DNA of 64,000 bases from an uncultured Lachnospiraceae bacterium (GTDB lineage Bacteria; Bacillota; Clostridia; Lachnospirales; Lachnospiraceae), in the NCBI GenBank assembly GCA_902788555.1, contig CADAKQ010000003.1, positions 54,623 through 118,622 of the forward strand, given 5' to 3'. The notes beneath the pieces are model-generated. The model saw only the letters and a list, made by a program, of their open reading frames with translations, was not told the origin of the DNA and made no database searches. Positions 1-64,000 of this stretch are shown one piece after another. The position numbers were made by a program, and so were the translations under genes. Positions within the stretch are counted from its first letter, which is position 1. Every line of letters starts with the position of its first letter.

Positions 1-494
1 CAAGAGAAAAAAATATTCCATACCTTGGCATATGCCTTGGAATGCAGCTTGCGATTATTGAATTTGCAAGAAATGTAATAGGCATAAAGGATGCTGCAAG
101 CATTGAGCTTGAGCCTGATACGAAAAATCCGGTTATAGCTCTTATGCCGGAGCAAAACGGAGTAGTAAATATCGGAGGCACCTTAAGGCTTGGTGCATAT
201 CCTTGTGTACTAAAGGAAGGAACAAGGGCAGCGAAGCTGTACGGTAAGCTTGATATATCGGAGAGACACAGACATAGATATGAAGTAAATAATGACTACA
301 GAGAAAAGCTTACCGAAAACGGCATGATACTTTCAGGACTATCACCTGACGGCAGGATAGTAGAAATGATAGAGCTAAAAGATCATCCTTACTTTGTGGC
401 AACTCAGGCACATCCCGAGTTCAAATCACGACCGGATGATCCACACCCATTATTCTATGGACTAATTGAAGCTGCACTAACACACCGAACATAA
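1..494 (+). CDS. pyrG: CTP synthase, C-terminal part (cut by window start)
   Basis: This is the 3' end of CTP synthase, which makes CTP from UTP using glutamine nitrogen and ATP. The reading frame is open from base 3, so the gene begins upstream of the window. The first visible residues include the class I glutamine amidotransferase nucleophile elbow GICLGMQ, with the cysteine codon at 33-35. The His-Glu pair of the triad is in [11 protein letters not shown] near the C-terminus, and GGTLRLGAY is a family-typical stretch. Only about 163 residues are present of a protein usually about 535 long. It opens a block of glutamine-dependent genes (gltBD, carAB). A 305-bp gap with a long hairpin follows. 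The identity is secure; the N-terminal synthase domain is not visible. Confidence 0.96.
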
Positions 495-583
495 ACTGAA
501 TTATATATGCAGTTTTTGATATATGAAGGATATATAAAATTTGTAGAGTAATATAACTATTTATCTTTAAACAATATGTAAAT

Positions 584-775
584 GGCTTACGAAGCTTGGA
601 TAAATCCATATGCAGGTACTTTGAACACGTCGGTACTTAGCGAATTGGATGACGATTATAATCAACTTTACGAAGTAAGAAGTTGATTATAATTGGCATC
701 CAAAGAGCTTAGAACCGCTACGTGTGAGAGTAGCGAGAGCGTGCCTGCGATGGATTTAATCCAAGCTCGTAAGCC
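584..775. repeat. Long intergenic hairpin, element A of a five-copy family
   Basis: This imperfect inverted repeat fills most of the gap between pyrG and gltB. The outer arms are 584-616 and 744-775 (GGCTTACGA..GCTTGGAT..AAATCCAT..GCAGG against its complement). The inner core (about 613-747) holds CGGTACTTAGCGA, AGCTTAGAACCG and the asymmetric motif AGTAGCGAGAGCGTG. The core matches elements B and C closely, but the arms do not. A second perfect-looking hairpin (645-703) is nested in the core where B and C have only a short loop. The element could be a structured RNA, a REP/MITE-like element or a composite terminator; its role is unknown. Nothing else was recognised in this 305-bp gap. Confidence 0.85.
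645..703. repeat. Hairpin nested inside element A
   Basis: The arms 645-668 and 680-703 pair almost completely (TTGGATG..ATTATAATCAACTT with its complement) around an 11-nt loop. This hairpin replaces the roughly 11-nt loop (GGTATTGTC-like) found at the same point in elements B and C. It therefore looks like an insertion into the core loop, or a copy-specific extension. Confidence 0.8.
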
Positions 776-799
776 AAAACGGAAAGGTAGGTAAAACAC

Positions 800-3700
800 A
801 TGAACATACAAAAAAACGGATTATATAATCAGGAATTTGAGCATGACAACTGCGGTATAGGCGCGATTGTCAATATAAACGGAGTAAAGTCACACGATGT
901 TGTAAAGGATGCTTTAAGCATAGTAGAAAACCTTGAGCATCGTGCCGGAAAGGACGCAGAGGGAAAAACCGGTGACGGTGTAGGTATCCTTACACAGATA
1001 TCACATAAGTTTTTTAAGAAGATTTGTAAGGAAATAAACATAGAAATCGGAAACGAAAGAGAATATGCGGTAGGTATGTTTTTCTTCCCTCAAAATGAGC
1101 TTAAAAGAAGCCAGGCTAAGAAGATGTTTGAGATAATCGTGGCAAAGGATAAGCTTGATTTTTTAGGATGGAGAGAGGTAGATATTGTACCTGAAGTTTT
1201 AGGAAGCAGGGCAAGAGAGTGTATGCCTTCGATATATCAGGCATTTATTAAAAGACCGGATACACCTTTGACAGACCTTGAATTCGACAGAAAGCTTTAT
1301 GTTATAAGAAGAGAATTTGAACAGAGTAATGACAATACCTATGTTCCGTCACTTTCATGCAGAACCATAGTTTATAAGGGTATGTTTTTAGTAGGACAGC
1401 TTAGGACATTTTTCAAGGATTTACAGGATGAGGATTATGATTCAGCTATAGCCATGGTTCACTCGAGATTTTCAACCAATACCAATCCAAGCTGGGAGAG
1501 GGCTCATCCTAACAGATTTATCGTACATAACGGAGAGATTAATACTATTAAGGGTAATGCTGATAAGATGCTTGCAAGAGAAGAAACCATGCATTCGGAT
1601 CATTTTTCGGCAGATGATATGACCAAGGTTCTTCCGGTTATATCACAGAGTGGTTCCGACTCTGCCATGCTTGACAATACCCTTGAATTCCTTGTTATGA
1701 GTGGTATGGATCTGCCGCTTGCAGCTATGATTATGATACCTGAACCTTGGGCACACAATGATACCCTTACGCAGGAGGAAAGAGATTTTTACCAGTATTA
1801 TGCAACCATGCTTGAGCCTTGGGACGGACCTGCATCAATTCTTTTTTCAGACGGAGATGTGATGGGAGCTATCCTTGACAGGAACGGCCTTAGACCATCA
1901 AGATATTATGTAATGGATGACGGAAGACTTATCCTGTCCTCCGAGGTTGGAGTCCTTTCACTTGATGAACGGCACATTTTAAAGAAGGAAAGACTTCATC
2001 CGGGCAAGATGCTTTTGGTAGATACGATAAATAAGGTCATTCTATCCGATGAGGAGATAAAGGAAAAATATGCTAAAAAGGAGCCTTACGGAGAGTGGCT
2101 TGACAGCAGTCTTTTAGAGCTTCATGACATCAAGATTCCAAATGAAAAGGTTATATCCTACACAAATGAGGAAAGGCAGAGACTTCAAAAGGCATTTGGA
2201 TATTCCTATGAGGATTATCAGGAGGGCATAAGAAATATGGCACTTAACGGTGCCGAGGCAATAGGTGCCATGGGTGTTGATACCCCTATTGCGGTACTTT
2301 CCGAGGAATACCAGCCGCTGTTTTATTATTTCAAACAGCTTTTTGCACAGGTTACCAATCCGCCTATAGATGCGGAGAGAGAAAAGATTGTTACCTCAAC
2401 TACGGTCTATGTTGGTAAAAACGGTAATCTTCTTGAGGAAAAGCCTGAAAATTGTCAGGTATTAAAGATACACAATCCTATACTTACAGACCTTGACCTT
2501 CTTAAGATTGAGAAGATGAATAAGCCGGGCTTTAAGGTTGCCAAGGTTTCAACTCTTTATTACAAGAGCACACCTATGAAGAGAGTAATCGATCATCTTT
2601 TTGTTGAGGTTGATAAAGCATACAAAGAGGGTGCAAATATACTGATTCTCTCTGACAGGGGAGTCGATGAAAATCATGTTGCCATACCTTCACTTCTTGC
2701 AGTAGCAGCAGTTCATAAATATCTCGTTCAGACTAAGAAATGTACAGCTATGTCACTTATTCTTGAGTCAGGCGAGCCAAGACAGGTACATCATTTTGCC
2801 ACCTTACTTGGTTTTGGTGCGTGTGCCGTCAATCCATATCTTGCACATTCTTCCATACAGGAACTTATAGATGAGGGAAGACTTGATAAGGATTATTATG
2901 CGGCGGTAAATGATTATGATGATGCGGTTTTGCACGGCATAGTTAAGATAGCCTCCAAGATGGGTATTTCAACCATCCAATCCTATCAGGGCAGCAAGAT
3001 ATTTGAGGCAATAGGTATATCCAAAGAGGTTATAGACGAGTACTTTACGGGAACTGTCAGCAGAGTCGGAGGAATTACCCTTGATGATATAGCTAAGAGA
3101 GTGGATAAAGAGCACTCTAAAGCCTTTGATCCTCTTGGCTTAAATAGTGACCTTACACTTTCGTCTGTAGGAAGACACAAGATGAGAAGTCAGGGTGAGG
3201 CACACAGATATAATCCACAGACCATACATATGCTTCAGACTGCAACCAGAGAAGGAAATTACGATAAGTTCAAGCAGTACACAAGCATGGTTGACAGTGA
3301 GAAAACAGGCTATTTAAGAAGTCTTATTGATTTTAATTATCCTGAAAGCGGCATACCAATCGAGGAGGTAGAGCCGGAGGATGAGATTGTAAAAAGATTT
3401 AAGACAGGAGCCATGTCCTACGGTTCCATATCCGAGGAGGCACATGAGGCACTTGCGGTTGCCATGAATCACCTTCACGGTAAGTCTAACAGTGGCGAGG
3501 GCGGAGAAAGTGATGAGAGGCTTGCTTCGGCAGGAACCTCACATGACAGAAGCTCTGCGATAAAGCAGGTTGCGAGCGGAAGATTTGGCGTAACCAGCAA
3601 ATATCTTGTAAGTGCAAGAGAAATACAGATTAAGATGGCACAGGGTGCCAAGCCGGGTGAGGGCGGACATCTTCCGGGAAAAAAGGTTTATCCTTGGATA

Positions 3701-5332
3701 GCTAAGACTAGACATTCAACTCCGGGTGTTAGTCTTATATCCCCACCGCCTCATCATGACATTTACTCTATCGAGGATTTGGCACAGCTTATATATGATT
3801 TAAAGAATGCAAATAAAAATGCAAGAATATCTGTTAAGCTTGTTTCGGAAGCCGGTGTAGGAACTGTTGCAGCCGGTGTTGCCAAAGCGGGCGCTCAGGT
3901 AATCCTTGTGTCCGGCTATGACGGAGGAACGGGTGCTGCGCCTCTTAGTTCCATTCACAATGCAGGACTTCCTTGGGAGCTTGGTCTTGCAGAGACACAT
4001 CAGACACTGCTTTTAAACGGACTGCGTAATCAGGTGGTTATCGAGACGGACGGTAAGCTTATGAGCGGAAGAGATGTTGCTATAGCATGTCTGCTTGGAG
4101 CAGAGGAATTCGGATTTGCAACAGCACCGCTTGTAACTCTCGGCTGTGTTATGATGAGGGTTTGTAATCTGGATACCTGTCCTATGGGTGTTGCGACTCA
4201 GAATCCAAAGCTTCGTGAGAGATTTATCGGCAAGGCAGAGTATGTTGAAAACTTTATGAGATTTATAGCAAGAGAGCTTAGAGAATACATGGCTAAGCTT
4301 GGTGTAAGAACCATAGATGAAATGGTCGGAAGAACAGACCTTCTTAAGAAAAAGGATCATTTAAGCGAGAAGGAGGAGAAGATTGATTTAAGCAAGATTA
4401 TAGTTAATCTTTCGGATATAGATCATGAGTTAATGACCTTCCATGCAGATAAGGCATATGACTTTAAGCTTGAGGATACAAAGGATGAAAAGCTCCTGCT
4501 TGATAAGAAGCTTCAGACAGCAATTAAAAAGGGAACGAACATAAAGCTTGAAACCAAGCTTACCAATATTGACAGAACCTTTGGTACGCTTATCGGTGCG
4601 GAGATTACAAGAAATCATCCGGACGGACTTGATGATGATACCATAGTTTTAGATTGTAAGGGCGCAGGCGGTCAGAGCTTCGGTGCATTTATCCCTAAGG
4701 GACTTACGATTAACCTTACCGGTGACAGCAATGATTATTTCGGTAAGGGATTATCAGGTGGAAAGCTTATTGTAAAAGCACCTAAGGAGGCTGCTTACAA
4801 TTCGGAGGAAAATATAATTATCGGAAATGTAGCGCTTTACGGTGCAACCTCGGGAAAGGCATTTATAGCGGGTATGGCAGGTGAGAGATTCTGCGTAAGA
4901 AATTCCGGTGCAACTACCGTAGTTGAGGGTGTCGGTGAGCACGGCTGTGAATATATGACAGGCGGTGTTGCGGTAATCTTAGGTCCTACCGGAAAGAACT
5001 TTGCCGCAGGTATGAGCGGCGGAGTGGCATATGTTTTGGATGAGCATAACAGCCTATATAAGAATTTAAATAAGCAGCTTGTTATAACCGAAAAGCTTGA
5101 CAGTAAGATTGACCGGGAGGAGCTTAAGGCCTTGATAGAGGAACACGTTAAGGCAACGGGTTCAAAGAAAGGTCAGGATATAATAGATAATTTTGATGAT
5201 TACATTCCAAAATTTAAAAAGATTATAGCAGGTGATTACAAACAGATGTTGAGACTTACCGCTAAGTATGAGGAACAGGGACTTAGCAGGGAAAAGGCAC
5301 AGATAGAAGCCTTTTCTGAGTTTATGAATTAG
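800..5332 (+). CDS. gltB: Glutamate synthase, large subunit
   Basis: This is the large (alpha) subunit of glutamate synthase. It hydrolyses glutamine and transfers the ammonia to 2-oxoglutarate, giving glutamate. The 1510-residue length is usual for the family. A short propeptide precedes the Ntn-type nucleophile Cys in HDNCGIGA (about residue 18). The central and FMN-binding synthase domains follow, with SGEGGE and GAKPGEGGHLPG. The [3Fe-4S] cysteines are in CNLDTCPMG. The C-terminal third is the GXGXG beta-helix domain with repeated G-rich turns (TGDSNDYFGKGLSGG, NVALYGATSGKAFIAG). The ATG follows AAGGTAGG. The stop lies 16 nt before gltD, with an AGGAAGGAGG site between, so the two form one operon. 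Large-before-small order fits the clostridial gltA-gltB arrangement. Confidence 0.97.
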   Translation: MNIQKNGLYNQEFEHDNCGIGAIVNINGVKSHDVVKDALSIVENLEHRAGKDAEGKTGDGVGILTQISHKFFKKICKEINIEIGNEREYAVGMFFFPQNELKRSQAKKMFEIIVAKDKLDFLGWREVDIVPEVLGSRARECMPSIYQAFIKRPDTPLTDLEFDRKLYVIRREFEQSNDNTYVPSLSCRTIVYKGMFLVGQLRTFFKDLQDEDYDSAIAMVHSRFSTNTNPSWERAHPNRFIVHNGEINTIKGNADKMLAREETMHSDHFSADDMTKVLPVISQSGSDSAMLDNTLEFLVMSGMDLPLAAMIMIPEPWAHNDTLTQEERDFYQYYATMLEPWDGPASILFSDGDVMGAILDRNGLRPSRYYVMDDGRLILSSEVGVLSLDERHILKKERLHPGKMLLVDTINKVILSDEEIKEKYAKKEPYGEWLDSSLLELHDIKIPNEKVISYTNEERQRLQKAFGYSYEDYQEGIRNMALNGAEAIGAMGVDTPIAVLSEEYQPLFYYFKQLFAQVTNPPIDAEREKIVTSTTVYVGKNGNLLEEKPENCQVLKIHNPILTDLDLLKIEKMNKPGFKVAKVSTLYYKSTPMKRVIDHLFVEVDKAYKEGANILILSDRGVDENHVAIPSLLAVAAVHKYLVQTKKCTAMSLILESGEPRQVHHFATLLGFGACAVNPYLAHSSIQELIDEGRLDKDYYAAVNDYDDAVLHGIVKIASKMGISTIQSYQGSKIFEAIGISKEVIDEYFTGTVSRVGGITLDDIAKRVDKEHSKAFDPLGLNSDLTLSSVGRHKMRSQGEAHRYNPQTIHMLQTATREGNYDKFKQYTSMVDSEKTGYLRSLIDFNYPESGIPIEEVEPEDEIVKRFKTGAMSYGSISEEAHEALAVAMNHLHGKSNSGEGGESDERLASAGTSHDRSSAIKQVASGRFGVTSKYLVSAREIQIKMAQGAKPGEGGHLPGKKVYPWIAKTRHSTPGVSLISPPPHHDIYSIEDLAQLIYDLKNANKNARISVKLVSEAGVGTVAAGVAKAGAQVILVSGYDGGTGAAPLSSIHNAGLPWELGLAETHQTLLLNGLRNQVVIETDGKLMSGRDVAIACLLGAEEFGFATAPLVTLGCVMMRVCNLDTCPMGVATQNPKLRERFIGKAEYVENFMRFIARELREYMAKLGVRTIDEMVGRTDLLKKKDHLSEKEEKIDLSKIIVNLSDIDHELMTFHADKAYDFKLEDTKDEKLLLDKKLQTAIKKGTNIKLETKLTNIDRTFGTLIGAEITRNHPDGLDDDTIVLDCKGAGGQSFGAFIPKGLTINLTGDSNDYFGKGLSGGKLIVKAPKEAAYNSEENIIIGNVALYGATSGKAFIAGMAGERFCVRNSGATTVVEGVGEHGCEYMTGGVAVILGPTGKNFAAGMSGGVAYVLDEHNSLYKNLNKQLVITEKLDSKIDREELKALIEEHVKATGSKKGQDIIDNFDDYIPKFKKIIAGDYKQMLRLTAKYEEQGLSREKAQIEAFSEFMN

Positions 5333-5348
5333 GAAGGAGGATAAGAAT

Positions 5349-6833
5349 ATGGGTAAAGCAACAGGATTTATGGATTTTGAAAGAGTTGACGGACCTGTGG
5401 TTACAGAAAAAGAGCGTATAGCTAATTTTGAAGAATTCCACAAGCTTCTTCCTTCCGAGGAACAGTGTAAGCAGGCAGGGAGATGTATGGATTGCGGCGT
5501 GCCGTTTTGTCAGGCGGGAGTTATGATATCCGGTATGGCATCGGGCTGTCCGCTTCATAACCTCGTTCCGGAGATGAACGATATGATATATCAGGGTAAC
5601 TGGGAGGAGGCTTATAAAAGGCTTGCAAAGACTCACAGCTTTCCTGAATTTACATCAAGGGTATGTCCTGCACTTTGTGAGGCGGCTTGTACCTGCGGAC
5701 TTCATACCAAGCCTGTATCGACCAAGGAAAATGAACGTTCGGTCATAGAATATGCTTATGAAAACGGATTGGTGGAAGAAGCCGCTCCTTCGGTGAGAAC
5801 CGGAAAGACAGTTGCCATAGTCGGAAGCGGACCTTCGGGACTTGCGGCAGCACAGCTTCTTAATAAGAGAGGACATAAAGTCACTGTATATGAAAGAAGT
5901 GACAGGGTAGGCGGATTACTCAGGTACGGCATACCAAATATGAAGCTTGATAAAAAGATTATAGACAGAAGAATAAAATTAATGGAAGAGGCAGGTATTG
6001 AATTTATATGCAATGCCAATGTAGGCGTTGATGTAAAGCCTTCTGAACTTGAGAAAAAGTATGACAGGGTTATCCTTGCCTGCGGTGCTTCAAATCCACG
6101 TAATATAAATGCACCGGGCAGAGATGCAGAGGGGATATATTTTGCGGTTGATTTCCTAAAGCAGGTGACCAAGAGTCTGCTTGACAGTGATTTCAAGAAA
6201 TTCCCGTATGAGCTTGCCAAGGATAAAAATGTCATAGTAATAGGCGGTGGAGATACCGGTAATGACTGTGTCGGAACATCTATACGACTTGGCGCAAAGA
6301 GTGTTATCCAGCTAGAAATGATGCCTAAAGCACCGGATACACGTACCGAAAGTAATCCGTGGCCTGAATGGCCGAGAGTCTGCAAGACGGACTATGGTCA
6401 GGAGGAGGCTATATATAAATTTGGTCATGATCCGAGACTTTACTGCACAACCGTTTCGGAATTTATAAAAAATAATAAGGGTAAGCTTAAGGCTGTTAAG
6501 ACGGTTTCACTTAAGACGGTTTTTGATAAAAAGGCAGGAAGATACAATATGGTTCCTGTGGAAGGAAGTGAGAAGGAGCTTCCTTGCGAGCTTTTATTAA
6601 TTGCAGCAGGATTTTTAGGAAGTGAACTTTACGTGACCGAGGGTTTTGGTGTAGAATGTGATGGTAGAACCAATGTAAAAACTCTTGCCGGCTCATACAA
6701 GACAAGCAAAGATAAGATTTATACTGCAGGTGATATGCACAGAGGACAGTCTCTTGTTGTATGGGCAATCGCAGAAGGAAGAGCCGCTGCACGAGAGGTC
6801 GATGAATCCCTCATGGGTTACACGAATCTTTGA
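5349..6833 (+). CDS. gltD: Glutamate synthase, small subunit (NADPH-type)
   Basis: This is the beta subunit of glutamate synthase. It oxidises NAD(P)H on FAD and passes electrons through Fe-S clusters to GltB. At 494 residues it has the usual length. N-terminal cysteine-rich motifs for two [4Fe-4S] clusters are visible: CMDCGVPFCQ, then SGCPLHN, then CPALCEAACTCGL. The FAD Rossmann motif is VAIVGSGPSGLAAAQLL (about residue 150) and the NADPH Rossmann motif is VIVIGGGDTGNDCVG. The C-terminal YTAGDMHRGQSLVVWAIAEG motif closes the FAD site. Translation starts just after AGGAAGGAGG behind gltB. The last codons and stop lie within the left arm of hairpin element B. The identity is secure. Confidence 0.97.
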   Translation: MGKATGFMDFERVDGPVVTEKERIANFEEFHKLLPSEEQCKQAGRCMDCGVPFCQAGVMISGMASGCPLHNLVPEMNDMIYQGNWEEAYKRLAKTHSFPEFTSRVCPALCEAACTCGLHTKPVSTKENERSVIEYAYENGLVEEAAPSVRTGKTVAIVGSGPSGLAAAQLLNKRGHKVTVYERSDRVGGLLRYGIPNMKLDKKIIDRRIKLMEEAGIEFICNANVGVDVKPSELEKKYDRVILACGASNPRNINAPGRDAEGIYFAVDFLKQVTKSLLDSDFKKFPYELAKDKNVIVIGGGDTGNDCVGTSIRLGAKSVIQLEMMPKAPDTRTESNPWPEWPRVCKTDYGQEEAIYKFGHDPRLYCTTVSEFIKNNKGKLKAVKTVSLKTVFDKKAGRYNMVPVEGSEKELPCELLLIAAGFLGSELYVTEGFGVECDGRTNVKTLAGSYKTSKDKIYTAGDMHRGQSLVVWAIAEGRAAAREVDESLMGYTNL

Positions 6834-7035
6834 TACTATTTGAAAAGCCAATAAACTTTATAGTTGATTATATATGACTATTTCATAAGCAAACCGTTTT
6901 TTTACGTCGGTACTTAACGAGGTATTGTCGAGCTTAGTACCGTTACGTAAAAAACCGAGCGAGAGCATGTTTGCGATGAAATAAGTCATATGGAATCAAC
7001 AAAAGAATCTTGTGCAAATAGTATTAAAGATTCGT
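6822..7035. repeat. Long intergenic hairpin, element B
   Basis: This long inverted repeat lies between gltD and the glnA-like gene. Outermost arms 6822-6842 and 7015-7035 pair (ACGAATCTTTGATACTATTTG against its near-complement), and the left arm spans the gltD stop codon. Inner arms start at GTTGATTATATATGACT (6863) and end at 7000. The core (about 6888-6974) contains ACGTCGGTACTTAACGAGG, CGAGCTTAGTACCG and CGAGCGAGAGCATG, closely matching elements A and C. Relative to A, the core stem pair ACACG/CGTGT has become TTACG/CGTAA, a compensated change. It may act on glnA-like expression or end gltBD transcripts; this is inference. Confidence 0.85.
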
Positions 7036-7066
7036 AAGATAATGTTTGATATGGAAAGGAGATATT

Positions 7067-8287
7067 ATGCGTACTAAACAGGAAATTATGGAAATGATAG
7101 AGGAAGAGGATATTGAGTTTATCAGGCTTCAGTTTACTGATCCGCTCGGCAATTTAAAAAATGTTGCGGTGACGGCTCGCAAGCTTGAAAAGGTTTTGGA
7201 TAATCAGTATGCCTTTGAAAATGAAAAGATTTTTAAGATATATGAGGATGAGCTTTATCTTAAGCCTGATCTTGATACCTTTGCGATTCTTCCGTGGAGA
7301 CCGCAGCAAAGCGGTGTCGCAAGACTCATATGTGATGTATGCGACGGTGATGGTAACGAGATTGATTTCAGTCCGAGAACCATTTTAAAGAATACTATCA
7401 AAAAGGCAAAGGATATGGGCTATGATTTTTATATTAATCCTGAGTGTGAATTTTTCCTTTTCCATACAGATGAGAACGGACAGCCTACAACCGTTTCACA
7501 TGAACATGCAGGACTTATGGATGTTGGACCTGTTGACCTTGGTGAAAATGCAAGAAGAAACATGGTTCTTATGCTTGAGGAAATGGGCTTTAACATAAAC
7601 TCCTCATATCATGAAGGTGCTTCTGCACAGCATGAGATAGATTTTGAGGAGGGGACGCCTCTTAGCATGGCGGATGATTTGATTACATTTAAGTCCTCGG
7701 TACGTTCGGTTGCAAAGACCTTTGGACTTCATGCCACATTTATGCCTAAACCAAGGCAGAATCAGGCCGGTTCCGGTATGCATCTTAATATATCTGTATA
7801 TAAGGATGACAGAAATATTCTTATGGATTATGTAGGTGGCGATAAAGATAATCCGGGTGCATGGTTTGCAGGCGGAGTTATGAAATATGCAAAGGAAATG
7901 TGCGCCATAACTAATCCGATTGTTAATTCATATAAGAGAGATTTTAATAATAAACCTAAGCTTCACAGCAGAAAGGGAGAGGATGTGAAGCTTGAGTTTT
8001 CATTTGCTGACCCGTCAGCAAATCCTTATCTTGCATTTGCAATGTTTATAAATGCAGGTCTTAAAGGTATTGATGAAAAGCTTGTACCTGATGAAAGTCT
8101 TTCAAAGGAAGACTTACCTTCAAATCTGCTTGAGGCAGTTAAGCTGTTTAAGGAAAGCAGTGTTGCCAAGGATGCTCTGGGAGCAGACTTTGCAGAAAAG
8201 TATGCCGTATCCAAGGAAAATGAGTGGGATGAATATATGAGTCAGGTTTCAGATTGGGAGCTTCAGAAGTATCTGTACAGAATTTAA
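7067..8287 (+). CDS. Glutamine synthetase type I-like protein with degenerate active site
   Basis: Clearly homologous to type I glutamine synthetase (GlnA), but only 406 residues against about 440. The ATG at 7067 is chosen because GGAAAGGAG sits just upstream; a TTG 21 nt earlier is less likely. Conserved parts are RLQFTDPLGNLKNV, the metal-ligand strand NPECEFFLF (about 125-132), HEGASAQHEIDF (about 182-193), SGMHLN (about 236-241) and NSYKR. Two catalytic regions have changed. The DGSS loop reads ENEKIF (about 51-56). The stretch between NSYKR and DPSANPYL is about 16 residues shorter, so the GYE flap, NRS and IRIP motifs are gone and EVR has become EFS. It is followed 24 nt later by the ANTAR gene, so the two are probably co-transcribed. 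I infer a sensor or otherwise repurposed protein; activity cannot be ruled out. Confidence 0.85.
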   Translation: MRTKQEIMEMIEEEDIEFIRLQFTDPLGNLKNVAVTARKLEKVLDNQYAFENEKIFKIYEDELYLKPDLDTFAILPWRPQQSGVARLICDVCDGDGNEIDFSPRTILKNTIKKAKDMGYDFYINPECEFFLFHTDENGQPTTVSHEHAGLMDVGPVDLGENARRNMVLMLEEMGFNINSSYHEGASAQHEIDFEEGTPLSMADDLITFKSSVRSVAKTFGLHATFMPKPRQNQAGSGMHLNISVYKDDRNILMDYVGGDKDNPGAWFAGGVMKYAKEMCAITNPIVNSYKRDFNNKPKLHSRKGEDVKLEFSFADPSANPYLAFAMFINAGLKGIDEKLVPDESLSKEDLPSNLLEAVKLFKESSVAKDALGADFAEKYAVSKENEWDEYMSQVSDWELQKYLYRI

Positions 8288-8311
8288 GGATTGCATGAGG
8301 AGTTAAAATAA

Positions 8312-8866
8312 ATGGGCAGTATTATTATTGCATTGCCTAAACTGAATGATTCGAAGAAAATAAGTGACTTGCTTGGAAGATATGGTTTGGAAACCTTTGC
8401 TATATGCAGTGCTGCTGCAACGGTTTTATCAAATGTAAATCAGCTCGAATCGGGGGTTGTTATATGCGGACATACATTTCCGGATATGCATTCCTCTGAG
8501 CTTTTATCATATCTTCCCGATAACTTTGCTCTTGTACTTATGACATCAAGGGAAAATCTTTCGAGGTGCCCCGACGGTGTCGTGACACTTGCCATGCCCT
8601 GTAAACCGAGTGATATAGTAAATACGGTTAATATGCTTTTAGAACAGCAAAACAGGAAGATTAAAAAGAAAATCGAAGAGCAAAAGGGCAGGAAAAGAGG
8701 AGAGCATGGTAAAAACTATGTCAACAATGCAAAGCTCCTTTTGATGGAGCGTAACAATATGACGGAGCCGGAGGCGTATCATTATATACAAAAATGCAGT
8801 ATGGACTCCGGAAATACAATGGTTGAAGCCGCCCAGATGATTCTTTACATGGCGGTGGCTGATTAA
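8312..8866 (+). CDS. ANTAR-domain response regulator, NitR-like antiterminator
   Basis: This 184-residue protein has an N-terminal receiver-like domain and a C-terminal ANTAR RNA-binding domain, a family that stops transcription termination by binding paired hairpins in nascent RNA. The ANTAR part is clear from about residue 135 to the end: AKLLLMERNNMTEPEAYHYI, then QKCSMDSGNTMVEAAQMIL. The receiver part is degenerate. Where the phosphorylated Asp should lie the sequence is VVICGHTFPDM, although the LMTS and CKP positions remain, so phosphorylation is doubtful. A basic linker (KIKKKIEEQKGRKRGEHGK) joins the domains. It lies 24 nt behind the glnA-like gene, as nitR does near glnA and gltAB in Clostridium saccharobutylicum, so a role in nitrogen-controlled antitermination is likely. 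Its stop codon lies inside the left arm of hairpin element C. Confidence 0.9.
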   Translation: MGSIIIALPKLNDSKKISDLLGRYGLETFAICSAAATVLSNVNQLESGVVICGHTFPDMHSSELLSYLPDNFALVLMTSRENLSRCPDGVVTLAMPCKPSDIVNTVNMLLEQQNRKIKKKIEEQKGRKRGEHGKNYVNNAKLLLMERNNMTEPEAYHYIQKCSMDSGNTMVEAAQMILYMAVAD

Positions 8867-9054
8867 TGATGAGCTTGGAGAGAGTTGTTTGTATCAAATT
8901 ATATCTATAACAGGCACGCTCTCGCTACTCTCACACGCAGCGGTACTAAGCTCGAAAATACCTCGCTAAGTACCGGCGTGTTCAAAGTACCTGTTTATAG
9001 ATATATTTGATACAAACAACTCGCCAAGGTTATGAATTAATCAGCCATAGCATG
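8848..9054. repeat. Long intergenic hairpin, element C (inverted orientation)
   Basis: Two arms of about 65 nt (8848-8914 and 8990-9054) pair almost throughout, including GAGTTGTTTGTATCAAA and GGCTGATTAAT. The left arm includes the last six codons and stop of the ANTAR gene, so the right arm is an inverted copy of that gene end. The core (8911-8993), read on the minus strand, gives CGCCGGTACTTAGCGAGG, CGAGCTTAGTACCGCTGCG and GAGAGTAGCGAGAGCGTG, nearly identical to element A and opposite in direction. It occupies nearly all of the gap before carA. Confidence 0.88.
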
Positions 9055-9084
9055 ATAAATTAATGAAATAGAAGGTGAAAAAAG

Positions 9085-10173
9085 ATGGAACGAAAAGAGT
9101 TTGACAGAAAGTTAATTCTTGAAGATGGAAGCGAGTATTACGGATATGCTTTTGGTGATACCTCTGATAAGGTGACGGAGATTGTTTTTAATACCTCCAT
9201 GGTTGGATATCAGGAAATTATTTCCGATCCGTCCTATACATATCAGTCGGTTGTTATGACCTATCCGCTTATCGGTAATTACGGTATTGCCAACGATGAT
9301 TATGAGACTGATATACCAACGATTGGTGGCCTTATAGTAAGAGAGTATAATGATTTTCCGTCTAATTTCAGAAGTAAGAGAACTCTTTCGGAGATTATGG
9401 AAAAGTACCATATAACAGGCATTTCCGGTATTGATACAAGGAAGCTTACGCGTTCCATAAGAGACCTTGGTTCAAGGAGAGTGCTTATAACAGGATTAGA
9501 TACCTCCGTGGAGGAGGGACTTAAAATAATTGAGGAGAACCCTTACGAGCATGATGCGGTTAAGTTGGTTAGCTGTAAGAGTAAGTGGCGTTCAAATGTT
9601 TTTGATGCAAGATATCATATTGTTGCAATCGACTGCGGAATCAAGCAAAACATCATTCGTTCCTTAAATAACAGAAAATGTAACGTAACCATAGTTCCGT
9701 GGAACACACCTGCAGAGGATATAATAGAATTAAATCCTGACGGAGTATTTATTTCAAACGGACCGGGAGATCCGACGGATATGTCGGAGGTTACTGAAAA
9801 TATAAAAAAGCTTAGAGGTAAATATCCGATTTTCGGTATATGTCTCGGGCATCAGATTATAAGTCTTTCGTACGGAGCAAAAACCTACAAGCTCAAGTTC
9901 GGACACAGAGGCGGCAATCATCCGGTTAAGAATCTTATCACCGGAAAGATTGAGATTACCTCACAAAATCATTCCTTTGCGGTAGATGCGGAAAGCCTTA
10001 AGAACACTGAACTTGAGGCGACACATATAAATATACTTGATGATACCATAGAGGGTGCAAGATGCGTAAAGGACAAGGTCTTTTCGGTGCAGTATCATCC
10101 GGAAAGTGCGCCGGGGCCGCAGGACAGCTCATATCTCTTTGATGAGTTTATAAAGCTTATTGAAGAAAGCTGA
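9085..10173 (+). CDS. carA: Carbamoyl-phosphate synthase, small (glutaminase) subunit
   Basis: The small subunit of carbamoyl-phosphate synthase hydrolyses glutamine and feeds ammonia to CarB for pyrimidine and arginine synthesis. At 362 residues it has the normal length. The N-terminal CPSase_sm_chain domain starts LILEDGSEYYGYAFG, with SMVGYQEIISDPSYTYQ and GISGIDTRKLTR. The C-terminal class I amidotransferase domain has SNGPGDPTD, the nucleophile in GICLGHQ and the His-Glu pair in QYHPESAPGP. The ATG follows GAAGGTG. carB begins about 80 nt downstream, so the two are probably one transcript. Element C lies directly upstream and may influence expression. The identity is secure. Confidence 0.97.
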   Translation: MERKEFDRKLILEDGSEYYGYAFGDTSDKVTEIVFNTSMVGYQEIISDPSYTYQSVVMTYPLIGNYGIANDDYETDIPTIGGLIVREYNDFPSNFRSKRTLSEIMEKYHITGISGIDTRKLTRSIRDLGSRRVLITGLDTSVEEGLKIIEENPYEHDAVKLVSCKSKWRSNVFDARYHIVAIDCGIKQNIIRSLNNRKCNVTIVPWNTPAEDIIELNPDGVFISNGPGDPTDMSEVTENIKKLRGKYPIFGICLGHQIISLSYGAKTYKLKFGHRGGNHPVKNLITGKIEITSQNHSFAVDAESLKNTELEATHINILDDTIEGARCVKDKVFSVQYHPESAPGPQDSSYLFDEFIKLIEES

Positions 10174-10254
10174 TATAGTTTATGGATAAAATTAAGATTT
10201 GATATTTGTCACTTTGCTTTTCAGGTGGCATTAAATAATCAGGAGGACAATAAT

Positions 10255-13200
10255 ATGTCAAAAAGAACTGATATAAAAAAGATACTTGTTATCGGCTCGG
10301 GACCGATTGTTATAGGTCAGGCAGCAGAGTTTGACTATGCGGGAACACAGGCTTGTCTTGCACTTAAGGAGGAGGGCTACGAGGTTATCCTCTGTAACTC
10401 CAATCCTGCAACTATTATGACTGACCCTGCCATTGCAGACAGAGTATATATGGAACCTTTAACGCTTGAATATATGGCAAAGATAATTCGATATGAAAGA
10501 CCGGATGCCATCGTTCCAAGCTTAGGCGGACAGACAGGACTTAATCTTGCCATGCAGCTTGAAAAGAAGGGCGTTTTAAGAGAATGTAACGTCGAGCTTC
10601 TCGGAACCAGCAGCGAAAGTATTGAAAAGGCTGAGGACAGAGAACTGTTTAAGGAGCTTTGTGAGGAGCTTGGTGAACCGGTGCTTCCTTCACTTATAGC
10701 CAATTCCATGGAGGAAGGCTTGGAGGCAGCAGAAAAGATTGGTTATCCGATTATTTTAAGACCTGCATATACTCTCGGTGGAACCGGCGGAGGATTTGCA
10801 AAGGATGAAGAAGAGTTTAGAGAGATAATGAAAAATGCTCTTATGCTCTCACCTGTGCATCAGGTGCTGGTGGAAAAGAGTATAAAGGGCTATAAGGAGA
10901 TAGAATATGAGGTAATGCGTGATGCAAATGACACCGTAATTACCATCTGTAATATGGAAAATATCGACCCTGTCGGCATACATACCGGTGATTCCATAGT
11001 AGTCTGTCCTTCACAGACACTTACCAACAAGGAATACCATATGTTAAGAGACAGTGCACTTAAGATAATTAGAGCGCTTAAGATAAAGGGCGGCTGCAAT
11101 GTTCAGTTTGCTCTTGATCCTCATTCATTTCAGTATTATCTGATTGAGGTAAATCCGCGTGTATCACGTTCGTCGGCGCTTGCATCAAAGGCAAGCGGAT
11201 ATCCGATAGCAAGAGTATCGGCAAAGATAAGCATAGGTATGGATCTGGATGAGATAATGCTTGCCAATACACCGGCATCCTTTGAGCCGGCACTTGATTA
11301 TGTGGTTACGAAAATGTCCCGTTTCCCATTTGACAAATTTGCCGATGCCAATAATCATCTCGGAACCCAGATGAAGGCTACAGGCGAGGTTATGAGTGTC
11401 GGAAGAACCTTAGAGGAAAGTTTACTTAAGGCTATCCGTTCACTTGAAATAGGCGTATATCATCTTTACATGAAGAAGTTTGATGATTATTCCAAGGAAG
11501 AACTTCTTGATTATATAAGTGACGGAACGGATGACAGAATATACGCCATAGCAAGACTTCTTCGAATCGGTACTTCTTTAGAGGAAATAGCTGCAAAGAC
11601 ACAGATAGATATGCTTTTCCTGCGAAAGTTTAAAAATATTGTGGAGGAAGAAAATGTACTTGCCAATGCAACATTTGATAGGGCAGAATTAGTATTTGCC
11701 AAGAAGATGGGCTTTTCAGACAGGATAATAGCTGACCTTTGGAAGTGCGATGAGGATGCGGTCTTTGAATATCGCAAGAAGGAAGGTATATTCCCTGTAT
11801 ATAAGATGATTGACAGCTGTGCCTCGGAGTTTGACAGCTATATACCTTATTTTTACTCAACCTATGAGGATGAAAATGAGTCGATTATATCCGATAAAAA
11901 GAAAATCATTGTTCTTGGTTCCGGACCTATCCGTATAGGACAGGGAGTGGAATTTGATTATTCGACGGTACATGCGATAAAGACCATAAAGGAATTCGGC
12001 TACGAGGCTATTATAATAAATAACAATCCTGAGACTGTTTCAACGGATTATACCACATCTGATAAGCTTTACTTTGAGCCTCTTACAGTGGAGGATGTTA
12101 TGGACATTATTATCCACGAAAAGCCTGAAGGTGTTATAGCTTCTTTGGGTGGACAGACTGCCATAAATTTAGCTGAGCCACTTATGAAGAGGGGAGTTAA
12201 GCTCATCGGAACAGACTGTGAAGCTATCGAGAAGGCTGAGAACAGGGACGCCTTTGAGAAGGTATTATATGAGTTAAATATACCGCAGCCAAAGGGTCAG
12301 GCAGTCACAAGCATAGAAGCAGGACTTAAGGCGGCAGAGGAGATAGGTTATCCTGTGCTTGTCAGACCGAGCTTTGTACTTGGCGGAAGAGCCATGCAGA
12401 TAGTGGCAAAGGAAGAGCATTTGACACATTATCTTAAAAATGCGGTTGAGATAGATGAGGATAAACCCGTTCTTGTAGACAAGTACATACAGGGTAAGGA
12501 GGTCGAGGTGGATGCCATCTGTGACGGAACGGATGTATTTGTTCCGGGCATCATGGAGCTGGTAGAAAGAACCGGAGTTCATTCCGGAGATTCCATAAGC
12601 GTATACCCGCCTTACAGCATATCCGATAAGGTCAAGGAAACTATACTTGATTACACTAAGAAGCTTGGACTTGGAATCGGAATTATTGGATTATTTAATA
12701 TACAGTTCATAGTTGATAAAAATGATAATGTGTTTATAATTGAGGTTAATCCGCGTTCGTCAAGAACTGTTCCGTTTTTGTCAAAGGCAACCGGCTACAG
12801 TCTTGCCGATATCGCAACACTTGTCATACTTGGCAAGAGCCTTAAGGAACAGGAGATAATAAAAGAAAGTGACATAGTGGATTTTGGTAAGGGAAGAGAT
12901 ATAGCTTTGTATCCTAATGAGAAAAAGCGCTGGTATGTAAAAGCTCCTGCATTTTCATTTTCAAAGTTAAGGGGAATGGATGCATATCTTTCACCGGAAA
13001 TGAAATCGACAGGCGAGGCGATAGGCTATGATGATAAGCTTCACAGAGCCATGTATAAGGCGCTGGTCGCATCCGGAATAAAGCTTCAAAACTACGGAAC
13101 CGTAATGGTTACTCTTGCCGATGAGGACAAGGAAGAGGCACTTCCTATAGTCAGAAGATTTTATGATATGGGCTTTAACATAGAGGCTACTGTCGGAACC

Positions 13201-13476
13201 GCAGTATTTCTTAAGGAGCACGGTATAAGAACCAGAGTGAGAGGCAAGATGAGCGAGGGCAGTGAGGAAATCTTGAAGGCTATCCGCTCGGGCTATGTAA
13301 GCTACGTAATAAATACCCGTGCGATACTTTCAGGAATTCATTATGGCGACGGAGTATCCATAAGACGCTGCGCAAGTGAGAATAACGTAACGATGTTCAC
13401 CTCACTTGATACAGTAAGAGTGTTACTTGATGTACTTGAAGAAATTACAATAGGTATTTCGACTATTGATGCGTAG
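10255..13476 (+). CDS. carB: Carbamoyl-phosphate synthase, large subunit
   Basis: The large subunit makes carbamoyl phosphate from bicarbonate, ATP and the ammonia supplied by CarA. It has 1073 residues from the ATG at 10255, which is preceded by AGGAGGACAATAAT; a frame extension to 10225 lacks such a site. The two homologous halves are visible: [21 protein letters not shown] at the start and [20 protein letters not shown] near residue 550. Each half has an ATP-grasp domain ([12 protein letters not shown] and [28 protein letters not shown] and [13 protein letters not shown]). The C-terminal MGS-like allosteric domain follows. Immediately downstream is a 130-bp gap with a promoter for the next gene. 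The identity is secure. Confidence 0.97.
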
Positions 13477-13542
13477 AAGCATCCGAGTTCATTGGTTGTA
13501 TTTTTATGAAAAGTAAAGTAATATTATATAACATATAAATGC

Positions 13543-13571
13543 TTGAAAAATGATTATCTGTATGTTAAAAT
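13543..13571 (+). promoter_or_regulatory. Predicted sigma-A promoter for the HipA-like pair
   Basis: TTGAAA (13543-13548) and TAAAAT (13566-13571) are separated by 17 nt, with a TG just before the -10 box. The site lies about 35 nt before the ATG at 13606. It would give the HipA-like pair its own transcript, separate from carAB. Confidence 0.6.
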
Positions 13572-13605
13572 CTTTTTAAGAAAAATATTATAAGCGGGTG
13601 TAATT

Positions 13606-14292
13606 ATGGATAGGACAAAGGAACTGTATGATTATCTTGATAACAGGCTTAAGGATTATTTAACTGAATTAAAGAAGGCAGAGGATAAACTTGATGAGAT
13701 TAGCGATATTTCAAGCAGTATTGTTGTAAAAAAAATAAACGGAACAAAATATTACTATGAACAATGGCGGCAGAAGGATGGTGTAAAGAGCAGACTTCTT
13801 GGGAAAGTTGAGCCCGGTGCAGTTTATGAAACCGAAATTGATATTCAGGAAAGAAGAAATTTATGTGACAGAATAAAAGAATTGAAATTTTTAATAGATA
13901 ATATCAGTAAAGAAAAAGATGAGCTTTATAAATATTTATTAGATAAGTCATATATTTATAAATACTCATTTGAGGTTTTTTGGAAAAATGAATTATCTGC
14001 CAGAGTATCAGTAAATAACCAAAGAGTTCATGTCTCAAGATATATTATACATCCGGTGCGCCAGATTTTTTCAAGTGATAATATATCCAGAAACCAATTA
14101 AATGAAGTATTGAGGCTTAGATGCATAGAAGAAGGAAGAGTAGATATAAAGAGTAAGCTAAAAGCATGGGGGCTTGATGAGTATAATCCGCTTGAAATTG
14201 TTAAAATTACTCACGGAGTTTCCTACAATGATTATATTTGGATACGCTTTCCGGGAGAAAAAATTACTGCTGAGGATGTCTTAATAAGATAG
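13606..14292 (+). CDS. Conserved hypothetical partner of HipA-like kinase
   Basis: A 228-residue soluble protein encoded 22 nt upstream of a HipA-like kinase. Residues 1-35 are a charged helix and 80-105 another (coiled-coil-like). Between them lies a small beta unit, VVKKINGTKYYYEQW...SRLLGKVEPG, resembling a nucleic-acid-binding fold seen in small clostridial proteins. The C-terminus (LKAWGLDEYNPLEIVKITHG, then NDYIWIRFPGE) recalls the end of proteins often encoded beside small HipA-like kinases. That resemblance comes from memory and has not been searched. No helix-turn-helix typical of HipB is evident, so this is not an ordinary HipB antitoxin. It probably works with the kinase in a toxin-antitoxin-like or regulatory pair. 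Base composition is more AT-rich than the neighbouring carB. Confidence 0.65.
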   Translation: MDRTKELYDYLDNRLKDYLTELKKAEDKLDEISDISSSIVVKKINGTKYYYEQWRQKDGVKSRLLGKVEPGAVYETEIDIQERRNLCDRIKELKFLIDNISKEKDELYKYLLDKSYIYKYSFEVFWKNELSARVSVNNQRVHVSRYIIHPVRQIFSSDNISRNQLNEVLRLRCIEEGRVDIKSKLKAWGLDEYNPLEIVKITHGVSYNDYIWIRFPGEKITAEDVLIR

Positions 14293-14314
14293 TTGATTGT
14301 ATGGGGAGGAGTTT

Positions 14315-15061
14315 ATGTTCGATGTATACGTTGATGAGCAATATATCATATATCAGGAAGGGACATCAGAAGGTACACAAAAAAAATATAAAAAGGAAGG
14401 ATTTTGGTATAAGCTTGACGCACATGGTAATGAGGGACTTTGTGAATATCTTGTTTCAAAGCTTCTTACTTTTTCTAATCTTCGCCCTGAAGAATATGTT
14501 ATATATGAATATGGTATGATAAATGGTTCTAATGGTTGTAGAAGTAAGGATTTTTTACACAATGATGAAGAATTAATTACTTTATACAGACTATATTATA
14601 ATGAATATGGACATGACTTATCGAAGGTTCTTGCTAATTTTGAAAATATGGAAAAAAGAATAGAATATACATTAGATTTTGTCAAAAAAAGTACAGGATA
14701 TGATTTATATGATTATTTAAAAAAAACATTTACACTTGACAGGATAACATTAAATGAAGACAGGCATGTAAATAATCTTGCATTATTGTTTAGTAATGAG
14801 AAATTTAAAGCTTCACCTATATTTGATAACGGAAAATCACTACTGACAGATAATCTTTCGTATAATAGAAATTTTCCTATATCTGAAAATGTTAAAAGAG
14901 TTACTGCAAAACCGTTTAGCGGTTCTCATGAGGCAATGTATAATTATTTTGGAGAAGGCTTTAAGCTTGATTATGAAAATGCAATAAAGTGGCTTGAAAC
15001 AGAACCCCAATCAAAGGAGAGGGACATACTTCTTTATCAGGTTAAAAGATATTATTGCTAA
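14315..15061 (+). CDS. Small HipA-like serine/threonine kinase
   Basis: A 248-residue HipA/CtkA-type kinase core. The ATG at 14315 is preceded at 5 nt by GGGGAGGA; a TTG 18 nt earlier is in frame but lies before that site. The N-terminal glycine loop is EGTSEGTQKKY and is followed by FWYKLDAHGNEGLCEYLVSK. The catalytic and metal-binding part is TLNEDRHVNNLALLF (Asp of the DRH..N motif) and SPIFDNGKSLL (FDNG). It lacks the separate N-terminal subdomain of full-length HipA (about 440 aa), like the short HipT-type kinases. The gene ends 39 nt before dapL. Together with the upstream gene it may form a toxin-antitoxin-like module; the kinase target is unknown. Confidence 0.78.
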   Translation: MFDVYVDEQYIIYQEGTSEGTQKKYKKEGFWYKLDAHGNEGLCEYLVSKLLTFSNLRPEEYVIYEYGMINGSNGCRSKDFLHNDEELITLYRLYYNEYGHDLSKVLANFENMEKRIEYTLDFVKKSTGYDLYDYLKKTFTLDRITLNEDRHVNNLALLFSNEKFKASPIFDNGKSLLTDNLSYNRNFPISENVKRVTAKPFSGSHEAMYNYFGEGFKLDYENAIKWLETEPQSKERDILLYQVKRYYC

Positions 15062-15099
15062 AATACTTACATATATGTAAAAAAGAGGAGTGCGATAAA

Positions 15100-16281
15100 A
15101 TGGTCAAAATTAACAAAAATTATCTTGAATTAAAGGAAAATTATCTTTTTGCTGATATAGCGAGAAAGGTTTCGGAGTATCAGGCTGCACATCCTGAGGC
15201 GGATATTATCCGTATGGGTATTGGAGATGTGACACTTCCTTTATGCAGCGAGGTTATAAAGGGCTTACATAGTGGAGTAGAGGATATGGCTAAGGCTGAA
15301 ACCTTCAAGGGTTATGGACCTGAGCAGGGATACGGCTTTTTACAGGAGGCAGTTAAGGGATATTATCAAAGCTATGGAGTAGCACTTGAAACAAATGAGA
15401 TATTTATATCAGATGGTGCAAAGAGCGATGTCGGCAATATTCTTGATATATTTGATAAGGATAATACGGTGCTTGTACCTGATCCTGTATATCCGGTTTA
15501 TGTCGATACCAATACGATGGACGGAAGAAATATAATATACATTGATGCCAACGAGGATAATGGATTTCTTCCATTACCTGATGAAGAAAAGAAAGCAGAC
15601 CTTATATATATATGTTCGCCAAATAATCCAACAGGTGCAGCATATAACAAAGAACAGCTAAAGAAATGGGTGGACTTTGCAAATGCCCATTCATCTGTTA
15701 TACTTTATGATGCGGCTTATGAGGCGTTTATAGTAGACGAGGACGTTCCAAGAAGCATATATGAAATCGAGGGTGCAAAGACCTGTGCCATAGAATTTTG
15801 CTCACTTTCCAAAACGGCAGGCTTTACCGGCACAAGATGCGGATATACGATAGTTCCGATGGCAATCTCCTTTGACGGAGTGGCACTTAATAAATTGTGG
15901 CTTAGAAGACAAACCACTAAGTTTAACGGAACCTCATACATAGTTCAAAAGGGTGCCGAGCAGGTATTTACAGAGGAAGGCCAAAAGGAGATACGAGCAA
16001 ATATAGATTACTATAGAGAAAATGCAAGGATTATAATGTCTGCTCTTGACGAGCTTGGCATAAAATACACGGGCGGTAAAAATTCACCTTATATCTGGCT
16101 TACCTGTCCAAACGATATGAAGTCTTGGGATTTCTTCGATTTACTTCTTGAAAAAGCCAATATCGTCGGAACTCCGGGCGCAGGCTTTGGGGAAAATGGC
16201 GAAGGACATTTCAGACTTACGGCATTTTCAAATCACGAAAGAACTGCCGAAGCTATGGATAGACTTAAGGGGATATTTTGA
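15100..16281 (+). CDS. dapL: LL-diaminopimelate aminotransferase
   Basis: A PLP fold-type I aminotransferase of 393 residues. It converts tetrahydrodipicolinate directly to LL-diaminopimelate with glutamate as amino donor, for lysine and peptidoglycan synthesis. The ATG at 15100 follows GAGGAG; a 15-codon extension overlapping the kinase gene is less likely. Family features are the start INKNYLELKENYLFADIARK, RMGIGDVTLPL, GYGPEQGYGFL, the SPNNPTGA loop, and the PLP-binding lysine in CSLSKTAGFTGTRCGY. The C-terminal GTPGAGFGENGEGHFRLTAF is typical. It may share a transcript with the next gene, 15 nt away. The identity is well supported. Confidence 0.93.
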   Translation: MVKINKNYLELKENYLFADIARKVSEYQAAHPEADIIRMGIGDVTLPLCSEVIKGLHSGVEDMAKAETFKGYGPEQGYGFLQEAVKGYYQSYGVALETNEIFISDGAKSDVGNILDIFDKDNTVLVPDPVYPVYVDTNTMDGRNIIYIDANEDNGFLPLPDEEKKADLIYICSPNNPTGAAYNKEQLKKWVDFANAHSSVILYDAAYEAFIVDEDVPRSIYEIEGAKTCAIEFCSLSKTAGFTGTRCGYTIVPMAISFDGVALNKLWLRRQTTKFNGTSYIVQKGAEQVFTEEGQKEIRANIDYYRENARIIMSALDELGIKYTGGKNSPYIWLTCPNDMKSWDFFDLLLEKANIVGTPGAGFGENGEGHFRLTAFSNHERTAEAMDRLKGIF

Positions 16282-16296
16282 AAAGAGGATTAACAC

Positions 16297-17565
16297 ATGA
16301 ACATACAGGACTTTAATATAACCGAACACTCTGATTTGGAAGAGTCGTACAAAAAATTTATAAGGCAGATGTCGAACTGGTACAATGGAGGGGAACTTCC
16401 CGAACTTGCAGGTCAGGATTTACGATTTGCTTTAGAACTGCAAAGGCAGAAACTGCAATCGCTTGGTCTTGATATGCAATGCAATCTCAAAAATACGGGT
16501 TCACCCGAAATCCATGTCGGGGATATTTTTTTCAACGACAGAATATTCAAAAACAGCTTCATCGGTGGAAATATGAATATGACAAGAAGTATTGGCAGTT
16601 CTCAGAGCTCACTCTATGAAAATACATCAGATATCAGTCTTAGTACGGTAATACAGAACTTGAAGACTGATACCCGTCCGAGTGCTTCCGTGGCATTATG
16701 CTGTCCACACTGCGGTGCACCGTCAACTCTTGGCGAGCTCGAATCAAGCTGTAAATACTGTGGTACAAAATTTCTTATGAGCGAGCTTTATCCGAAAGTC
16801 ATGAACTTTTTTATTTATAAAAAAGAGGATAGAGCTGATAATGATGCAAAAAACAAGCGTGAACTAAAGAAATATTTAACAGTGAGTATCATACCGATGG
16901 TAATATTCGGGATAATATCCAATCTGTTTGTACATCAAACCCCAATCATGATAGTGAATATTATCTACGGCATTTTGGGCGGTATTTTAGCCGGGGGAAT
17001 GATTGGCGGTCTGGTGTTCGGGTTCAAAAAGCTGTTTGAGACCTTAGCACTTATGGGTAATAGTTTGAGGGGCGGAGGAAAAATAGCTTCAACTCTGTTA
17101 TATGCGAATAAGATAAAAAAGAATGATCCTGAGTTTTCATCTGAATACTTTCGTGATAAAATAACGTCTCTTTTCAGAATGGCTGTTTACAGCAAGGAAG
17201 CCTCAGAGCTTGCCTGCTGCAAGTGCCGGTGTCCTGAAAAAGCGGCAGACATCATTGAAGCACAGCTTTACAATTTCAGTATTACCGATTGTAAAATAAA
17301 AGACATGGTATGTGATGTAGATGTAATACTTTATCTTGATTGCCTTCATTACAATAACGGAAAAATCAAAAGCAAAACGGATAAGTTCAAAATGCGTGTG
17401 AGAAAGCACATAAAGAACGAAACCGATCTTAGCTTTTCTTTTGCAGCCGTAAGTTGTCCGTCATGCGGTGCAAGCTTTGATGCACGAAATGTAAAAGCAT
17501 GTCCGTACTGCAATAATGTGTATTTGCATGAAGAGCATGACTGGGTTATTACTGAAATCAGGTGA
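16297..17565 (+). CDS. Double zinc-ribbon membrane protein, unknown function
   Basis: A 422-residue protein with a zinc ribbon near residue 135 (CCPHCGAPSTLGE..CKYCG) and a second at the C-terminus (CPSCGASF..ACPYCN). One or two hydrophobic segments near residues 190-245 (IIPMVIFGIISNLF and IYGILGGILAGGMIGGLVFG) suggest a membrane hairpin. The region between the second segment and the C-terminal ribbon contains EYFRDKITSLFRMAVYSKEA and resembles the fold of Tim44-like accessory domains; this is a weak guess. The ATG follows AGAGGA 15 nt behind dapL, so the two may be co-transcribed. No catalytic motif was recognised. It may be a stress or envelope adaptor. Confidence 0.7.
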   Translation: MNIQDFNITEHSDLEESYKKFIRQMSNWYNGGELPELAGQDLRFALELQRQKLQSLGLDMQCNLKNTGSPEIHVGDIFFNDRIFKNSFIGGNMNMTRSIGSSQSSLYENTSDISLSTVIQNLKTDTRPSASVALCCPHCGAPSTLGELESSCKYCGTKFLMSELYPKVMNFFIYKKEDRADNDAKNKRELKKYLTVSIIPMVIFGIISNLFVHQTPIMIVNIIYGILGGILAGGMIGGLVFGFKKLFETLALMGNSLRGGGKIASTLLYANKIKKNDPEFSSEYFRDKITSLFRMAVYSKEASELACCKCRCPEKAADIIEAQLYNFSITDCKIKDMVCDVDVILYLDCLHYNNGKIKSKTDKFKMRVRKHIKNETDLSFSFAAVSCPSCGASFDARNVKACPYCNNVYLHEEHDWVITEIR

Positions 17566-17615
17566 GTAGCTATAGAGTAATATAAAGGTTGTTTTAGTAT
17601 ATAATCAAAATGATT

Positions 17616-17801
17616 TTATTGCTGTTCATAAAATAATCTTTTTAAAAATTGTTCTCTGTTGTTTAAAAACATATTGGTTACCTGATAGCTGTCAGTATCT
17701 TCGTATTTGCAGTTGTGAATTGTGCCATTATCAAATGACAATATCTCAGCATCGGGAAATCCAAGAAGTATAGGGAAATTCCATAAAACAGACTCCTTCA
17801 T
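17616..17801 (-). CDS. Small ORF, doubtful
   Basis: A 61-residue frame (starting MKESVLWNFPILLGFPDAEI) lies downstream of the PIN operon on the same strand. It has no Shine-Dalgarno sequence, and its start lies only 7 nt after a strong hairpin. Its composition is protein-like, but no family was recognised. It could be a decayed remnant or a short accessory gene. Confidence 0.25.
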   Translation of the reverse strand: MKESVLWNFPILLGFPDAEILSFDNGTIHNCKYEDTDSYQVTNMFLNNREQFLKRLFYEQQ

Positions 17802-17807
17802 ATTAAT

Positions 17808-17845
17808 AATCCGACAAAACCCTAAATTACAAATTTTGTCGGATT
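17808..17845 (-). terminator. Hairpin terminator after the PIN-domain operon
   Basis: The arms AATCCGACAAAA (17808-17819) and TTTTGTCGGATT (17834-17845) pair perfectly around a 14-nt loop. The hairpin begins 12 nt downstream of the 75-residue gene on the minus strand and is the likely end of that transcript. Confidence 0.6.
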
Positions 17846-17856
17846 AGTAGTATTAA

Positions 17857-18084
17857 TTATAGTGTTTGTTTGGCATTACCTTTAAATGTTTCTATATTTT
17901 TTGATGTATTAACAAAATTATCTAATTTTTCAAATGTATTAATGTCATCAATAAAAGTATGTCTCCACTTTGTATAATCGAAGCGTTCTCTTAAAATAGT
18001 AGATATGAAAAGTTCAGTTTCATCTGCTCCAAGATTATCAGATAGGCATTTTAGTCCTCTGTCAATTATTTCTACAGTATTCAT
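17857..18084 (-). CDS. Small partner protein of PIN-domain gene
   Basis: A 75-residue protein (starting MNTVEIIDRGLKCLSDNLGA) encoded 5 nt downstream of the PIN-domain gene. Its ribosome site (GAGGAGG) lies in the last codons of that gene, so the two are probably translationally coupled. Predicted helices include ELFISTILRERFDYTKW. The position and size fit an antitoxin-like partner, although in most VapBC pairs the antitoxin comes first. No DNA-binding motif was recognised. Confidence 0.6.
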   Translation of the reverse strand: MNTVEIIDRGLKCLSDNLGADETELFISTILRERFDYTKWRHTFIDDINTFEKLDNFVNTSKNIETFKGNAKQTL

Positions 18085-18089
18085 AATAA

Positions 18090-18539
18090 TTACGCCTCCT
18101 CTTTTTCTAAAATATATGATATAGGATTAACAATTTTAATTTTATCAGATTGATATTTTAAGAGTCTTTTATCTGTTGATATAAAATAATCGCATCCGGC
18201 AATAATCGCACAGGCAATATGGCAAGCATCCATAAGCTTAATACCTGTGTTCATAATATCTATTGCAATATCTTTAACCATATCTGCGCTTTTTTCACTT
18301 ACATAAGTATTTGTATATTTATCAATGAATTTTTGAATGTCTTTTCTTTTTTCTTCAAATCTATTGGCAGTGTTTTCTGCAACAAGAATATATGATGTTA
18401 CTAAATCTGCATTATTATTACGAATGTCTTGTTGTATTGACAATTTGGCCAGTGCTTCCATACTGACAGTAAGCTGTGATTGATCATCGTATGGTCTATT
18501 AAAGCAGCAATTGTCAAGATATATTTTTGTTTTTTTCAT
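18090..18539 (-). CDS. PIN-domain protein, VapC-like ribonuclease
   Basis: A 149-residue PIN-domain protein. The first conserved acidic residue is in KIYLDNCCFNRPYDD (about residue 8). Another is in KLMDACHIACAIIAGCDYFI, and a late one in STDKRLLKY. PIN proteins of this kind cleave RNA with a metal ion held by three or four acidic residues. The ATG follows AAGGAGATT. The gene is first in a two-gene operon with the 75-residue partner. An inverted repeat upstream (arms 18567-18576 and 18612-18621) may be an operator. A VapC-like toxin role is likely but not shown. Confidence 0.75.
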   Translation of the reverse strand: MKKTKIYLDNCCFNRPYDDQSQLTVSMEALAKLSIQQDIRNNNADLVTSYILVAENTANRFEEKRKDIQKFIDKYTNTYVSEKSADMVKDIAIDIMNTGIKLMDACHIACAIIAGCDYFISTDKRLLKYQSDKIKIVNPISYILEKEEA

Positions 18540-18940
18540 AAGCTATAATCTCCTTATAAATTAATTACAGGAATAAAGCTATATATTTCTTATAGTTTCA
18601 TACTATCATAATTATTCCTGTTTTACAACAAAATAAAACCTATAAAGAATCCTCCTTTATACGTATAGTCTTAATTATTTTTATCTTTGGTAAGTAAACA
18701 GGAAAACGGATATTAAAAGGATGGGCGTTAAATTTTTAGATATAACCTGTTTATGAACATAATATACAATAATAGAGGAAATATGTAAAGGGGAAATTAC
18801 ATATTTCGACATTTTTCAGTTTGCTAAAAATATTTCAAACCTACATTAATATTATGATTGTAAAAAATTTTCAGAAGATTATAATAGTAACTATAAGGAT
18901 AATAAGAGAATTATTATATTGACTGACGAAAGGAGAAAAA
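18540..18940. other. 400-bp intergenic region between divergent genes
   Basis: This AT-rich gap separates the PIN operon (minus) and the surface-protein array (plus). It holds an inverted repeat ACAGGAATAA/TTATTCCTGT (18567-18576 and 18612-18621), possibly an operator for the PIN operon. It also holds an 11-bp hairpin GAAATATGTAA/TTACATATTTC (18778-18807) without a T tract. No ORF, RNA gene or confident promoter was recognised. Confidence 0.5.
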
Positions 18941-19537
18941 ATGGTTGCAAAGAAGATTTTGACAGGATTAATATGTGGGATAATGCTATTATCCGGAAGT
19001 GGAATAGGAAATATTGTTTCAAATGCTGAAGAGGTTGAAAAAACAGATGTTTTAATAAAACAGAAGACGTCATATGGGGCAGATGGCTCAAAAATACTGA
19101 GTTGGCAATATGAATATGATGCTAACGGGAATTTAAAAAAAGAAAAGTTTGAGTCGAGCAATACAGAGGCATTTCCTGATTACATTATTGCATACGAATA
19201 TGATAATGCAAATAACAATACTAAATACTTCAGGTATAATGGAGATGGTGTATTGGAATCGTATTACGTATATACATATAATTCAGAAAATAAAAATACA
19301 AAGTGGACGTGTTATGATAAAGATGGCATAAGTGAAACATCGCGTGAGTATGAATATGATGCCGAAGGACATTTAGCTAAGGAAACGTTTTTTAGAAATG
19401 ATTCTGTTGTTGATTATATAATTTATGAATATGATAATAATAATTTAGCTAAAGAAACGGAATATTCATCTGATAATAAATTAATGTATTATTTTGAGTA
19501 TGAGTATGATTCCGATGGAAATATGACAAAAAAATAG
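18941..19537 (+). CDS. Secreted YD-repeat protein, N-terminal part of a frameshifted gene
   Basis: The ATG follows GAAAGGAG. The product begins with a signal peptide (KKILTGLICGIMLLSGSGIG) and then about seven YD-like repeats of the pattern YEYDxxGNLxKE. The frame stops at TAG 19535-19537, right after a run of seven A residues (19528-19534). With eight A residues the frame would continue through 19538-20403 and give a 487-residue protein built like the intact paralogue at 25485-27368. I therefore read 18941-20403 as one gene broken by a one-base change. Slippage at the tract could restore it. Confidence 0.75.
   Translation: MVAKKILTGLICGIMLLSGSGIGNIVSNAEEVEKTDVLIKQKTSYGADGSKILSWQYEYDANGNLKKEKFESSNTEAFPDYIIAYEYDNANNNTKYFRYNGDGVLESYYVYTYNSENKNTKWTCYDKDGISETSREYEYDAEGHLAKETFFRNDSVVDYIIYEYDNNNLAKETEYSSDNKLMYYFEYEYDSDGNMTKK
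19528..19534 (+). other. A7 tract at frameshift site
   Basis: Seven A residues lie directly before the TAG that ends the N-terminal frame. Adding one A puts the upstream YD repeats in frame with the downstream YD repeats and the wall-binding-like domain. Three explanations fit: phase variation, transcriptional slippage, or a sequencing error in a homopolymer. Confidence 0.7.
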
Positions 19538-19659
19538 AATATTCATCATCGGGAGATATATATTATACTGATATCTGGGAATATGATGGTAGAGGAAATA
19601 TAATAAAGCATATAAAGGATTTATCCTCCGAACAGTATGAATATGATGATAATGATAAC

Positions 19660-20403
19660 ATGATAAAACATTTTTATTATGACAAAGATGGAAAATTAAT
19701 AACATATTTTACATATGAATATGAATTTGATGATGATGGAAATATAACAAAACAAATAACATATGAAAATGATGATGTTAATAGTTATATGATATATGAA
19801 TATTATTCTTCAGAAGAAAATAATATAAATAATGAATTGCCGATAGGCGACAAATACTCAACCTACGAGTCCTATGACTTCTATAGGGACGAAGCAGGAG
19901 ACACCCGCTGCTATGATTCAACTGGAGCACCTGTTATAAACGAATTCAAGTGTGACGGAACATACACCTACTACTTCCAGTTAGACGGAACCGCTATGAA
20001 GGACAGGCTTTCCTATCATCCTGACGGTGAGCATGTCATATACTTTGATGCAGAGGGGCATGAAGTGTTTAGTGATTTTGCTAATGTTAAAAAGACCATT
20101 GCAGGCGAGGATGTAAATGATTTCTGCTTTTTCAATGTATTCGGATATATGTACGTAGATGTGCTTACATACGATAAGACCGGAACATATCTTTACTATG
20201 CAAATCCATACGGTGTAATGGAGATGGGCAAGTGGTTCCAGTTTTCAGATTCGGTTGAGTGGGCAGATGGAACACCTGCTGAAGGCATCGCAGGCGGATA
20301 CGGCTATGCAAACGAGAACGGAACACTTATGACAAACACCCAGACAGTTGACTGGGAGGGCAGAAGCTGTTACTTACAGGGAAATGGTGTAGCAGCATAC
20401 TAA
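19660..20403 (+). CDS. C-terminal part of frameshifted YD-repeat surface protein
   Basis: The frame continues the gene at 18941 after the A7 tract; the open frame actually reaches back to about 19535. The ATG at 19660 is internal to a repeat and has no ribosome site, so independent translation is unlikely. It contains further YD-like repeats and then the roughly 180-residue domain shared by five proteins here: YTYYFQLDGTAMKDRL, HPDGEHVIYFDAEGHEVFSD, CFFNVFGYMYVDVLTYD and LYYANPYGVMEMGKWFQF. It ends CYLQGNGVAAY. The Tyr/Gly pattern resembles choline- or wall-binding repeats. The domain-coding part is visibly richer in G+C than the YD repeats. Confidence 0.7.
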   Translation: MIKHFYYDKDGKLITYFTYEYEFDDDGNITKQITYENDDVNSYMIYEYYSSEENNINNELPIGDKYSTYESYDFYRDEAGDTRCYDSTGAPVINEFKCDGTYTYYFQLDGTAMKDRLSYHPDGEHVIYFDAEGHEVFSDFANVKKTIAGEDVNDFCFFNVFGYMYVDVLTYDKTGTYLYYANPYGVMEMGKWFQFSDSVEWADGTPAEGIAGGYGYANENGTLMTNTQTVDWEGRSCYLQGNGVAAY

Positions 20404-20420
20404 AAATACATTATGTTAAA

Positions 20421-20455
20421 AACGTGAGGCATATTTATATGTGCTTCACGTTTTT
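20421..20455 (+). terminator. Rho-independent terminator
   Basis: AACGTGAGGCA and GTGCTTCACGTT pair around a short loop, and the stem runs into TTTTT. It ends the transcript of the frameshifted surface gene. It also shows that the frame extension of the next ORF to 20441 is not a real start. Confidence 0.8.
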
Positions 20456-20515
20456 CTTGATTTAATTGATAATAATAAATATAATATAAATAAAAAATCA
20501 AAAATGGAGAAAAAT

Positions 20516-22732
20516 ATGGGGATTATTAAGAATACGGTAAAAAAAATAACAGCTTTAAGTTTGGCATTTGTTATGTCCTTCAGTGTGCTGACAGCTATAA
20601 AATCACCGCTTAAAGTAGATGCGGCATTTGAAGCCAAACATTATGACCTTACTCAAAACGGTGGTTATTGGGATGGTGTTAATTATGAACTGAATGGAGA
20701 AATAATTAAAGACGCCTTCTTCACTGACGGCAAATATACTTATTTCCTGCAGGCAGACGGTACACCTATGAAGGACAGGCTTACATATCATCCTGATGGT
20801 GTTCATGTAATATATTTTGATAAGTATGGACATGAGGTGTTCAGTAATTTCAAGAATGTCAAGCAGAGTATCGCAGGTGATGCGGTTAATGATTTATGCT
20901 TCTTTGATGTATATGGATATATGTACACTAACTTTCTGACATACGATCAGGCAGGTGTTAATCTATATTATGCGAATCCTTATGGAGTAATGGAATGCAA
21001 TGGCTGGTTTCAGTTCGCCGGTGATGCGGGACCTGTGGCAGAGGCTTTCGGCATAACCGAAGGTACATGGGGATATGCATATCCGAACGGAATTGTTGAT
21101 CCTGCAAGTATAGGAGATGATAGTGTCTATAGTTCATTTATTCCTAATCAGGAAATGATGTTTGCATATAATCTTGATGATGGCATTGATGATAGTTCTC
21201 TGTATTTTAGGTATAAAGATAGTGTGGATGCCACCGAATATACTTATGAAATAATACCATTATTAGAACCTTTTAATAGATATTTTTATATTAAAACAAA
21301 TAATCCTGATCCTAATTCGTTTGCGTTTAGGGATAAAACATCAGTATATGATGTTCCGGGTGCTAGTGGAGGATATAAAAATATTGATGAAGAAGAATGG
21401 ACATATTATGAAAATGATTTATCAATCACACCTTTAACAAATAATGAATTTTTTGACGTATTATATGAAGATAGTTCAATTGGTAGAGTTAAAGGTGGTT
21501 ATATAGCAGAATCACAGTTTACTGATGGTGGAGAAGTATATTTACAAAAAAGAATAATACAAAGAGATTATAATGGTAATGTGTATTACATTACAAAAGA
21601 TACAGATATTACAATAAATATTCCAAATGTTGTTGATTCGGTTGATTATCTTATTGAAAATTATTCTTTAGAAAATGATTTTTGGGGAAGCTTAGATTCA
21701 ATACAGGATTACCTTGATTCGGCTGCTATTTATCCTAAGTCTTTTGTGGATATTGAAAAGCCAAATGAACAATTACCATATCCATATTTTACATGTTCTT
21801 CGTACCCTGAGCTTTCATTAAATGATATTTATAATATGTATGAGCGAGCAGATGGGTCATGTATTGCATATAGATTATATCCGTTTATATTAGATTCTCT
21901 AGGTTTCCCGGGTATGATGGCATCTGTTGCAAAAAGATTAGATGATGATTGTGAATATGAAAGAGGGGAAGATCATTATGACGTAAATATTACACATAAT
22001 GGTGAAATGAGAACATACGGAGGTTGTGGAGGTGGAGGTTTTTCACCAATGTATAAAGACTTTGTTGAAGTATTATTTTTATTTGATAATTCGAAAGATG
22101 ATTATGCTTTTAATGTTGAAATCGAATCATTAAGCAGCAAGTATCGTGAATATAATTCTTTATCTTTGAAACGTCTTAGTGAATATAAAAAGATGTTATA
22201 TGGAGATGAAGCTAAAAATACAATTTTTCCGGGAGCTTGGCTGAGAGTCAGAACAGAGGGATGGAGTTCAAATCCATGTTATACATATGTTTCTTATGTT
22301 TATGGAGATAATTATAGATCTGAAATTGAGGATACATGGGTAGATGGAAGATATATAAGCGTATATAATCAGTATTATCCGGGGGTAAAATATGGTGATA
22401 TATTATTTGGCGTAGATACGGGAAAGTCTGATATTTTGATAAGGAATATGGAGTATACTGATTATAACGGTGAAAAAGTTAAAAGAGACGTCCTTTTTGA
22501 ATATCGGGAGGATACTGATGATTGGAAAGCTGCGTTTTCATATGTACGTGATGCATCATACGTTACATCAATATTGGATGATATGCCTGACGAAATGGTG
22601 CTTACTCACGAAGAAATAGAAGAGATGAATAAAAATCCGGATACAAGTTTGGATAGGAATACGGACATTGTTCCACAATCGGGATTTATATATGATGGAA
22701 CTGTAAAACCGGGTACACCTTTTACTAATTAG
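20516..22732 (+). CDS. Secreted protein with N-terminal wall-binding-like domain and unknown C-terminal region
   Basis: A 738-residue secreted protein. The ATG at 20516 is chosen because GGAG lies 6 nt upstream; the longer frame begins inside the preceding terminator. The signal peptide is at the start (ITALSLAFVMSFSVLTAI, cleavage near VDAAF). The shared domain follows at about residues 45-190 (YTYFLQADGTPMKDRLTYHP, CFFDVYGYMYTNFLTYD, YYANPYGVMECNGWFQF) with the alternative tail FAGDAGPVAEAFGITEGTWG. The remaining 520 or so residues match nothing I recognise: many aromatic residues, a Cys-containing TYGGCGGGGF segment, no repeats and no membrane anchor. It belongs to the tandem array from 18.9 to 27.4 kb. 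Confidence 0.75.
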   Translation: MGIIKNTVKKITALSLAFVMSFSVLTAIKSPLKVDAAFEAKHYDLTQNGGYWDGVNYELNGEIIKDAFFTDGKYTYFLQADGTPMKDRLTYHPDGVHVIYFDKYGHEVFSNFKNVKQSIAGDAVNDLCFFDVYGYMYTNFLTYDQAGVNLYYANPYGVMECNGWFQFAGDAGPVAEAFGITEGTWGYAYPNGIVDPASIGDDSVYSSFIPNQEMMFAYNLDDGIDDSSLYFRYKDSVDATEYTYEIIPLLEPFNRYFYIKTNNPDPNSFAFRDKTSVYDVPGASGGYKNIDEEEWTYYENDLSITPLTNNEFFDVLYEDSSIGRVKGGYIAESQFTDGGEVYLQKRIIQRDYNGNVYYITKDTDITINIPNVVDSVDYLIENYSLENDFWGSLDSIQDYLDSAAIYPKSFVDIEKPNEQLPYPYFTCSSYPELSLNDIYNMYERADGSCIAYRLYPFILDSLGFPGMMASVAKRLDDDCEYERGEDHYDVNITHNGEMRTYGGCGGGGFSPMYKDFVEVLFLFDNSKDDYAFNVEIESLSSKYREYNSLSLKRLSEYKKMLYGDEAKNTIFPGAWLRVRTEGWSSNPCYTYVSYVYGDNYRSEIEDTWVDGRYISVYNQYYPGVKYGDILFGVDTGKSDILIRNMEYTDYNGEKVKRDVLFEYREDTDDWKAAFSYVRDASYVTSILDDMPDEMVLTHEEIEEMNKNPDTSLDRNTDIVPQSGFIYDGTVKPGTPFTN

Positions 22733-22808
22733 CAAAAATCGATAAAACGATGTTAGTTGTGTGCTCTTACATATATTTTGTAAAGATTAGAATTACGGAG
22801 GGTATAAG

Positions 22809-25337
22809 ATGAAAAACAAAAAAAAAATAGTAAATTACATATGTCTAATTTTGCTTTTTATAGGTACTTTCAATAATTATATTACTTCAAGTGCAACAGA
22901 TATTGAAAAAACAGATATAGTTAAAGGAAATAATGAAATAATTGAGATTAACGAGGAAAATTTCCCTGATGAAGAATTTAGAGAATATCTTGTTAATCAT
23001 TATTATTGGGCTCAAAATGGATACTTTAATTCAAATAATGTCGAAAGCTTGGAGATTATGAATGATAACAATATTCATTCACTTAAAGGAATAGAATTTT
23101 TTGATCAATTAAAAACTCTTTCAGTTCATAATTGTAGTAATGTAAATGAAATTGATGTAACAAATAATTTTAATCTTGAAAGTTTGGCAATATCTGACAC
23201 AGAAATATCAGCAATAGATTTAAAAAATAATAAGTCATTAAAAATGATATTACTTAAACAAAATAACATTTCTGATATAGATATAAGCAAAAATGTTTAT
23301 TTGGAAGAGATTAATATATATGATGAAAAAATTGAAAAAATCGATTTAAAAAATAATAATAATTTAAAGAGTTTAAGTGTCGGAAATATTAAAATTACTG
23401 ATTTGGATATAAGCCAAAATAAACAATTAATAAATCTGTTTTTAGATAATTTAGATATAAAAAGTATAAATACAAGCAACAATACACTGATGCAAACATT
23501 ATATTTAAATAATATTCATATAGCAAATTTGGATATATCAAATAATAAATCATTACAAAGCTTAGATATAAGCGGTACAGATATATCAAGTTTAGATACA
23601 TCTAATAATAAAGAATTATGGGCTTTGAATGTGAGCAATACAAACATTTCTGAATTGAATTTAAAAAATAATTCTAAATTATATGGTATACAGATTAATG
23701 GGAGCAATATTAAATATTTGGATTTAAGTTTTATAAGAAACCAAATTGATTTAACAATGGATTCAAGGCAAAAGGTTGATTTTCCTAATGATATTGAGTA
23801 TTTAGAAATTGTAGTCGGTGACAAGAACGGAGTGATAGATTTTAATGATTTTTCAAATTACAAACATGAATTTCTAAAAAACATGAATGCAGAAGTCGAA
23901 GGCTATAAATTTAGTTATAATTCAGATACAGACAAGTTGGAATACAAGATAAATCCTAATGGAACATACCAATTATTGATTGAAAACGACTATTATTCCT
24001 TAGATAGCTATGAAAATGAAATCTTTTTATTTGAAAAAGGAATTAAAATGCCTATATTCATAATAAGATATGATCCGGAATTAAAGTCTTTTACCGATAA
24101 AGAAAAAACAGATAATAAAGAAGGTGAGAAAGAATCTGAAAAGATAGGAACATTATTTTCGGCATATGAAGGATTTGATTTTTATATTGATGAAAACGGT
24201 AATGTGAGATGCTATGACAAAAAAGGAAATATAGTTATAAATGAATTTAAATGTGACGGAATATATACATATTATTTTCAGCTTGACGGAACAGCTATGA
24301 AGGACAGGCTTACATATCACCCTGATGGAGTACATATAATCTATTTTGACGAAAATGGACATGAAGTTTTCAGCAACTTTGCACATGTAAAAAAGAGTAT
24401 AGCAGGTGACGCTGTTGATGATCTTTGTTTCTTTGATGTATATGGATATATGTATGTAAACTTCCTTACATTTAATCAGGATGGTACTGCACTTTATTAC
24501 GCTAATCCTTATGGAGTCATGGAATGCAATGGATGGTTTCGGTTTGCAGGAAATGCAGGATATGTTGCAGAGGCATATGGTATTACAGAAGGAACATGGG
24601 GATATGCATATAAGGATGGAAGAGTTGATCCTTCAAGCTTTGGAGATGAATCGATAAAAATGCAGTTCATTCCGATTTCAGATGCAGAAATATCAAGAGA
24701 ACCGTTGACTCAAAATCAGGTATTTGATGCAATTGTTAATTATTGTGTTGAGCAAAATCCTTCATTGGTAGATGCGTTAGCTAACGGCTATAATTTGGGC
24801 TGGTGGATAAGTGACTTGAATGGGGACGAATATATGGTTACATTCAGATCATATACCGGAGCTTATGAATATTTCCATGCAAATATATATTCAGGTAATG
24901 TATATAGCTATGAGTATGTTAGTGGAATAATTGATGAACCGACACTTACGGATACGAATTTTAATGCTTATGATTATTTGTATGAAAATACGGTTTATCC
25001 TATGGGTGAATGGTGCATTGCAGGGGATGACCCATATGAGTATTTAGCAGGCATTTGGGGCTCTTGTTCAATGTGGGAATATAATAATTTATATTATGTT
25101 AAATTTGTTGATGGCAAAGCAGTTTATATGAATTATAACAATGGCACATATGAGGAATACTCAGAAATTAAAATAATAAATATCGAAAGACTTGAAGATA
25201 ATTCGGGATTTAGAATTTATCTCGAAAATGGAACAATGTATGAAAATTCAGGAAAGGATTATCTCGATTGTTATTTTGATAATAGTGGTGAAATGATTTA
25301 TTCCGGTGCGGATAGTATTTATCGAATAGCGAACTAA
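22809..25337 (+). CDS. Secreted leucine-rich-repeat protein with internal wall-binding-like domain
   Basis: An 842-residue secreted protein. The signal peptide is KIVNYICLILLFIGTFNNYI. About ten leucine-rich repeats of roughly 23 residues follow (about 85-330), with the pattern LxSLDISxTxISxLDTSNNK. A linker rich in Lys and Glu leads to the shared domain (about 455-610: YTYYFQLDGTAMKDRLTYHP, CFFDVYGYMYVNFLTF, YYANPYGVMECNGWFRF) with the EGTWGYAY-type tail. A further 220 residues of unknown fold end the protein. The ATG follows GGAGGGTATAAG. The LRRs suggest binding to a host, glycan or protein surface; this is inference. A decayed piece of the other tail type lies just after the stop. Confidence 0.78.
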   Translation: MKNKKKIVNYICLILLFIGTFNNYITSSATDIEKTDIVKGNNEIIEINEENFPDEEFREYLVNHYYWAQNGYFNSNNVESLEIMNDNNIHSLKGIEFFDQLKTLSVHNCSNVNEIDVTNNFNLESLAISDTEISAIDLKNNKSLKMILLKQNNISDIDISKNVYLEEINIYDEKIEKIDLKNNNNLKSLSVGNIKITDLDISQNKQLINLFLDNLDIKSINTSNNTLMQTLYLNNIHIANLDISNNKSLQSLDISGTDISSLDTSNNKELWALNVSNTNISELNLKNNSKLYGIQINGSNIKYLDLSFIRNQIDLTMDSRQKVDFPNDIEYLEIVVGDKNGVIDFNDFSNYKHEFLKNMNAEVEGYKFSYNSDTDKLEYKINPNGTYQLLIENDYYSLDSYENEIFLFEKGIKMPIFIIRYDPELKSFTDKEKTDNKEGEKESEKIGTLFSAYEGFDFYIDENGNVRCYDKKGNIVINEFKCDGIYTYYFQLDGTAMKDRLTYHPDGVHIIYFDENGHEVFSNFAHVKKSIAGDAVDDLCFFDVYGYMYVNFLTFNQDGTALYYANPYGVMECNGWFRFAGNAGYVAEAYGITEGTWGYAYKDGRVDPSSFGDESIKMQFIPISDAEISREPLTQNQVFDAIVNYCVEQNPSLVDALANGYNLGWWISDLNGDEYMVTFRSYTGAYEYFHANIYSGNVYSYEYVSGIIDEPTLTDTNFNAYDYLYENTVYPMGEWCIAGDDPYEYLAGIWGSCSMWEYNNLYYVKFVDGKAVYMNYNNGTYEEYSEIKIINIERLEDNSGFRIYLENGTMYENSGKDYLDCYFDNSGEMIYSGADSIYRIAN

Positions 25338-25350
25338 ATATGATGATATG

Positions 25351-25395
25351 GCAGAAGTTGTTACTTATAGGGGAATGGTGTAGCAGGATATTAAG
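25351..25395 (+). pseudogene. Decayed remnant of the shared-domain tail
   Basis: This 45-bp stretch matches, at about 40 of 45 positions, the last 14 codons and stop of the frameshifted gene (20357-20401). It reads GRSCYL, then a TAG stop, then GNGVAGY. It is a leftover of a paralogue end. It points to recombination, or to insertion of the LRR gene's C-terminal region next to an older domain tail. Confidence 0.7.
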
Positions 25396-25484
25396 ATAAA
25401 ATAATATATGAGAATATTCTTTAAATCTGTATTTAAAGCTTGTGCTCATATACGTAATTATAAAAACAATTGGAGGAAGACATT

Positions 25485-27368
25485 ATGAGATTGAAAAGAT
25501 TAATAGCAGGAGCAATATGCGGTGTTATGTTTGTGTCAGGTGGTGGAATTGGTGATTCGGTTTTATATGCTAAAGAAACAGATTGCTTTTTTTTAACAAA
25601 TCAAAAATGTGATAATTTATATTGTTTTGAATCATTGGAAGAGTTTGAAATAATAAAGAACGATTGTGATTTGGATGCAGAACAAACTAAAAAAGTAAAA
25701 AAAATAAATCATTATGAGGGTGATTATGAAGACTATAATGTGTTTGAAGAAAGCTGGGATTATGATGAAAAAGGTAGATTGGTTGGATGGCTTGATTTCC
25801 CTGTAGAGATTTATTCTGAATATGAATATGATGAAAATGATAATGAAATTAAATGTACCGAATATCATTTGGAAAGTAAAATTAGTGAAACAAAAAAAGA
25901 ATATGATGATAATGGAAAACTGATAAAGAAAACAGATTATGGTCGAGATGGCGAAATATGGAGAACACAAAGCTATGAATATGATGCTAATGGAAATGTT
26001 ATCTTGGAAAAACAAACGTTAGATGATTCAATAAATAAAACATCGTTGTTATATTATGGGTATATAGAATACAGCTATTATGACAATGATATATGTAAAT
26101 CTTCATGTGTTTATGATTTTGATGACAAGATTATGAGAAAAATCGAAAATGATGAGTATGGAAACAGAACTTTATATGCAGAATATAATTCGGATGGTAA
26201 TATCAGCTCAGGGAAAAAGAATGAGTATAGTTATAATTCAAATGATAAAAAAATTAAAGAAGTTAGTGAATTATTTAATTCAGAAAAAAAAGACTGGGAA
26301 ATTGAAAGCAGTAGTGATTACAAATATGATAGCAATGGCAATATCATTTCATACACATCTTATGATAGCAATGGAACAATAAATTCTTGTACAGAGTATA
26401 CATATGATATTAATGGGAATGAGATTAAAGAAATAATATATAATGGCTCAATAGAAAAAGTGTCTCGTGTTAGCTTAAAAGACTACTACGAAAATGGAAA
26501 ACTAAAAAAATGGACACATAAAGATGGAAATGAAGAATTATTATATTATATAGAATATGAGTATGACGATGACAATGATTTATTAAAAACAATAAAATAT
26601 GATAAAGATGGAAATATATCTTCATATGATGTATATGAATATTATGAAAAGGATGCTTTTATTAAAAATGATGAGGATGAAGAAAAATCAGACGATACAA
26701 AAGCAGATGACACAAAGTCAGATGAAACCAAAACAGACGAATCAAAAGCGGAAGATAAAAAATTAGAAGACAAATCTGACAAAGAATCAACTTCAAACCC
26801 TGCTCCAATAGGTAACAAATACTCAACCTACGAAAACTATGATTTCTACAGGGATGATGCAGGAGACACACGCTGCTATGATTCAACCGGAGCACCTGTC
26901 ATCAATGAATTCAAATGCGATGGTACATATACATACTACTTCCAGTTAGACGGAACTGCTATGAAGGACAGGCTTTCGTATCACCCTGACGGCGTTCATG
27001 TAATATATTTTGACGCAGAGGGACATGAGGTATTTTCAGACTTTGCCAATGTTAAAAAGACTATAGCAGGTGAGGATGTAAATGATTTTTGCTTCTTCAA
27101 TGTATTTGGATATATGTATGTAGATGTGCTTACCTATGACAAGACCGGAACATATCTTTACTATGCAAACCCATACGGGGTAATGGAGATGGGCAAATGG
27201 TTCCAGTTCTCAGATACTGTTAAATGGGCAGATGATACACCGGCAGAAGGTATAGCCGGAGGTTATGGCTATGCCAATGAAGACGGCACACTTATGACCA
27301 ATACCCAGACAGTTGACTGGGAGGGCAGAAGCTGTTACTTACAGGGTAATGGTGTGGCAGCATACTAA
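25485..27368 (+). CDS. Secreted YD-repeat protein with C-terminal wall-binding-like domain
   Basis: A 627-residue secreted protein and the intact counterpart of the frameshifted gene at 18941. The ATG at 25485 follows GGAGGAAG; a TTG 15 nt upstream lies before that site. The signal peptide is KRLIAGAICGVMFVSGGGIG. Residues 60-385 hold YD-like repeats (YEYDxxGNxIxxE), like RHS-type and MORN-like repeats. A low-complexity linker of Asp, Lys, Thr, Glu and Ser (about 395-435) follows. The C-terminal shared domain (about 445-627) has YTYYFQLDGTAMKDRL, CFFNVFGYMYVDVLTYD and YYANPYGVMEMGKWFQF and ends GNGVAAY. The linker and repeats suggest a stalk displaying the repeats on the cell surface. Confidence 0.8.
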   Translation: MRLKRLIAGAICGVMFVSGGGIGDSVLYAKETDCFFLTNQKCDNLYCFESLEEFEIIKNDCDLDAEQTKKVKKINHYEGDYEDYNVFEESWDYDEKGRLVGWLDFPVEIYSEYEYDENDNEIKCTEYHLESKISETKKEYDDNGKLIKKTDYGRDGEIWRTQSYEYDANGNVILEKQTLDDSINKTSLLYYGYIEYSYYDNDICKSSCVYDFDDKIMRKIENDEYGNRTLYAEYNSDGNISSGKKNEYSYNSNDKKIKEVSELFNSEKKDWEIESSSDYKYDSNGNIISYTSYDSNGTINSCTEYTYDINGNEIKEIIYNGSIEKVSRVSLKDYYENGKLKKWTHKDGNEELLYYIEYEYDDDNDLLKTIKYDKDGNISSYDVYEYYEKDAFIKNDEDEEKSDDTKADDTKSDETKTDESKAEDKKLEDKSDKESTSNPAPIGNKYSTYENYDFYRDDAGDTRCYDSTGAPVINEFKCDGTYTYYFQLDGTAMKDRLSYHPDGVHVIYFDAEGHEVFSDFANVKKTIAGEDVNDFCFFNVFGYMYVDVLTYDKTGTYLYYANPYGVMEMGKWFQFSDTVKWADDTPAEGIAGGYGYANEDGTLMTNTQTVDWEGRSCYLQGNGVAAY

Positions 27369-27420
27369 AGTATAATAGCGATACCATATTGCATATATTT
27401 ATATAAAGTGATAAAATTAT

Positions 27421-27456
27421 AACCGGATTAGTTGATATAAACTAACTAATCCGGTT
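27421..27456 (+). terminator. Terminator-like hairpin after surface-protein array
   Basis: AACCGGATTAGTT (27421-27433) pairs perfectly with AACTAATCCGGTT (27444-27456) around a 10-nt loop. A moderately T-rich stretch follows. It separates the surface-protein array from the metal ATPase genes. Confidence 0.55.
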
Positions 27457-27500
27457 GATTGTATTTAATAATAAAATTCATAAGAATAGGAGTGAATATT

Positions 27501-27782
27501 ATGTCATTAGGTGGAAAGCTTTGTTCATTTGCAGCAGGAGTATTATTTGGTACTGCGGGCATTAAGATTTTATCAAGTAAGGATGCTAAAAAGGTTTATA
27601 CACATACAACGGCAGCAGTTCTGCGTGCCAAAGACTCGGTTATGCAGACTGTAGATACGGTTAAGGAAAACTGTGAGGATATCTATGCAGAGGCAAAGCA
27701 GATAAATGCCGAGCGTGAGCTTAAGGAGGCTGAGGAAATTATAGGAGAAGCAGCTTCTGAAGAAGCACCGGCTGAGGCATAA
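27501..27782 (+). CDS. Small protein (DUF6110-like) beside metal ATPase
   Basis: A 93-residue protein. The ATG at 27501 follows AGGAG; an upstream extension lacks a site. A short hydrophobic N-terminus (KLCSFAAGVLFGTAGIKILS) could sit in the membrane. An amphipathic helix follows (THTTAAVLRAKDSVMQTVDT) and then an acidic tail rich in Glu and Ala. I recall similar small proteins (DUF6110) next to P-type ATPases in Firmicutes, which fits its place 57 nt before one. It may assist or regulate the transporter. The family name is from memory and unchecked. Confidence 0.65.
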   Translation: MSLGGKLCSFAAGVLFGTAGIKILSSKDAKKVYTHTTAAVLRAKDSVMQTVDTVKENCEDIYAEAKQINAERELKEAEEIIGEAASEEAPAEA

Positions 27783-27839
27783 AAGTCTATATGGAAATAG
27801 AGACTTACTAAAAAGTAGATATATTCAGAGGACAGTTTT

Positions 27840-29921
27840 ATGAAATGTGTTATAAAGCATGAAACAAAAAACAGAATAAGAGTACATCTTATGAAGGAGA
27901 AGCTTAGCATAAAAGAGGCTGACAGTTTAGAATACATACTTGCCTCGTATGATATGGTGAGCTTCGTAAAGGTATATGAGAGAACCGCAGATGTAGTTAT
28001 AGAGTATAAGAAAAGCAGGGATGAGCTTATCGCCCTGCTTGCTTCACTTGACCCGCAGAAAATTGATGTGCCGGAAAGTGTATATCAGACTTCAGGCAGA
28101 GAGCTTAACAGACTGTATCAGGATAAGCTTTTTTTCAAGGTGGCATTTAGGCTTGTTAAAAGAAATATAATCCCGATGCCTTTTCGTACTGCGATTACCG
28201 TTACACATTCCTTAAAATATATTAAAGAGGGTGCAAAATGCCTGTGGCATAAAAAGCTTGAGGTACCGGTGCTTGATGGTACCGCCATAGGAGCCTCCGT
28301 ATTAAGAAAGGATTATAAGACTGCGGGAAATGTTATGTTTTTACTTGGTGTCGGTGAGCTGTTAGAGGAGTGGACACATAAGAAGTCCATAAATGACCTT
28401 GCCAAAACTATGTCACTTAATATCGGTTCGGTTTGGCTTAAGACTGATGACGGAGAGATTAATATTCCTGTTTCAGAGGTTAAGGAAAATGATAAGATTG
28501 TGGTGCGCATGGGCAAGACCATACCGTTTGACGGAGTTGTATGTGAAGGAGAAGCTATGGTCAATCAGGCATCTCTTACCGGTGAATCAATTCCGGTAGC
28601 AAAGTCAAAGGACGGATATGTTTATTCAGGTACGGTGGTTGAGGAGGGCGAGATAGTATTTGCTGTAAAGGCTGTATCCGGTACGGGTAGATATGATAAA
28701 ATTGTTAGGATGATTGAAGAATCAGAAAAGCTAAAATCTGATTTAGAGAGCAAGGCGGAGCATCTGGCGGACAGTCTGGTGCCTTACTCACTTGCCGGAA
28801 CAGCTGTAACTTATCTTCTTACAAGAAATATTACAAAGGCTATGTCAGTACTTATGGTTGACTTTTCATGTGCACTTAAGCTTGCTATGCCGATATCCGT
28901 TTTATCAGCTATAAGAGAGGCGGGACAAAACAAGATAACTGTCAAAGGCGGTAAATTCCTTGAGGCTATGGCAGAGGCTGATACAATTATATTTGACAAA
29001 ACAGGAACGCTTACAAAGGCAAAGCCTACTGTTGCAAAGGTATATAGCTTTGATGACAGTAAGGATGAAGCAGAGATTTTGAAGATAGCGGCATGTCTTG
29101 AGGAGCATTTTCCACATTCTATGGCAAATGCTGTTGTGGAGGAGGCGGCGATAAGAGGTATAGAGCATGAGGAGATGCATACGAAGGTTGAGTACATTGT
29201 TGCGCATGGAATTGCTACGTCTATAGATGGTAAGAAGACCATAATCGGAAGTTATCATTTTGTTTTTGAGGATGAAAAATGTGTTATACCGGATGACAAA
29301 AAAGATATATTTGATAATATCCCACCGGAATATTCGCAGCTTTATCTTGCGATGGATGGTGTGCTGATCGGTGTTATATGTATTGAGGATCCGCTTAGAA
29401 AAGAAGCAAAAGACGTTATAGATAAGCTTCATGAAATGGGATTTAATAAGCTTGTTATGATGACCGGTGACAGTGAAAGAACTGCAAGGGCAATAGCTGC
29501 TGAGGTTGGAGTTGATGAGTTTTATGCTGAGGTTCTTCCGGAGGATAAGGCCGGCTATATAAGAAAGGCAAGAGAAAAAGGTCACAGGGTAATAATGATA
29601 GGTGATGGTATAAATGATTCTCCGGCACTTTCGGAGGCTGATGTCGGTATAGCGATAAGTGAAGGTGCCGATATAGCAAGGGAGATTGCAGATATAACCA
29701 TTGGTGCAGATGAGCTTTACGGACTTATAACCTTGAAGGAGATTAGTAATCTTTTGATGGAGAGAATAAAGAAAAATTATCGTCAGATAGTCTTCTTCAA
29801 TGCCGGTTTTATACTGCTTGGCGTAACAGGATTAATTACCCCGACCACCGGTGCTTTTTTACACAATTCCTCAACTGTGGCATTTAGCTTAAGAAGTATG
29901 ACAAAGCTAATTGATAAGTAA
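27840..29921 (+). CDS. Heavy-metal P1B-type ATPase, unusual metal site
   Basis: A 693-residue P-type ATPase. An N-terminal HMA-like unit (about 1-70) lacks the CxxC metal pair. Core motifs are TGES in LTGESIPVAKS, the phosphorylated Asp in FDKTGTLTKAKP, a P1B His motif in EEHFPHSMANAV, MTGDSERTA, and GDGINDSPALSEADVG. The membrane metal motif, CPC in copper and zinc exporters, reads DFSCALKLAMP, so a single Cys replaces it. The metal therefore cannot be named; manganese, iron or another ion is possible. It is co-oriented with the DUF6110-like gene 57 nt upstream. A bidirectional hairpin follows the stop. Family assignment is secure, substrate is not. Confidence 0.88.
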   Translation: MKCVIKHETKNRIRVHLMKEKLSIKEADSLEYILASYDMVSFVKVYERTADVVIEYKKSRDELIALLASLDPQKIDVPESVYQTSGRELNRLYQDKLFFKVAFRLVKRNIIPMPFRTAITVTHSLKYIKEGAKCLWHKKLEVPVLDGTAIGASVLRKDYKTAGNVMFLLGVGELLEEWTHKKSINDLAKTMSLNIGSVWLKTDDGEINIPVSEVKENDKIVVRMGKTIPFDGVVCEGEAMVNQASLTGESIPVAKSKDGYVYSGTVVEEGEIVFAVKAVSGTGRYDKIVRMIEESEKLKSDLESKAEHLADSLVPYSLAGTAVTYLLTRNITKAMSVLMVDFSCALKLAMPISVLSAIREAGQNKITVKGGKFLEAMAEADTIIFDKTGTLTKAKPTVAKVYSFDDSKDEAEILKIAACLEEHFPHSMANAVVEEAAIRGIEHEEMHTKVEYIVAHGIATSIDGKKTIIGSYHFVFEDEKCVIPDDKKDIFDNIPPEYSQLYLAMDGVLIGVICIEDPLRKEAKDVIDKLHEMGFNKLVMMTGDSERTARAIAAEVGVDEFYAEVLPEDKAGYIRKAREKGHRVIMIGDGINDSPALSEADVGIAISEGADIAREIADITIGADELYGLITLKEISNLLMERIKKNYRQIVFFNAGFILLGVTGLITPTTGAFLHNSSTVAFSLRSMTKLIDK

Positions 29922-29925
29922 TGAA

Positions 29926-29968
29926 AAAGAGGTTTGTATGAAAATGGATTATACATACAAACCTCTTT
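29926..29968. terminator. Bidirectional terminator
   Basis: AAAGAGGTTTGTATG (29926-29940) pairs perfectly with CATACAAACCTCTTT (29954-29968). It lies between the convergent P-type ATPase and Rpn-family genes, with T-rich ends for both strands. Confidence 0.8.
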
Positions 29969-29971
29969 AAT

Positions 29972-30940
29972 TTACTGCCTCTTTAATTGTTCTTTTAGTT
30001 GTTCTATCTCTGCGGTTTTTTCAGCAAGAGCTGCATCCTTTTTTGCTATAATTGCCTGACTTTCAGCACGTCCTTGTTCCAAGCCTTGTTCTAAGCCTTG
30101 TTCTAAGCCTTGTTCCAAGCCTTGTTCTAAGCCTTGTTCCAAGCCTTGTTCCAAGCCTTGTTCTAAGCCTTGTTTCAAACCATCTTCATAGCCTTGCTTT
30201 AAACCATCTTCATAGCCTTCTTCACGAATAGAAGTTTTATATAATTCCTCATCAAATTCAAAAATGCTCATAGATATCACCTCGGCTTTATTTGCAAGCA
30301 AAAAATCCTTCAATATATCATTTTTTATACAATAATCTATAGCAAATGGTACAGCTTCATCAAGAGGATAATCCTTTAAGTAGTCCCTTACCACATCTAC
30401 ATACTGCATATACTGAAATAATGTCGGACATCTTCTTTTTACTTCTTCATTATAGCCTGAATTAATATTTAATTGCAATACCTTTAATTCAAGATTTATA
30501 TCTTCTTTTTTATATGCATACGAAGATGAAAGTTTCAATACATCCACCTCTGGCTGCTTATCTTTTCCGTTATAAAAGACAAAAAATCTCGGATTCGGAA
30601 GTTTTATAAGCTTGCTGCCGTATATATTTTTTTTTATAACAAGCTTTTCAAACTGTCTGGTTATGTACATAAGGTTTCTAAGTGGAGTATTTGGGTTGAT
30701 GCTTGATTGCTGTTCAAATAGTTGAATGTTCATATCGAGCATACATGAAACATCATTTTTCATGGACATATAAACCGCATTTTCGAGGGTTACGATTTCA
30801 AGCTCATCCTCGTTTGTGTAATCGGTATCATTTAAGGCGTTATAAAGTGATAATAATTCCTTTTTAGAATCAAAAAGCATGCGGAAAACCGTATCCTTAT
30901 AATTTCTTACGGCACTTACTTTTTTATTTTCTTTGTTCAT
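29972..30940 (-). CDS. Rpn-family PD-(D/E)XK nuclease/putative transposase
   Basis: A 322-residue protein of the Rpn (recombination-promoting nuclease, formerly transposase_31/YhgA-like) group. Its start is typical: VRNYKDTVFRMLFDSKKELL, then YNALNDTDY. The PD-(D/E)XK-like core runs through MNIQLFEQQSSINPNTPLRN, the RQFEKL region and FFVFYNGK. The C-terminal third has tandem GLEQ/GYEDGLKQ repeats followed by a helical tail (KKDAALAEKTAEIEQLKEQL). The tandem repeat is eight 12-bp units (30072-30167) and probably varies in number. Such genes are multicopy in many gut Firmicutes. No terminal repeats or target duplications were seen around it. Confidence 0.85.
   Translation of the reverse strand: MNKENKKVSAVRNYKDTVFRMLFDSKKELLSLYNALNDTDYTNEDELEIVTLENAVYMSMKNDVSCMLDMNIQLFEQQSSINPNTPLRNLMYITRQFEKLVIKKNIYGSKLIKLPNPRFFVFYNGKDKQPEVDVLKLSSSYAYKKEDINLELKVLQLNINSGYNEEVKRRCPTLFQYMQYVDVVRDYLKDYPLDEAVPFAIDYCIKNDILKDFLLANKAEVISMSIFEFDEELYKTSIREEGYEDGLKQGYEDGLKQGLEQGLEQGLEQGLEQGLEQGLEQGLEQGLEQGRAESQAIIAKKDAALAEKTAEIEQLKEQLKRQ
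30072..30167 (-). repeat. 12-bp tandem repeat (8 units) in Rpn gene
   Basis: Eight 12-bp units of CCTTGTTCNAAG type, each encoding Gly-Leu-Glu-Gln on the minus strand, with C/T variation at one site. They are followed by related GLKQ and GYED units. Because each unit is a multiple of three, length changes keep the frame. Confidence 0.9.
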
Positions 30941-31301
30941 AAGACATCCTTTCCCTGCCTTACAAGAAGGCAGTAATTATATTTAATGACATAGTTATTC
31001 CTGATTAATCTTTGCGCAAAATATATGGGAATAAAATTGACAAGCGAAAAATTCTTAAATGAATGTGAATTTTCAGATATAAGAATTGTCTGCTTAAAAA
31101 GAACATATAGCAAAAAAATAAAAAAATCAATAGAAAACTCAAAATGCAACAAATCGTGTCATTTTTATGTAAACAAGTAGTGATTATGTAAACTTTTGCA
31201 AATATTAAAAAAGAATAATCAAATACGATTAGACTGGAGAACTATGAAGAAGGTATGAAGTGAAACATTTGTTTTTTGTTGTAAAAAAAGCCCTTTATGC
31301 G

Positions 31302-31330
31302 TTGACTTTATAAGGGGTATATGTTATAAA
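31302..31330 (+). promoter_or_regulatory. Predicted sigma-A promoter for the FliD-C-like operon
   Basis: TTGACT (31302-31307) and TATAAA (31325-31330) are 17 nt apart, with TGT just before the -10 box. A hairpin CCCTTTAT/ATAAGGG (31291-31298 and 31310-31316) encloses the -35 box and may be an operator. An early transcript hairpin (31335-31344 and 31358-31367) would follow. The rest of the 487-bp gap 30941-31427 holds no recognised gene. Confidence 0.6.
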
Positions 31331-31427
31331 TAAAATAACCATAGTTGTAAGTATGTGCTGTGGTTATGTAACTCGTAGTTTTTGTTTCACAAGGATGTGG
31401 TTCTACCATCAAGGAAGGAGGTAAAAA

Positions 31428-32153
31428 ATGTCTAACATCAGTGGTTTCGGAGGTTTGTTTGGAACTTCAAACCAGAACAGTATCTGGGGCGGTAATAATG
31501 CGTCTTCAGGTTCAACTATTTTGTCCGACTATGCTGCGATAAAAAATGGAAGCTATAAGAAGCTTGCCAGAAAGTATTATAAGGCTGATAGTGTTAAGAC
31601 TGAGACAGAGGCAAAGGCGGAAAACAAAAAGCTTGGACTTATACAGACGGGAGCTGATTCCCTTTCTTCATCTTTAAGTGCTCTTGGTAAAGAGTCTCTT
31701 TATGCAATGAAAAAGATAAGCACTAAGGATGAAACCACAGGCGAGACCAAGGAGAAGGAGGATTACGATTGGAAGGCTATCACAAGTGCTGTTAAATCAT
31801 TTATTGATAATTATAACGACACTATAGGAGATGCCGCAGATTCTAATCTTACCGGAGTCTTGAGAAACGCTATGCATATGACATCTTCGGTTAAAGCAAA
31901 CAGTAGGTTGCTTTCAGAGGTGGGTATTACCATTGGTAAGGAGAATAAGCTTGAGCTTGACGAGGATAAGCTTAAAAATGCAAATATCAGTACCTTAAAG
32001 AGTTTATTTACAGGTACTAATTCATTTGCAGATAGACTTGCTCAAAAGTCAGAGGCTATATCCAAAGCAGTTTCTAACTCAGCTAAGTCCTATACTAAAA
32101 ATGGAAGTACTTTACCATCATCTTTTGCGAAGATGTTTGAAACAGAAATATAA
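31428..32153 (+). CDS. FliD C-terminal-domain-like protein
   Basis: A 241-residue protein whose second half resembles the C-terminal domain of the flagellar cap protein FliD: AITSAVKSFIDNYNDTIGD, then LLSEVGITIGKENKLELDED and LKSLFTGTNSFADRLAQK. The N-terminus is low in hydrophobic residues and rich in Gly, Ser and Asn, with no signal peptide, as for proteins exported through the flagellum. It is too short to be FliD (usually over 400 aa) and lacks the FliD N-terminal domain. The ATG follows AAGGAGG. It shares an operon with the next gene (15-nt gap). It may be a flagellar-exported accessory protein; this is inference. Confidence 0.6.
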   Translation: MSNISGFGGLFGTSNQNSIWGGNNASSGSTILSDYAAIKNGSYKKLARKYYKADSVKTETEAKAENKKLGLIQTGADSLSSSLSALGKESLYAMKKISTKDETTGETKEKEDYDWKAITSAVKSFIDNYNDTIGDAADSNLTGVLRNAMHMTSSVKANSRLLSEVGITIGKENKLELDEDKLKNANISTLKSLFTGTNSFADRLAQKSEAISKAVSNSAKSYTKNGSTLPSSFAKMFETEI

Positions 32154-32168
32154 AAGGAGGGAATCGGG

Positions 32169-32792
32169 ATGGCTATTGGTTCAGTTTCAAATGCAACAAG
32201 CAGTATTTATACTAATTATAAAGATGTTACTGCGGCTGCAAAGGTAGCAGAGGCTGTAGATTCAAAAGCAACTGAAGCAGCTAAGAGTGTAGTTTATGAT
32301 AAGGGCGAAGCTTCTTCAAAGGCTACATACTCTATCAATAAGATGAGTCAGGCTGACAGGTCTGCACTTGTTGAGCAACTAAAAAATGATCAGGCACAAA
32401 GACAGCAGAGTTTGACTGATTTGGTAAGTAAGACACTTGGTCAGCAGGCTAAGACTTATGGTCTGGCTATGAATGATGATGCATTCTGGCGTATGTTTGC
32501 AGACGGCAAGGTAACTGTTACTGAGGCTGCTAAGAAGCAGGCTCAGGAGGATATCTCTGAGGATGGTTACTGGGGCGTAAAGCAGACTTCACAGAGATTG
32601 TTTGACTTTGCAAGTGCTCTTGCAGGAGATGATCCAAAGACTATGCAGGCTATGCAGAAGGCTATGGAGAAAGGCTTTAAGCAGGCAACCAAAACATGGG
32701 GCAAGGAGATGCCTGAGATAACAGGTCAGACTAAAGAGGCTGCCAACAAGCTTTTTGAGGAGTACTATAAGTCAAAAGGTATAGTTGAATAA
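32169..32792 (+). CDS. Conserved hypothetical protein, possible flagellar partner
   Basis: A 207-residue soluble, Ala/Lys/Gln-rich helical protein with no signal peptide. Notable segments are MSQADRSALVEQLKNDQAQR, EDGYWGVKQTSQRLFDFASA and EMPEITGQTKEAANKLF. The middle part recalls DUF5610-type proteins of motile bacteria; this is from memory. It follows the FliD-C-like gene by 15 nt with AAAGGAGG between, so the two are co-transcribed and probably act together. A strong bidirectional hairpin ends the unit. Confidence 0.6.
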   Translation: MAIGSVSNATSSIYTNYKDVTAAAKVAEAVDSKATEAAKSVVYDKGEASSKATYSINKMSQADRSALVEQLKNDQAQRQQSLTDLVSKTLGQQAKTYGLAMNDDAFWRMFADGKVTVTEAAKKQAQEDISEDGYWGVKQTSQRLFDFASALAGDDPKTMQAMQKAMEKGFKQATKTWGKEMPEITGQTKEAANKLFEEYYKSKGIVE

Positions 32793-32830
32793 TTAGTTAA
32801 ATATTTAATTAGATTATATTAAGACATTTA

Positions 32831-32862
32831 AGAGCTGCCACATTTAATCAAGTGGCAGCTCT
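32831..32862. terminator. Bidirectional terminator
   Basis: AGAGCTGCCAC (32831-32841) pairs perfectly with GTGGCAGCTCT (32852-32862), and T-rich sequence follows. It lies between the convergent FliD-C-like operon and the C39-like peptidase gene. Confidence 0.85.
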
Positions 32863-32882
32863 ATTTATTGTTTATACATATA

Positions 32883-35282
32883 TTAGTATACGATTACTCC
32901 ATTTGCCTGTATGTAGCATATACGTCCAGCCCAATCTGTTATTTTTGTATTAGTAAGAAGCGTACAGTCGGATTTTATGTAGCCGTAGTTTCCTGCTATG
33001 CCCTCACAAGGAGTACCATCAGCCCATTTAACTGTTGTTGAGAACTGTACGAAACAGCCTGCCTCGATAACACCGCAAGGGTTAGCGTAGTAAAGAAAGG
33101 TTCCTGTTTTGTCATATGTAAGAACATCTACATACATGTATCCGTATACATCGAAGAAGCAGTAATCATTTACAGAATCACCTGTGATTGTCTTTTTGAC
33201 ATTTGCAAAATCACTGAATACTTCATGTCCGTTTTCATCAAAGTAGATAATATGTTCACCGTCAGGATGGTAGGTAAGGCGACTTCTCATGGCGGTTCCG
33301 TCAGCCTGAAAGTAATAAGTATAGGTACCATCACATTTGAAATCGTTTATTACAGGATTTCCATCAGGAGCATTACATCTTATTTCACCATTATCATCTG
33401 TATAGAATATATAACCATTATATTCTGCAAATTGGGTGCTTGGTGCGATACTTGTTTTTTCAGGTTTGGCTGGCTCGGAGTTATCGGTATATATATCTTC
33501 TTTGGATGTGTCATTATTGGAAACACTAGGAAGACAAGGAATTTCTTCAGTCTTCGTTTCACCGCAACTTTCGCAGGTATATGTCTTTGTGCCTGTGGTG
33601 TTTTCAGTAGGATTGGCTGTAATTATACCGTTATTCCAACTATGTCCTGTTACAGGTATAGATTCGCATTCCAATATTTTTTCACAATCTTTACACTTTA
33701 TAACCTTAGTTCCTGATGCTGTACAGGTTGCAGGAGTTTCGATTTCAAAGTTGGCTGCTGGAGTATGAATAGTTATATATTGAGTCGCACTTTTTCCACC
33801 GTATGATATAGTTAAAGCAGTTCTTTCATTTCCGTTTTCAAAACCTTCAACTTTATAATCTGATATATTTTTTGTTGTTTTGTCTGTATAATTTGCGGTA
33901 ACTGTCATTCCGGTTAAGTCAAGCTGTTCGCCTTTTATGTATTCGGTCTTATTTGGCACCTTAGTGATTGTAATTGACTGTAATACAGGCTCTTTGCTTA
34001 ATGTTGTTTTATTTGCAGCCACACTGGAACAGTTTCCTGCAACATCCCATGCATAAATATGTGTTATATATGTTCCATATTCGTTTTTATGATCCGAACG
34101 CTTTACTGTAAATGATGCATGACCATCCTTTAAGGTTGCATTGTGCCAAATTATATCATCCTGACCACTTTGTTCTGTCCATACAGGGAATTGTACCTTA
34201 GCAATGCCTGCGTTATCGCTCACATCACAGGAAACCTGAAAGCTGTCGGCTGTAATATTATCAATTTTGATGTTTTTTATTGAAGGAGCTTTTTTATCAG
34301 CTGTTATATTTACTGTTTTTCCGCTGTCTGAAAGCTTTTGATTGTTACCGAATTTGGTAACATCAATGCCATATGCATATACTTTCTGACTTCCACTTTT
34401 TTTAACAGGTAAAGTAGCTGAAAATCCATGAAATTCGCCAACATGAAAAGCGTTATCGACATCTTTTCTTGAACGATTCGCTTTAATGGCGTATCCTTCT
34501 GCATTTGCACTACCCGGTTCTCCGCCTATGTATATATGAACATCAATTGATTCAGTGACCTTATCAGGGTCATATGCCCATCCGGTTACAGTTATTGTTC
34601 CTTCGGAATTACAGGTCACAGTATCAAGATAGCCCACAGGTGTTCTATCGCTTGCCGTACTGCTTACTGAACCGCTGTTTGGAGTATAATAATGATATCC
34701 TCCGTCATATAACGCGCTATATCCGGCACTTGCCATATTTTCAGTGCTACTCTTTGAACAGAACCAGCATGAATCAATTATTAAAAAGTTTGAAGCTGAA
34801 AGCTGATTTGGATTACTAACATTTTCGTAACCAACCACACATACAAAATGATCACTTGTTCTGTATCCTGACACGTTTACGATAACCGGTCTATTGTTAT
34901 TTATTGAATCGTAAAGTCCCTTGTAAACTTCGTTTGCACTATATACAACATGTCTGCTGAAATCTGCCTTGTAAATGTTGGCAGCACAGTTATATTGGCT
35001 TGAACCACCGTATTCGTCATATTCCGCCCAACTGTGGACTTTTCCGTCAAGCATAGTTCTTGCATAGGCAAGTGCAAAGCACCAACATGCTTCCGAACCC
35101 TGTTGTTGGTTTCCGACTGCAGCGATATTTGACCAATTTACATTTAGTGTTTTCCCGCTGCCTGCAGCATATACTTTGTTGTTATCCGAATAATTCGGTA
35201 TTATTGATAACATTAACAATATGGCAACAAGAGCAGCTATGATTCTCTTTTGTGATTTAACTTTTAATCCTTTCCTATTCAT
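32883..35282 (-). CDS. Secreted C39-like cysteine peptidase with Ig-like and wall-binding-like domains
   Basis: A 799-residue secreted multidomain protein. The signal peptide is KRIIAALVAILLMLSIIPNY. A papain-like C39-type peptidase domain (about 45-205) shows the Cys in GSEACWCFALAYA, the His in SDHFVCVVGYE and an Asp in FLIIDSCW. A GBS-Bsp-like domain follows (about 330-430: DNAGIAKVQFPVW, NEYGTYITHIYAWD). Next are an Ig-like domain (SITITKVPNKTEY, then LDLTGMTVTANY) and paired Cys motifs (KCKDCEK, CESCGET). The C-terminal 180 residues are the same domain as in the surface array at 18.9-27.4 kb, ending in VIVY. The ATG follows AAGGAGGA. It is probably a wall-attached peptidase acting on peptides outside the cell. 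Confidence 0.85.
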   Translation of the reverse strand: MNRKGLKVKSQKRIIAALVAILLMLSIIPNYSDNNKVYAAGSGKTLNVNWSNIAAVGNQQQGSEACWCFALAYARTMLDGKVHSWAEYDEYGGSSQYNCAANIYKADFSRHVVYSANEVYKGLYDSINNNRPVIVNVSGYRTSDHFVCVVGYENVSNPNQLSASNFLIIDSCWFCSKSSTENMASAGYSALYDGGYHYYTPNSGSVSSTASDRTPVGYLDTVTCNSEGTITVTGWAYDPDKVTESIDVHIYIGGEPGSANAEGYAIKANRSRKDVDNAFHVGEFHGFSATLPVKKSGSQKVYAYGIDVTKFGNNQKLSDSGKTVNITADKKAPSIKNIKIDNITADSFQVSCDVSDNAGIAKVQFPVWTEQSGQDDIIWHNATLKDGHASFTVKRSDHKNEYGTYITHIYAWDVAGNCSSVAANKTTLSKEPVLQSITITKVPNKTEYIKGEQLDLTGMTVTANYTDKTTKNISDYKVEGFENGNERTALTISYGGKSATQYITIHTPAANFEIETPATCTASGTKVIKCKDCEKILECESIPVTGHSWNNGIITANPTENTTGTKTYTCESCGETKTEEIPCLPSVSNNDTSKEDIYTDNSEPAKPEKTSIAPSTQFAEYNGYIFYTDDNGEIRCNAPDGNPVINDFKCDGTYTYYFQADGTAMRSRLTYHPDGEHIIYFDENGHEVFSDFANVKKTITGDSVNDYCFFDVYGYMYVDVLTYDKTGTFLYYANPCGVIEAGCFVQFSTTVKWADGTPCEGIAGNYGYIKSDCTLLTNTKITDWAGRICYIQANGVIVY

Positions 35283-35331
35283 AATTAATCCTCCTTATTA
35301 TTTTGGGTACTGTTTTCTTGTTGAGGCTAAT

Positions 35332-35360
35332 ATATAACAAAAAGAAAAAGGATAAATCAA
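35332..35360 (-). promoter_or_regulatory. Predicted sigma-A promoter for the C39-like peptidase
   Basis: On the minus strand, TTGATT (35360-35355) and TTATAT (35337-35332) are 17 nt apart, about 50 nt before the ATG. On the plus strand, TTGACA at 35371-35376 may start pyrE transcription, but its -10 spacing (19 nt to CATAAT) is not ideal. Confidence 0.5.
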
Positions 35361-35541
35361 TTTGTAAAATTTGACATTAAAAATGTAATTTTTGGCATAA
35401 TATTATATTAATATCCTATTATATTTCTTGCGTAAAATTACCCCTTATGATAGACTAATAATTGTATTTTAAATAAGAAGGATATCATATACATAACAGG
35501 TATGTTGTATCTTTAACAGTAATTTATAAGGAGATAAAAAA

Positions 35542-36219
35542 ATGGAAAGCTACAAGCAGGAATTTATAAAGTTTATGGTAGACAGTGATGTTTTAAGATT
35601 TGGTGAGTTTACTTTGAAAAGCGGAAGAAAATCACCTTTTTTTATGAACGCAGGTCTTTATGTGACAGGTAGTCAGCTTAAGAAGCTTGGAGAGTATTAC
35701 GCAAAAGCTATACATGATAATTACGGAGATGATTTTGACGTGCTTTTCGGACCGGCATATAAGGGGATACCTCTCAGTGTTGCAACGGCTATAGCTTACA
35801 GTGAGCTTTACGGAAAGGAAATCAGGTATTGTTCTAATCGTAAGGAAGCTAAGGACCATGGAGATGCCGGAATACTTCTCGGAAGTCCTATAAAGGATGG
35901 AGACAGAGTTGTAATTATCGAGGATGTAACTACATCTGGTAAATCCATAGAGGAGACTTTTCCTATTATTAAGGCACAAGGCGATGTTACCATTAAAGGT
36001 CTTATGGTTTCGCTTAACCGTATGGAAAAAGGACTTGACGGTAATAAGTCGGCACTTGATGAGATAAAGGACAAATACGGTTTTTTGGCAAATGCTATTG
36101 TGTCCATGGCAGATGTTGTGGAGTGTCTTTACAACAAAGAGGTAAATGGCAGAGTTATTATAAATGATGAGATAAAGACTGCCATAGATGCGTATTATGA
36201 GCAGTATGGAGTTAAGTAA
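35542..36219 (+). CDS. pyrE: Orotate phosphoribosyltransferase
   Basis: This enzyme joins orotate and PRPP to give orotidine monophosphate in pyrimidine synthesis. The 225-residue length is normal. Family features are FTLKSGRKSPFFMNAGLY at the start, GPAYKGIPLSV, the flexible loop CSNRKEAKDHGDAG, and the PRPP-binding motif VVIIEDVTTSGKSI. The ATG follows AAGGAG. Its pathway partners carA and carB are 22 kb away. The next gene starts 60 nt later and may share the transcript. The identity is secure. Confidence 0.96.
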   Translation: MESYKQEFIKFMVDSDVLRFGEFTLKSGRKSPFFMNAGLYVTGSQLKKLGEYYAKAIHDNYGDDFDVLFGPAYKGIPLSVATAIAYSELYGKEIRYCSNRKEAKDHGDAGILLGSPIKDGDRVVIIEDVTTSGKSIEETFPIIKAQGDVTIKGLMVSLNRMEKGLDGNKSALDEIKDKYGFLANAIVSMADVVECLYNKEVNGRVIINDEIKTAIDAYYEQYGVK

Positions 36220-36279
36220 GCAATAAAACGATACTACAGATATTTGTTTTATTGATAAAACTATGTAAGGAATATAATT

Positions 36280-36870
36280 ATGGCGGATTTTATAACCACT
36301 TTTTCTAAAATTAATTTCACACCGCTTGAGCCTCAGATGGAGGATATCAAAATAGAAGATATCGCACATGCACTTTCTCTTATGTGCCGGGCAAATGGTC
36401 ATTACACTGAGTTTTACTCTGTTGGTGCACATTGCCTTAATTGTTATGATGAAGCTGTTGCGAGGAGGGAGACACCCAGAATCAGGATGGCCTGTTTACT
36501 GCATGATGCTTCCGAGGCTTATCTTTCAGATATTACCAGACCGGTCAAGAAGAATCTTGAAAAGTATATGGAGATAGAAGAAAAACTGCAAAACATGATT
36601 TACGAAAAATTTGTCGGTGAACCTTTAAATGAATACGAAAGGCAGATGGTAAAGACCATAGATGATGCTTTGCTTTACTGGGAGTTTTATGAGTTTACTG
36701 CAGTAAAGCTTAGTGATTCGGAACCGTTTGTAGCTATGACACCGGATTTTTATAAAGGGACAATGAAGCAGGTTGAACAGGCATTTCTTGATACATATAA
36801 CGAGATTATTAATCCTGAAGAAGAGGTAATAGTTGAAGAAAAGCTAACTATCAAATGGGAAGGACACTAA
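36280..36870 (+). CDS. HD-domain phosphohydrolase, YfbR-like
   Basis: A 196-residue HD-superfamily protein. Metal-binding residues are visible in EFYSVGAHCLNCYDEA (His), ACLLHDASEAYLSDITRP (the HD pair and a following Glu) and MVKTIDDALLYWEF (late Asp). Members such as YfbR remove phosphate from deoxynucleotides, so a role in nucleotide pools would fit the pyrE neighbour. The ATG follows AAGGAATATAATT. The exact substrate is not readable from sequence. Confidence 0.8.
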   Translation: MADFITTFSKINFTPLEPQMEDIKIEDIAHALSLMCRANGHYTEFYSVGAHCLNCYDEAVARRETPRIRMACLLHDASEAYLSDITRPVKKNLEKYMEIEEKLQNMIYEKFVGEPLNEYERQMVKTIDDALLYWEFYEFTAVKLSDSEPFVAMTPDFYKGTMKQVEQAFLDTYNEIINPEEEVIVEEKLTIKWEGH

Positions 36871-36947
36871 AAGTTAATTAATAAAAAGAAAAGATATTAA
36901 TTATTGTAGCAATCTTAAAGACTGTAAGTATAAAAAGGGAAGAATAA

Positions 36948-37823
36948 ATGGATAATATATCAGAAAAAAAGAAAATAGGTCTTGTGCTTGAGGGCGGTGG
37001 TATGAGAGGAATGTATACCGCAGGTGTACTCGATGCGTTTATGCTTTTTGGAATAGAAACAGATGGTGTTATAGGCGTATCTGCAGGTGCAATCTGTGGC
37101 TGCTCGTATATCTCAAAGCAGGTAGGGAGAACCATAAGGTATAACATAAAATACGCAGGAGATAAGCGCTATGCAAGCCTTGAGTCCTTAAGGAAAACCG
37201 GTGATATTTTCAATGTGGATTTTTGTTATGATGAGCTTCCTAAGAAGCTTAATGTATTTGATTATGATACTTTTAAAGAACGAAGCAAAAAAATACCATT
37301 TTACGTTACATGTACAAATCTTGAAACAGGCGGGGCAGAACATATAAGATGTACTGACCTTTGGGAAGAAATGGACTATATGAGGGCATCCGCTTCTATG
37401 CCTCTGGTATCAAATATTATTGAAAGAGACGGTTTAAAGCTTCTTGACGGTGGAACGGCAGACAGTATTCCGATAAAATTTTTCGAAAGCATAGGATATG
37501 AAAAAAATATAGTTGTATTAACCAGACCTGATGGTTATGTGAAAAAACAGGATCCTACCATTAAGCTTATGAAGAGAATGTATAAGGCTTATCCTAATTA
37601 TGTAAGAGCCTGTGAGGAAAGATATAAGATATATAATGAACAGGTGGCTTATATCGAAGAGCGTGAAAAAGCAGGCAAAGCAATAATTATCCGCCCAAGT
37701 CGAGATACCAAAATTGGACGGATGGAAAAGAATCCGGACAAGCTGAAATTCATATATAAGCTCGGTCGATACGACACTATGAAAAAGCTTGATGAAATAA
37801 AAAAATTCGTAAAATATAATTAA
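36948..37823 (+). CDS. Patatin-like phospholipase/acyl hydrolase
   Basis: A 291-residue patatin-family protein. The oxyanion-hole glycine motif is VLEGGGMRGMYTAGVLDAF, the nucleophile elbow is GVSAGAICG (GxSxG), and the catalytic Asp is in LLDGGTADSIP (DGG). Relatives hydrolyse acyl chains from lipids at the inner membrane face. It has no signal peptide. The family pattern resembles the YqhO/RssA group. Its stop codon abuts the left arm of hairpin element E. The specific substrate is unknown. Confidence 0.87.
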   Translation: MDNISEKKKIGLVLEGGGMRGMYTAGVLDAFMLFGIETDGVIGVSAGAICGCSYISKQVGRTIRYNIKYAGDKRYASLESLRKTGDIFNVDFCYDELPKKLNVFDYDTFKERSKKIPFYVTCTNLETGGAEHIRCTDLWEEMDYMRASASMPLVSNIIERDGLKLLDGGTADSIPIKFFESIGYEKNIVVLTRPDGYVKKQDPTIKLMKRMYKAYPNYVRACEERYKIYNEQVAYIEEREKAGKAIIIRPSRDTKIGRMEKNPDKLKFIYKLGRYDTMKKLDEIKKFVKYN

Positions 37824-37912
37824 AGAATAAATAGGCGGTATATAAAAGTGTTTAGCAAAGCGTTAAGTATCAACGTGATGTGAGGACTTTTATATACCGC
37901 CTATTTGTTCTT
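37823..37912. repeat. Intergenic hairpin, element E (divergent member), terminator-like
   Basis: The arms AAGAATAAATAGGCGGTATA (from 37823, running to 37850) and 37885-37912 pair in nearly every position. The 34-nt loop reads TTTAGCAAAGCGTTAAGTAT, then CAACGTGATGTGAG. Spaced matches to the A-C core are TTAGC, TTAaGTA and CGTG..TGAG, so it may be a divergent or short member. It lies between convergent genes, so the stem also serves well as a bidirectional terminator. Family membership is uncertain. Confidence 0.6.
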
Positions 37913-37915
37913 ATT

Positions 37916-40333
37916 TTATTTAAGCTTTTTGTGCTGTGTTATAATTTTTGCAAGTTCTCCCGCTGTTATAGGCTTGGAGAAGAGATATCCCTGAAGCGTA
38001 TCACAGAGCTGATCCTGAAGAATTTCAAGCTGATCCTGACTTTCAACACCCTCTGCAACAACTGCGATATTCATCTGATGTGCGAGAGATATAATTGTAT
38101 TTGCAATATATTTATCATTTTCATTATGGCATATATCATCTATAAAGGATTTATCAATCTTAAGTGTGTCGATAGGAAGCTGTGTCAGGTAGTTAAAGGA
38201 GGAGTAGCCCGTTCCAAAGTCATCCAGGGCTATAGCAACACCAAGCTCCTTTATCTGATTGATAAGCTTAAGGTTGTGTTCAAAGGACTGCATTAGAACA
38301 CTTTCGGTTATCTCGATTTCGAGATGCTTAAGACTCATACCTGTCTTAGCAGGAATAGATTTGATTATATCGATAAAATTATCCTTCTTAAGCTGGTTTG
38401 TTGAAACGTTTACGGACACCTTAAACGGACCGTAACCGTTCTTTATAATGGTATTATTGAACATACATGCTTCATAAAGTGCCCATTCTCCAAGCTCATT
38501 TATCATACCGTTATCCTCTGCTATAGGTATGAATTCTTCAGGAGAAACGAAGCCGAGAAGCTCGGAATTTATACGCATAAGTGCTTCGTAACCTGTGATT
38601 TCGCCTGAAAGAATATTTACCTGTGGCTGATAAAGAAGGTAAACCTCCTTTTTTTCTATAACGTTTGTAAGCATTTCATCAAGCTCATTCTTTCTGCTAA
38701 AGTCATAGTCCATAAAGCTGTCAAAGAATCTATATGCGTTCTTGCCTGAGGTCTTTGCACTGTACATGGCGAGGTCGGCATTTTTAATAAGTTCATTAAT
38801 CGATAGTCCGTGCTCAGGGAAGAGAGCAATACCGATACTTGCAGATACATGTGCAGTTTCGCCTTCGAGATCAAACGGTTGCTTTACAATATCAACTACA
38901 CCTTGAGCAAATTCCTTTAATTCATCAGAGCTTTCATATGCAGATTTAAAAACAAGGAATTCATCACCACCGGTACGTGCAACTATGTCATTTTCCTTTG
39001 CAAGTCCTTTAAGCGTGGTTGAAAATTGTTTTAAAAGCAAATCGCCGTAATCATGACCGAGAGTATCATTTACATTTTTAAAGTTATCGAGGTCTATAAA
39101 GAAGATAGCGTGGCGCTTAAGCTGTGCACCCTCCTGATTAAATATCTCATACGAATATTTCATAAAGGCAACTCTGTTGAAAAGACCGGTAAGTCCGTCG
39201 TGATAAGCGAGCTGCTCGATATAAGCATAGTTTTTCTTTAATTCAATTTCATTTGCTTCAAGTATCTTCTTGGATTGGTCGAGCTCTTTGTAGTTTCCGG
39301 ATATAATTTCCATCATATTGTTGAACATATCGGCGAGTTCACCAAATTCATTTTCTTCTTTGATATCTGACCTTAAGTCAAGGTCTCCATCAGCGGCCTT
39401 TCGCATATCATTTTTAAGAGAAATGATAGGGTCGGTATACTTTTTAACGAGGAAGCTGCTTATAATAATTGCAATTATAAGAATTACTGCAAGGGTTATT
39501 ATAAGCGTAATGGGCAGTGTTGATATAATGGCCTGATATTCGCTTCCGTCCTGTTTGATTACATATAACCAGTTTTGCGATGGTATACGGTAGTAACCGT
39601 ATATATTTCTGACAGAAGAGATGTTGGTGCTTAGGTAACCGTTGATGCTGCCTTGATTTATTATATTTTGCGCTTCGTCAAAAAGCTCTTTTTCAATAAT
39701 TTCACCATTATAATTAAATAAAAATTCACCATCGGCAGTAAGGATAAATGCGGAACCTGACTTCGGCATAAATGCACCGAAGTAGTCTGCAGGGATGTTG
39801 GAACGGATTATGCCTACTACTGTACCCTTAACCTTGATAGGTGCGATTATTTCTATACTGTTGTTGTTTTTGTTTATATTGGAAGAATTCATTATTATGG
39901 TTTCATTAATATTTGTAACAGGAACACTCATATATTCTTCCCAGTCACCGTTAGCGTTTTCGTCGGAGCTTGCGATAAGATAACCGTTTATGTCGTACAT
40001 ATAATAGTTGGTATAATACACGGATTTCTTTTCTAAAAGCTCATCTACATTGTTGAGATGGGAAGGGGAAGAACCGGTTACAATACCGTTGTAGCTTTCA
40101 AGAGCAATATTTTGTATCTGTGTTGAATTTGCCAATCCTTCCGCTTCGGCAATCTGCACGTCAAGCTGTGCCGAGAATCCGTTTGCATAAACCTCAGCGA
40201 GATTGGCAGCGGAATCCTTTGCCAAATCCAGATATTTATTATATGAAATTATATATATAAGAATTGTCATAAATATAATAGGAAGTGCTGAAAGCAATAT
40301 CAATGACAACCTAAGTGATTTTTTAATTGACAT
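37916..40333 (-). CDS. Cache-HAMP-GGDEF-EAL protein (c-di-GMP turnover)
   Basis: An 805-residue membrane sensor. TM1 (LILLSALPIIFMTILIYII) and TM2 (about residues 275-300) enclose an extracellular Cache-like domain. HAMP follows (KKYTDPIISLKNDMRKAADG). The GGDEF domain has the intact signature RTGGDEFLVF; the I-site position reads KEND, so product inhibition may be weak. The EAL domain has EALMRIN, the DDFGTGYSS loop and LKIDKSFIDDI, all needed for c-di-GMP hydrolysis. Both catalytic domains look competent. The promoter region is shared with the divergent chemotaxis pair at 40533, hinting at linked control of motility. The ligand is unknown. Confidence 0.92.
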   Translation of the reverse strand: MSIKKSLRLSLILLSALPIIFMTILIYIISYNKYLDLAKDSAANLAEVYANGFSAQLDVQIAEAEGLANSTQIQNIALESYNGIVTGSSPSHLNNVDELLEKKSVYYTNYYMYDINGYLIASSDENANGDWEEYMSVPVTNINETIIMNSSNINKNNNSIEIIAPIKVKGTVVGIIRSNIPADYFGAFMPKSGSAFILTADGEFLFNYNGEIIEKELFDEAQNIINQGSINGYLSTNISSVRNIYGYYRIPSQNWLYVIKQDGSEYQAIISTLPITLIITLAVILIIAIIISSFLVKKYTDPIISLKNDMRKAADGDLDLRSDIKEENEFGELADMFNNMMEIISGNYKELDQSKKILEANEIELKKNYAYIEQLAYHDGLTGLFNRVAFMKYSYEIFNQEGAQLKRHAIFFIDLDNFKNVNDTLGHDYGDLLLKQFSTTLKGLAKENDIVARTGGDEFLVFKSAYESSDELKEFAQGVVDIVKQPFDLEGETAHVSASIGIALFPEHGLSINELIKNADLAMYSAKTSGKNAYRFFDSFMDYDFSRKNELDEMLTNVIEKKEVYLLYQPQVNILSGEITGYEALMRINSELLGFVSPEEFIPIAEDNGMINELGEWALYEACMFNNTIIKNGYGPFKVSVNVSTNQLKKDNFIDIIKSIPAKTGMSLKHLEIEITESVLMQSFEHNLKLINQIKELGVAIALDDFGTGYSSFNYLTQLPIDTLKIDKSFIDDICHNENDKYIANTIISLAHQMNIAVVAEGVESQDQLEILQDQLCDTLQGYLFSKPITAGELAKIITQHKKLK

Positions 40334-40447
40334 AACTGTATCTCCGTATTTTTTTAATTTTAGCCATATATTCCTATTATATATAAAAATAATCTAATAA
40401 TCAATCTGAAAATATTATTATTTTTGGATATTTTTAATAAAGTTAAG

Positions 40448-40476
40448 TTGATTTATTGATAATTTTTGTGTATAAT
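40448..40476 (+). promoter_or_regulatory. Predicted sigma-A promoter for the CheX-like/CheY pair
   Basis: TTGATT (40448-40453) and TATAAT (40471-40476) are 17 nt apart, with TGTG before the -10 box. The start codon at 40533 lies about 55 nt downstream. The site sits in the 200-bp divergent gap with the GGDEF-EAL gene. Confidence 0.65.
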
Positions 40477-40532
40477 TATACCGAGTGATGTGTTCGTAAA
40501 AAATTATATAATGATATGTTAGGAGGAGAGCA

Positions 40533-41423
40533 ATGTTTGACGTATATTTTGGAAAGTATTTACAGGATATAGGGATTATCAGTGAAGATGTGTATCTTGA
40601 TATAATTGAAGCTACTCGAAAAAACAGGGTAAGACTTGGTATAATTGCTGTTAGTGAAGGTCTTATGTCAGAGGAGCAGGCGGATGAGGTAAACAGAATT
40701 CAGGCACAGCAGGATAAAAGATTTGGTGATATAGCTGTTGAAAAGGGATATCTTACAGATTCTCAGGTTGGTGAGCTTCTTAAAAAACAGGGTGATTCCT
40801 ATCTTTTACTGGTACAGGAGCTTTTAGAGAGAAACATTCTTTCTCTGGATGAAATTCAAAAGCATATTAATCATTATAAAAAGTCAGAGAGATTTACTTC
40901 TTTGGATATAGATGCACTTAAGAGCTCTGATATAGACAGTATAATTCAGGTATTTATCAGAGAGATGCAGGTGCCTGCTGTTATCAAGGATTATCTTGCA
41001 CTTATGGCAAGAAATATTGTAAGATTTGTTGATAACAAGGTAAGATTTGAAAGAATTGAGAAGATATATACATATACTAACAAGAATATAGCAAGTCAGT
41101 CCTTTACGGGAGATTATGAGTTGTTTATCGGTATTGGCGGAGCAGGAAACAAGATAATCGGAGAGTCCTATGGTAAGGAAGTATTTGAGGAAATTGATGA
41201 GGATTGTCTTGATGCGGTTTGTGAGTTCATAAATGTAAGCAATGGTATATATGCTTCCAAGCTTAGTCAGGAGGAGATTAAAATTGATATGCTTCCTCCG
41301 GCTATGTATACTGATGTTACAACCATTGACACAGACGGAATAATGTTTTTACTTCCTTGCTTCGTACGAGAACAGAGGGTTGATATTATAATTTGTATGG
41401 AAACAAAGTGGAGTATAAAGTAA
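40533..41423 (+). CDS. CheX-like chemotaxis phosphatase with N-terminal helical repeats
   Basis: A 296-residue protein. The C-terminal half is CheX-like: CLDAVCEFINVSNGIYASKL holds the E..N pattern of CheC/CheX CheY-P phosphatases. The N-terminal half has two or three short helical units (YLQDIGIISEDVYLDIIEAT, then FGDIAVEKGYLTDSQVGELL) resembling the N-terminal domain of type II secretion ATPases (GspE/MshE), which in some proteins bind c-di-GMP. It lies 45 nt before a CheY-like gene and probably dephosphorylates that protein. The divergent GGDEF-EAL gene next door makes a c-di-GMP link attractive; this is inference. Confidence 0.75.
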   Translation: MFDVYFGKYLQDIGIISEDVYLDIIEATRKNRVRLGIIAVSEGLMSEEQADEVNRIQAQQDKRFGDIAVEKGYLTDSQVGELLKKQGDSYLLLVQELLERNILSLDEIQKHINHYKKSERFTSLDIDALKSSDIDSIIQVFIREMQVPAVIKDYLALMARNIVRFVDNKVRFERIEKIYTYTNKNIASQSFTGDYELFIGIGGAGNKIIGESYGKEVFEEIDEDCLDAVCEFINVSNGIYASKLSQEEIKIDMLPPAMYTDVTTIDTDGIMFLLPCFVREQRVDIIICMETKWSIK

Positions 41424-41468
41424 TATAAGTATTCTAATACATTTAAAAGATATTTAAGGAGAAGTAAA

Positions 41469-41831
41469 ATGGCAAATATATTAATAGTTGATGATTCAAG
41501 AACTTCAAGAAGAATCTTAAAGGGAATTCTTGAAGAGGATGGACATACAATTATAGGTGAAGCAAAAAACGGTCAGGAAGGTTACGACTTATATAAGGAA
41601 TTTGAACCGGATTTGGTTACAATGGATATTACGATGCCGATACTTACAGGAGTAGAGGCATTGAAGAAAATTAAGGAAGAGTATCCTGATGCAAAAATAA
41701 TAATGGTTTCTGCTGCCGGTCAGCAGCATAATATGATAGAGGCTGTACAAAACGGTGCGGCAGAATTCATTTCTAAACCATTTGAAATTGATGCAATTAA
41801 AAAGGTTGTAAGAAATGTTTTGGAATCATAA
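41469..41831 (+). CDS. CheY-like response regulator
   Basis: A stand-alone receiver domain of 120 residues. The acidic pair is in ILIVDDSRTSRR, the phosphorylated Asp in PDLVTMDITMPILTG, the Ser/Thr switch in IIMVSAAGQQ and the Lys in FISKPFEI. With no output domain it should act by binding a partner such as the flagellar switch. It is co-transcribed with the CheX-like gene upstream, which likely removes its phosphate. A terminator follows. It is CheY-like in form, though which CheY of the genome it is cannot be told. Confidence 0.92.
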   Translation: MANILIVDDSRTSRRILKGILEEDGHTIIGEAKNGQEGYDLYKEFEPDLVTMDITMPILTGVEALKKIKEEYPDAKIIMVSAAGQQHNMIEAVQNGAAEFISKPFEIDAIKKVVRNVLES

Positions 41832-41848
41832 AATCGATATAATCAAAT

Positions 41849-41877
41849 AAAAGGCACTCTTACGTGGAGTGCCTTTT
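41849..41877 (+). terminator. Rho-independent terminator
   Basis: AAAAGGCACTC (41849-41859) pairs perfectly with GAGTGCCTTTT (41867-41877). It ends the CheX-like/CheY unit. Confidence 0.85.
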
Positions 41878-41929
41878 CGTGTGATATATGTTGTACGTGC
41901 AGGTATAATATATACTTTGGAGGCTATAT

Positions 41930-42868
41930 ATGATTGAGACGGTTGTTTCGGTTGACCTTATGATAGAGGAAAAACTTAAAATCAAAAAAAACAGATTATG
42001 TCCGGATATGATTTCCGGAGATGAGAAAAGACTTTGTATTGTTTCGGGTTTATATGGAGATGAGCTTCAGGGGCAATATATCTGTTATGAAATTATTAAA
42101 AGAATTAAAGAAGATTTTGATAAATTAACAGGTATTGTAGATATTTATCCGAGTCTGAATCCTTTGGGACTTGATTCGAGAACAAGGGACATTCCGGATT
42201 CTGAAATTGATATGAATCAGCTTTTTCCGGGTTCAAAAACAGGTGCGGTAGGAGAGTATACGGCTTCGTGTATATTTGATGACATAAAAGGTGCTGATGT
42301 ATGCATAGATTTACATTCAAGTAATTTATTTATAAAAGAAGTACCTCAGGTTCGTTTAAATGATTGTAATTTAGATAAGCTGCTTCCTATAGCAAAGTGT
42401 CTTAATACAGATATGATTTGGATTCATCCGAGCACGTCCGTATTAAACGGAAGCCTTGCATATGCTTTAAATCAGATAGGTACTTATTCGATGGTAATTG
42501 AGCTTGGAACTGCATTCAGAATAAATAAAAAATATTGTGATAAAATAGTTGACGGCCTTTTTTATCTGATGAAATTTATGGGTATATGGAATTCGGAAAG
42601 CATAAATCCTCATGTACCAAGCATCACAAATGATAAGGATATGGTTTATATAAATTCAGAAAGCAGCGGTATATTTATACCCAATGTTGATTTATATGAA
42701 AAGGTTAAAATCGGTGATGAAATCGGTACAATCGTAGATGTAATAACAGGCTCCGTCGAGGAGATTGTGAAGGCAAATGCGGATGGAATGATTTGTTCTA
42801 TAAGGGATTATCCTGTTATTGAAGAGGGCTCGCTTATAGCAAGAATAGTGGGTGACGGTGATGAATAA
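41930..42868 (+). CDS. Succinylglutamate desuccinylase/aspartoacylase-like protein, altered zinc motif
   Basis: A 312-residue member of the AstE/aspartoacylase (M14-like) group. The fold is clear: VSGLYGDELQGQYICYEII, IDMNQLFPGS, CIDLHSSN, and a C-terminal beta-barrel part (SGIFIPNVDLYEKVKIGDEI). The family zinc motif HxxE reads YGDE, so the first His ligand is Tyr. The Glu and the later His (DLHSS) remain. The ATG follows TTTGGAGG. It overlaps by 8 nt with a paralogue, so the two are translated together and may form a heteromer. The substrate is unknown; hydrolysis may be lost or changed. Confidence 0.78.
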   Translation: MIETVVSVDLMIEEKLKIKKNRLCPDMISGDEKRLCIVSGLYGDELQGQYICYEIIKRIKEDFDKLTGIVDIYPSLNPLGLDSRTRDIPDSEIDMNQLFPGSKTGAVGEYTASCIFDDIKGADVCIDLHSSNLFIKEVPQVRLNDCNLDKLLPIAKCLNTDMIWIHPSTSVLNGSLAYALNQIGTYSMVIELGTAFRINKKYCDKIVDGLFYLMKFMGIWNSESINPHVPSITNDKDMVYINSESSGIFIPNVDLYEKVKIGDEIGTIVDVITGSVEEIVKANADGMICSIRDYPVIEEGSLIARIVGDGDE

Positions 42869-43796
42869 AGAATTACTATTTTCTATGAATACAGCCTTCA
42901 GGGGCGAATATGAGATACATGGGTTTACATACGGACATGGCGATAAGTCAGCCTGTATAGTTGGCGCCATGCGAGGAAATGAATATCAGCAGCTATACAT
43001 CTGCTCGCTTCTTGCCGAGAAGCTTTCAGAGATAGAGGCAAAGGGAGATATAGCATCCGACAAACAGATTTTACTTATACCGACACTTAATTATAGCTCC
43101 ATGAATGCAGGAAAGGTAAAATGGATTGCTGATGATTCGGATATTAACAGGTCGTTTCCGGGTAATCCGAAGGGAACGGCAACAAGCAGAATAGCAGCTG
43201 CGATATTGGATATAGCTAAGGATTATTCTTACGGAATACAATTTGCAAGCTTTTATCTGCATGGTGAACTTGTTCCGCATATAAGAATGATGAGAACCGG
43301 AAAGGAGAGCAACAGTCTTGCCAATTTATTTGGTATGCCTTATGTTGTAACAGGTATGAACAGAGCCTTTGATTCGGTTACGCTTAATTATAACTGGCAA
43401 GAGTTTGGAACACAGGCATTTTCGGTATATTCAAAGACTACGGAAAGAATAGATGATGAAAGTGCAAGAATTGCTGTTTCGTCAGTATTAAGGTTTTTAA
43501 CCAGAATGGGAATTATAAGATATGATTGCCATGGAGGCTATATATCAAGTATAATCAGTGAGGATGAGCTTGTTTCCGTTAAATCGGACAGCGCAGGCTT
43601 TTTCAGAAAGCTTTCGGATATAAATAAGGAGGTTAAGAGGGGAGATATAATTGCAGAAATAATTAATCCTATGGATGGTAAGCTTAAAACGCAAATTATT
43701 TCTCCGACAGACGGAATAGTATTTTTTGTTCAGGATGCACCGATGGTATTTCAAAATACGGTATGCTATAAAATAATAAAGAGATTGCATCAATAA
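42861..43796 (+). CDS. Second AstE/aspartoacylase-like protein, zinc ligands lost
   Basis: A 311-residue paralogue of the preceding protein. The ATG at 42861 is the likeliest start; a GTG 9 nt earlier is possible. Corresponding motifs are VGAMRGNEYQQLYICSLLAE (the HxxE His is Arg), DINRSFPGN (the NxxFPG motif kept) and GIQFASFYLHGELVPHIRMM, where the DLH position reads QFA. Both zinc His residues are therefore missing at the usual places, although a nearby LHGE could substitute. The C-terminal beta barrel is present (SAGFFRKLSDINKEVKRGDI). It overlaps the upstream gene and is probably its partner. An inactive structural or regulatory subunit is possible. Confidence 0.75.
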   Translation: MNKELLFSMNTAFRGEYEIHGFTYGHGDKSACIVGAMRGNEYQQLYICSLLAEKLSEIEAKGDIASDKQILLIPTLNYSSMNAGKVKWIADDSDINRSFPGNPKGTATSRIAAAILDIAKDYSYGIQFASFYLHGELVPHIRMMRTGKESNSLANLFGMPYVVTGMNRAFDSVTLNYNWQEFGTQAFSVYSKTTERIDDESARIAVSSVLRFLTRMGIIRYDCHGGYISSIISEDELVSVKSDSAGFFRKLSDINKEVKRGDIIAEIINPMDGKLKTQIISPTDGIVFFVQDAPMVFQNTVCYKIIKRLHQ

Positions 43797-43898
43797 ACGG
43801 TACCAATATACATAAGTTATATGCTATTGTGTAAGCAAAATAAAATCCAAGTAGAATAATACTTAAAATATAAATAATTGACGGAAAGGAAAGATAAA

Positions 43899-46800
43899 AT
43901 GAGTAAGGTTAGAAGAATCTACGTCGAGAAAAAAGAGGATTATGCGGTAAGAGCAAAGGAGCTTAAGCAGCAGTTCAAGGACTATCTCGGAATTAAGACA
44001 AAGGCTGTAAGAGTTCTTGTTCGATACGATATGGAGGGAGTTTCGGATGAAACCTATGAAAAGGCTAAGGTGACAGTTTTTTCAGAGCCGCCTATCGATA
44101 TAATTTATGAAGAAAAATTTGAGATGGGAGCGGAGGATAAGTGCTTCTCCATGGAGTACCTTCCGGGACAGTTTGACCAGAGAGCAGACTCTGCCGAGCA
44201 GTGTGTAAAGCTTCTCAATGAAGATGAAAATCCGCTTATCAAATCAGCTACTACATATATAATATCGGGAGATATAACAGAGGAGCAGCTTGAGGCAATC
44301 AAGGAATATGTGGTAAACCCTGTGGATTCAAGGATAACTGATGAAACTAAGCCGGATACTCTTGTTACTGTATTTGAGGAGCCTGCCGATGTTATAGTTT
44401 TTGACGGTTTTAAGGATATGTCTGAGGATAAATTGAATGAGCTTTATGGCTCCCTTGGACTTGCCATGACCTTTAAGGATTTTCTTCATATACAGAATTA
44501 TTTTAAGAATGAGGAACACAGAGATCCTTCCATGACGGAAATCAGGGTTCTTGATACATATTGGTCCGATCATTGTCGTCATACCACATTTTCCACAGAA
44601 TTAACTAATGTGGAGTTTGATAATGGATATTATAAGGAGATTCTTTCCGGTACATATGACAGATATGTAGGTGCCATGAAGGAAATGTACAAGGACAGAA
44701 ACGATAAATTTGTCTGTCTTATGGATATAGCCTTAATGGCTATGAAGGAATTAAGAAAAGCAGGAAAGCTTGAGGATATGGAGGTATCTGATGAGATTAA
44801 TGCCTGCTCCATCGTTGTTCCCGTAACTATAGACGGTAAGGAAGAGGAGTGGCTTGTAAGCTTTAAAAATGAAACTCACAATCATCCTACGGAGATTGAG
44901 CCTTTTGGTGGTGCGGCAACCTGTCTTGGCGGTGCTATAAGAGATCCGCTTTCAGGACGTTCCTATGTATATCAGGCTATGCGTGTAACCGGTGCTGCCG
45001 ATCCGACGGTATCTCTTAAGGATACTATGAAGGGTAAGCTTCCTCAGAGAAAGATTGTTAAGGTTGCAGCTCAGGGCTACAGCTCATACGGTAATCAGAT
45101 AGGTCTTGCAACAGGACTGGTAAATGAGATTTATCACCCTGATTATGTGGCAAAGCGTATGGAGATAGGAGCTGTTATGGGTGCTGCTCCAAGAAGATGT
45201 GTAAAGAGAATGACCTCTGATCCGGGAGATATAATTATACTTTTAGGCGGACGTACAGGAAGAGACGGCTGCGGCGGAGCGACAGGCTCATCCAAGGCTC
45301 ACACCGAAAGCTCAATCGAAACCTGTGGTGCTGAGGTACAAAAGGGTAATCCGCCTACAGAAAGAAAGATTCAGAGATTGTTCAGACGTGAAGAGGTTGC
45401 TTCACTTATTAAGAAATGTAATGATTTCGGCGCAGGCGGTGTATCTGTTGCTATAGGTGAGCTTGCGGACGGACTTAATGTAGATCTGGATAAAGTACCT
45501 AAGAAGTATGCGGGCTTGGACGGTACCGAGCTTGCTATATCCGAGTCACAGGAGAGAATGGCTATAGTGGTTGATCCTAAGGATGTGGATGCTATGCTTG
45601 GCTTTGCAAAGGAAGAAAATCTTGAGGCTGTACCTGTGGCAGTCGTTACCGAAGAACCAAGACTTGTCCTTAACTGGAGAGGCAAGGATATAGTTAATTT
45701 ATCAAGAGCGTTTCTTGATACAAACGGTGCTCATCAGGAGACAGAGGTTAAGGTCAATATGCCTGATGAGGCTTCAAAATATTTTGAAGAAAAGAAGGAT
45801 ACAAGTGATATAGAAAAGCTATGGCTGGATGTTCTCTCAGACTTAAATGTCTGCTCACAAAAGGGGCTTGTGGAGATGTTTGATTCGTCCATAGGTGCGG
45901 GTACCGTTACCATGCCTTACGGCGGTAAATATCAGCTTACACCTACGCAGACAATGATAGCCAAGCTTCCTGTACTTAAAGGAAAGACCGATACAGTCAC
46001 CATGATGAGCTACGGCTTTGACCCGTATTTATCAAGCTGGAGTCCATATCACGGTTCGATATATGCAGTTCTTACATCTGTTGCCAAGATTGCGGCTTCA
46101 GGTGGTGATGTAAGCAAGATTAGACTTACCTTCCAGGAGTATTTCAAGAGACTCGGAACAGACCCTTATCGTTGGGGACAGCCTCTTGCAGCACTTCTTG
46201 GAGCATATGATGTACAGATGGGACTTTCTCTTCCGTCTATCGGAGGTAAGGATTCTATGTCAGGTACATTTAATGATATAGATGTTCCGCCTACACTTTG
46301 CTCCTTTGCGGTAGATGTGGCAAGCTATATGAATGTTGTAACGCCTGAACTTAAAAAGGCAGGAAATATATTGGTTAAATTTAATATTGATAAAGATGAA
46401 TATGATATACCAAATTATCAGGATGCACTTGATAAGTACGGAAAGCTTTACGAGGCAATTAAAAACGGTCTGGTAGAGTCCTCATATGCTGTCGGCTTTG
46501 GTGGAGTTATCGAGGCGGTAAGCAAGATGGCATTCGGTAATAAGCTTGGCGTGGAGATAGAAGAGGCTTATCCTGCCGATAAGCTTTACTCTAAGGATTA
46601 CGGTTCAATCATACTTGAGATTAAGGAAGAAAATTTAGATGCTATCGGAATTCCATGCTTAGTAATCGGCAAGGTTATCTGTGAGCCGGAGTTCAGGTAT
46701 GGAGATACGGTTATATCTATGGATGCGGCACTTTATGCATGGACAGGAACGCTTGAAAAGGTATTTCCTAATTACTCAAATGTATCACAGGAAGATAAGA

Positions 46801-47687
46801 TTAATGACGAGCTTAAGATAGAAAACGGAATAGTTAAATCACCAATTTATGACAAGGGAACCGTGCTTATAGCTAAAAATAAGGTTGCCAAGCCAAAGGT
46901 ATTTATTCCGGTATTTCCGGGTACCAACTGTGAATATGATTCTGCAAAAGCTTTCGAGAGAGCCGGTGCAGAGGTAAGTACAATAGTATTTAAGAATCAG
47001 GATGCACAGGATATAAGAGATTCGGTTGATGCTTTTGCAAAAGCCATAAGCGAAAGCCAGATTATCATGTTCCCGGGCGGCTTTTCAGCCGGTGATGAAC
47101 CGGACGGTTCAGGTAAATTTATCGCAACAGCCTTCAGAAATGCCAAGATTGCTGATGAGGTAATGAAGCTTCTCAATGAACGTGACGGTCTTGCGCTTGG
47201 TATCTGTAACGGTTTTCAGGCACTTATAAAGCTTGGACTTGTACCTTACGGTGAGATAAGACCTCAGTCAGAGACCTCACCTACACTTGCCATGAACAGT
47301 ATAGGACGCCATCAGTCAAAGATGGTTTATACAAAGGTTGTAACCAATAAGAGCCCATGGCTTAAAAAAGCAGAACTTGGTGGAGTTTATACTGTACCTA
47401 TATCTCATGGAGAGGGAAGATTTGTTGCAAGCAGAGAGTGGATAGAAAAGCTTTTTGCAAACGGTCAGGTAGCAACCCAGTATGTAGATATAGACGGTAA
47501 TCCTACCATGGATGAATATTATAATATCAATGGTTCTTACTATGCTATAGAGGGTATCACAAGTCCTGACGGACGAGTGCTCGGTAAGATGGCACATTCA
47601 GAGCGTAGAGGCGATGCGGTTGCAATCAATATCTATGGTGAACAGGATCAGAAGATATTCGAATCAGGTGTTGAATACTTTCTGTAG
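43899..47687 (+). CDS. purL: Phosphoribosylformylglycinamidine synthase, single-chain
   Basis: This enzyme makes FGAM from FGAR, ATP and glutamine in purine synthesis. It is the long single-chain form of 1262 residues, fusing PurS-like, PurL and PurQ parts, as in many Lachnospiraceae. The ATG at 43899 follows GGAAAGGAAAG; a TTG 21 nt upstream is rejected. The synthetase part shows HCRHTTFSTEL, NETHNHPTEIEPFGGAATCLGG and the SLPSIGGKDSMSG site. The C-terminal glutaminase has FPGTNCEYDS, GGFSAGDEPDGSGKF, the nucleophile in ALGICNGFQALIKLG and SHGEGRF. No adjacent pur genes are present. The identity is secure. Confidence 0.96.
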   Translation: MSKVRRIYVEKKEDYAVRAKELKQQFKDYLGIKTKAVRVLVRYDMEGVSDETYEKAKVTVFSEPPIDIIYEEKFEMGAEDKCFSMEYLPGQFDQRADSAEQCVKLLNEDENPLIKSATTYIISGDITEEQLEAIKEYVVNPVDSRITDETKPDTLVTVFEEPADVIVFDGFKDMSEDKLNELYGSLGLAMTFKDFLHIQNYFKNEEHRDPSMTEIRVLDTYWSDHCRHTTFSTELTNVEFDNGYYKEILSGTYDRYVGAMKEMYKDRNDKFVCLMDIALMAMKELRKAGKLEDMEVSDEINACSIVVPVTIDGKEEEWLVSFKNETHNHPTEIEPFGGAATCLGGAIRDPLSGRSYVYQAMRVTGAADPTVSLKDTMKGKLPQRKIVKVAAQGYSSYGNQIGLATGLVNEIYHPDYVAKRMEIGAVMGAAPRRCVKRMTSDPGDIIILLGGRTGRDGCGGATGSSKAHTESSIETCGAEVQKGNPPTERKIQRLFRREEVASLIKKCNDFGAGGVSVAIGELADGLNVDLDKVPKKYAGLDGTELAISESQERMAIVVDPKDVDAMLGFAKEENLEAVPVAVVTEEPRLVLNWRGKDIVNLSRAFLDTNGAHQETEVKVNMPDEASKYFEEKKDTSDIEKLWLDVLSDLNVCSQKGLVEMFDSSIGAGTVTMPYGGKYQLTPTQTMIAKLPVLKGKTDTVTMMSYGFDPYLSSWSPYHGSIYAVLTSVAKIAASGGDVSKIRLTFQEYFKRLGTDPYRWGQPLAALLGAYDVQMGLSLPSIGGKDSMSGTFNDIDVPPTLCSFAVDVASYMNVVTPELKKAGNILVKFNIDKDEYDIPNYQDALDKYGKLYEAIKNGLVESSYAVGFGGVIEAVSKMAFGNKLGVEIEEAYPADKLYSKDYGSIILEIKEENLDAIGIPCLVIGKVICEPEFRYGDTVISMDAALYAWTGTLEKVFPNYSNVSQEDKINDELKIENGIVKSPIYDKGTVLIAKNKVAKPKVFIPVFPGTNCEYDSAKAFERAGAEVSTIVFKNQDAQDIRDSVDAFAKAISESQIIMFPGGFSAGDEPDGSGKFIATAFRNAKIADEVMKLLNERDGLALGICNGFQALIKLGLVPYGEIRPQSETSPTLAMNSIGRHQSKMVYTKVVTNKSPWLKKAELGGVYTVPISHGEGRFVASREWIEKLFANGQVATQYVDIDGNPTMDEYYNINGSYYAIEGITSPDGRVLGKMAHSERRGDAVAINIYGEQDQKIFESGVEYFL

Positions 47688-47763
47688 AATAAGTATTTAA
47701 TATGTAAAAATTCGATTTCATAGTATTCTGATAGGGTATTGTTCACTATAATGAAAAAACATA

Positions 47764-47815
47764 GTGACAAATTGCCTGATAAATGGTATAATTTTTATTG
47801 GTATAGCCTGATAAA
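47764..47815 (+). promoter_or_regulatory. Predicted promoter with direct repeats before the chemoreceptor
   Basis: GTGACA (47764-47769), a 17-nt spacer and an extended -10 TGGTATAAT (TATAAT at 47787-47792) form a good promoter. GCCTGATAAAT occurs twice, at 47774-47784 in the spacer and 47806-47816 after the start region, 32 nt apart (about three helical turns). This layout suits a repressor; the regulator is unknown. Confidence 0.55.
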
Positions 47816-47887
47816 TTGCCTATAGGAGGATTAAATTTATCTAAACTTGATATTATAAATATTAATTACGAGGAAGGATAAAAAAAC

Positions 47888-49600
47888 ATGAGTAAAATAA
47901 GAGAAAAAATTATAGTAAAGGTTATTGTCTTATCGGCGATTGCACTTGTTCTTACAGATGTATTGGTTGGATTTATAAGTATTAAGTCCGCCAAAAATAT
48001 GGTTTATAAGCTTACCAAGGAGGAACTTATGGTAGGTGCCGTTCAGCTGGAAAATGAGATGTCCAATGAATATGACGGTGATTGGAGCTTGGATGGTGAA
48101 ATCCTATATAAAGGAGGAGTCGAGGTACAAAGCGAGCTTCAGGAGCAGCTTGATATCCTTCATGAAAGAACAAAGCTTGAATATACATTATTCTATGGGG
48201 ATACCAGAAGAATGACTACCCTTGTTGATAAAAAGGGTGCAAGAATGGTTGGCACAACGGTAACCGCAGCAAATGTTCTTGACGTTCTTGAATCAGGTAA
48301 TGACTGTTATTCAAATAATCTTAACATAGGCGGTATGCCTTATTACGGATACTATACACCGCTTAAAAATCCCGATGGAGAGATAGTGGGTATGGTATTT
48401 ACCGGTCGTCCTGCCGCTGATGTTAAGGATGATATAGGTAATCTTGTTAAAAAGATAGTTATAGCAATAATTTTATTTAGTGCGATAAGCTGTGCAGTAG
48501 GATTCTCACTCGCAGGTGTTGTATCCGGAAAGATGAATTTGCTTGCTGATGATATCAAGGTTATAGCCGGTGGAGATCTTACAAGAGATGTTGAATATAT
48601 ACTTACAAAGAGACCTGATGAAATCGGAGCTATTGCGAGAGCGGTTTCGGATTTGAAGGATAAGCTTTCAGAGGTTATCGGAAATACCAAGAAGCTCGCA
48701 GATCAGATTAAAGCTTCAGGATATGATTTATCTTCATCCGCTTCCGGTGCAGCAGAGGCTTCAAATCAGGTTGTATCTGCTGTCGAAGATATTACAAAGG
48801 GTTCGCTTTCTCAGGCTGAAAGCGTTCAGACCTCCTCTGAAAATACAAATCAGATTGGTGATGATATTGACGGAATAACTGATAATATACATACATTGAA
48901 TGACCTTGTTGACAGTATGAAGAATGCAAGTGACAGAGCTATGATAGCTATGGAAGACCTGCTCGCTCAAAACGGAGATGTTACGGATGCAGTAAACTCT
49001 ATAAGAGGTGTCATTGAAAATACGGCTAATTCAGTTCAGGAAATTTCTCAGATGACGCAGATTATTTCTGATATTGCTGACCAGACAAATCTCCTTTCAC
49101 TCAATGCTACAATTGAGGCTGCCAGAGCAGGAGAGACAGGAAGAGGCTTTGCGGTTGTTGCATCTGAAATTTCAAATCTTGCTACTCAGTCTCAGGATGC
49201 TGTTGTCAAGATTGAAGAGGTTACCCAGAAGCTAGTCGAGGATTCCATCAGCTCAGTTCAGACAGTGGATTCACTTGTTGCCGAATTTGAAACTCAGTCT
49301 GATAAGATTATGCTTACAAGAGAGGATATGAGTGCTCTTTCAGAGAATGCCACTAAGGTTCAAGGCTCAGTTTCTGATACAGGAGATAAGGCAGATACAA
49401 TCAATATTACAAAAGAAAGTCTTATCAATATAATGGAAGATTTATCAGCAATTTCTGAAGAAAATGCAGCATCAACAGAAGAGACAAATGCATCTATGGA
49501 AGAATTAAATGCAACCTTCCAGGTAATTTCTCAAAATGCAGTAAGCTTGCAGACAATTGCAGAACAATTAAGAACGCAAATCGCATACTTCAAAGTATAA
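47888..49600 (+). CDS. Methyl-accepting chemotaxis protein, single-Cache type
   Basis: A 570-residue chemoreceptor. TM1 ([20 protein letters not shown]) and TM2 (about 192-215, [20 protein letters not shown]) flank an extracellular single-Cache domain with [23 protein letters not shown] follows. The cytoplasmic signalling domain carries the hairpin tip [20 protein letters not shown], with [15 protein letters not shown], the contact site for CheA and CheW. It should sense a small molecule outside the cell. It is monocistronic: its own promoter lies upstream and a terminator follows. The ligand cannot be read from sequence. It fits the motile lifestyle shown by the CheX/CheY pair. Confidence 0.94.
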
Positions 49601-49614
49601 TTTAAAATTTTTGA

Positions 49615-49643
49615 CTGCCGCATTATTATGCGGCAGTTTTTTT
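49615..49643 (+). terminator. Rho-independent terminator
   Basis: CTGCCGCAT pairs with ATGCGGCAG across a TATT loop and is followed by seven T residues. It ends the chemoreceptor transcript. Confidence 0.92.
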
Positions 49644-49644
49644 G

Positions 49645-49673
49645 TTGAAATATTAGGTGTGTTGTGTTACAAT
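49645..49673 (+). promoter_or_regulatory. Predicted sigma-A promoter for typA
   Basis: TTGAAA (49645-49650) and TACAAT (49668-49673) are 17 nt apart and lie just after the upstream terminator. The ATG of typA is 56 nt downstream. Confidence 0.6.
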
Positions 49674-49728
49674 AACAAAGTTTTTAAAGGTTTTTAAGAA
49701 TTATTATATAAAGAGGATGTAATGTAAG

Positions 49729-51567
49729 ATGAAGATAACGAGAGAAGATGTAAGAAATGTTGCGATTATTGCGCATGTTGACCATGGTAAGACTACACTT
49801 GTGGATGAGCTTTTAAAGCAGAGCGGTGTATTTCGTGAGAATCAGGAAGTTGCCGAGAGGGTAATGGATTCAAATGATATTGAAAGAGAAAGGGGAATAA
49901 CTATTCTTTCAAAAAATACTGCTGTAACCTACGGAAATACAAAGATAAATATAATAGATACTCCGGGACATGCAGACTTCGGTGGAGAGGTAGAGCGTGT
50001 TCTTAAGATGGTTAATGGTGTAATACTTGTGGTTGATGCATTTGAGGGAGCGATGCCGCAGACAAAATTTGTTCTTAAAAAGGCATTGGAGCTTGATCTT
50101 AATGTTATCGTTTGTATAAATAAGATAGACAGACCGGAGGCGAGACCTGCCGAGGTTGAGGAAGAGGTGCTTGAGCTTTTGATAGAGCTTGATGCCAATG
50201 AAAAGCAGCTCGATTGTCCTTTTGTATATGCTTCTGCAAGAGATGGATATGCTTCGTACAGTCCGGATGAGCCGGGAACAGATATGAAGCCTATATTCGA
50301 GACGATAATAAAGTCTATACCGGCACCCACAGGAGACCCGGATGCAGGTACACAGGTGCTTATCAGTACAATAGATTATAATGAGTATGTAGGAAGAATC
50401 GGAGTCGGAAAGGTTGATAATGGCATACTTAAGCTTAATCAGGAGTGTGTAATTGTAAATGCACATGAGCTTGATAAGAAGGTTAAGGTAAAGATTGGAA
50501 AGCTCTATGAGTTTGACGGACTTAATAAGATTGAAGTTAATGAGGCACGTATAGGTTCGATAGTCGCTATATCAGGTATATCTGATATTCATATAGGAGA
50601 TACAATCTGTTCACCTGAAAATCCGGAGCCTATACCGTTTCAGAAGATTTCTGAGCCGACTATCTCTATGGATTTTATGGTAAATGATTCACCACTTGCA
50701 GGTAAGGATGGAAAGTATGTTACTTCAAGACATTTAAGAGACAGACTTTTCAGAGAATTAAACACTGATGTTTCACTTAGAGTGGAAGAAACCGATACCA
50801 CTGAATGCTTTAAGGTATCAGGACGTGGCGAGCTTCATCTTTCGGTTCTTATTGAAAATATGAGGAGAGAGGGATATGAGTTTGCTGTAAGTAAGGCTGA
50901 GGTTATATATAAAGAGGATGAAAAGGGTAAAAAGCTCGAACCGTTTGAGCTTGCAGTTATAGATGTACCGGATGAGTTTTCAGGAACGGTTATAAATATG
51001 CTTAACAATCGTAAGGGCGAGCTTCAGGGTATGGCACCTACCGGAAATGGCACAACCAGACTTGAGTTTTTGATTCCGTCCCGTGGCCTTATCGGCTTTA
51101 GAGGTGATTTTATGACCGCTACAAAGGGTAACGGAATTATAAATACCTTATTTGAAGGCTATGAGTCATATAAGGGGGATATGTCATATAGAAGTCAGGG
51201 TTCGCTTATAGCTTTTGAGGCCGGTGAGGCAATTACCTACGGACTTTTTAATGCTCAGGAAAGGGGAACTCTTTTTATAGGTCCGGGTGAGCAGGTTTAC
51301 GGTGGTATGGTAGTCGGCCAGTGTGGAAAGACCGAGGATATAGAGGTAAATGTATGTAAGAAGAAACAGCTTACCAATACCCGTGCTTCAGGTTCTGATG
51401 AAGCACTTAAGCTTACCCCGCCTAAGATTTTAAGTTTGGAGCAGGCACTTGATTTTATAGATACGGATGAGCTTTTGGAAATTACCCCTTCACATATTCG
51501 TATAAGAAAGAAGATACTTGACCCGACACTCCGTATGCGTGCGAAGCGTGCGATGCAAAACAGCTAA
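49729..51567 (+). CDS. typA: Translational GTPase TypA/BipA
   Basis: A ribosome-associated GTPase of 612 residues that aids large-subunit assembly and growth under stress or cold. G motifs are AHVDHGKTTLVDELL (P loop), RERGITILSKNTAV (switch I), DTPGHADFGGE (G3) and INKIDRPEARP (G4). EF-G-like domains follow (SGRGELHLSVLIENMRREG) and then the BipA-specific C-terminal part (PSRGLIGFRGDFMTATKG). The length fits. It has its own promoter. The identity is secure. Confidence 0.96.
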   Translation: MKITREDVRNVAIIAHVDHGKTTLVDELLKQSGVFRENQEVAERVMDSNDIERERGITILSKNTAVTYGNTKINIIDTPGHADFGGEVERVLKMVNGVILVVDAFEGAMPQTKFVLKKALELDLNVIVCINKIDRPEARPAEVEEEVLELLIELDANEKQLDCPFVYASARDGYASYSPDEPGTDMKPIFETIIKSIPAPTGDPDAGTQVLISTIDYNEYVGRIGVGKVDNGILKLNQECVIVNAHELDKKVKVKIGKLYEFDGLNKIEVNEARIGSIVAISGISDIHIGDTICSPENPEPIPFQKISEPTISMDFMVNDSPLAGKDGKYVTSRHLRDRLFRELNTDVSLRVEETDTTECFKVSGRGELHLSVLIENMRREGYEFAVSKAEVIYKEDEKGKKLEPFELAVIDVPDEFSGTVINMLNNRKGELQGMAPTGNGTTRLEFLIPSRGLIGFRGDFMTATKGNGIINTLFEGYESYKGDMSYRSQGSLIAFEAGEAITYGLFNAQERGTLFIGPGEQVYGGMVVGQCGKTEDIEVNVCKKKQLTNTRASGSDEALKLTPPKILSLEQALDFIDTDELLEITPSHIRIRKKILDPTLRMRAKRAMQNS

Positions 51568-51653
51568 TATTTTAAAGTGATTTATATCATAAATAAATGC
51601 TGATAGCTGCTTAAAGAGTGGATTAGATACAATTGATAAGGAAGAAATGAAAT

Positions 51654-52307
51654 ATGGGCTATAATACTGTTATTTTCGATTTAGACGGAACACTCTTAAA
51701 TACACTTGATGACTTGTCGGACAGTGTTAATTATGCACTTTATAAAATGAATTATCCGCTTAGAGAAAAAAATGAGATAAGGTTATTTCTCGGAAACGGA
51801 ATTAGAAATCTCATGAAGCTTTCTGTACCGGAGGGGATTTCGGAAACGGATTTTGATAGGGCATTTAGCTTTTTTAAGGAATATTATAATATTCATAATC
51901 AGGATAAGACTAAGCCTTATGATGGAGTAATAAAGCTAATGCACGACCTTAAAGGTAAGGGTATAAAGATGGCAATTGTGTCCAACAAGGTGCAAAGTGC
52001 GGTTGACCAGTTAAGAGAAAGATTTTTCAGTGACGTAATAGATATAGCGATTGGCGACAATCCCGATATGAAAAGGAAGCCTGAGCCCGATTCGTGTTTT
52101 AAGGCGCTTAAGCTTTTGAAAAGTGATAAAAAGGATGCCGTTTACGTTGGAGATTCTGAGGTTGATATGGCTACTGCTAAAAATGCGGGGCTTGATTTAA
52201 TAACCTGTCTTTGGGGATTCAGAGACAGGGAGTTTCTTATAGAAAAGGGAGCAAAGGTTTTTGCCGAAACGCCGGCAGATATTGAAATGGAGGTACTTAA
52301 GAAATGA
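51654..52307 (+). CDS. HAD-family phosphatase, phosphoglycolate-phosphatase-like
   Basis: A 217-residue HAD hydrolase, subfamily IA. Motif I is VIFDLDGTLLNTLDDL, motif II the Ser in KMAIVSNKVQSAV, motif III the Lys in KRKPEPDSCFKAL and motif IV AVYVGDSEVDMATAKNAG. The cap region lies between about residues 18 and 80. The pattern fits Gph/PpaX-type phosphatases. The ATG follows AAGGAAG. The last four bases overlap the start of pncB (ATGA), so the two genes are translationally coupled. A role in clearing a phosphorylated by-product is plausible, but the substrate is unproven. Confidence 0.85.
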   Translation: MGYNTVIFDLDGTLLNTLDDLSDSVNYALYKMNYPLREKNEIRLFLGNGIRNLMKLSVPEGISETDFDRAFSFFKEYYNIHNQDKTKPYDGVIKLMHDLKGKGIKMAIVSNKVQSAVDQLRERFFSDVIDIAIGDNPDMKRKPEPDSCFKALKLLKSDKKDAVYVGDSEVDMATAKNAGLDLITCLWGFRDREFLIEKGAKVFAETPADIEMEVLKK

Positions 52308-53752
52308 GAAATCTTACGATGCTTATGGATTATTATGAGCTCACGATGTCCAATGGATATTTTAAGAAGGGCTACAAGGATAAGATAGCGGTATTTGATA
52401 TGTTTTACCGCAGTAATCCTGATAACGGCGGTTTTGTTGTGTCAGCAGGTCTTGAACAGCTTATTGAATATATCGAGAATCTTTCTTTTAATGATGATGA
52501 TATAGAATACCTTAGAAAAAAAGGTGAGTTTTCAGAAGAGTTTTTAGAGTATCTTAAGAATTTTAAGTTTACGGGAAATATAGATGCTGTTCCCGAGGGA
52601 ACAATAGTATATCCAAATACTCCTCTTGTTACCGTAACTGCTCCGGTTATAGAGGCACAGCTTCTTGAAACCATGCTTCTTTTGACTATCAATTTCCAGT
52701 CGCTTATAGCAACAAAAGCATCAAGAATCTGTCGTGCTGCCGGAGATACAGGTGCGATAGTTATGGAGTTTGGTGCAAGACGTGCACATGGTGCAGATGC
52801 AGCAACTCTTGGTGCAAGAGCCGCATATATAGGCGGTGCAGCGGCAACAGCTACAGTTCTTGCGGATGAGATGTTTGGCGTGCCTGCCATCGGAACAATG
52901 GCACATAGCTGGGTACAGTTTTTCGACAACGAATACGAAGCATTTAAGGCTTATGCAGAGGTTTATCCGGATAATTGTGTGCTCCTTATAGACACTTATG
53001 ATATATTGAAGAGCGGTCTTGTAAATGCTATTAAGGTTGCAAAGGAAGTGCTTGAGCCGATGGGTAAAAGGCTTAAGGGGGTAAGAATTGACAGCGGAGA
53101 CCTTGCATATTTTTCTAAGAAGATTAGAAAGCAGCTTGATGCTAACGGTATGGAGGATTGTAATGTTGTTGTATCAAACAGTGTAGATGAATACCTTATC
53201 AGGTCCTTAAATAAGCAGGGGGCAAAGATTAATTCCTACGGAGTGGGTGAAAGAATGATTACATCAAAGTCTGACCCTGTATTTGGAGGTGTTTATAAGC
53301 TTGTTGCCGTTAAGGACGGAAAAGACGGAGATTACGTTCCGAAGATTAAGATTTCCGAAAATGTTGAAAAGATTACCAATCCGGGGAAAAAGAGACTTTG
53401 GAGAATATACAGCAGAGAAACCGGATATGGCTTGGCTGATTTAATTACACTTAATGATGAAGAGGTAAATGGTGATGAGCCGTTTGCTTATGTTGATCCT
53501 AAAAAGCCTTGGAAGAAAATGAAGTTTGAAAATGTTGACGTTAAGGAGCTTCAGGTTCCTATCTTTAAGGACGGCATGCTTGTTTACAATAAGCCTGAGC
53601 TTAAAGATATTAAGGCTTATGTGGCAGACCAGCTTAAAAATAAGGTGTGGGAAGAAGAACAACGTTATGAAAATCCTCATATTCATTATGTAGATTTGTC
53701 AAAGAAGCTTTACGATACTAAGGTTAAGATGCTTGAGGAAAATCAGCAGTAA
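52304..53752 (+). CDS. pncB: Nicotinate phosphoribosyltransferase
   Basis: This enzyme makes nicotinate mononucleotide from nicotinate and PRPP, the first step of the NAD salvage route. It has 482 residues, as usual for the Gram-positive form. Features are TMLMDYYELTMSNGYFK at the start, GGFVVSAGLEQLIEYIE, EFGARRAHGADAATLGARAA, GTMAHSWVQFF, and the phosphate-binding RIDSGDLAYFSKKIR. The start codon overlaps the upstream HAD stop. The identity is well supported. Confidence 0.94.
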   Translation: MRNLTMLMDYYELTMSNGYFKKGYKDKIAVFDMFYRSNPDNGGFVVSAGLEQLIEYIENLSFNDDDIEYLRKKGEFSEEFLEYLKNFKFTGNIDAVPEGTIVYPNTPLVTVTAPVIEAQLLETMLLLTINFQSLIATKASRICRAAGDTGAIVMEFGARRAHGADAATLGARAAYIGGAAATATVLADEMFGVPAIGTMAHSWVQFFDNEYEAFKAYAEVYPDNCVLLIDTYDILKSGLVNAIKVAKEVLEPMGKRLKGVRIDSGDLAYFSKKIRKQLDANGMEDCNVVVSNSVDEYLIRSLNKQGAKINSYGVGERMITSKSDPVFGGVYKLVAVKDGKDGDYVPKIKISENVEKITNPGKKRLWRIYSRETGYGLADLITLNDEEVNGDEPFAYVDPKKPWKKMKFENVDVKELQVPIFKDGMLVYNKPELKDIKAYVADQLKNKVWEEEQRYENPHIHYVDLSKKLYDTKVKMLEENQQ

Positions 53753-53810
53753 AATAAAAGTAAAGATTTACCATGTTAAAAATTGAATAGAAACCTCCGC
53801 AAATGTGAAT

Positions 53811-53841
53811 CCTTTAAAGTATAGATTTTATACTTTGGAGG
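53811..53841 (+). promoter_or_regulatory. Leader hairpin masking the sigG ribosome-binding site
   Basis: CCTTTAAAGTATA (53811-53823) pairs in all 13 positions (two G-U) with TATACTTTGGAGG (53829-53841) across a 5-nt loop. The right strand contains the whole GGAGG Shine-Dalgarno of sigG, whose ATG is 8 nt later. A separate CCTCC at 53794-53798 could also pair with it. RBS occlusion by a leader hairpin has been described for sigG of Bacillus subtilis, so this is likely a translation brake. Confidence 0.85.
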
Positions 53842-53849
53842 AATTAAAG

Positions 53850-54629
53850 ATGGCACTTAATAAGGTGGTTATTTGTGGAGTCAATACAGCAAAGCTTCCT
53901 TTACTTTCCGAAGAAGAAAAGGAAGCTTTATTTGAGCGTATAGATAAGGGCGATAAAGAAGCAAGAGAGGAATTTATAAAGGGAAACCTAAGATTAGTAT
54001 TGAGTGTTATACAAAGATTTTCAGGTAATAATGCTGAAAATGCAGATGATTTATTTCAGGTGGGATGTATAGGTCTTATAAAGGCTATTGATAATTTTGA
54101 CAGAAAGTTAGATGTTAAGTTTTCGACCTATGCTGTTCCTATGATAATAGGCGAATGTAGAAGATATATGCGAGATAATAATGCCATAAGGGTATCAAGG
54201 TCACTTAGAGATATAGCATATAAGGCTATATATGCAAAGGATTTACTTACAAAAAAGCTTGACAGAGAACCTACAATTAAGGAAATAGCAGATGAAGTGG
54301 ATATGCCGGAGGAGGATATTATAAATGCATTAGATGCCATAGCTACGCCTATGTCGCTTTTCGAGCCGGTATATCAGGAGGGACAGGATGTTCTTTATCT
54401 TATGGACCAGATAAGCGATAAAAAAAATCGTGAGGATAACTGGGTTGAAAATATGGCACTTAAGGATGCTATGGACAGGCTTGATGAGAGAGAATATAAT
54501 ATAATCAAATTAAGATTTTTCGAAGGAAAAACTCAGACGGAGGTTGCTGACGAAATATCCATATCACAGGCACAGGTAAGTCGTCTGGAAAAAAGTGCAA
54601 TAAAAAGCATGAGGAACTATCTGAGATAG
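53850..54629 (+). CDS. sigG: Forespore sigma factor SigG
   Basis: The late forespore sigma factor, which directs RNA polymerase to genes for spore maturation. It has 259 residues from the ATG at 53850, which follows GGAGG; a 15-codon extension would start inside the masking hairpin. The SigG-typical N-terminus NKVVICGVNTAKLPLL is present. Region 2 is NLRLVLSVIQRFSG, DDLFQVGCIGLIKAIDNFD and KFSTYAVPMIIGECRRYMRD. Region 3 has RVSRSLRDIAYKA, and region 4 has FFEGKTQTEVADEISISQAQ. The gene stands alone here, away from the usual sigE-spoIIGA neighbours. Its stop lies in the left arm of hairpin element D. Confidence 0.94.
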   Translation: MALNKVVICGVNTAKLPLLSEEEKEALFERIDKGDKEAREEFIKGNLRLVLSVIQRFSGNNAENADDLFQVGCIGLIKAIDNFDRKLDVKFSTYAVPMIIGECRRYMRDNNAIRVSRSLRDIAYKAIYAKDLLTKKLDREPTIKEIADEVDMPEEDIINALDAIATPMSLFEPVYQEGQDVLYLMDQISDKKNREDNWVENMALKDAMDRLDEREYNIIKLRFFEGKTQTEVADEISISQAQVSRLEKSAIKSMRNYLR

Positions 54630-54730
54630 GGGAGACAGGCATCATGACACCCTTTATAGGTACACGCAAATCTCGCTGTCGCTCACGATTTGCTTAGCAC
54701 CTTAAAGGGTGTCATGCTGCCTATTTTCTC
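54622..54730. repeat. Intergenic hairpin, element D (shorter member), terminator-like
   Basis: The arms start at 54622 (across the sigG stop) and end at 54730, with the strongest pairing CATGACACCCTTTA/TTAAAGGGTGTCATG. Read on the minus strand, the loop region gives GGTGCTAAGCAAATCGTGAG, then CGACAGCGAGATTTGCGTG. This keeps GGTxCTxAGC, CGTGxGAG and AGCGAGA..GCGTG of the A-C core in the same order. An inner stem GCAAATC/GATTTGC is specific to this copy. The right arm runs into TTTTCTC and can end sigG transcription. Confidence 0.7.
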
Positions 54731-54741
54731 AGAAAAAAATC

Positions 54742-55014
54742 CTAATCTTCATCATCAGAAGGATTGGCTTTAAAGCCTTCAAGTTCCTCGTCCTCTGCAG
54801 GAAGGTCATCATACAGAAGCTGTCCTATATCAAGGTCAACATTGTCAAGATTTTCAAGTATGGCTGCATCTGAATTCTTTGGATTGATTTCTTCATCGAG
54901 TTTTTTTATTGATTCTATGTCGATTCCGGTCATCATTGCTACCTCATCAACATCTATTTTGCCTTTGAGCATTCTTTTTGCCACATCTAATTTGGCTTTG
55001 TCAGTTTTATTCAT
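54742..55014 (-). CDS. Small acidic hypothetical protein
   Basis: A 90-residue acidic, soluble protein. The first half (DKAKLDVAKRMLKGKIDVDE, then VAMMTGIDIESIKKL) looks like a small helix-turn-helix-like unit of the kind found in many short Firmicutes proteins. The tail is rich in Asp and Glu (DDLPAEDEELEGF, then PSDDED). The ATG follows AAGGAGAC, so it is probably translated. It lies downstream of argH on the same strand. No function was recognised. Confidence 0.65.
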   Translation of the reverse strand: MNKTDKAKLDVAKRMLKGKIDVDEVAMMTGIDIESIKKLDEEINPKNSDAAILENLDNVDLDIGQLLYDDLPAEDEELEGFKANPSDDED

Positions 55015-55075
55015 AGCTGTATGTCTCCTTATCAGGTTTAATTATTTGATTATATCCGGTTTTATTCTAAGTTGT

Positions 55076-56458
55076 TTAGTTCAGATTTTTTATATACTCC
55101 TCATTTATTGCGATTACCTTGTTTATAGCTTCGTTTCCCGGAGCACCTATAGTATTTCGTTTTTCAACACAGGTCTTAAGACTTATAGCCTCATATATGT
55201 CTTCTTCGAAAACAGGGCTTATTGCTTTATATTCATCTATGCTCATTTCAAGCAGTGATTTATCCTTTTCAATACAGTAAAGCACGAGTTGACCGACAAT
55301 TCCGTGAGCATCTCTGAAAGGTACTCCATGATTTACAAGATAATCGGCTGCATCGGTAGCGTTGGTAAAGCCGTTCATGGCACTTTTTTCCATATTGGTT
55401 TTATTAAGCTTCATTGTAGAAATCATCCCGGTAAAAAGAGCAAGACAACCCTTTACCGTGTCAATCGCATCAAAGGTAAGCTCTTTATCTTCCTGCATAT
55501 CCTTATTGTATGCAAGAGGTATACCCTTCATGGTTGTTAATATAGAAGTAAGAGCACCGTAGACACGACCTGTCTTTCCGCGTACAAGCTCTGCTATATC
55601 GGGATTTTTCTTTTGTGGCATGATGGAGCTTCCCGTACTGTATGCATCATCAAGCTCAACAAACCGGTATTCATTGGAATTCCAGATGATTATCTCCTCC
55701 GAAAATCTCGAGAGGTGCATCATAATTGTTGAAAAAGAAGAAAGCATCTCTATAACATAGTCCCTGTCAGATACAGAATCCATACTATTAAGAGTAGGCC
55801 CTTTAAAATCAAGAAGCTTAGCTGTAAGCTCCCTGTCTAAAGGGTATGTTGTTCCGGCTAAAGCACCTGCACCCAAAGGACAGTAGTTCATTCTCTCATA
55901 TATATCATTTAATCTGCTGATATCTCTTTTAAACATTTCCATATATGCACCTATATGATGCGCAAATGTAACAGGCTGCGCCTTCTGAAGATGGGTAAAG
56001 CCCGGCATATATGTATCTGTATTTTCTTTCATAAGCTTATGAAGCTCTTTTATCAGCTCTATGACAAGCTCTTTAACCATGATAAGCTCGTCTCTTGTAT
56101 ACAGCTTCATATCAAGAGCAACCTGATCATTTCTTGAACGTCCTGTATGAAGCTTTTTTCCCACGTCACCGATTCGGTCAATTAAGTTTGCTTCAACGAA
56201 GCTGTGTATATCTTCGTATTTATCCGTGATAATAAGCTTTCCGTCTTCGACATCCTTTAATATACCATTTAATCCGTCGATGATTTGATTTTTTTCGTCC
56301 TCAGTAAGTATGCCTGAAGCAGCAAGCATGGTTACGTGAGCGATGCTTCCGCGTATATCCTGCTTATAGAATTTTTGGTCAAAGGATATGGAAGCGTTAA
56401 AATTATAAACTAAACGGTCGGTTTCCTTGGTGAAACGACCACCCCATAGCTGAGCCAT
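55076..56458 (-). CDS. argH: Argininosuccinate lyase
   Basis: This enzyme splits argininosuccinate into arginine and fumarate, the last step of arginine synthesis. At 460 residues it has the normal length. Features are [20 protein letters not shown] at the start, [50 protein letters not shown] and the fumarase/lyase signature [20 protein letters not shown]. The ATG follows GTGAGGAC. argG is not adjacent. Carbamoyl phosphate from CarAB, encoded earlier in the window, also feeds this pathway. The identity is secure. Confidence 0.96.
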
Positions 56459-56591
56459 ATTAAGTCCTCACTTTTTTAAAAATTTTATTATAGTATTTTA
56501 CAACAATGCACAAAATGTAGCAAGTAAATAAAAAGAATTTGATTATTTTATATAGTGGCTATATAATATAATTTATCGGAGGTATAGCTTT

Positions 56592-56759
56592 ATGAATGAT
56601 ATTTTAACTTTACTTTTGGCTCAGGTAGGAGATAGCAGTAAGCCGCTTCTTATAGCCATATGTCTTATTATTTCAGTTATATTAACGGTTGTTTTGGTTA
56701 TAACCGGAAAGATGATTAATAAAAAAGATGAAGATGATAATGATGAAGAGGATGAATAA
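56592..56759 (+). CDS. 55-residue membrane micro-protein resembling a sorting signal
   Basis: A short gene of 55 codons starting at ATG 56592 after GGAGG. The product is NDILTLLLAQVGDSSKP, then a hydrophobic stretch (LLIAICLIISVILTVVLVIT), then a charged tail (KMINKKDEDDNDEEDE). The order of a polar GDSS-type motif, transmembrane segment and charged tail recalls the C-terminal sorting signals of wall proteins in this family, here without any preceding domain. The stop overlaps the ATG of the transglutaminase-like gene (TAATG), so the two are coupled. It may anchor or assist that protein; this is inference. Confidence 0.6.
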   Translation: MNDILTLLLAQVGDSSKPLLIAICLIISVILTVVLVITGKMINKKDEDDNDEEDE

Positions 56760-57841
56760 TGAGAAATAGTGATTCCAAATTATATTTAATCGTACCGGTT
56801 CTGGTAATTATTGTAATCTTTATAGCCTATATGTATAGCTGGGATATAGGTGCACATTTTCATCCGAATCAGACAACGGATGATATGGCTGTTCTTACCA
56901 AGATGATTACTGATGAGATAAATGAGGGTAAGAAAAGCGGTGATTTTTATATAAAGAATATAAAAATGGATGAGCTTTCCGGAATAAATGATTATATATG
57001 CAGCTTAAACGGAAATGTAAGTCAGTATTCAATTCTTGAAAAAAGCAGGCACGGACTCAAGGTAAGATTTTTTTATGAAATATCAGATAATTACTTTGTT
57101 TATCAAAAGTATAAAAATGGCGAGGGTATTCCGGAGGATAGACCTGCCGCACAAAAGCTTTATGAAAAGGTAACAGATATAATTCCCAGAATAATCAGTA
57201 ACAATATGACGGATTATGAGAAGGAGCTCGCCATACATGATTATATTGTGAAAAATTGTGAATATGGTTATGTTGATTATTCAAATGACTATGCATACAG
57301 GGCTTATGGAGTATTGGTTCAGGGAAAGGCAGTCTGCAACGGATATGCAGAGGCTATGGCTCTTTTACTTAATTGTGCAGGTATTGAAAATGAGATTATG
57401 ACAGGCTGGGCGAGCGGAGAGCTTCATGCATGGAACAGAGTAAAGCTGGATGGCAAGTGGTATCAGGTGGATTCGACCTGGGATGACCCTGTACCTGACA
57501 GAGGCAGCTTTGCCGGACATCAATTTTTTAATGTGACAGACGATATAATGGATGATACGCATGTGTGGACGATTGGTGATTATGAAGCCTGTGATGATAT
57601 GGCTTATAATTATTTTAAAATGAATAATTGCATAGGTAATTATGATTCGTTTAAAAATAAAATGGATTATTTTGCAGTACTTGATCCGCATGCGACAGTT
57701 GAATATGTACTGACGGATTATGACAAAGACAGTTATGATATGTCGAAGATTGCCAATGTTCAGGGCATAGAAAGCTTTACCTATGGAACCGAAACCTATG
57801 GTCCGTATTATATTATGACTATAAATTTTAATCAAAAATAG
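56759..57841 (+). CDS. Membrane-anchored transglutaminase-like protein
   Basis: A 360-residue protein with an N-terminal membrane anchor (LYLIVPVLVIIVIFIAYMYS) and an extracellular transglutaminase-like domain (about 165-275). The Cys-His-Asp triad is intact: GKAVCNGYAEAMALLL, GELHAWNRVKL and QVDSTWDDPVP. The remainder has no recognised domain. Such proteins are often peptidases or cross-linkers at the cell surface. The start codon overlaps the stop of the micro-ORF. The following gene begins 8 nt later. Domain assignment is good; substrate unknown. Confidence 0.85.
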   Translation: MRNSDSKLYLIVPVLVIIVIFIAYMYSWDIGAHFHPNQTTDDMAVLTKMITDEINEGKKSGDFYIKNIKMDELSGINDYICSLNGNVSQYSILEKSRHGLKVRFFYEISDNYFVYQKYKNGEGIPEDRPAAQKLYEKVTDIIPRIISNNMTDYEKELAIHDYIVKNCEYGYVDYSNDYAYRAYGVLVQGKAVCNGYAEAMALLLNCAGIENEIMTGWASGELHAWNRVKLDGKWYQVDSTWDDPVPDRGSFAGHQFFNVTDDIMDDTHVWTIGDYEACDDMAYNYFKMNNCIGNYDSFKNKMDYFAVLDPHATVEYVLTDYDKDSYDMSKIANVQGIESFTYGTETYGPYYIMTINFNQK

Positions 57842-57849
57842 GTGAAAAT

Positions 57850-58329
57850 GTGAAGAATTATGAAATTAATGAACTAAAGGAAGTTAAAGATTTTTTAAAT
57901 GTACTTTTTACTGATGAAAGATATGACAGCTTCTATCTTTTTTCGGTAAAGCTTGATTTGGCTGTATCCTATGAGATAGACGGAAAAATAAACAAAGAGT
58001 TTTATACTGAGGAGGAATTTGAACAGCTTACCAACAGACAGTACATATGCTGGAGGGATGTCAAAAAGACAATACTCGGTTATATGCAGGACGGAAAGTT
58101 ACCTGTTAAAATGAAGCTTATTCTGATGTTCAATAAAGAAAATATAACAAGACTGATAGAAATGAATAATATTTTGATTCATCCGGACAATATAAGAGCA
58201 CTGTTTATGAATATTTTGATTTCAGATAATAAGCTTTCCATAACAACAGGAACCTCGCTTAATGTATTTACTATGGATAAAACTCTTGAAGAACTATGGG
58301 ATAGTACGGTAGAAAAATATTATATTTAA
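57850..58329 (+). CDS. Conserved hypothetical protein
   Basis: A 159-residue soluble protein starting with GTG at 57850. The ATG 2 nt earlier is followed at once by a stop, so GTG is the only start near the AGGTGAAA site. Segments such as VKDFLNVLFTDERYDSFYLF, DVKKTILGYMQDGKLPVKMK and NIRALFMNILISDNKLSITT suggest an alpha/beta fold. I recall similar short proteins in Lachnospiraceae (perhaps DUF5721) but cannot confirm. It follows the transglutaminase-like gene by 8 nt, so it is probably in the same operon. Function unknown. Confidence 0.65.
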   Translation: MKNYEINELKEVKDFLNVLFTDERYDSFYLFSVKLDLAVSYEIDGKINKEFYTEEEFEQLTNRQYICWRDVKKTILGYMQDGKLPVKMKLILMFNKENITRLIEMNNILIHPDNIRALFMNILISDNKLSITTGTSLNVFTMDKTLEELWDSTVEKYYI

Positions 58330-58335
58330 TAATAA

Positions 58336-58362
58336 TTAGCACTCGACTAAAATGAGTGCTAA
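58336..58362 (+). promoter_or_regulatory. CIRCE operator (HrcA site)
   Basis: TTAGCACTC, a 9-nt spacer and GAGTGCTAA form an exact CIRCE inverted repeat, the binding site of the heat-shock repressor HrcA. It lies 7 nt upstream of the -35 box of the htpG promoter. Confidence 0.95.
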
Positions 58363-58369
58363 TTTTATC

Positions 58370-58398
58370 TTGACATTCCATTCTGACGGTATTATATT
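58370..58398 (+). promoter_or_regulatory. sigma-A promoter of htpG
   Basis: TTGACA (58370-58375) and TATATT (58393-58398) are 17 nt apart. The promoter lies just downstream of the CIRCE operator and about 110 nt before the htpG start. Confidence 0.85.
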
Positions 58399-58413
58399 AT
58401 TTTATGGAGTAAA

Positions 58414-58455
58414 AACACGCTTAAATATTTAAACGGATAATTCTTTAAGTGTGTT
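58414..58455 (+). promoter_or_regulatory. Stem-loop in the htpG leader
   Basis: AACACGCTTAAA (58414-58425) pairs with TTTAAGTGTGTT (58444-58455), with one mismatch. It lies near the 5' end of the predicted htpG transcript and could stabilise the mRNA. Confidence 0.5.
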
Positions 58456-58508
58456 ATATGAAGGTCTGTAATAATTATATTATATAAGTTTTTAGGAGGA
58501 ATGTTAAA

Positions 58509-60524
58509 ATGGAAAAAAAGGGAAGCTTATCTATTAACAGCGAAAATATTTTCCCGATTATTAAGAAGTGGCTATATTCGGACCATGATATATTTATTAG
58601 GGAGCTTATTTCAAACGGCTGTGATGCGATTACCAAGTTAAAGAAGCTTGCTATGATGGGTGAGTTTGAGGAGGTCGAAGGCGAGGAGTACAGAATAGAT
58701 GTATATGCATCTCCAAAGGATAAAACTCTTACGTTTGTGGATAATGGTCTTGGTATGACTGCCGAGGAGGTTGAGCAGTATATCAATCAGATAGCATTTT
58801 CAGGTGCAACTGATTTTATTAACAAATATAAGGATAAATCCAATGATGACCAGATAATAGGTCATTTCGGACTCGGATTTTATTCGGCATTTATGGTAGC
58901 TGACAAGGTTACTATAGAGACCTGCTCATATAAGAAAGATGCTAAACCTGTTTTCTGGGAGTGCGACGGCGGTACGGAATTTTCCATGACCGAGAGCGAT
59001 GATGATACCAGAGGAACGGCAATTACTTTATATCTTAACGAGGATAGCTATGAGTTTGCCAATGAATACCGCGTAAGAGAGGTTATTCAGAAGTATTGTG
59101 CATTTATGCCTTACAATATCTACTTTACCGACGAGGATAAGGCTGAGGAAGAGGCTAAGAAAAAGGCTGAGGAAGACAAGAAGAAGGACAAGGTTATCGA
59201 GGTTGACACAACTGAGGAGGACGACCTTGTAGGCGATACTGCAGATAAGAAGGATGCAGAGGATAAGGCTGATTCTGATGCAGAGGGCAGCGATGCTTCT
59301 TTAGATAAAGAAGATGAGAAGAAGGAAACTCCGCTTAATAACACTAATCCGCTCTGGCTTAAGAATCCAAAGGATTGTACTGAGGAGGAATATATCGACT
59401 TCTATCAGCATGTATTCTTAGACTTTAAGAAGCCTCTTTTCTGGATACATCTTAATATGGATTATCCGTTTAATTTAAAAGGTATACTTTATTTTCCTAA
59501 GATTAATCCGCAGTATGACCAGCTCGAAGGAACTATCAAGCTTTATAACAATCAGGTATTCGTAGCTGATAATATCAAGGAGGTTATACCGGAATTCCTT
59601 ATGCTTCTTAAGGGAGTTATAGATTGTCCGGATATACCGCTTAACGTATCAAGAAGCGCACTTCAGAATGATGGCTCGGTTAAGAAGATTTCCGACTATA
59701 TTACGAAGAAGGTTGCAGATAAGCTTTCAGGTATGTGCAAGACAGATAGAGAAGAATATGAGAAATACTGGGACGATATCAGTCCGTTTATAAAATTCGG
59801 CTGCTTAAGAGACGATAAGTTCTGTGAGAAGATGACAGACTATATGCTCTTTAAGAACCTTGAGGGTAAGTATATCACACTTCCCGATTACCTTGAGGCA
59901 GGTAAGGAGAAGTACGAAAACAAGGTGTTCTATGTAAGTGATGAAGTAGCTCAGTCACAGTATATAAATATGTTTAAGGAAGAGGGAATAGATGCTGTTT
60001 ATCTTACACATAACATCGATAATCCGTACATCACTCATCTTGAAAGCAAGAATGAAAATGTTAAGTTCCTACGTATTGATGCAGATTTGGCAGATAATTT
60101 CGTAGGTGAAGCTCTGACTGAGGAGCAGACTAAAGAATATACTGATAAACTTACCGAGATATTTAAGAAGGCAACCGGCAAGGATAAGCTTATCGTAAAG
60201 GTTGAAAGTTTAAAGAACGAAAATGTATCTTCAATGATTACCTTATCTGAGGATTCACGCCGTATGGCAGAGATGATGAAGGTTTACAGTATGCCGGGAA
60301 TGGATCCTAATATGTTTGGCAATGAGGGCGAAACTCTTGTCTTAAACGCAAATAACAAGCTTGTTAAATATGTACTTGATAATCCTGAAGGAGAACATAC
60401 AAATACAATATGCTGCCAGTTATATGATCTTGCAGTGCTTGCCAATAAGCCGCTTGCACCCGAGGAGATGACAGCCTTTGTAGCAAGAAGCAATGAGGTG
60501 TTAAACATTCTTATAGGAGAGTAA
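58509..60524 (+). CDS. htpG: Hsp90 chaperone HtpG with charged linker
   Basis: A 671-residue Hsp90. The N-terminal ATPase domain shows IRELISNGCDAITKLKKLA, VDNGLGMTAEEV and GHFGLGFYSAFMVAD. The middle domain starts at NTNPLWLKNPKDCTEEEY and has NVSRSALQND. The C-terminal dimerisation domain follows. Between the first two lies a roughly 70-residue charged linker (about 205-280), rich in Glu, Lys and Asp (KAEEEAKKKAEEDKKKD and similar). Such a linker is a feature of eukaryotic Hsp90 and is absent from most bacterial HtpG (about 620 aa). There is no MEEVD end. The gene follows a CIRCE operator and a sigma-A promoter, so heat-shock control by HrcA is expected. Confidence 0.95.
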   Translation: MEKKGSLSINSENIFPIIKKWLYSDHDIFIRELISNGCDAITKLKKLAMMGEFEEVEGEEYRIDVYASPKDKTLTFVDNGLGMTAEEVEQYINQIAFSGATDFINKYKDKSNDDQIIGHFGLGFYSAFMVADKVTIETCSYKKDAKPVFWECDGGTEFSMTESDDDTRGTAITLYLNEDSYEFANEYRVREVIQKYCAFMPYNIYFTDEDKAEEEAKKKAEEDKKKDKVIEVDTTEEDDLVGDTADKKDAEDKADSDAEGSDASLDKEDEKKETPLNNTNPLWLKNPKDCTEEEYIDFYQHVFLDFKKPLFWIHLNMDYPFNLKGILYFPKINPQYDQLEGTIKLYNNQVFVADNIKEVIPEFLMLLKGVIDCPDIPLNVSRSALQNDGSVKKISDYITKKVADKLSGMCKTDREEYEKYWDDISPFIKFGCLRDDKFCEKMTDYMLFKNLEGKYITLPDYLEAGKEKYENKVFYVSDEVAQSQYINMFKEEGIDAVYLTHNIDNPYITHLESKNENVKFLRIDADLADNFVGEALTEEQTKEYTDKLTEIFKKATGKDKLIVKVESLKNENVSSMITLSEDSRRMAEMMKVYSMPGMDPNMFGNEGETLVLNANNKLVKYVLDNPEGEHTNTICCQLYDLAVLANKPLAPEEMTAFVARSNEVLNILIGE

Positions 60525-60525
60525 G

Positions 60526-61866
60526 ATGGATAAAAACGATATAATATTTAATAAAATAGCGGAAGCGTTGCTTATTGATTATTCAAGTGTCTATTATGTA
60601 AATGCTGTTACAAATGAATACAAGTGGTACTCTATTAGTCCGGAATATCATTCTCTGCAAATCGAGAAGGACGGTAAGGACTTCTTCGTGAATATGGCAA
60701 GAGATGCCGAACAGGTAGTTTATGAAGAGGATAAGCATATTTTCAAAAAAGATATTCAGAAGGAAAAACTTCTTTCTAAAATGAAGGACGGAAATATGCA
60801 AAGTATAGTTTATCGTCTTGTTATCGACGGAAAGCCTGTATGGCATACTCTTCGTCTGATAAGAGAGGTAAGCGATGATGATGATTATTTTATCCTCGGT
60901 GTTTTAAACATTGATAATGAGATGAGGATGAAGGAGGAAGCCGAAAAGCTTGAAAAGGAACGTGAGGTCTTTAACCAGATAGCTGAAGGACTTGCCGCAA
61001 ACTATGACGTTATATATTATGTCGATTCAAAAAACGGTGTGTATTCGGAATATACCACCAATTCAATTTACGGAAATCTTGAGGTTAATGAAACTGGAAA
61101 TGATTTCTTTGCAGAATCTCAGGTAAATGCAGACCAACTTGTTCATCCTGATGACAAGGAAAGAGTCAAATATGTTTTGAGCAGGGATAGTATTATATCG
61201 TCCCTTGAGGATAAAAAAAGGTTCAGTACCGATTATCGTCTGATGATAGAAGGTACGCCGCAGTATACAAGGCTTACCATAATGTGGGCAAGTGACCGTA
61301 TACATTTTATAATAGGTGTTGAGAATATCACAGAAGAGGTAATTAAGGAAAATGAGCATATGACAGCTCTAAAGTCTGCAAATGAGATGGCAAGAAGAGA
61401 TGAGCTTACAGGAGCTAAAAACAAAAATGCTTACCATGAGCTGGAGAACGCTATGCAGGGTAACATTGAAAACGGTATTGATTATTTTCCGTTTGCCATT
61501 GTGGTTTGCGATCTGAATGATTTAAAGCTTATAAATGATACCTTGGGACATAAGGCGGGAGATGAGTATATTAAAATGGCTTGTCAGATGATATGTGATA
61601 TTTATGTTCACAGTCCTGTATTTCGTATAGGCGGTGATGAGTTTTGCGTTGTATTATCCGAAAGAGATTATGCAAACCGTGACGAGCTTTTAAACGAGCT
61701 TCGCGAAAAGGTACTTGATAACTTAAGAACCGGTAACGGACCTGTTTTGGCAACCGGAATGGCGGAGTATGATGTAAACGATAAACGTAAGGTGTCAGAG
61801 ATTTTTGATAAAGCAGATGTAAGGATGTATGCCAATAAGCAGGAGCTTAAGGCAATGTATGAGTAA
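60526..61866 (+). CDS. Tandem-PAS GGDEF diguanylate cyclase
   Basis: A 446-residue cytosolic protein. Two similar PAS-like units lie at about 5-135 and 148-270 (SSVYYVNAVTNEYKWYSISP and DVIYYVDSKNGVYSEYTTNS), implying an internal duplication. The C-terminal GGDEF domain has ARRDELTGAKNKNAY, CDLNDLKLINDTLGHKAGDE and the intact FRIGGDEFCVVL, so it should make c-di-GMP. The usual RxxD inhibitory site before GGDEF is absent. Its ATG lies 1 nt after the htpG stop, so it is almost certainly in the CIRCE-controlled operon. That ties c-di-GMP synthesis to heat or protein stress. Confidence 0.9.
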   Translation: MDKNDIIFNKIAEALLIDYSSVYYVNAVTNEYKWYSISPEYHSLQIEKDGKDFFVNMARDAEQVVYEEDKHIFKKDIQKEKLLSKMKDGNMQSIVYRLVIDGKPVWHTLRLIREVSDDDDYFILGVLNIDNEMRMKEEAEKLEKEREVFNQIAEGLAANYDVIYYVDSKNGVYSEYTTNSIYGNLEVNETGNDFFAESQVNADQLVHPDDKERVKYVLSRDSIISSLEDKKRFSTDYRLMIEGTPQYTRLTIMWASDRIHFIIGVENITEEVIKENEHMTALKSANEMARRDELTGAKNKNAYHELENAMQGNIENGIDYFPFAIVVCDLNDLKLINDTLGHKAGDEYIKMACQMICDIYVHSPVFRIGGDEFCVVLSERDYANRDELLNELREKVLDNLRTGNGPVLATGMAEYDVNDKRKVSEIFDKADVRMYANKQELKAMYE

Positions 61867-61895
61867 TATTTATTTGACAGATAAATGCTTTGAGT

Positions 61896-61954
61896 TTGCT
61901 TGACTCATTTAATTGTGTTATAATATAGCTGTTGTGCTTTTTGGCACAGCAGCT
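61896..61954 (+). promoter_or_regulatory. Predicted promoter and 5' hairpin of rsmE
   Basis: TTGCTT (61896-61901) and TATAAT (61919-61924) are 17 nt apart. The predicted transcript begins with a hairpin AGCTGTTGTGC/GCACAGCAGCT (61927-61954), likely protecting the 5' end. The ATG of rsmE is 30 nt further on. Confidence 0.55.
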
Positions 61955-61983
61955 ACATTTATGTAACAGGAAAGAGAAATGTA

Positions 61984-62727
61984 ATGCCGAGATTTTATAT
62001 TGATAAGAGCATATGTGTAAATGCCGACAGATCAATAAATATAACAGGTAAGGATGTTAATCACATAAAAAATGTCTTAAGACTTAAGCCGGGCGAGTCC
62101 GTAACTATAAGTGACGGTGAGGGGACGGATTACCTATGTCATATAACAAGCCTTTCTTCCGAGATGGTTACCTGTGATATAGTGGATATTGTGAAAAATG
62201 CTTCCGAGCTTAAGTGTATGATTACATTATTCCAGGGTATGCCCAAGTCGGATAAGCTGGAGCTTATTATACAAAAGGCTGTGGAGCTTGGAGCCTGTGA
62301 GATAGTTCCGGTTATGACCAAAAGAACGATAGTTAAGCTGGATGATAAAAAGGCGGGAAAAAGGATTGAGAGATATAACGCCATAGCAAAGTCGGCAGCA
62401 GAGCAGTCAGGCAGAGGGATAATCCCTGTGGTTAAGGACTTTATGAGCTTTAAAGAGGCATTGCAATATGCTGCGTCTCTTGATATGAATATTATTCCTT
62501 ACGAGGAAGCAAAAGGTATGGAATATTCAAGAGAGGTTATAAAGAGTATTAAAGCTGTAAAAAGTCTCGGAATTTTTATCGGTCCCGAGGGTGGCTTTGC
62601 TAAGGAAGAGGTTGAGGCGACCGAGGCTATGGGAGCTAAATGCATTACCCTCGGAAACAGGATTTTAAGAACTGAAACGGCAGGTCTTACCACACTTTCT
62701 ATTATAATGTTTGAAATTGATGAATAG
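61984..62727 (+). CDS. rsmE: 16S rRNA (uracil1498-N3)-methyltransferase RsmE
   Basis: This SPOUT-class enzyme methylates U1498 of 16S rRNA with S-adenosylmethionine. It has 247 residues, as usual. Features are MPRFYIDKSICV and KDVNHIKNVLRLKPGESV at the N-terminus (PUA-like part). The knot region has LFQGMPKSDKLELIIQKAVE, KRIERYNAIAKSAAEQSGRG, FIGPEGGFAKEEVEA and LGNRILRTETAGLTTLSII. The ATG follows AGGAAAGAG. The cysteine desulfurase gene follows by 18 nt, so the two likely share a transcript. The identity is secure. Confidence 0.95.
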   Translation: MPRFYIDKSICVNADRSINITGKDVNHIKNVLRLKPGESVTISDGEGTDYLCHITSLSSEMVTCDIVDIVKNASELKCMITLFQGMPKSDKLELIIQKAVELGACEIVPVMTKRTIVKLDDKKAGKRIERYNAIAKSAAEQSGRGIIPVVKDFMSFKEALQYAASLDMNIIPYEEAKGMEYSREVIKSIKAVKSLGIFIGPEGGFAKEEVEATEAMGAKCITLGNRILRTETAGLTTLSIIMFEIDE

Positions 62728-62745
62728 TCGGATAGAGGTTTAATT

Positions 62746-63885
62746 ATGGAATGTTATTTTGACAATGCAGCCACAACGGCAGTATTTCCTGAGGTTAAGG
62801 ATTTAATGGTTAAAATTATGGAGGAGGATTACGGAAATCCTTCATCCTTACATATGAAGGGTGTTGAAGCCGAAAGATACATAAAGGAGGCTTCATCAAG
62901 GATTGCTAAGGAGCTTAGATGTCAGGATAAGGAGATAGTATTTACCTCCGGAGGAACTGAAAGCAATAACCTTGCAATTATCGGTACCGCTATGGCAAAA
63001 AGACGTCAGGGAAAGCATATTATCTGTTCGGGCATAGAGCATGCCTCAGTTAGTGCAACTATGGAATTTCTTGAAAAGGAAGGCTATGAGGTAACCTATA
63101 TAGGTGTGGATGAAAAGGGTGTTTTAAAGCTTGATGAATTAAAGGCTTCGTTAAGGGAGGATACAATTCTTGTATCAACCATGTATGTAAATAATGAAAT
63201 CGGAACCATAGAACCGATAGAAGAGATATCCGGTATAATTAAGTCTTATAATGAAAATATCATCTATCATGTGGATGCGGTTCAGGCATTTGGAAAGCTC
63301 AGATTTTCTCCAAAGAAGCTGGGCGTTGATTTGATGAGCTTTAGCGGACATAAGATACACGGACCTAAGGGTTCGGGTGCTCTCTATATAAAGGATAAGC
63401 TTTTGATAAGGCCTATTATCTACGGAGGAGGACAACAGAAGGCACTTCGCTCGGGCACCGAAAATGTACCTGCCATTGCAGGCATGGGACTTGCTACCGA
63501 GCTTATGTATAAAGATAATGAAAAAAAGATGGAGCATATAAAAGCTCTTAAGGATAGCTTTATAAAAAGAGTTACGGCTCTTGAAAATGTATTTGACAAT
63601 TCCGTTGAGGCACCGCATATAGCCAGCATAAGCTTTGTCGGTGTAAGAAGTGAGGTTATGCTTCATTCTCTTGAGGATAAGGGTATATACGTTTCGGCAG
63701 GTTCGGCCTGTTCTTCCAACAAGCCACATGTAAGCAACGTACTTAAAGCCATAAATCTTCCTAAGGAGCGCCTTGAGTCCACACTTCGTTTCAGCTTCTG
63801 CGAGGATAATACTATGGAGCAGGTAGATTATGCAGTAGGAGTGATAGAAGGTCTTTTACCGATGTTAAGAAAATATACAAGGTAA
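62746..63885 (+). CDS. Cysteine desulfurase (NifS/IscS-like)
   Basis: A PLP enzyme of 379 residues that takes sulfur from cysteine for tRNA thiolation or Fe-S clusters. The start is ECYFDNAATTAVFPEV. Further features are FTSGGTESNNLAIIG, the PLP lysine in SFSGHKIHGPKGSGALYI, RSGTENVPAIAGMG, and the active Cys loop SAGSACSSNKPHVSN. The short Cys loop and the rsmE neighbour fit NifS proteins that often precede thiI, but no thiI start is visible in the last 115 bases. Family certain; exact partner unknown. Confidence 0.93.
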   Translation: MECYFDNAATTAVFPEVKDLMVKIMEEDYGNPSSLHMKGVEAERYIKEASSRIAKELRCQDKEIVFTSGGTESNNLAIIGTAMAKRRQGKHIICSGIEHASVSATMEFLEKEGYEVTYIGVDEKGVLKLDELKASLREDTILVSTMYVNNEIGTIEPIEEISGIIKSYNENIIYHVDAVQAFGKLRFSPKKLGVDLMSFSGHKIHGPKGSGALYIKDKLLIRPIIYGGGQQKALRSGTENVPAIAGMGLATELMYKDNEKKMEHIKALKDSFIKRVTALENVFDNSVEAPHIASISFVGVRSEVMLHSLEDKGIYVSAGSACSSNKPHVSNVLKAINLPKERLESTLRFSFCEDNTMEQVDYAVGVIEGLLPMLRKYTR

Positions 63886-64000
63886 TTGATTGAAGCTGAA
63901 TAAAAAGGAGCATTCCTGTAATTCAGAAATAATGTCAATAGAAAAAAAGAAACCTCTGATGTATGATTAGAGTGTTCATCTTGGCAGGATGAAAAAACAT
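63886..64000. other. Window end, nothing recognised
   Basis: 115 bases follow the cysteine desulfurase stop. AAAAAGGAG and an ATG at 63932 give only a 13-codon frame. No terminator or gene start could be supported. Confidence 0.4.

Follow-up and report, generated by a model that had tools for sequence, protein, structure and literature searches.

Long intergenic hairpins with a conserved, structured core in the Lachnospiraceae

Three hairpins in the gltB-carA region

The window, by which we mean the whole 64,000-nucleotide stretch of uncultured Lachnospiraceae DNA that was analysed, carries three long hairpins within 9 kb of its gltB-carA region. A preliminary description had reported that these share a core and that copy C is inverted, and both observations hold: R1, a model built on 59 copies from the genus (C included, A and B not), matches at all three places (97.8 bits at A, 77.3 at B and 124.2 at C), at C on the minus strand, and the complement of C gives a weak R1 match also. 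Folded as RNA, each copy surpassed its dinucleotide shuffles (z = -12.8 for A, -10.0 for B and -11.6 for C), with 0 of 200 shuffles as good in each case. The parts of the three copies are:

584-775, plus strand: copy A, whole; with B and C, 3 of the 34 elements of this genome
584-613, plus strand: copy A, 5' arm, paired with 747-775 (arm parse)
614-746, plus strand: copy A, core carrying a long tip hairpin at about 641-707; R1 match at 600-758
732-740, plus strand: copy A, GNRA side hairpin
747-775, plus strand: copy A, 3' arm, ending 24 nt ahead of the gltB start at 800
6822-7035, plus strand: copy B, whole
6822-6842, plus strand: copy B, outermost 5' arm, paired with 7015-7035; overlaps the end of ORF 5349-6833 (read here as gltD)
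6863-6890, plus strand: copy B, inner 5' arm (GTTG...), from the fold and comparison with genome G024
6891-6972, plus strand: copy B, core of a second type (CCGAGC-GNRA-GC); R1 match at 6877-6984
6958-6966, plus strand: copy B, GNRA side hairpin
6973-7000, plus strand: copy B, inner 3' arm (...CAAC), from the fold and comparison with G024
7015-7035, plus strand: copy B, outermost 3' arm, ahead of the glnA start at 7067
8848-9054, minus strand (core strand): copy C, whole
8848-8880, minus strand: copy C, weak outer pairing, reaching into the end of gene 8312-8866
8884-8911, minus strand (core strand): copy C, 3' arm, from the fold and arm parse
8912-8992, minus strand: copy C, core with short tip; R1 match at 8900-9006, minus
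8918-8926, minus strand: copy C, GNRA side hairpin
8993-9022, minus strand: copy C, 5' arm, from the fold and arm parse
9023-9054, minus strand: copy C, weak outer pairing, ahead of the carA start at 9085

Two features had been overlooked earlier, namely the additional tip hairpin of copy A (~60 nt) and, in B and C, outermost pairing that extends as far as the tail of the upstream gene. The outermost arm of B is retained in G024 though the inner element is absent there, and the letters of the 5' arm of C are unlike those at the same site in G022 and G004. The reach of B and C into gene ends suggested that insertion creates the arms by duplicating the target in inverted form, an idea we dropped because orthologous copies share arms as well as core and the arms drift with compensation.

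A family with an RNA-like core

The core recurs far beyond the three sites. This genome (G000) holds 34 elements, from 43 matching pieces merged by position, and the core model matches 100 of 250 sampled Lachnospiraceae genomes, or 99 of 249 genera. In a class-wide sample it was found in 11 of 391 genomes, all 11 of them Lachnospiraceae. Within the window, AGCGAGAGC occurs three times versus 0.28 expected, a count of three being reached in 1 of 100 shuffles. The elements form a Lachnospiraceae family of long hairpins, ~135-200 nt overall, in which a conserved structured core of ~81 nt sits atop covarying arms. Copies were found by similarity, and decayed ones are therefore under-sampled.

The earlier remark that no named family has this core agrees with Rfam, which gave no match across the window at gathering score and nothing relevant in E-value scans of positions 560-9100 and ten loci. 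Permissive Rfam scans returned rRNA, tRNA and an S10 leader besides chance matches, all away from the elements, as well as a sub-threshold miRNA match in copy A. Literature searches across open-licence full texts brought up no paper on a Lachnospiraceae repeat of this kind. Comparative genomics has previously yielded conserved, RNA-like intergenic motifs, as set out by Weinberg et al. 2010 (PMC2864571); the present elements are likewise conserved, RNA-like and intergenic, and were compared with such candidates through the Rfam families, where none matched.

Pairing within the core and arms is maintained while the letters change. In an alignment of 59 genus copies, all with short tips, 88.5% of cells were paired, compared with 29-44% in slide controls, and two-sided changes numbered 510 versus 192 shuffled. 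Outside the genus, 74 distinct rows gave 91.2% paired and 629 two-sided changes versus 204, in an alignment fitted to the model. The compensated change between ACACG/CGTGT and TTACG/CGTAA reported for the window is real and one among many, both sides of the corresponding pairs being variable in the 59 copies. Certain non-canonical features are close to invariant in these copies: a U.U pair, the U32.G106 pair and a bulged UA (59 each), the GNRA loop (57), tandem G.A pairs at the tip (59 and 58) and a second tandem (58 and 52). Around the side hairpin, UAC can be paired in either of two registers, with GUA or with GUG. The U.U, tandem G.A, U.G and GNRA side loop look like features of RNA, and the variation of stem letters with pairing kept suggests a working RNA structure. 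The selected structure proposed earlier is accordingly supported by two-sided changes in the genus, at orthologous sites and outside the genus.

Arms, inheritance and mobility

The arms had been described as pairing internally and unrelated between copies, which is correct for their outer part only. In the 28 copies parsed from this genome, identity was 63% (34% shuffled) at positions 5-12, counted from the core, and 38% (33%) at positions 13-20, while positions 21-28 were at chance (29% versus 28.5%, with 69 of 500 shuffles as high). The conserved terminal inverted repeats that characterise MITEs of the CREE or RUP type are thus not seen in these 28 copies. An arm-end profile of 69 unique elements has a weak GGTTG-like end, and shared outer ends were noted by eye in some other genomes.

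Most parsed sites are shared with relatives: at 22 of the 28, one or more of six congeners has the element in the corresponding position. The outcomes named beforehand as refuting the family (a core found nowhere else, no covariation, unrelated sequence in relatives at the three sites) did not arise. Core and arms at orthologous sites are mostly inherited jointly, elements invert in place, and the apical tip hairpin is gained, lost or replaced while the arms remain. The tip of copy A is 90% identical to that at site C of G008, and closely similar tips are found at site A of G000 and, in G008, at both site C and the leuC site, while the two genomes have identical or almost identical arms at C and at leuC. 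The suggestion of a REP/MITE-like element that inserts into hairpin loops survives in part: the element is dispersed and its apical tip comes and goes, but the entry of whole cores into unrelated pre-existing hairpins is not supported. One reading of these exchanges, which we think quite unlikely, is a modular mobile RNA structure whose arms are tied to their site, whose core is conserved and whose tip hairpin can be exchanged between the mRNA hairpins of one genome; if so, hairpins would nest in hairpins and dispersed mRNAs would share an interchangeable recognition head.

The number of dispersed copies, their near-identical cores and their absence from some congeners at given sites are what would be expected of a selfish MITE/REP-like DNA element that needs its hairpin as single-stranded DNA for transposition, with any effect on genes incidental; the balanced orientation and few divergent sites (6 of 52) outside the genus point the same way. 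Many sites have been lost in congeners. Inspection by eye of absences at six sites (A, C, panD, amt, panC, ilvD), however, showed no clean target duplication, several being decayed copies or stubs; nor did the inspected sites show a clean new insertion. Dispersed extragenic palindromes are also typical of REP/REPIN elements with their RAYT transposase, yet the Lachnospiraceae hairpins are much longer; a tetranucleotide such as GTAG at the hairpin foot is a further mark of that class. The Y1 transposase (PF01797) was found in 3 of 16 element-rich genomes, a set that includes G000, where no match was obtained, versus 3 of 10 element-poor genomes, in a survey in which some genomes are incomplete and two "poor" genomes (G053, G058) have a few copies; this distribution does not support mobilisation of the RAYT/IS200 kind. 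Together with the chance similarity of outer arm letters and, within the genus, the biased orientation and shared sites, these results make a selfish element rather unlikely in our view. Spread by viruses or plasmids was likewise rejected, searches having returned no pattern match in viral contigs, one 37-nt partial match in phages and none in plasmids.

Pairing might also persist without selection, were template switching in the palindrome to copy one arm onto the other. Two-sided changes do dominate at orthologous sites, some of which lack any one-sided change, as between L009 and L263, which differ at 7 of 23 pairs with a core 100% identical. Comparisons of G000 with congeners gave 45 two-sided Watson-Crick changes. 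One-sided changes into or out of G.U numbered 19 and those into or out of A.C 6; a further 10 exchanged Watson-Crick pairs and other mismatches, and 4 were of other kinds. Pair positions here come from an arm parse whose scoring favoured G.U. The 35 comparisons, pooled where 12 or more pairs were common and no more than half of these had changed, exclude congener-congener comparisons and L009/L286 and include sites recurring up to 4 times. Against copying stand the invariant U.U, G.A and GNRA, which it leaves unexplained, and the excess of G.U over A.C in the genus (38 versus 10 single mispairs in the arms of 70 unique elements), and we consider this explanation very unlikely.

The mispairs also bear on strand. 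Genus copies oriented against the gene had 4 G.U and 3 A.C, very small counts. The non-genus set excludes ten loci sharing DNA with congeners (three weakly so), 24 matches lacking the GNRA side hairpin and 10 near a contig end; in it, the G.U excess follows the mRNA strand between co-directional genes (36:19, p = 0.03), with 6:15 in copies between convergent genes and no excess by core strand (57:73). With the ten loci restored, the non-genus figures are 30:16 and 7:16, and two-sided changes number 710 versus 224. Strand-biased mutation could also produce a G.U excess.

Gene setting and a proposed role in mRNA

In the genus, parsing gave 82 elements, or 80 after removal of the misparsed L251 and L262. 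A gene start lies at most 90 nt downstream on the core strand in 58 of the 80 and on the other strand in 17, 2 copies being included in both counts; in this genome alone the exclusive counts are 21 versus 4 (p = 0.0009). Proteins making amino acids, nucleotides or cofactors make up 14 of 29 scanned downstream proteins, compared with 4 of 37 other window genes (p = 0.0008), copies being clustered and the control genes coming from one region; the 37 include 20 blanks rescanned at 1e-20 and 7 added genes, an earlier control of 30 genes at 1e-50 having given p = 0.004. This position just ahead of gene starts, the anabolic neighbours and the conserved RNA-like core would fit a leader of anabolic operons under the control of a ligand or protein, whether riboswitch or attenuator.

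Such leaders, however, occur once per operon, in the 5' leader and in fixed orientation. Here both orientations occur and several copies share a cluster, as in the gltB-carA region or in a 4.4-kb stretch with four copies, ahead of leuC, purC, leuB and ilvD. Beyond the genus, 14 copies run with the gene and 18 against it, a balanced orientation, and among 52 copies with two clear neighbours 14 lie between convergent and 6 between divergent genes, so that a strict leader role fails for the family as a whole; 2 of 73 non-genus copies fall within an ORF call. Adding the lack of an Rfam match, we regard a controlled leader as improbable. A stand-alone non-coding RNA, as had also been suggested, gains no promoter support: TA-rich boxes at the foot of the 5' arm appeared common by eye, but 5-of-6 matches to a -10-like box precede 30% of 69 arms versus 17-33% in ten shuffles, and the promoter was dropped.

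Closer parallels come from other repeats. CREE/NEMIS of Neisseria is described as a small repeat with inverted repeats flanking a conserved core, present in >120 copies at locations mostly common to two strains, and as a repeat that RNase III is able to bind and cut (PMC2649163; PMC2229807). The Lachnospiraceae hairpins resemble it in having repeats around a conserved core, many copies and shared sites, and differ in phylum and in outer arm letters that vary between copies where the Neisseria repeat carries a terminal inverted repeat of 24 bp (PMC2229807). Yersinia ERIC is said to regulate neighbouring genes via RNA hairpins (PMC2267715). A long intergenic stem-loop, the trait common to CREE/NEMIS and ERIC, is present here, as judged from the folds (z of -10 to -13), covariation and setting. 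To our knowledge, ERIC/YPAL of enterobacteria and Yersinia has no GNRA side hairpin or exchangeable tip.

We favour, with moderate confidence, the view that the elements are cis-acting mRNA hairpins built on a structured core and make up a REP/CREE-like family; their function is inferred. Lying in intercistronic spacers and 5' UTRs, the elements are probably transcribed within mRNA, where the folded RNA may be recognised via its core (U.U, tandem G.A and GNRA side loop) and long double-stranded stem. The hairpin would then tune processing or stability of the next gene's mRNA, as reported for CREE/NEMIS and ERIC, the agent probably being an enzyme of the RNase III type or an RNA-binding protein dedicated to these elements. 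The family may have spread by some mobiliser and today be mostly inherited and lost by deletion, with tips presumably passing between copies via recombination.

A hairpin family without a relevant match in Rfam is present in about two fifths of sampled genera (99/249) of a major gut and rumen family, and offers a natural setting in which to ask whether selection or template-copying mutation preserves pairing in long palindromes. If the hairpins act on mRNA, they would form a common post-transcriptional layer on top of the genes for nitrogen, amino acids, nucleotides and vitamins, and the conserved head would provide a handle with which to fish out its binding partner.

Architecture and covariation of the hairpins

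The preliminary description of copies A, B and C as long intergenic hairpins with a shared core was borne out. Their RNA fold z-scores were -12.8, -10.0 and -11.6, respectively (200 shuffles each), and all three were matched by R1, a covariance model trained on 59 genus copies that included C and neither A nor B. The complement of C was also matched, weakly.

Features of the window
584-775: copy A, before gltB; R1 match at 600-758 (+)
6822-7035: copy B, before glnA; R1 match at 6877-6984 (+)
8312-8866: gene, located between glnA and carA, for a protein of 184 aa which we take to resemble an ANTAR-type antiterminator; copy C lies directly behind it
8848-9054: copy C, inverted, before carA; R1 match at 8900-9006 (-)
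18941-27365: row of genes, two with similar N-terminal signal-like regions (ICGxMxxSGxGIG)
37816-37919 and 54637-54722: two more long inverted repeats, without R1 match

The genes of the row at 18941-27365 are perhaps a paralogous secreted family; those scanned had no NCBIfam match at 1e-20.

The arms of the element, about 25-30 bp long, lead inward to an AA/G internal loop, AGGUAC paired with GUGCCU, and a junction bearing a side hairpin of two base pairs closed by a GNRA loop. Above the junction lie a tandem G.A and a covarying stem (ACACG/CGUGU and variants), followed in inward order by GGUACU, U.U, AGC, a tandem G.A, GG and the tip loop. Within the genus, the U.U, U32.G106 and a bulged UA were each present in 59/59 copies, the tip tandem G.A in 59 and 58, the second tandem G.A in 58 and 52, and a GNRA side loop in 57. 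Outside the genus, the loops of 73 copies, found with a pattern that required the GNRA side-hairpin shape, were GAGA (39), GAAA (16), GCAA (8), GGAA (5), GGGA (3) and GCGA (2), and the apical letters are conserved there partly because the pattern of the preceding scan of named genomes demanded them. RNAalifold preferred to place UAC of the junction with GUA, not GUG; each register fits part of the variation. The tip of copy A is lengthened by a hairpin of 50-60 nt, as in some other copies, and copy B is of a second type (CCGAGC-GNRA-GC) that by eye is common among copies from other genera.

Several variants were seen in passing. The GNRA side hairpin was missing from 24 pattern matches outside the genus (loci L042, L128, L129, L142 and L144 among them); at some of them, such as L042, L128, L129 and L144, the apical hairpin stands in tandem with a different one, and L042 additionally has tRNA and rRNA matches. 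A small hairpin that contains TTTACTTCGTAAA or TAACGAAGTTA lies within or beside elements at three Butyrivibrio loci (L046, L052, L095) and may represent another, even smaller repeat. By eye, the outermost ends at L034, L036, L136, L139 and L145 have a common TAGGTAATTGYGAAACTC-like inverted sequence, and a mobile form could have this as its terminal repeat. Several genomes also contain oppositely oriented elements in pairs, spaced about 200-600 bp (L095:440-860; G432, G044, G203).

The structure, first proposed from a compensated stem change, withstood a test for covariation. Among the 59 genus copies 88.5% of cells were paired, two-sided change was seen in 40 of 54 pairs as against 28 in shuffles, and the cells that had changed on both sides numbered 510 (192 in shuffles); none of 500 shuffles was equally high by whichever measure, and sliding the partner along lowered pairing to 29-44%. 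Across 74 distinct rows from outside the genus, 91.2% of cells were paired and 629 were two-sided (mean 204, maximum 242 in 200 shuffles), figures that lean to the model because these rows were aligned to it.

The claim that the arms are unrelated between copies held only in part. Among the 28 parsed copies of G000, the genome carrying the window, arm identity was near chance at the outermost positions 21-28 (29%, shuffled 28.5%), but inner positions were alike: 63% at 5-12 (shuffled 34%) and 38% at 13-20 (shuffled 33%). Between loci L001 and L002 identity is 98.8% in the core and 75% over arm positions 5-28; for L001 and the two L003 copies the values are 96-98% and 25-54%.

Range of the family and its relation to known repeats

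Sought in the complete genome and in other Lachnospiraceae, as had been proposed, the core was found in both. An 86-base query from C matched 43 pieces of the 2.7 Mb genome, which merge by position into 34 elements, since a long tip splits some, and it matched 35 of 99 genomes in the relatives set (G000 included). R1 matched at least 100 of 250 genomes of the same taxonomic family (99 of 249 genera), a lower bound because scoring was limited to 15 candidates in each genome and used strict filters; across the class it matched 11 of 391 genomes, all 11 within that family. A pattern scan of named genomes gave at least 116 stretches, and the matches listed include Butyrivibrio, Hungatella hathewayi and effluvii, [Clostridium] symbiosum, C. 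fessum, Faecalicatena contorta, Acetatifactor and many Lachnospiraceae assemblies, with a few under other labels such as 'Bacteroides sp.'. The pattern had no matches in viral contigs; plasmids gave none, and phages nothing beyond one 37-base partial match. The elements form a genuine and large family of structured hairpins in intergenic DNA, restricted to one lineage, with no match in Rfam.

A REP- or MITE-like origin had been suggested. The Y1 family, which comprises RAYT and IS200 transposases, was matched in 6 of 26 genomes searched, three of 16 chosen as rich in elements and three of 10 chosen as poor in them; G000, one of the former, had no match. The element is filed under neither REP-RAYT nor MITEs, given this distribution of the transposase and the chance-level similarity of the outer arm ends among the 28 parsed copies of G000, where conserved terminal repeats would be expected. 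Nearest in behaviour are CREE/NEMIS and ERIC, long mRNA hairpins from dispersed repeats that are reported to act via RNase III or to affect the genes next to them (PMC2649163; PMC2229807; PMC2267715).

Turnover at orthologous sites

Of the 28 parsed G000 sites, 22 also hold an element at the corresponding position in one or more of six congeners, an occupancy that rests on a partial set of copies from these genomes. Arms at orthologous sites show paired changes from T-A to C-G (L005/L281), G-C to A-T (L024/L236) and C-G to G-C (L008/L285). Across 35 comparisons, of which those with enough common pairs were pooled, we counted 45 two-sided Watson-Crick changes, 19 one-sided changes with G.U and 6 with A.C, and 10 between Watson-Crick pairs and other mismatches; a further 4 fell outside these classes. 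Sites recur in the count, and the alignment that supplied the pair positions gave preference to G.U.

The tip changes independently of the rest of the element. At site C it is short in G000 and long in the congener G008, with identical 26-nt arms, and the long tip is 90% identical to those of G000 site A and the G008 leuC site; the leuC site of G000 has a different tip type, on arms that match those of G008 at 88-100%. L010, L024, L026 and L249 are further loci where a short tip at one orthologous site faces a long one at another. Whole elements are inverted in place in three site groups (L006/L240 vs L276, L016 vs L283, L261 vs L284) and, by eye, at site B in G014.

The element is missing from site A in G008 and G016 (a stub remains in G014), from site C in four congeners and from the ilvD site in G014, G024 and G004. 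Site C of G022 and G004 holds partly deleted copies whose remaining arm is unlike that of G000. The panD site has both arms and no core in G024 and a minimal spacer in G008 and G004; at the amt site the right end alone remains in G008 and G024; and the panC site has an apparent outer stub in G016, the right part in G024, and is clean in G008, G014 and G004. No clean new insertion with target duplication was seen among these absences at sites A, C, panD, amt, panC and ilvD. Several are decayed copies, and our reading is of an old set of sites undergoing deletions, although clean absences could be the ancestral state. In G008 and G023 a small ORF takes the place of the ilvD hairpin; the G008 spacer (L306:122-550) holds a 142-aa ORF that contains a YMNQQ repeat and lies between ilvD and the gene upstream of it, and the G023 spacer (L307) is similar.

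Gene setting and strand bias of mispairs

A gene starts within 90 nt downstream of 58 of 80 genus copies on the core strand and 17 on the other, with 2 in both, copies at orthologous sites not being independent; for G000 alone the counts are 22 and 5 of 28, with one in both. Among other names, NCBIfam identified leuB, leuC, ilvD, purC, panC, panD, trpD, ribD, folD, argJ, carA, amt and sufB downstream in G000, and ornithine carbamoyltransferase, glutamine synthetase and a glutamate synthase fragment fell below its cut-offs. By our count 14 of the 29 scanned downstream proteins were anabolic; among the control, 37 other genes of the window starting at 13.6 kb, there were 4 (dapL, purL, nicotinate phosphoribosyltransferase, argH; Fisher p = 0.0008). 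This test is weakened because copies are clustered and the control comes from one region. The setting is looser outside the genus, where the 73 copies lay between codirectional genes in 14 cases with the core running along with them and 18 with it running against them, between convergent genes in 14 and divergent genes in 6, with 19 at contig edges and 2 inside an ORF call.

Mispairs bear on whether selection acts on RNA or DNA. Single mispairs in genus arms were G.U in 38 cases vs A.C in 10, divided 30:6 with the gene, 4:3 opposite and 4:1 undecided. Outside the genus there was no G.U excess on the core strand (57:73); the ratio was 20:14 where genes follow the core direction and 5:16 where they oppose it, which on the mRNA strand gives 36:19 for both codirectional classes pooled (p = 0.03), and convergent copies gave 6:15 (p = 0.08). 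Together the mispair counts moderately support selection in transcripts; strand-biased mutation is a possible alternative source of the excess. The family is best interpreted as a set of cis-acting elements in mRNA that combine a conserved core with exchangeable tips, and whose function and spread we infer.
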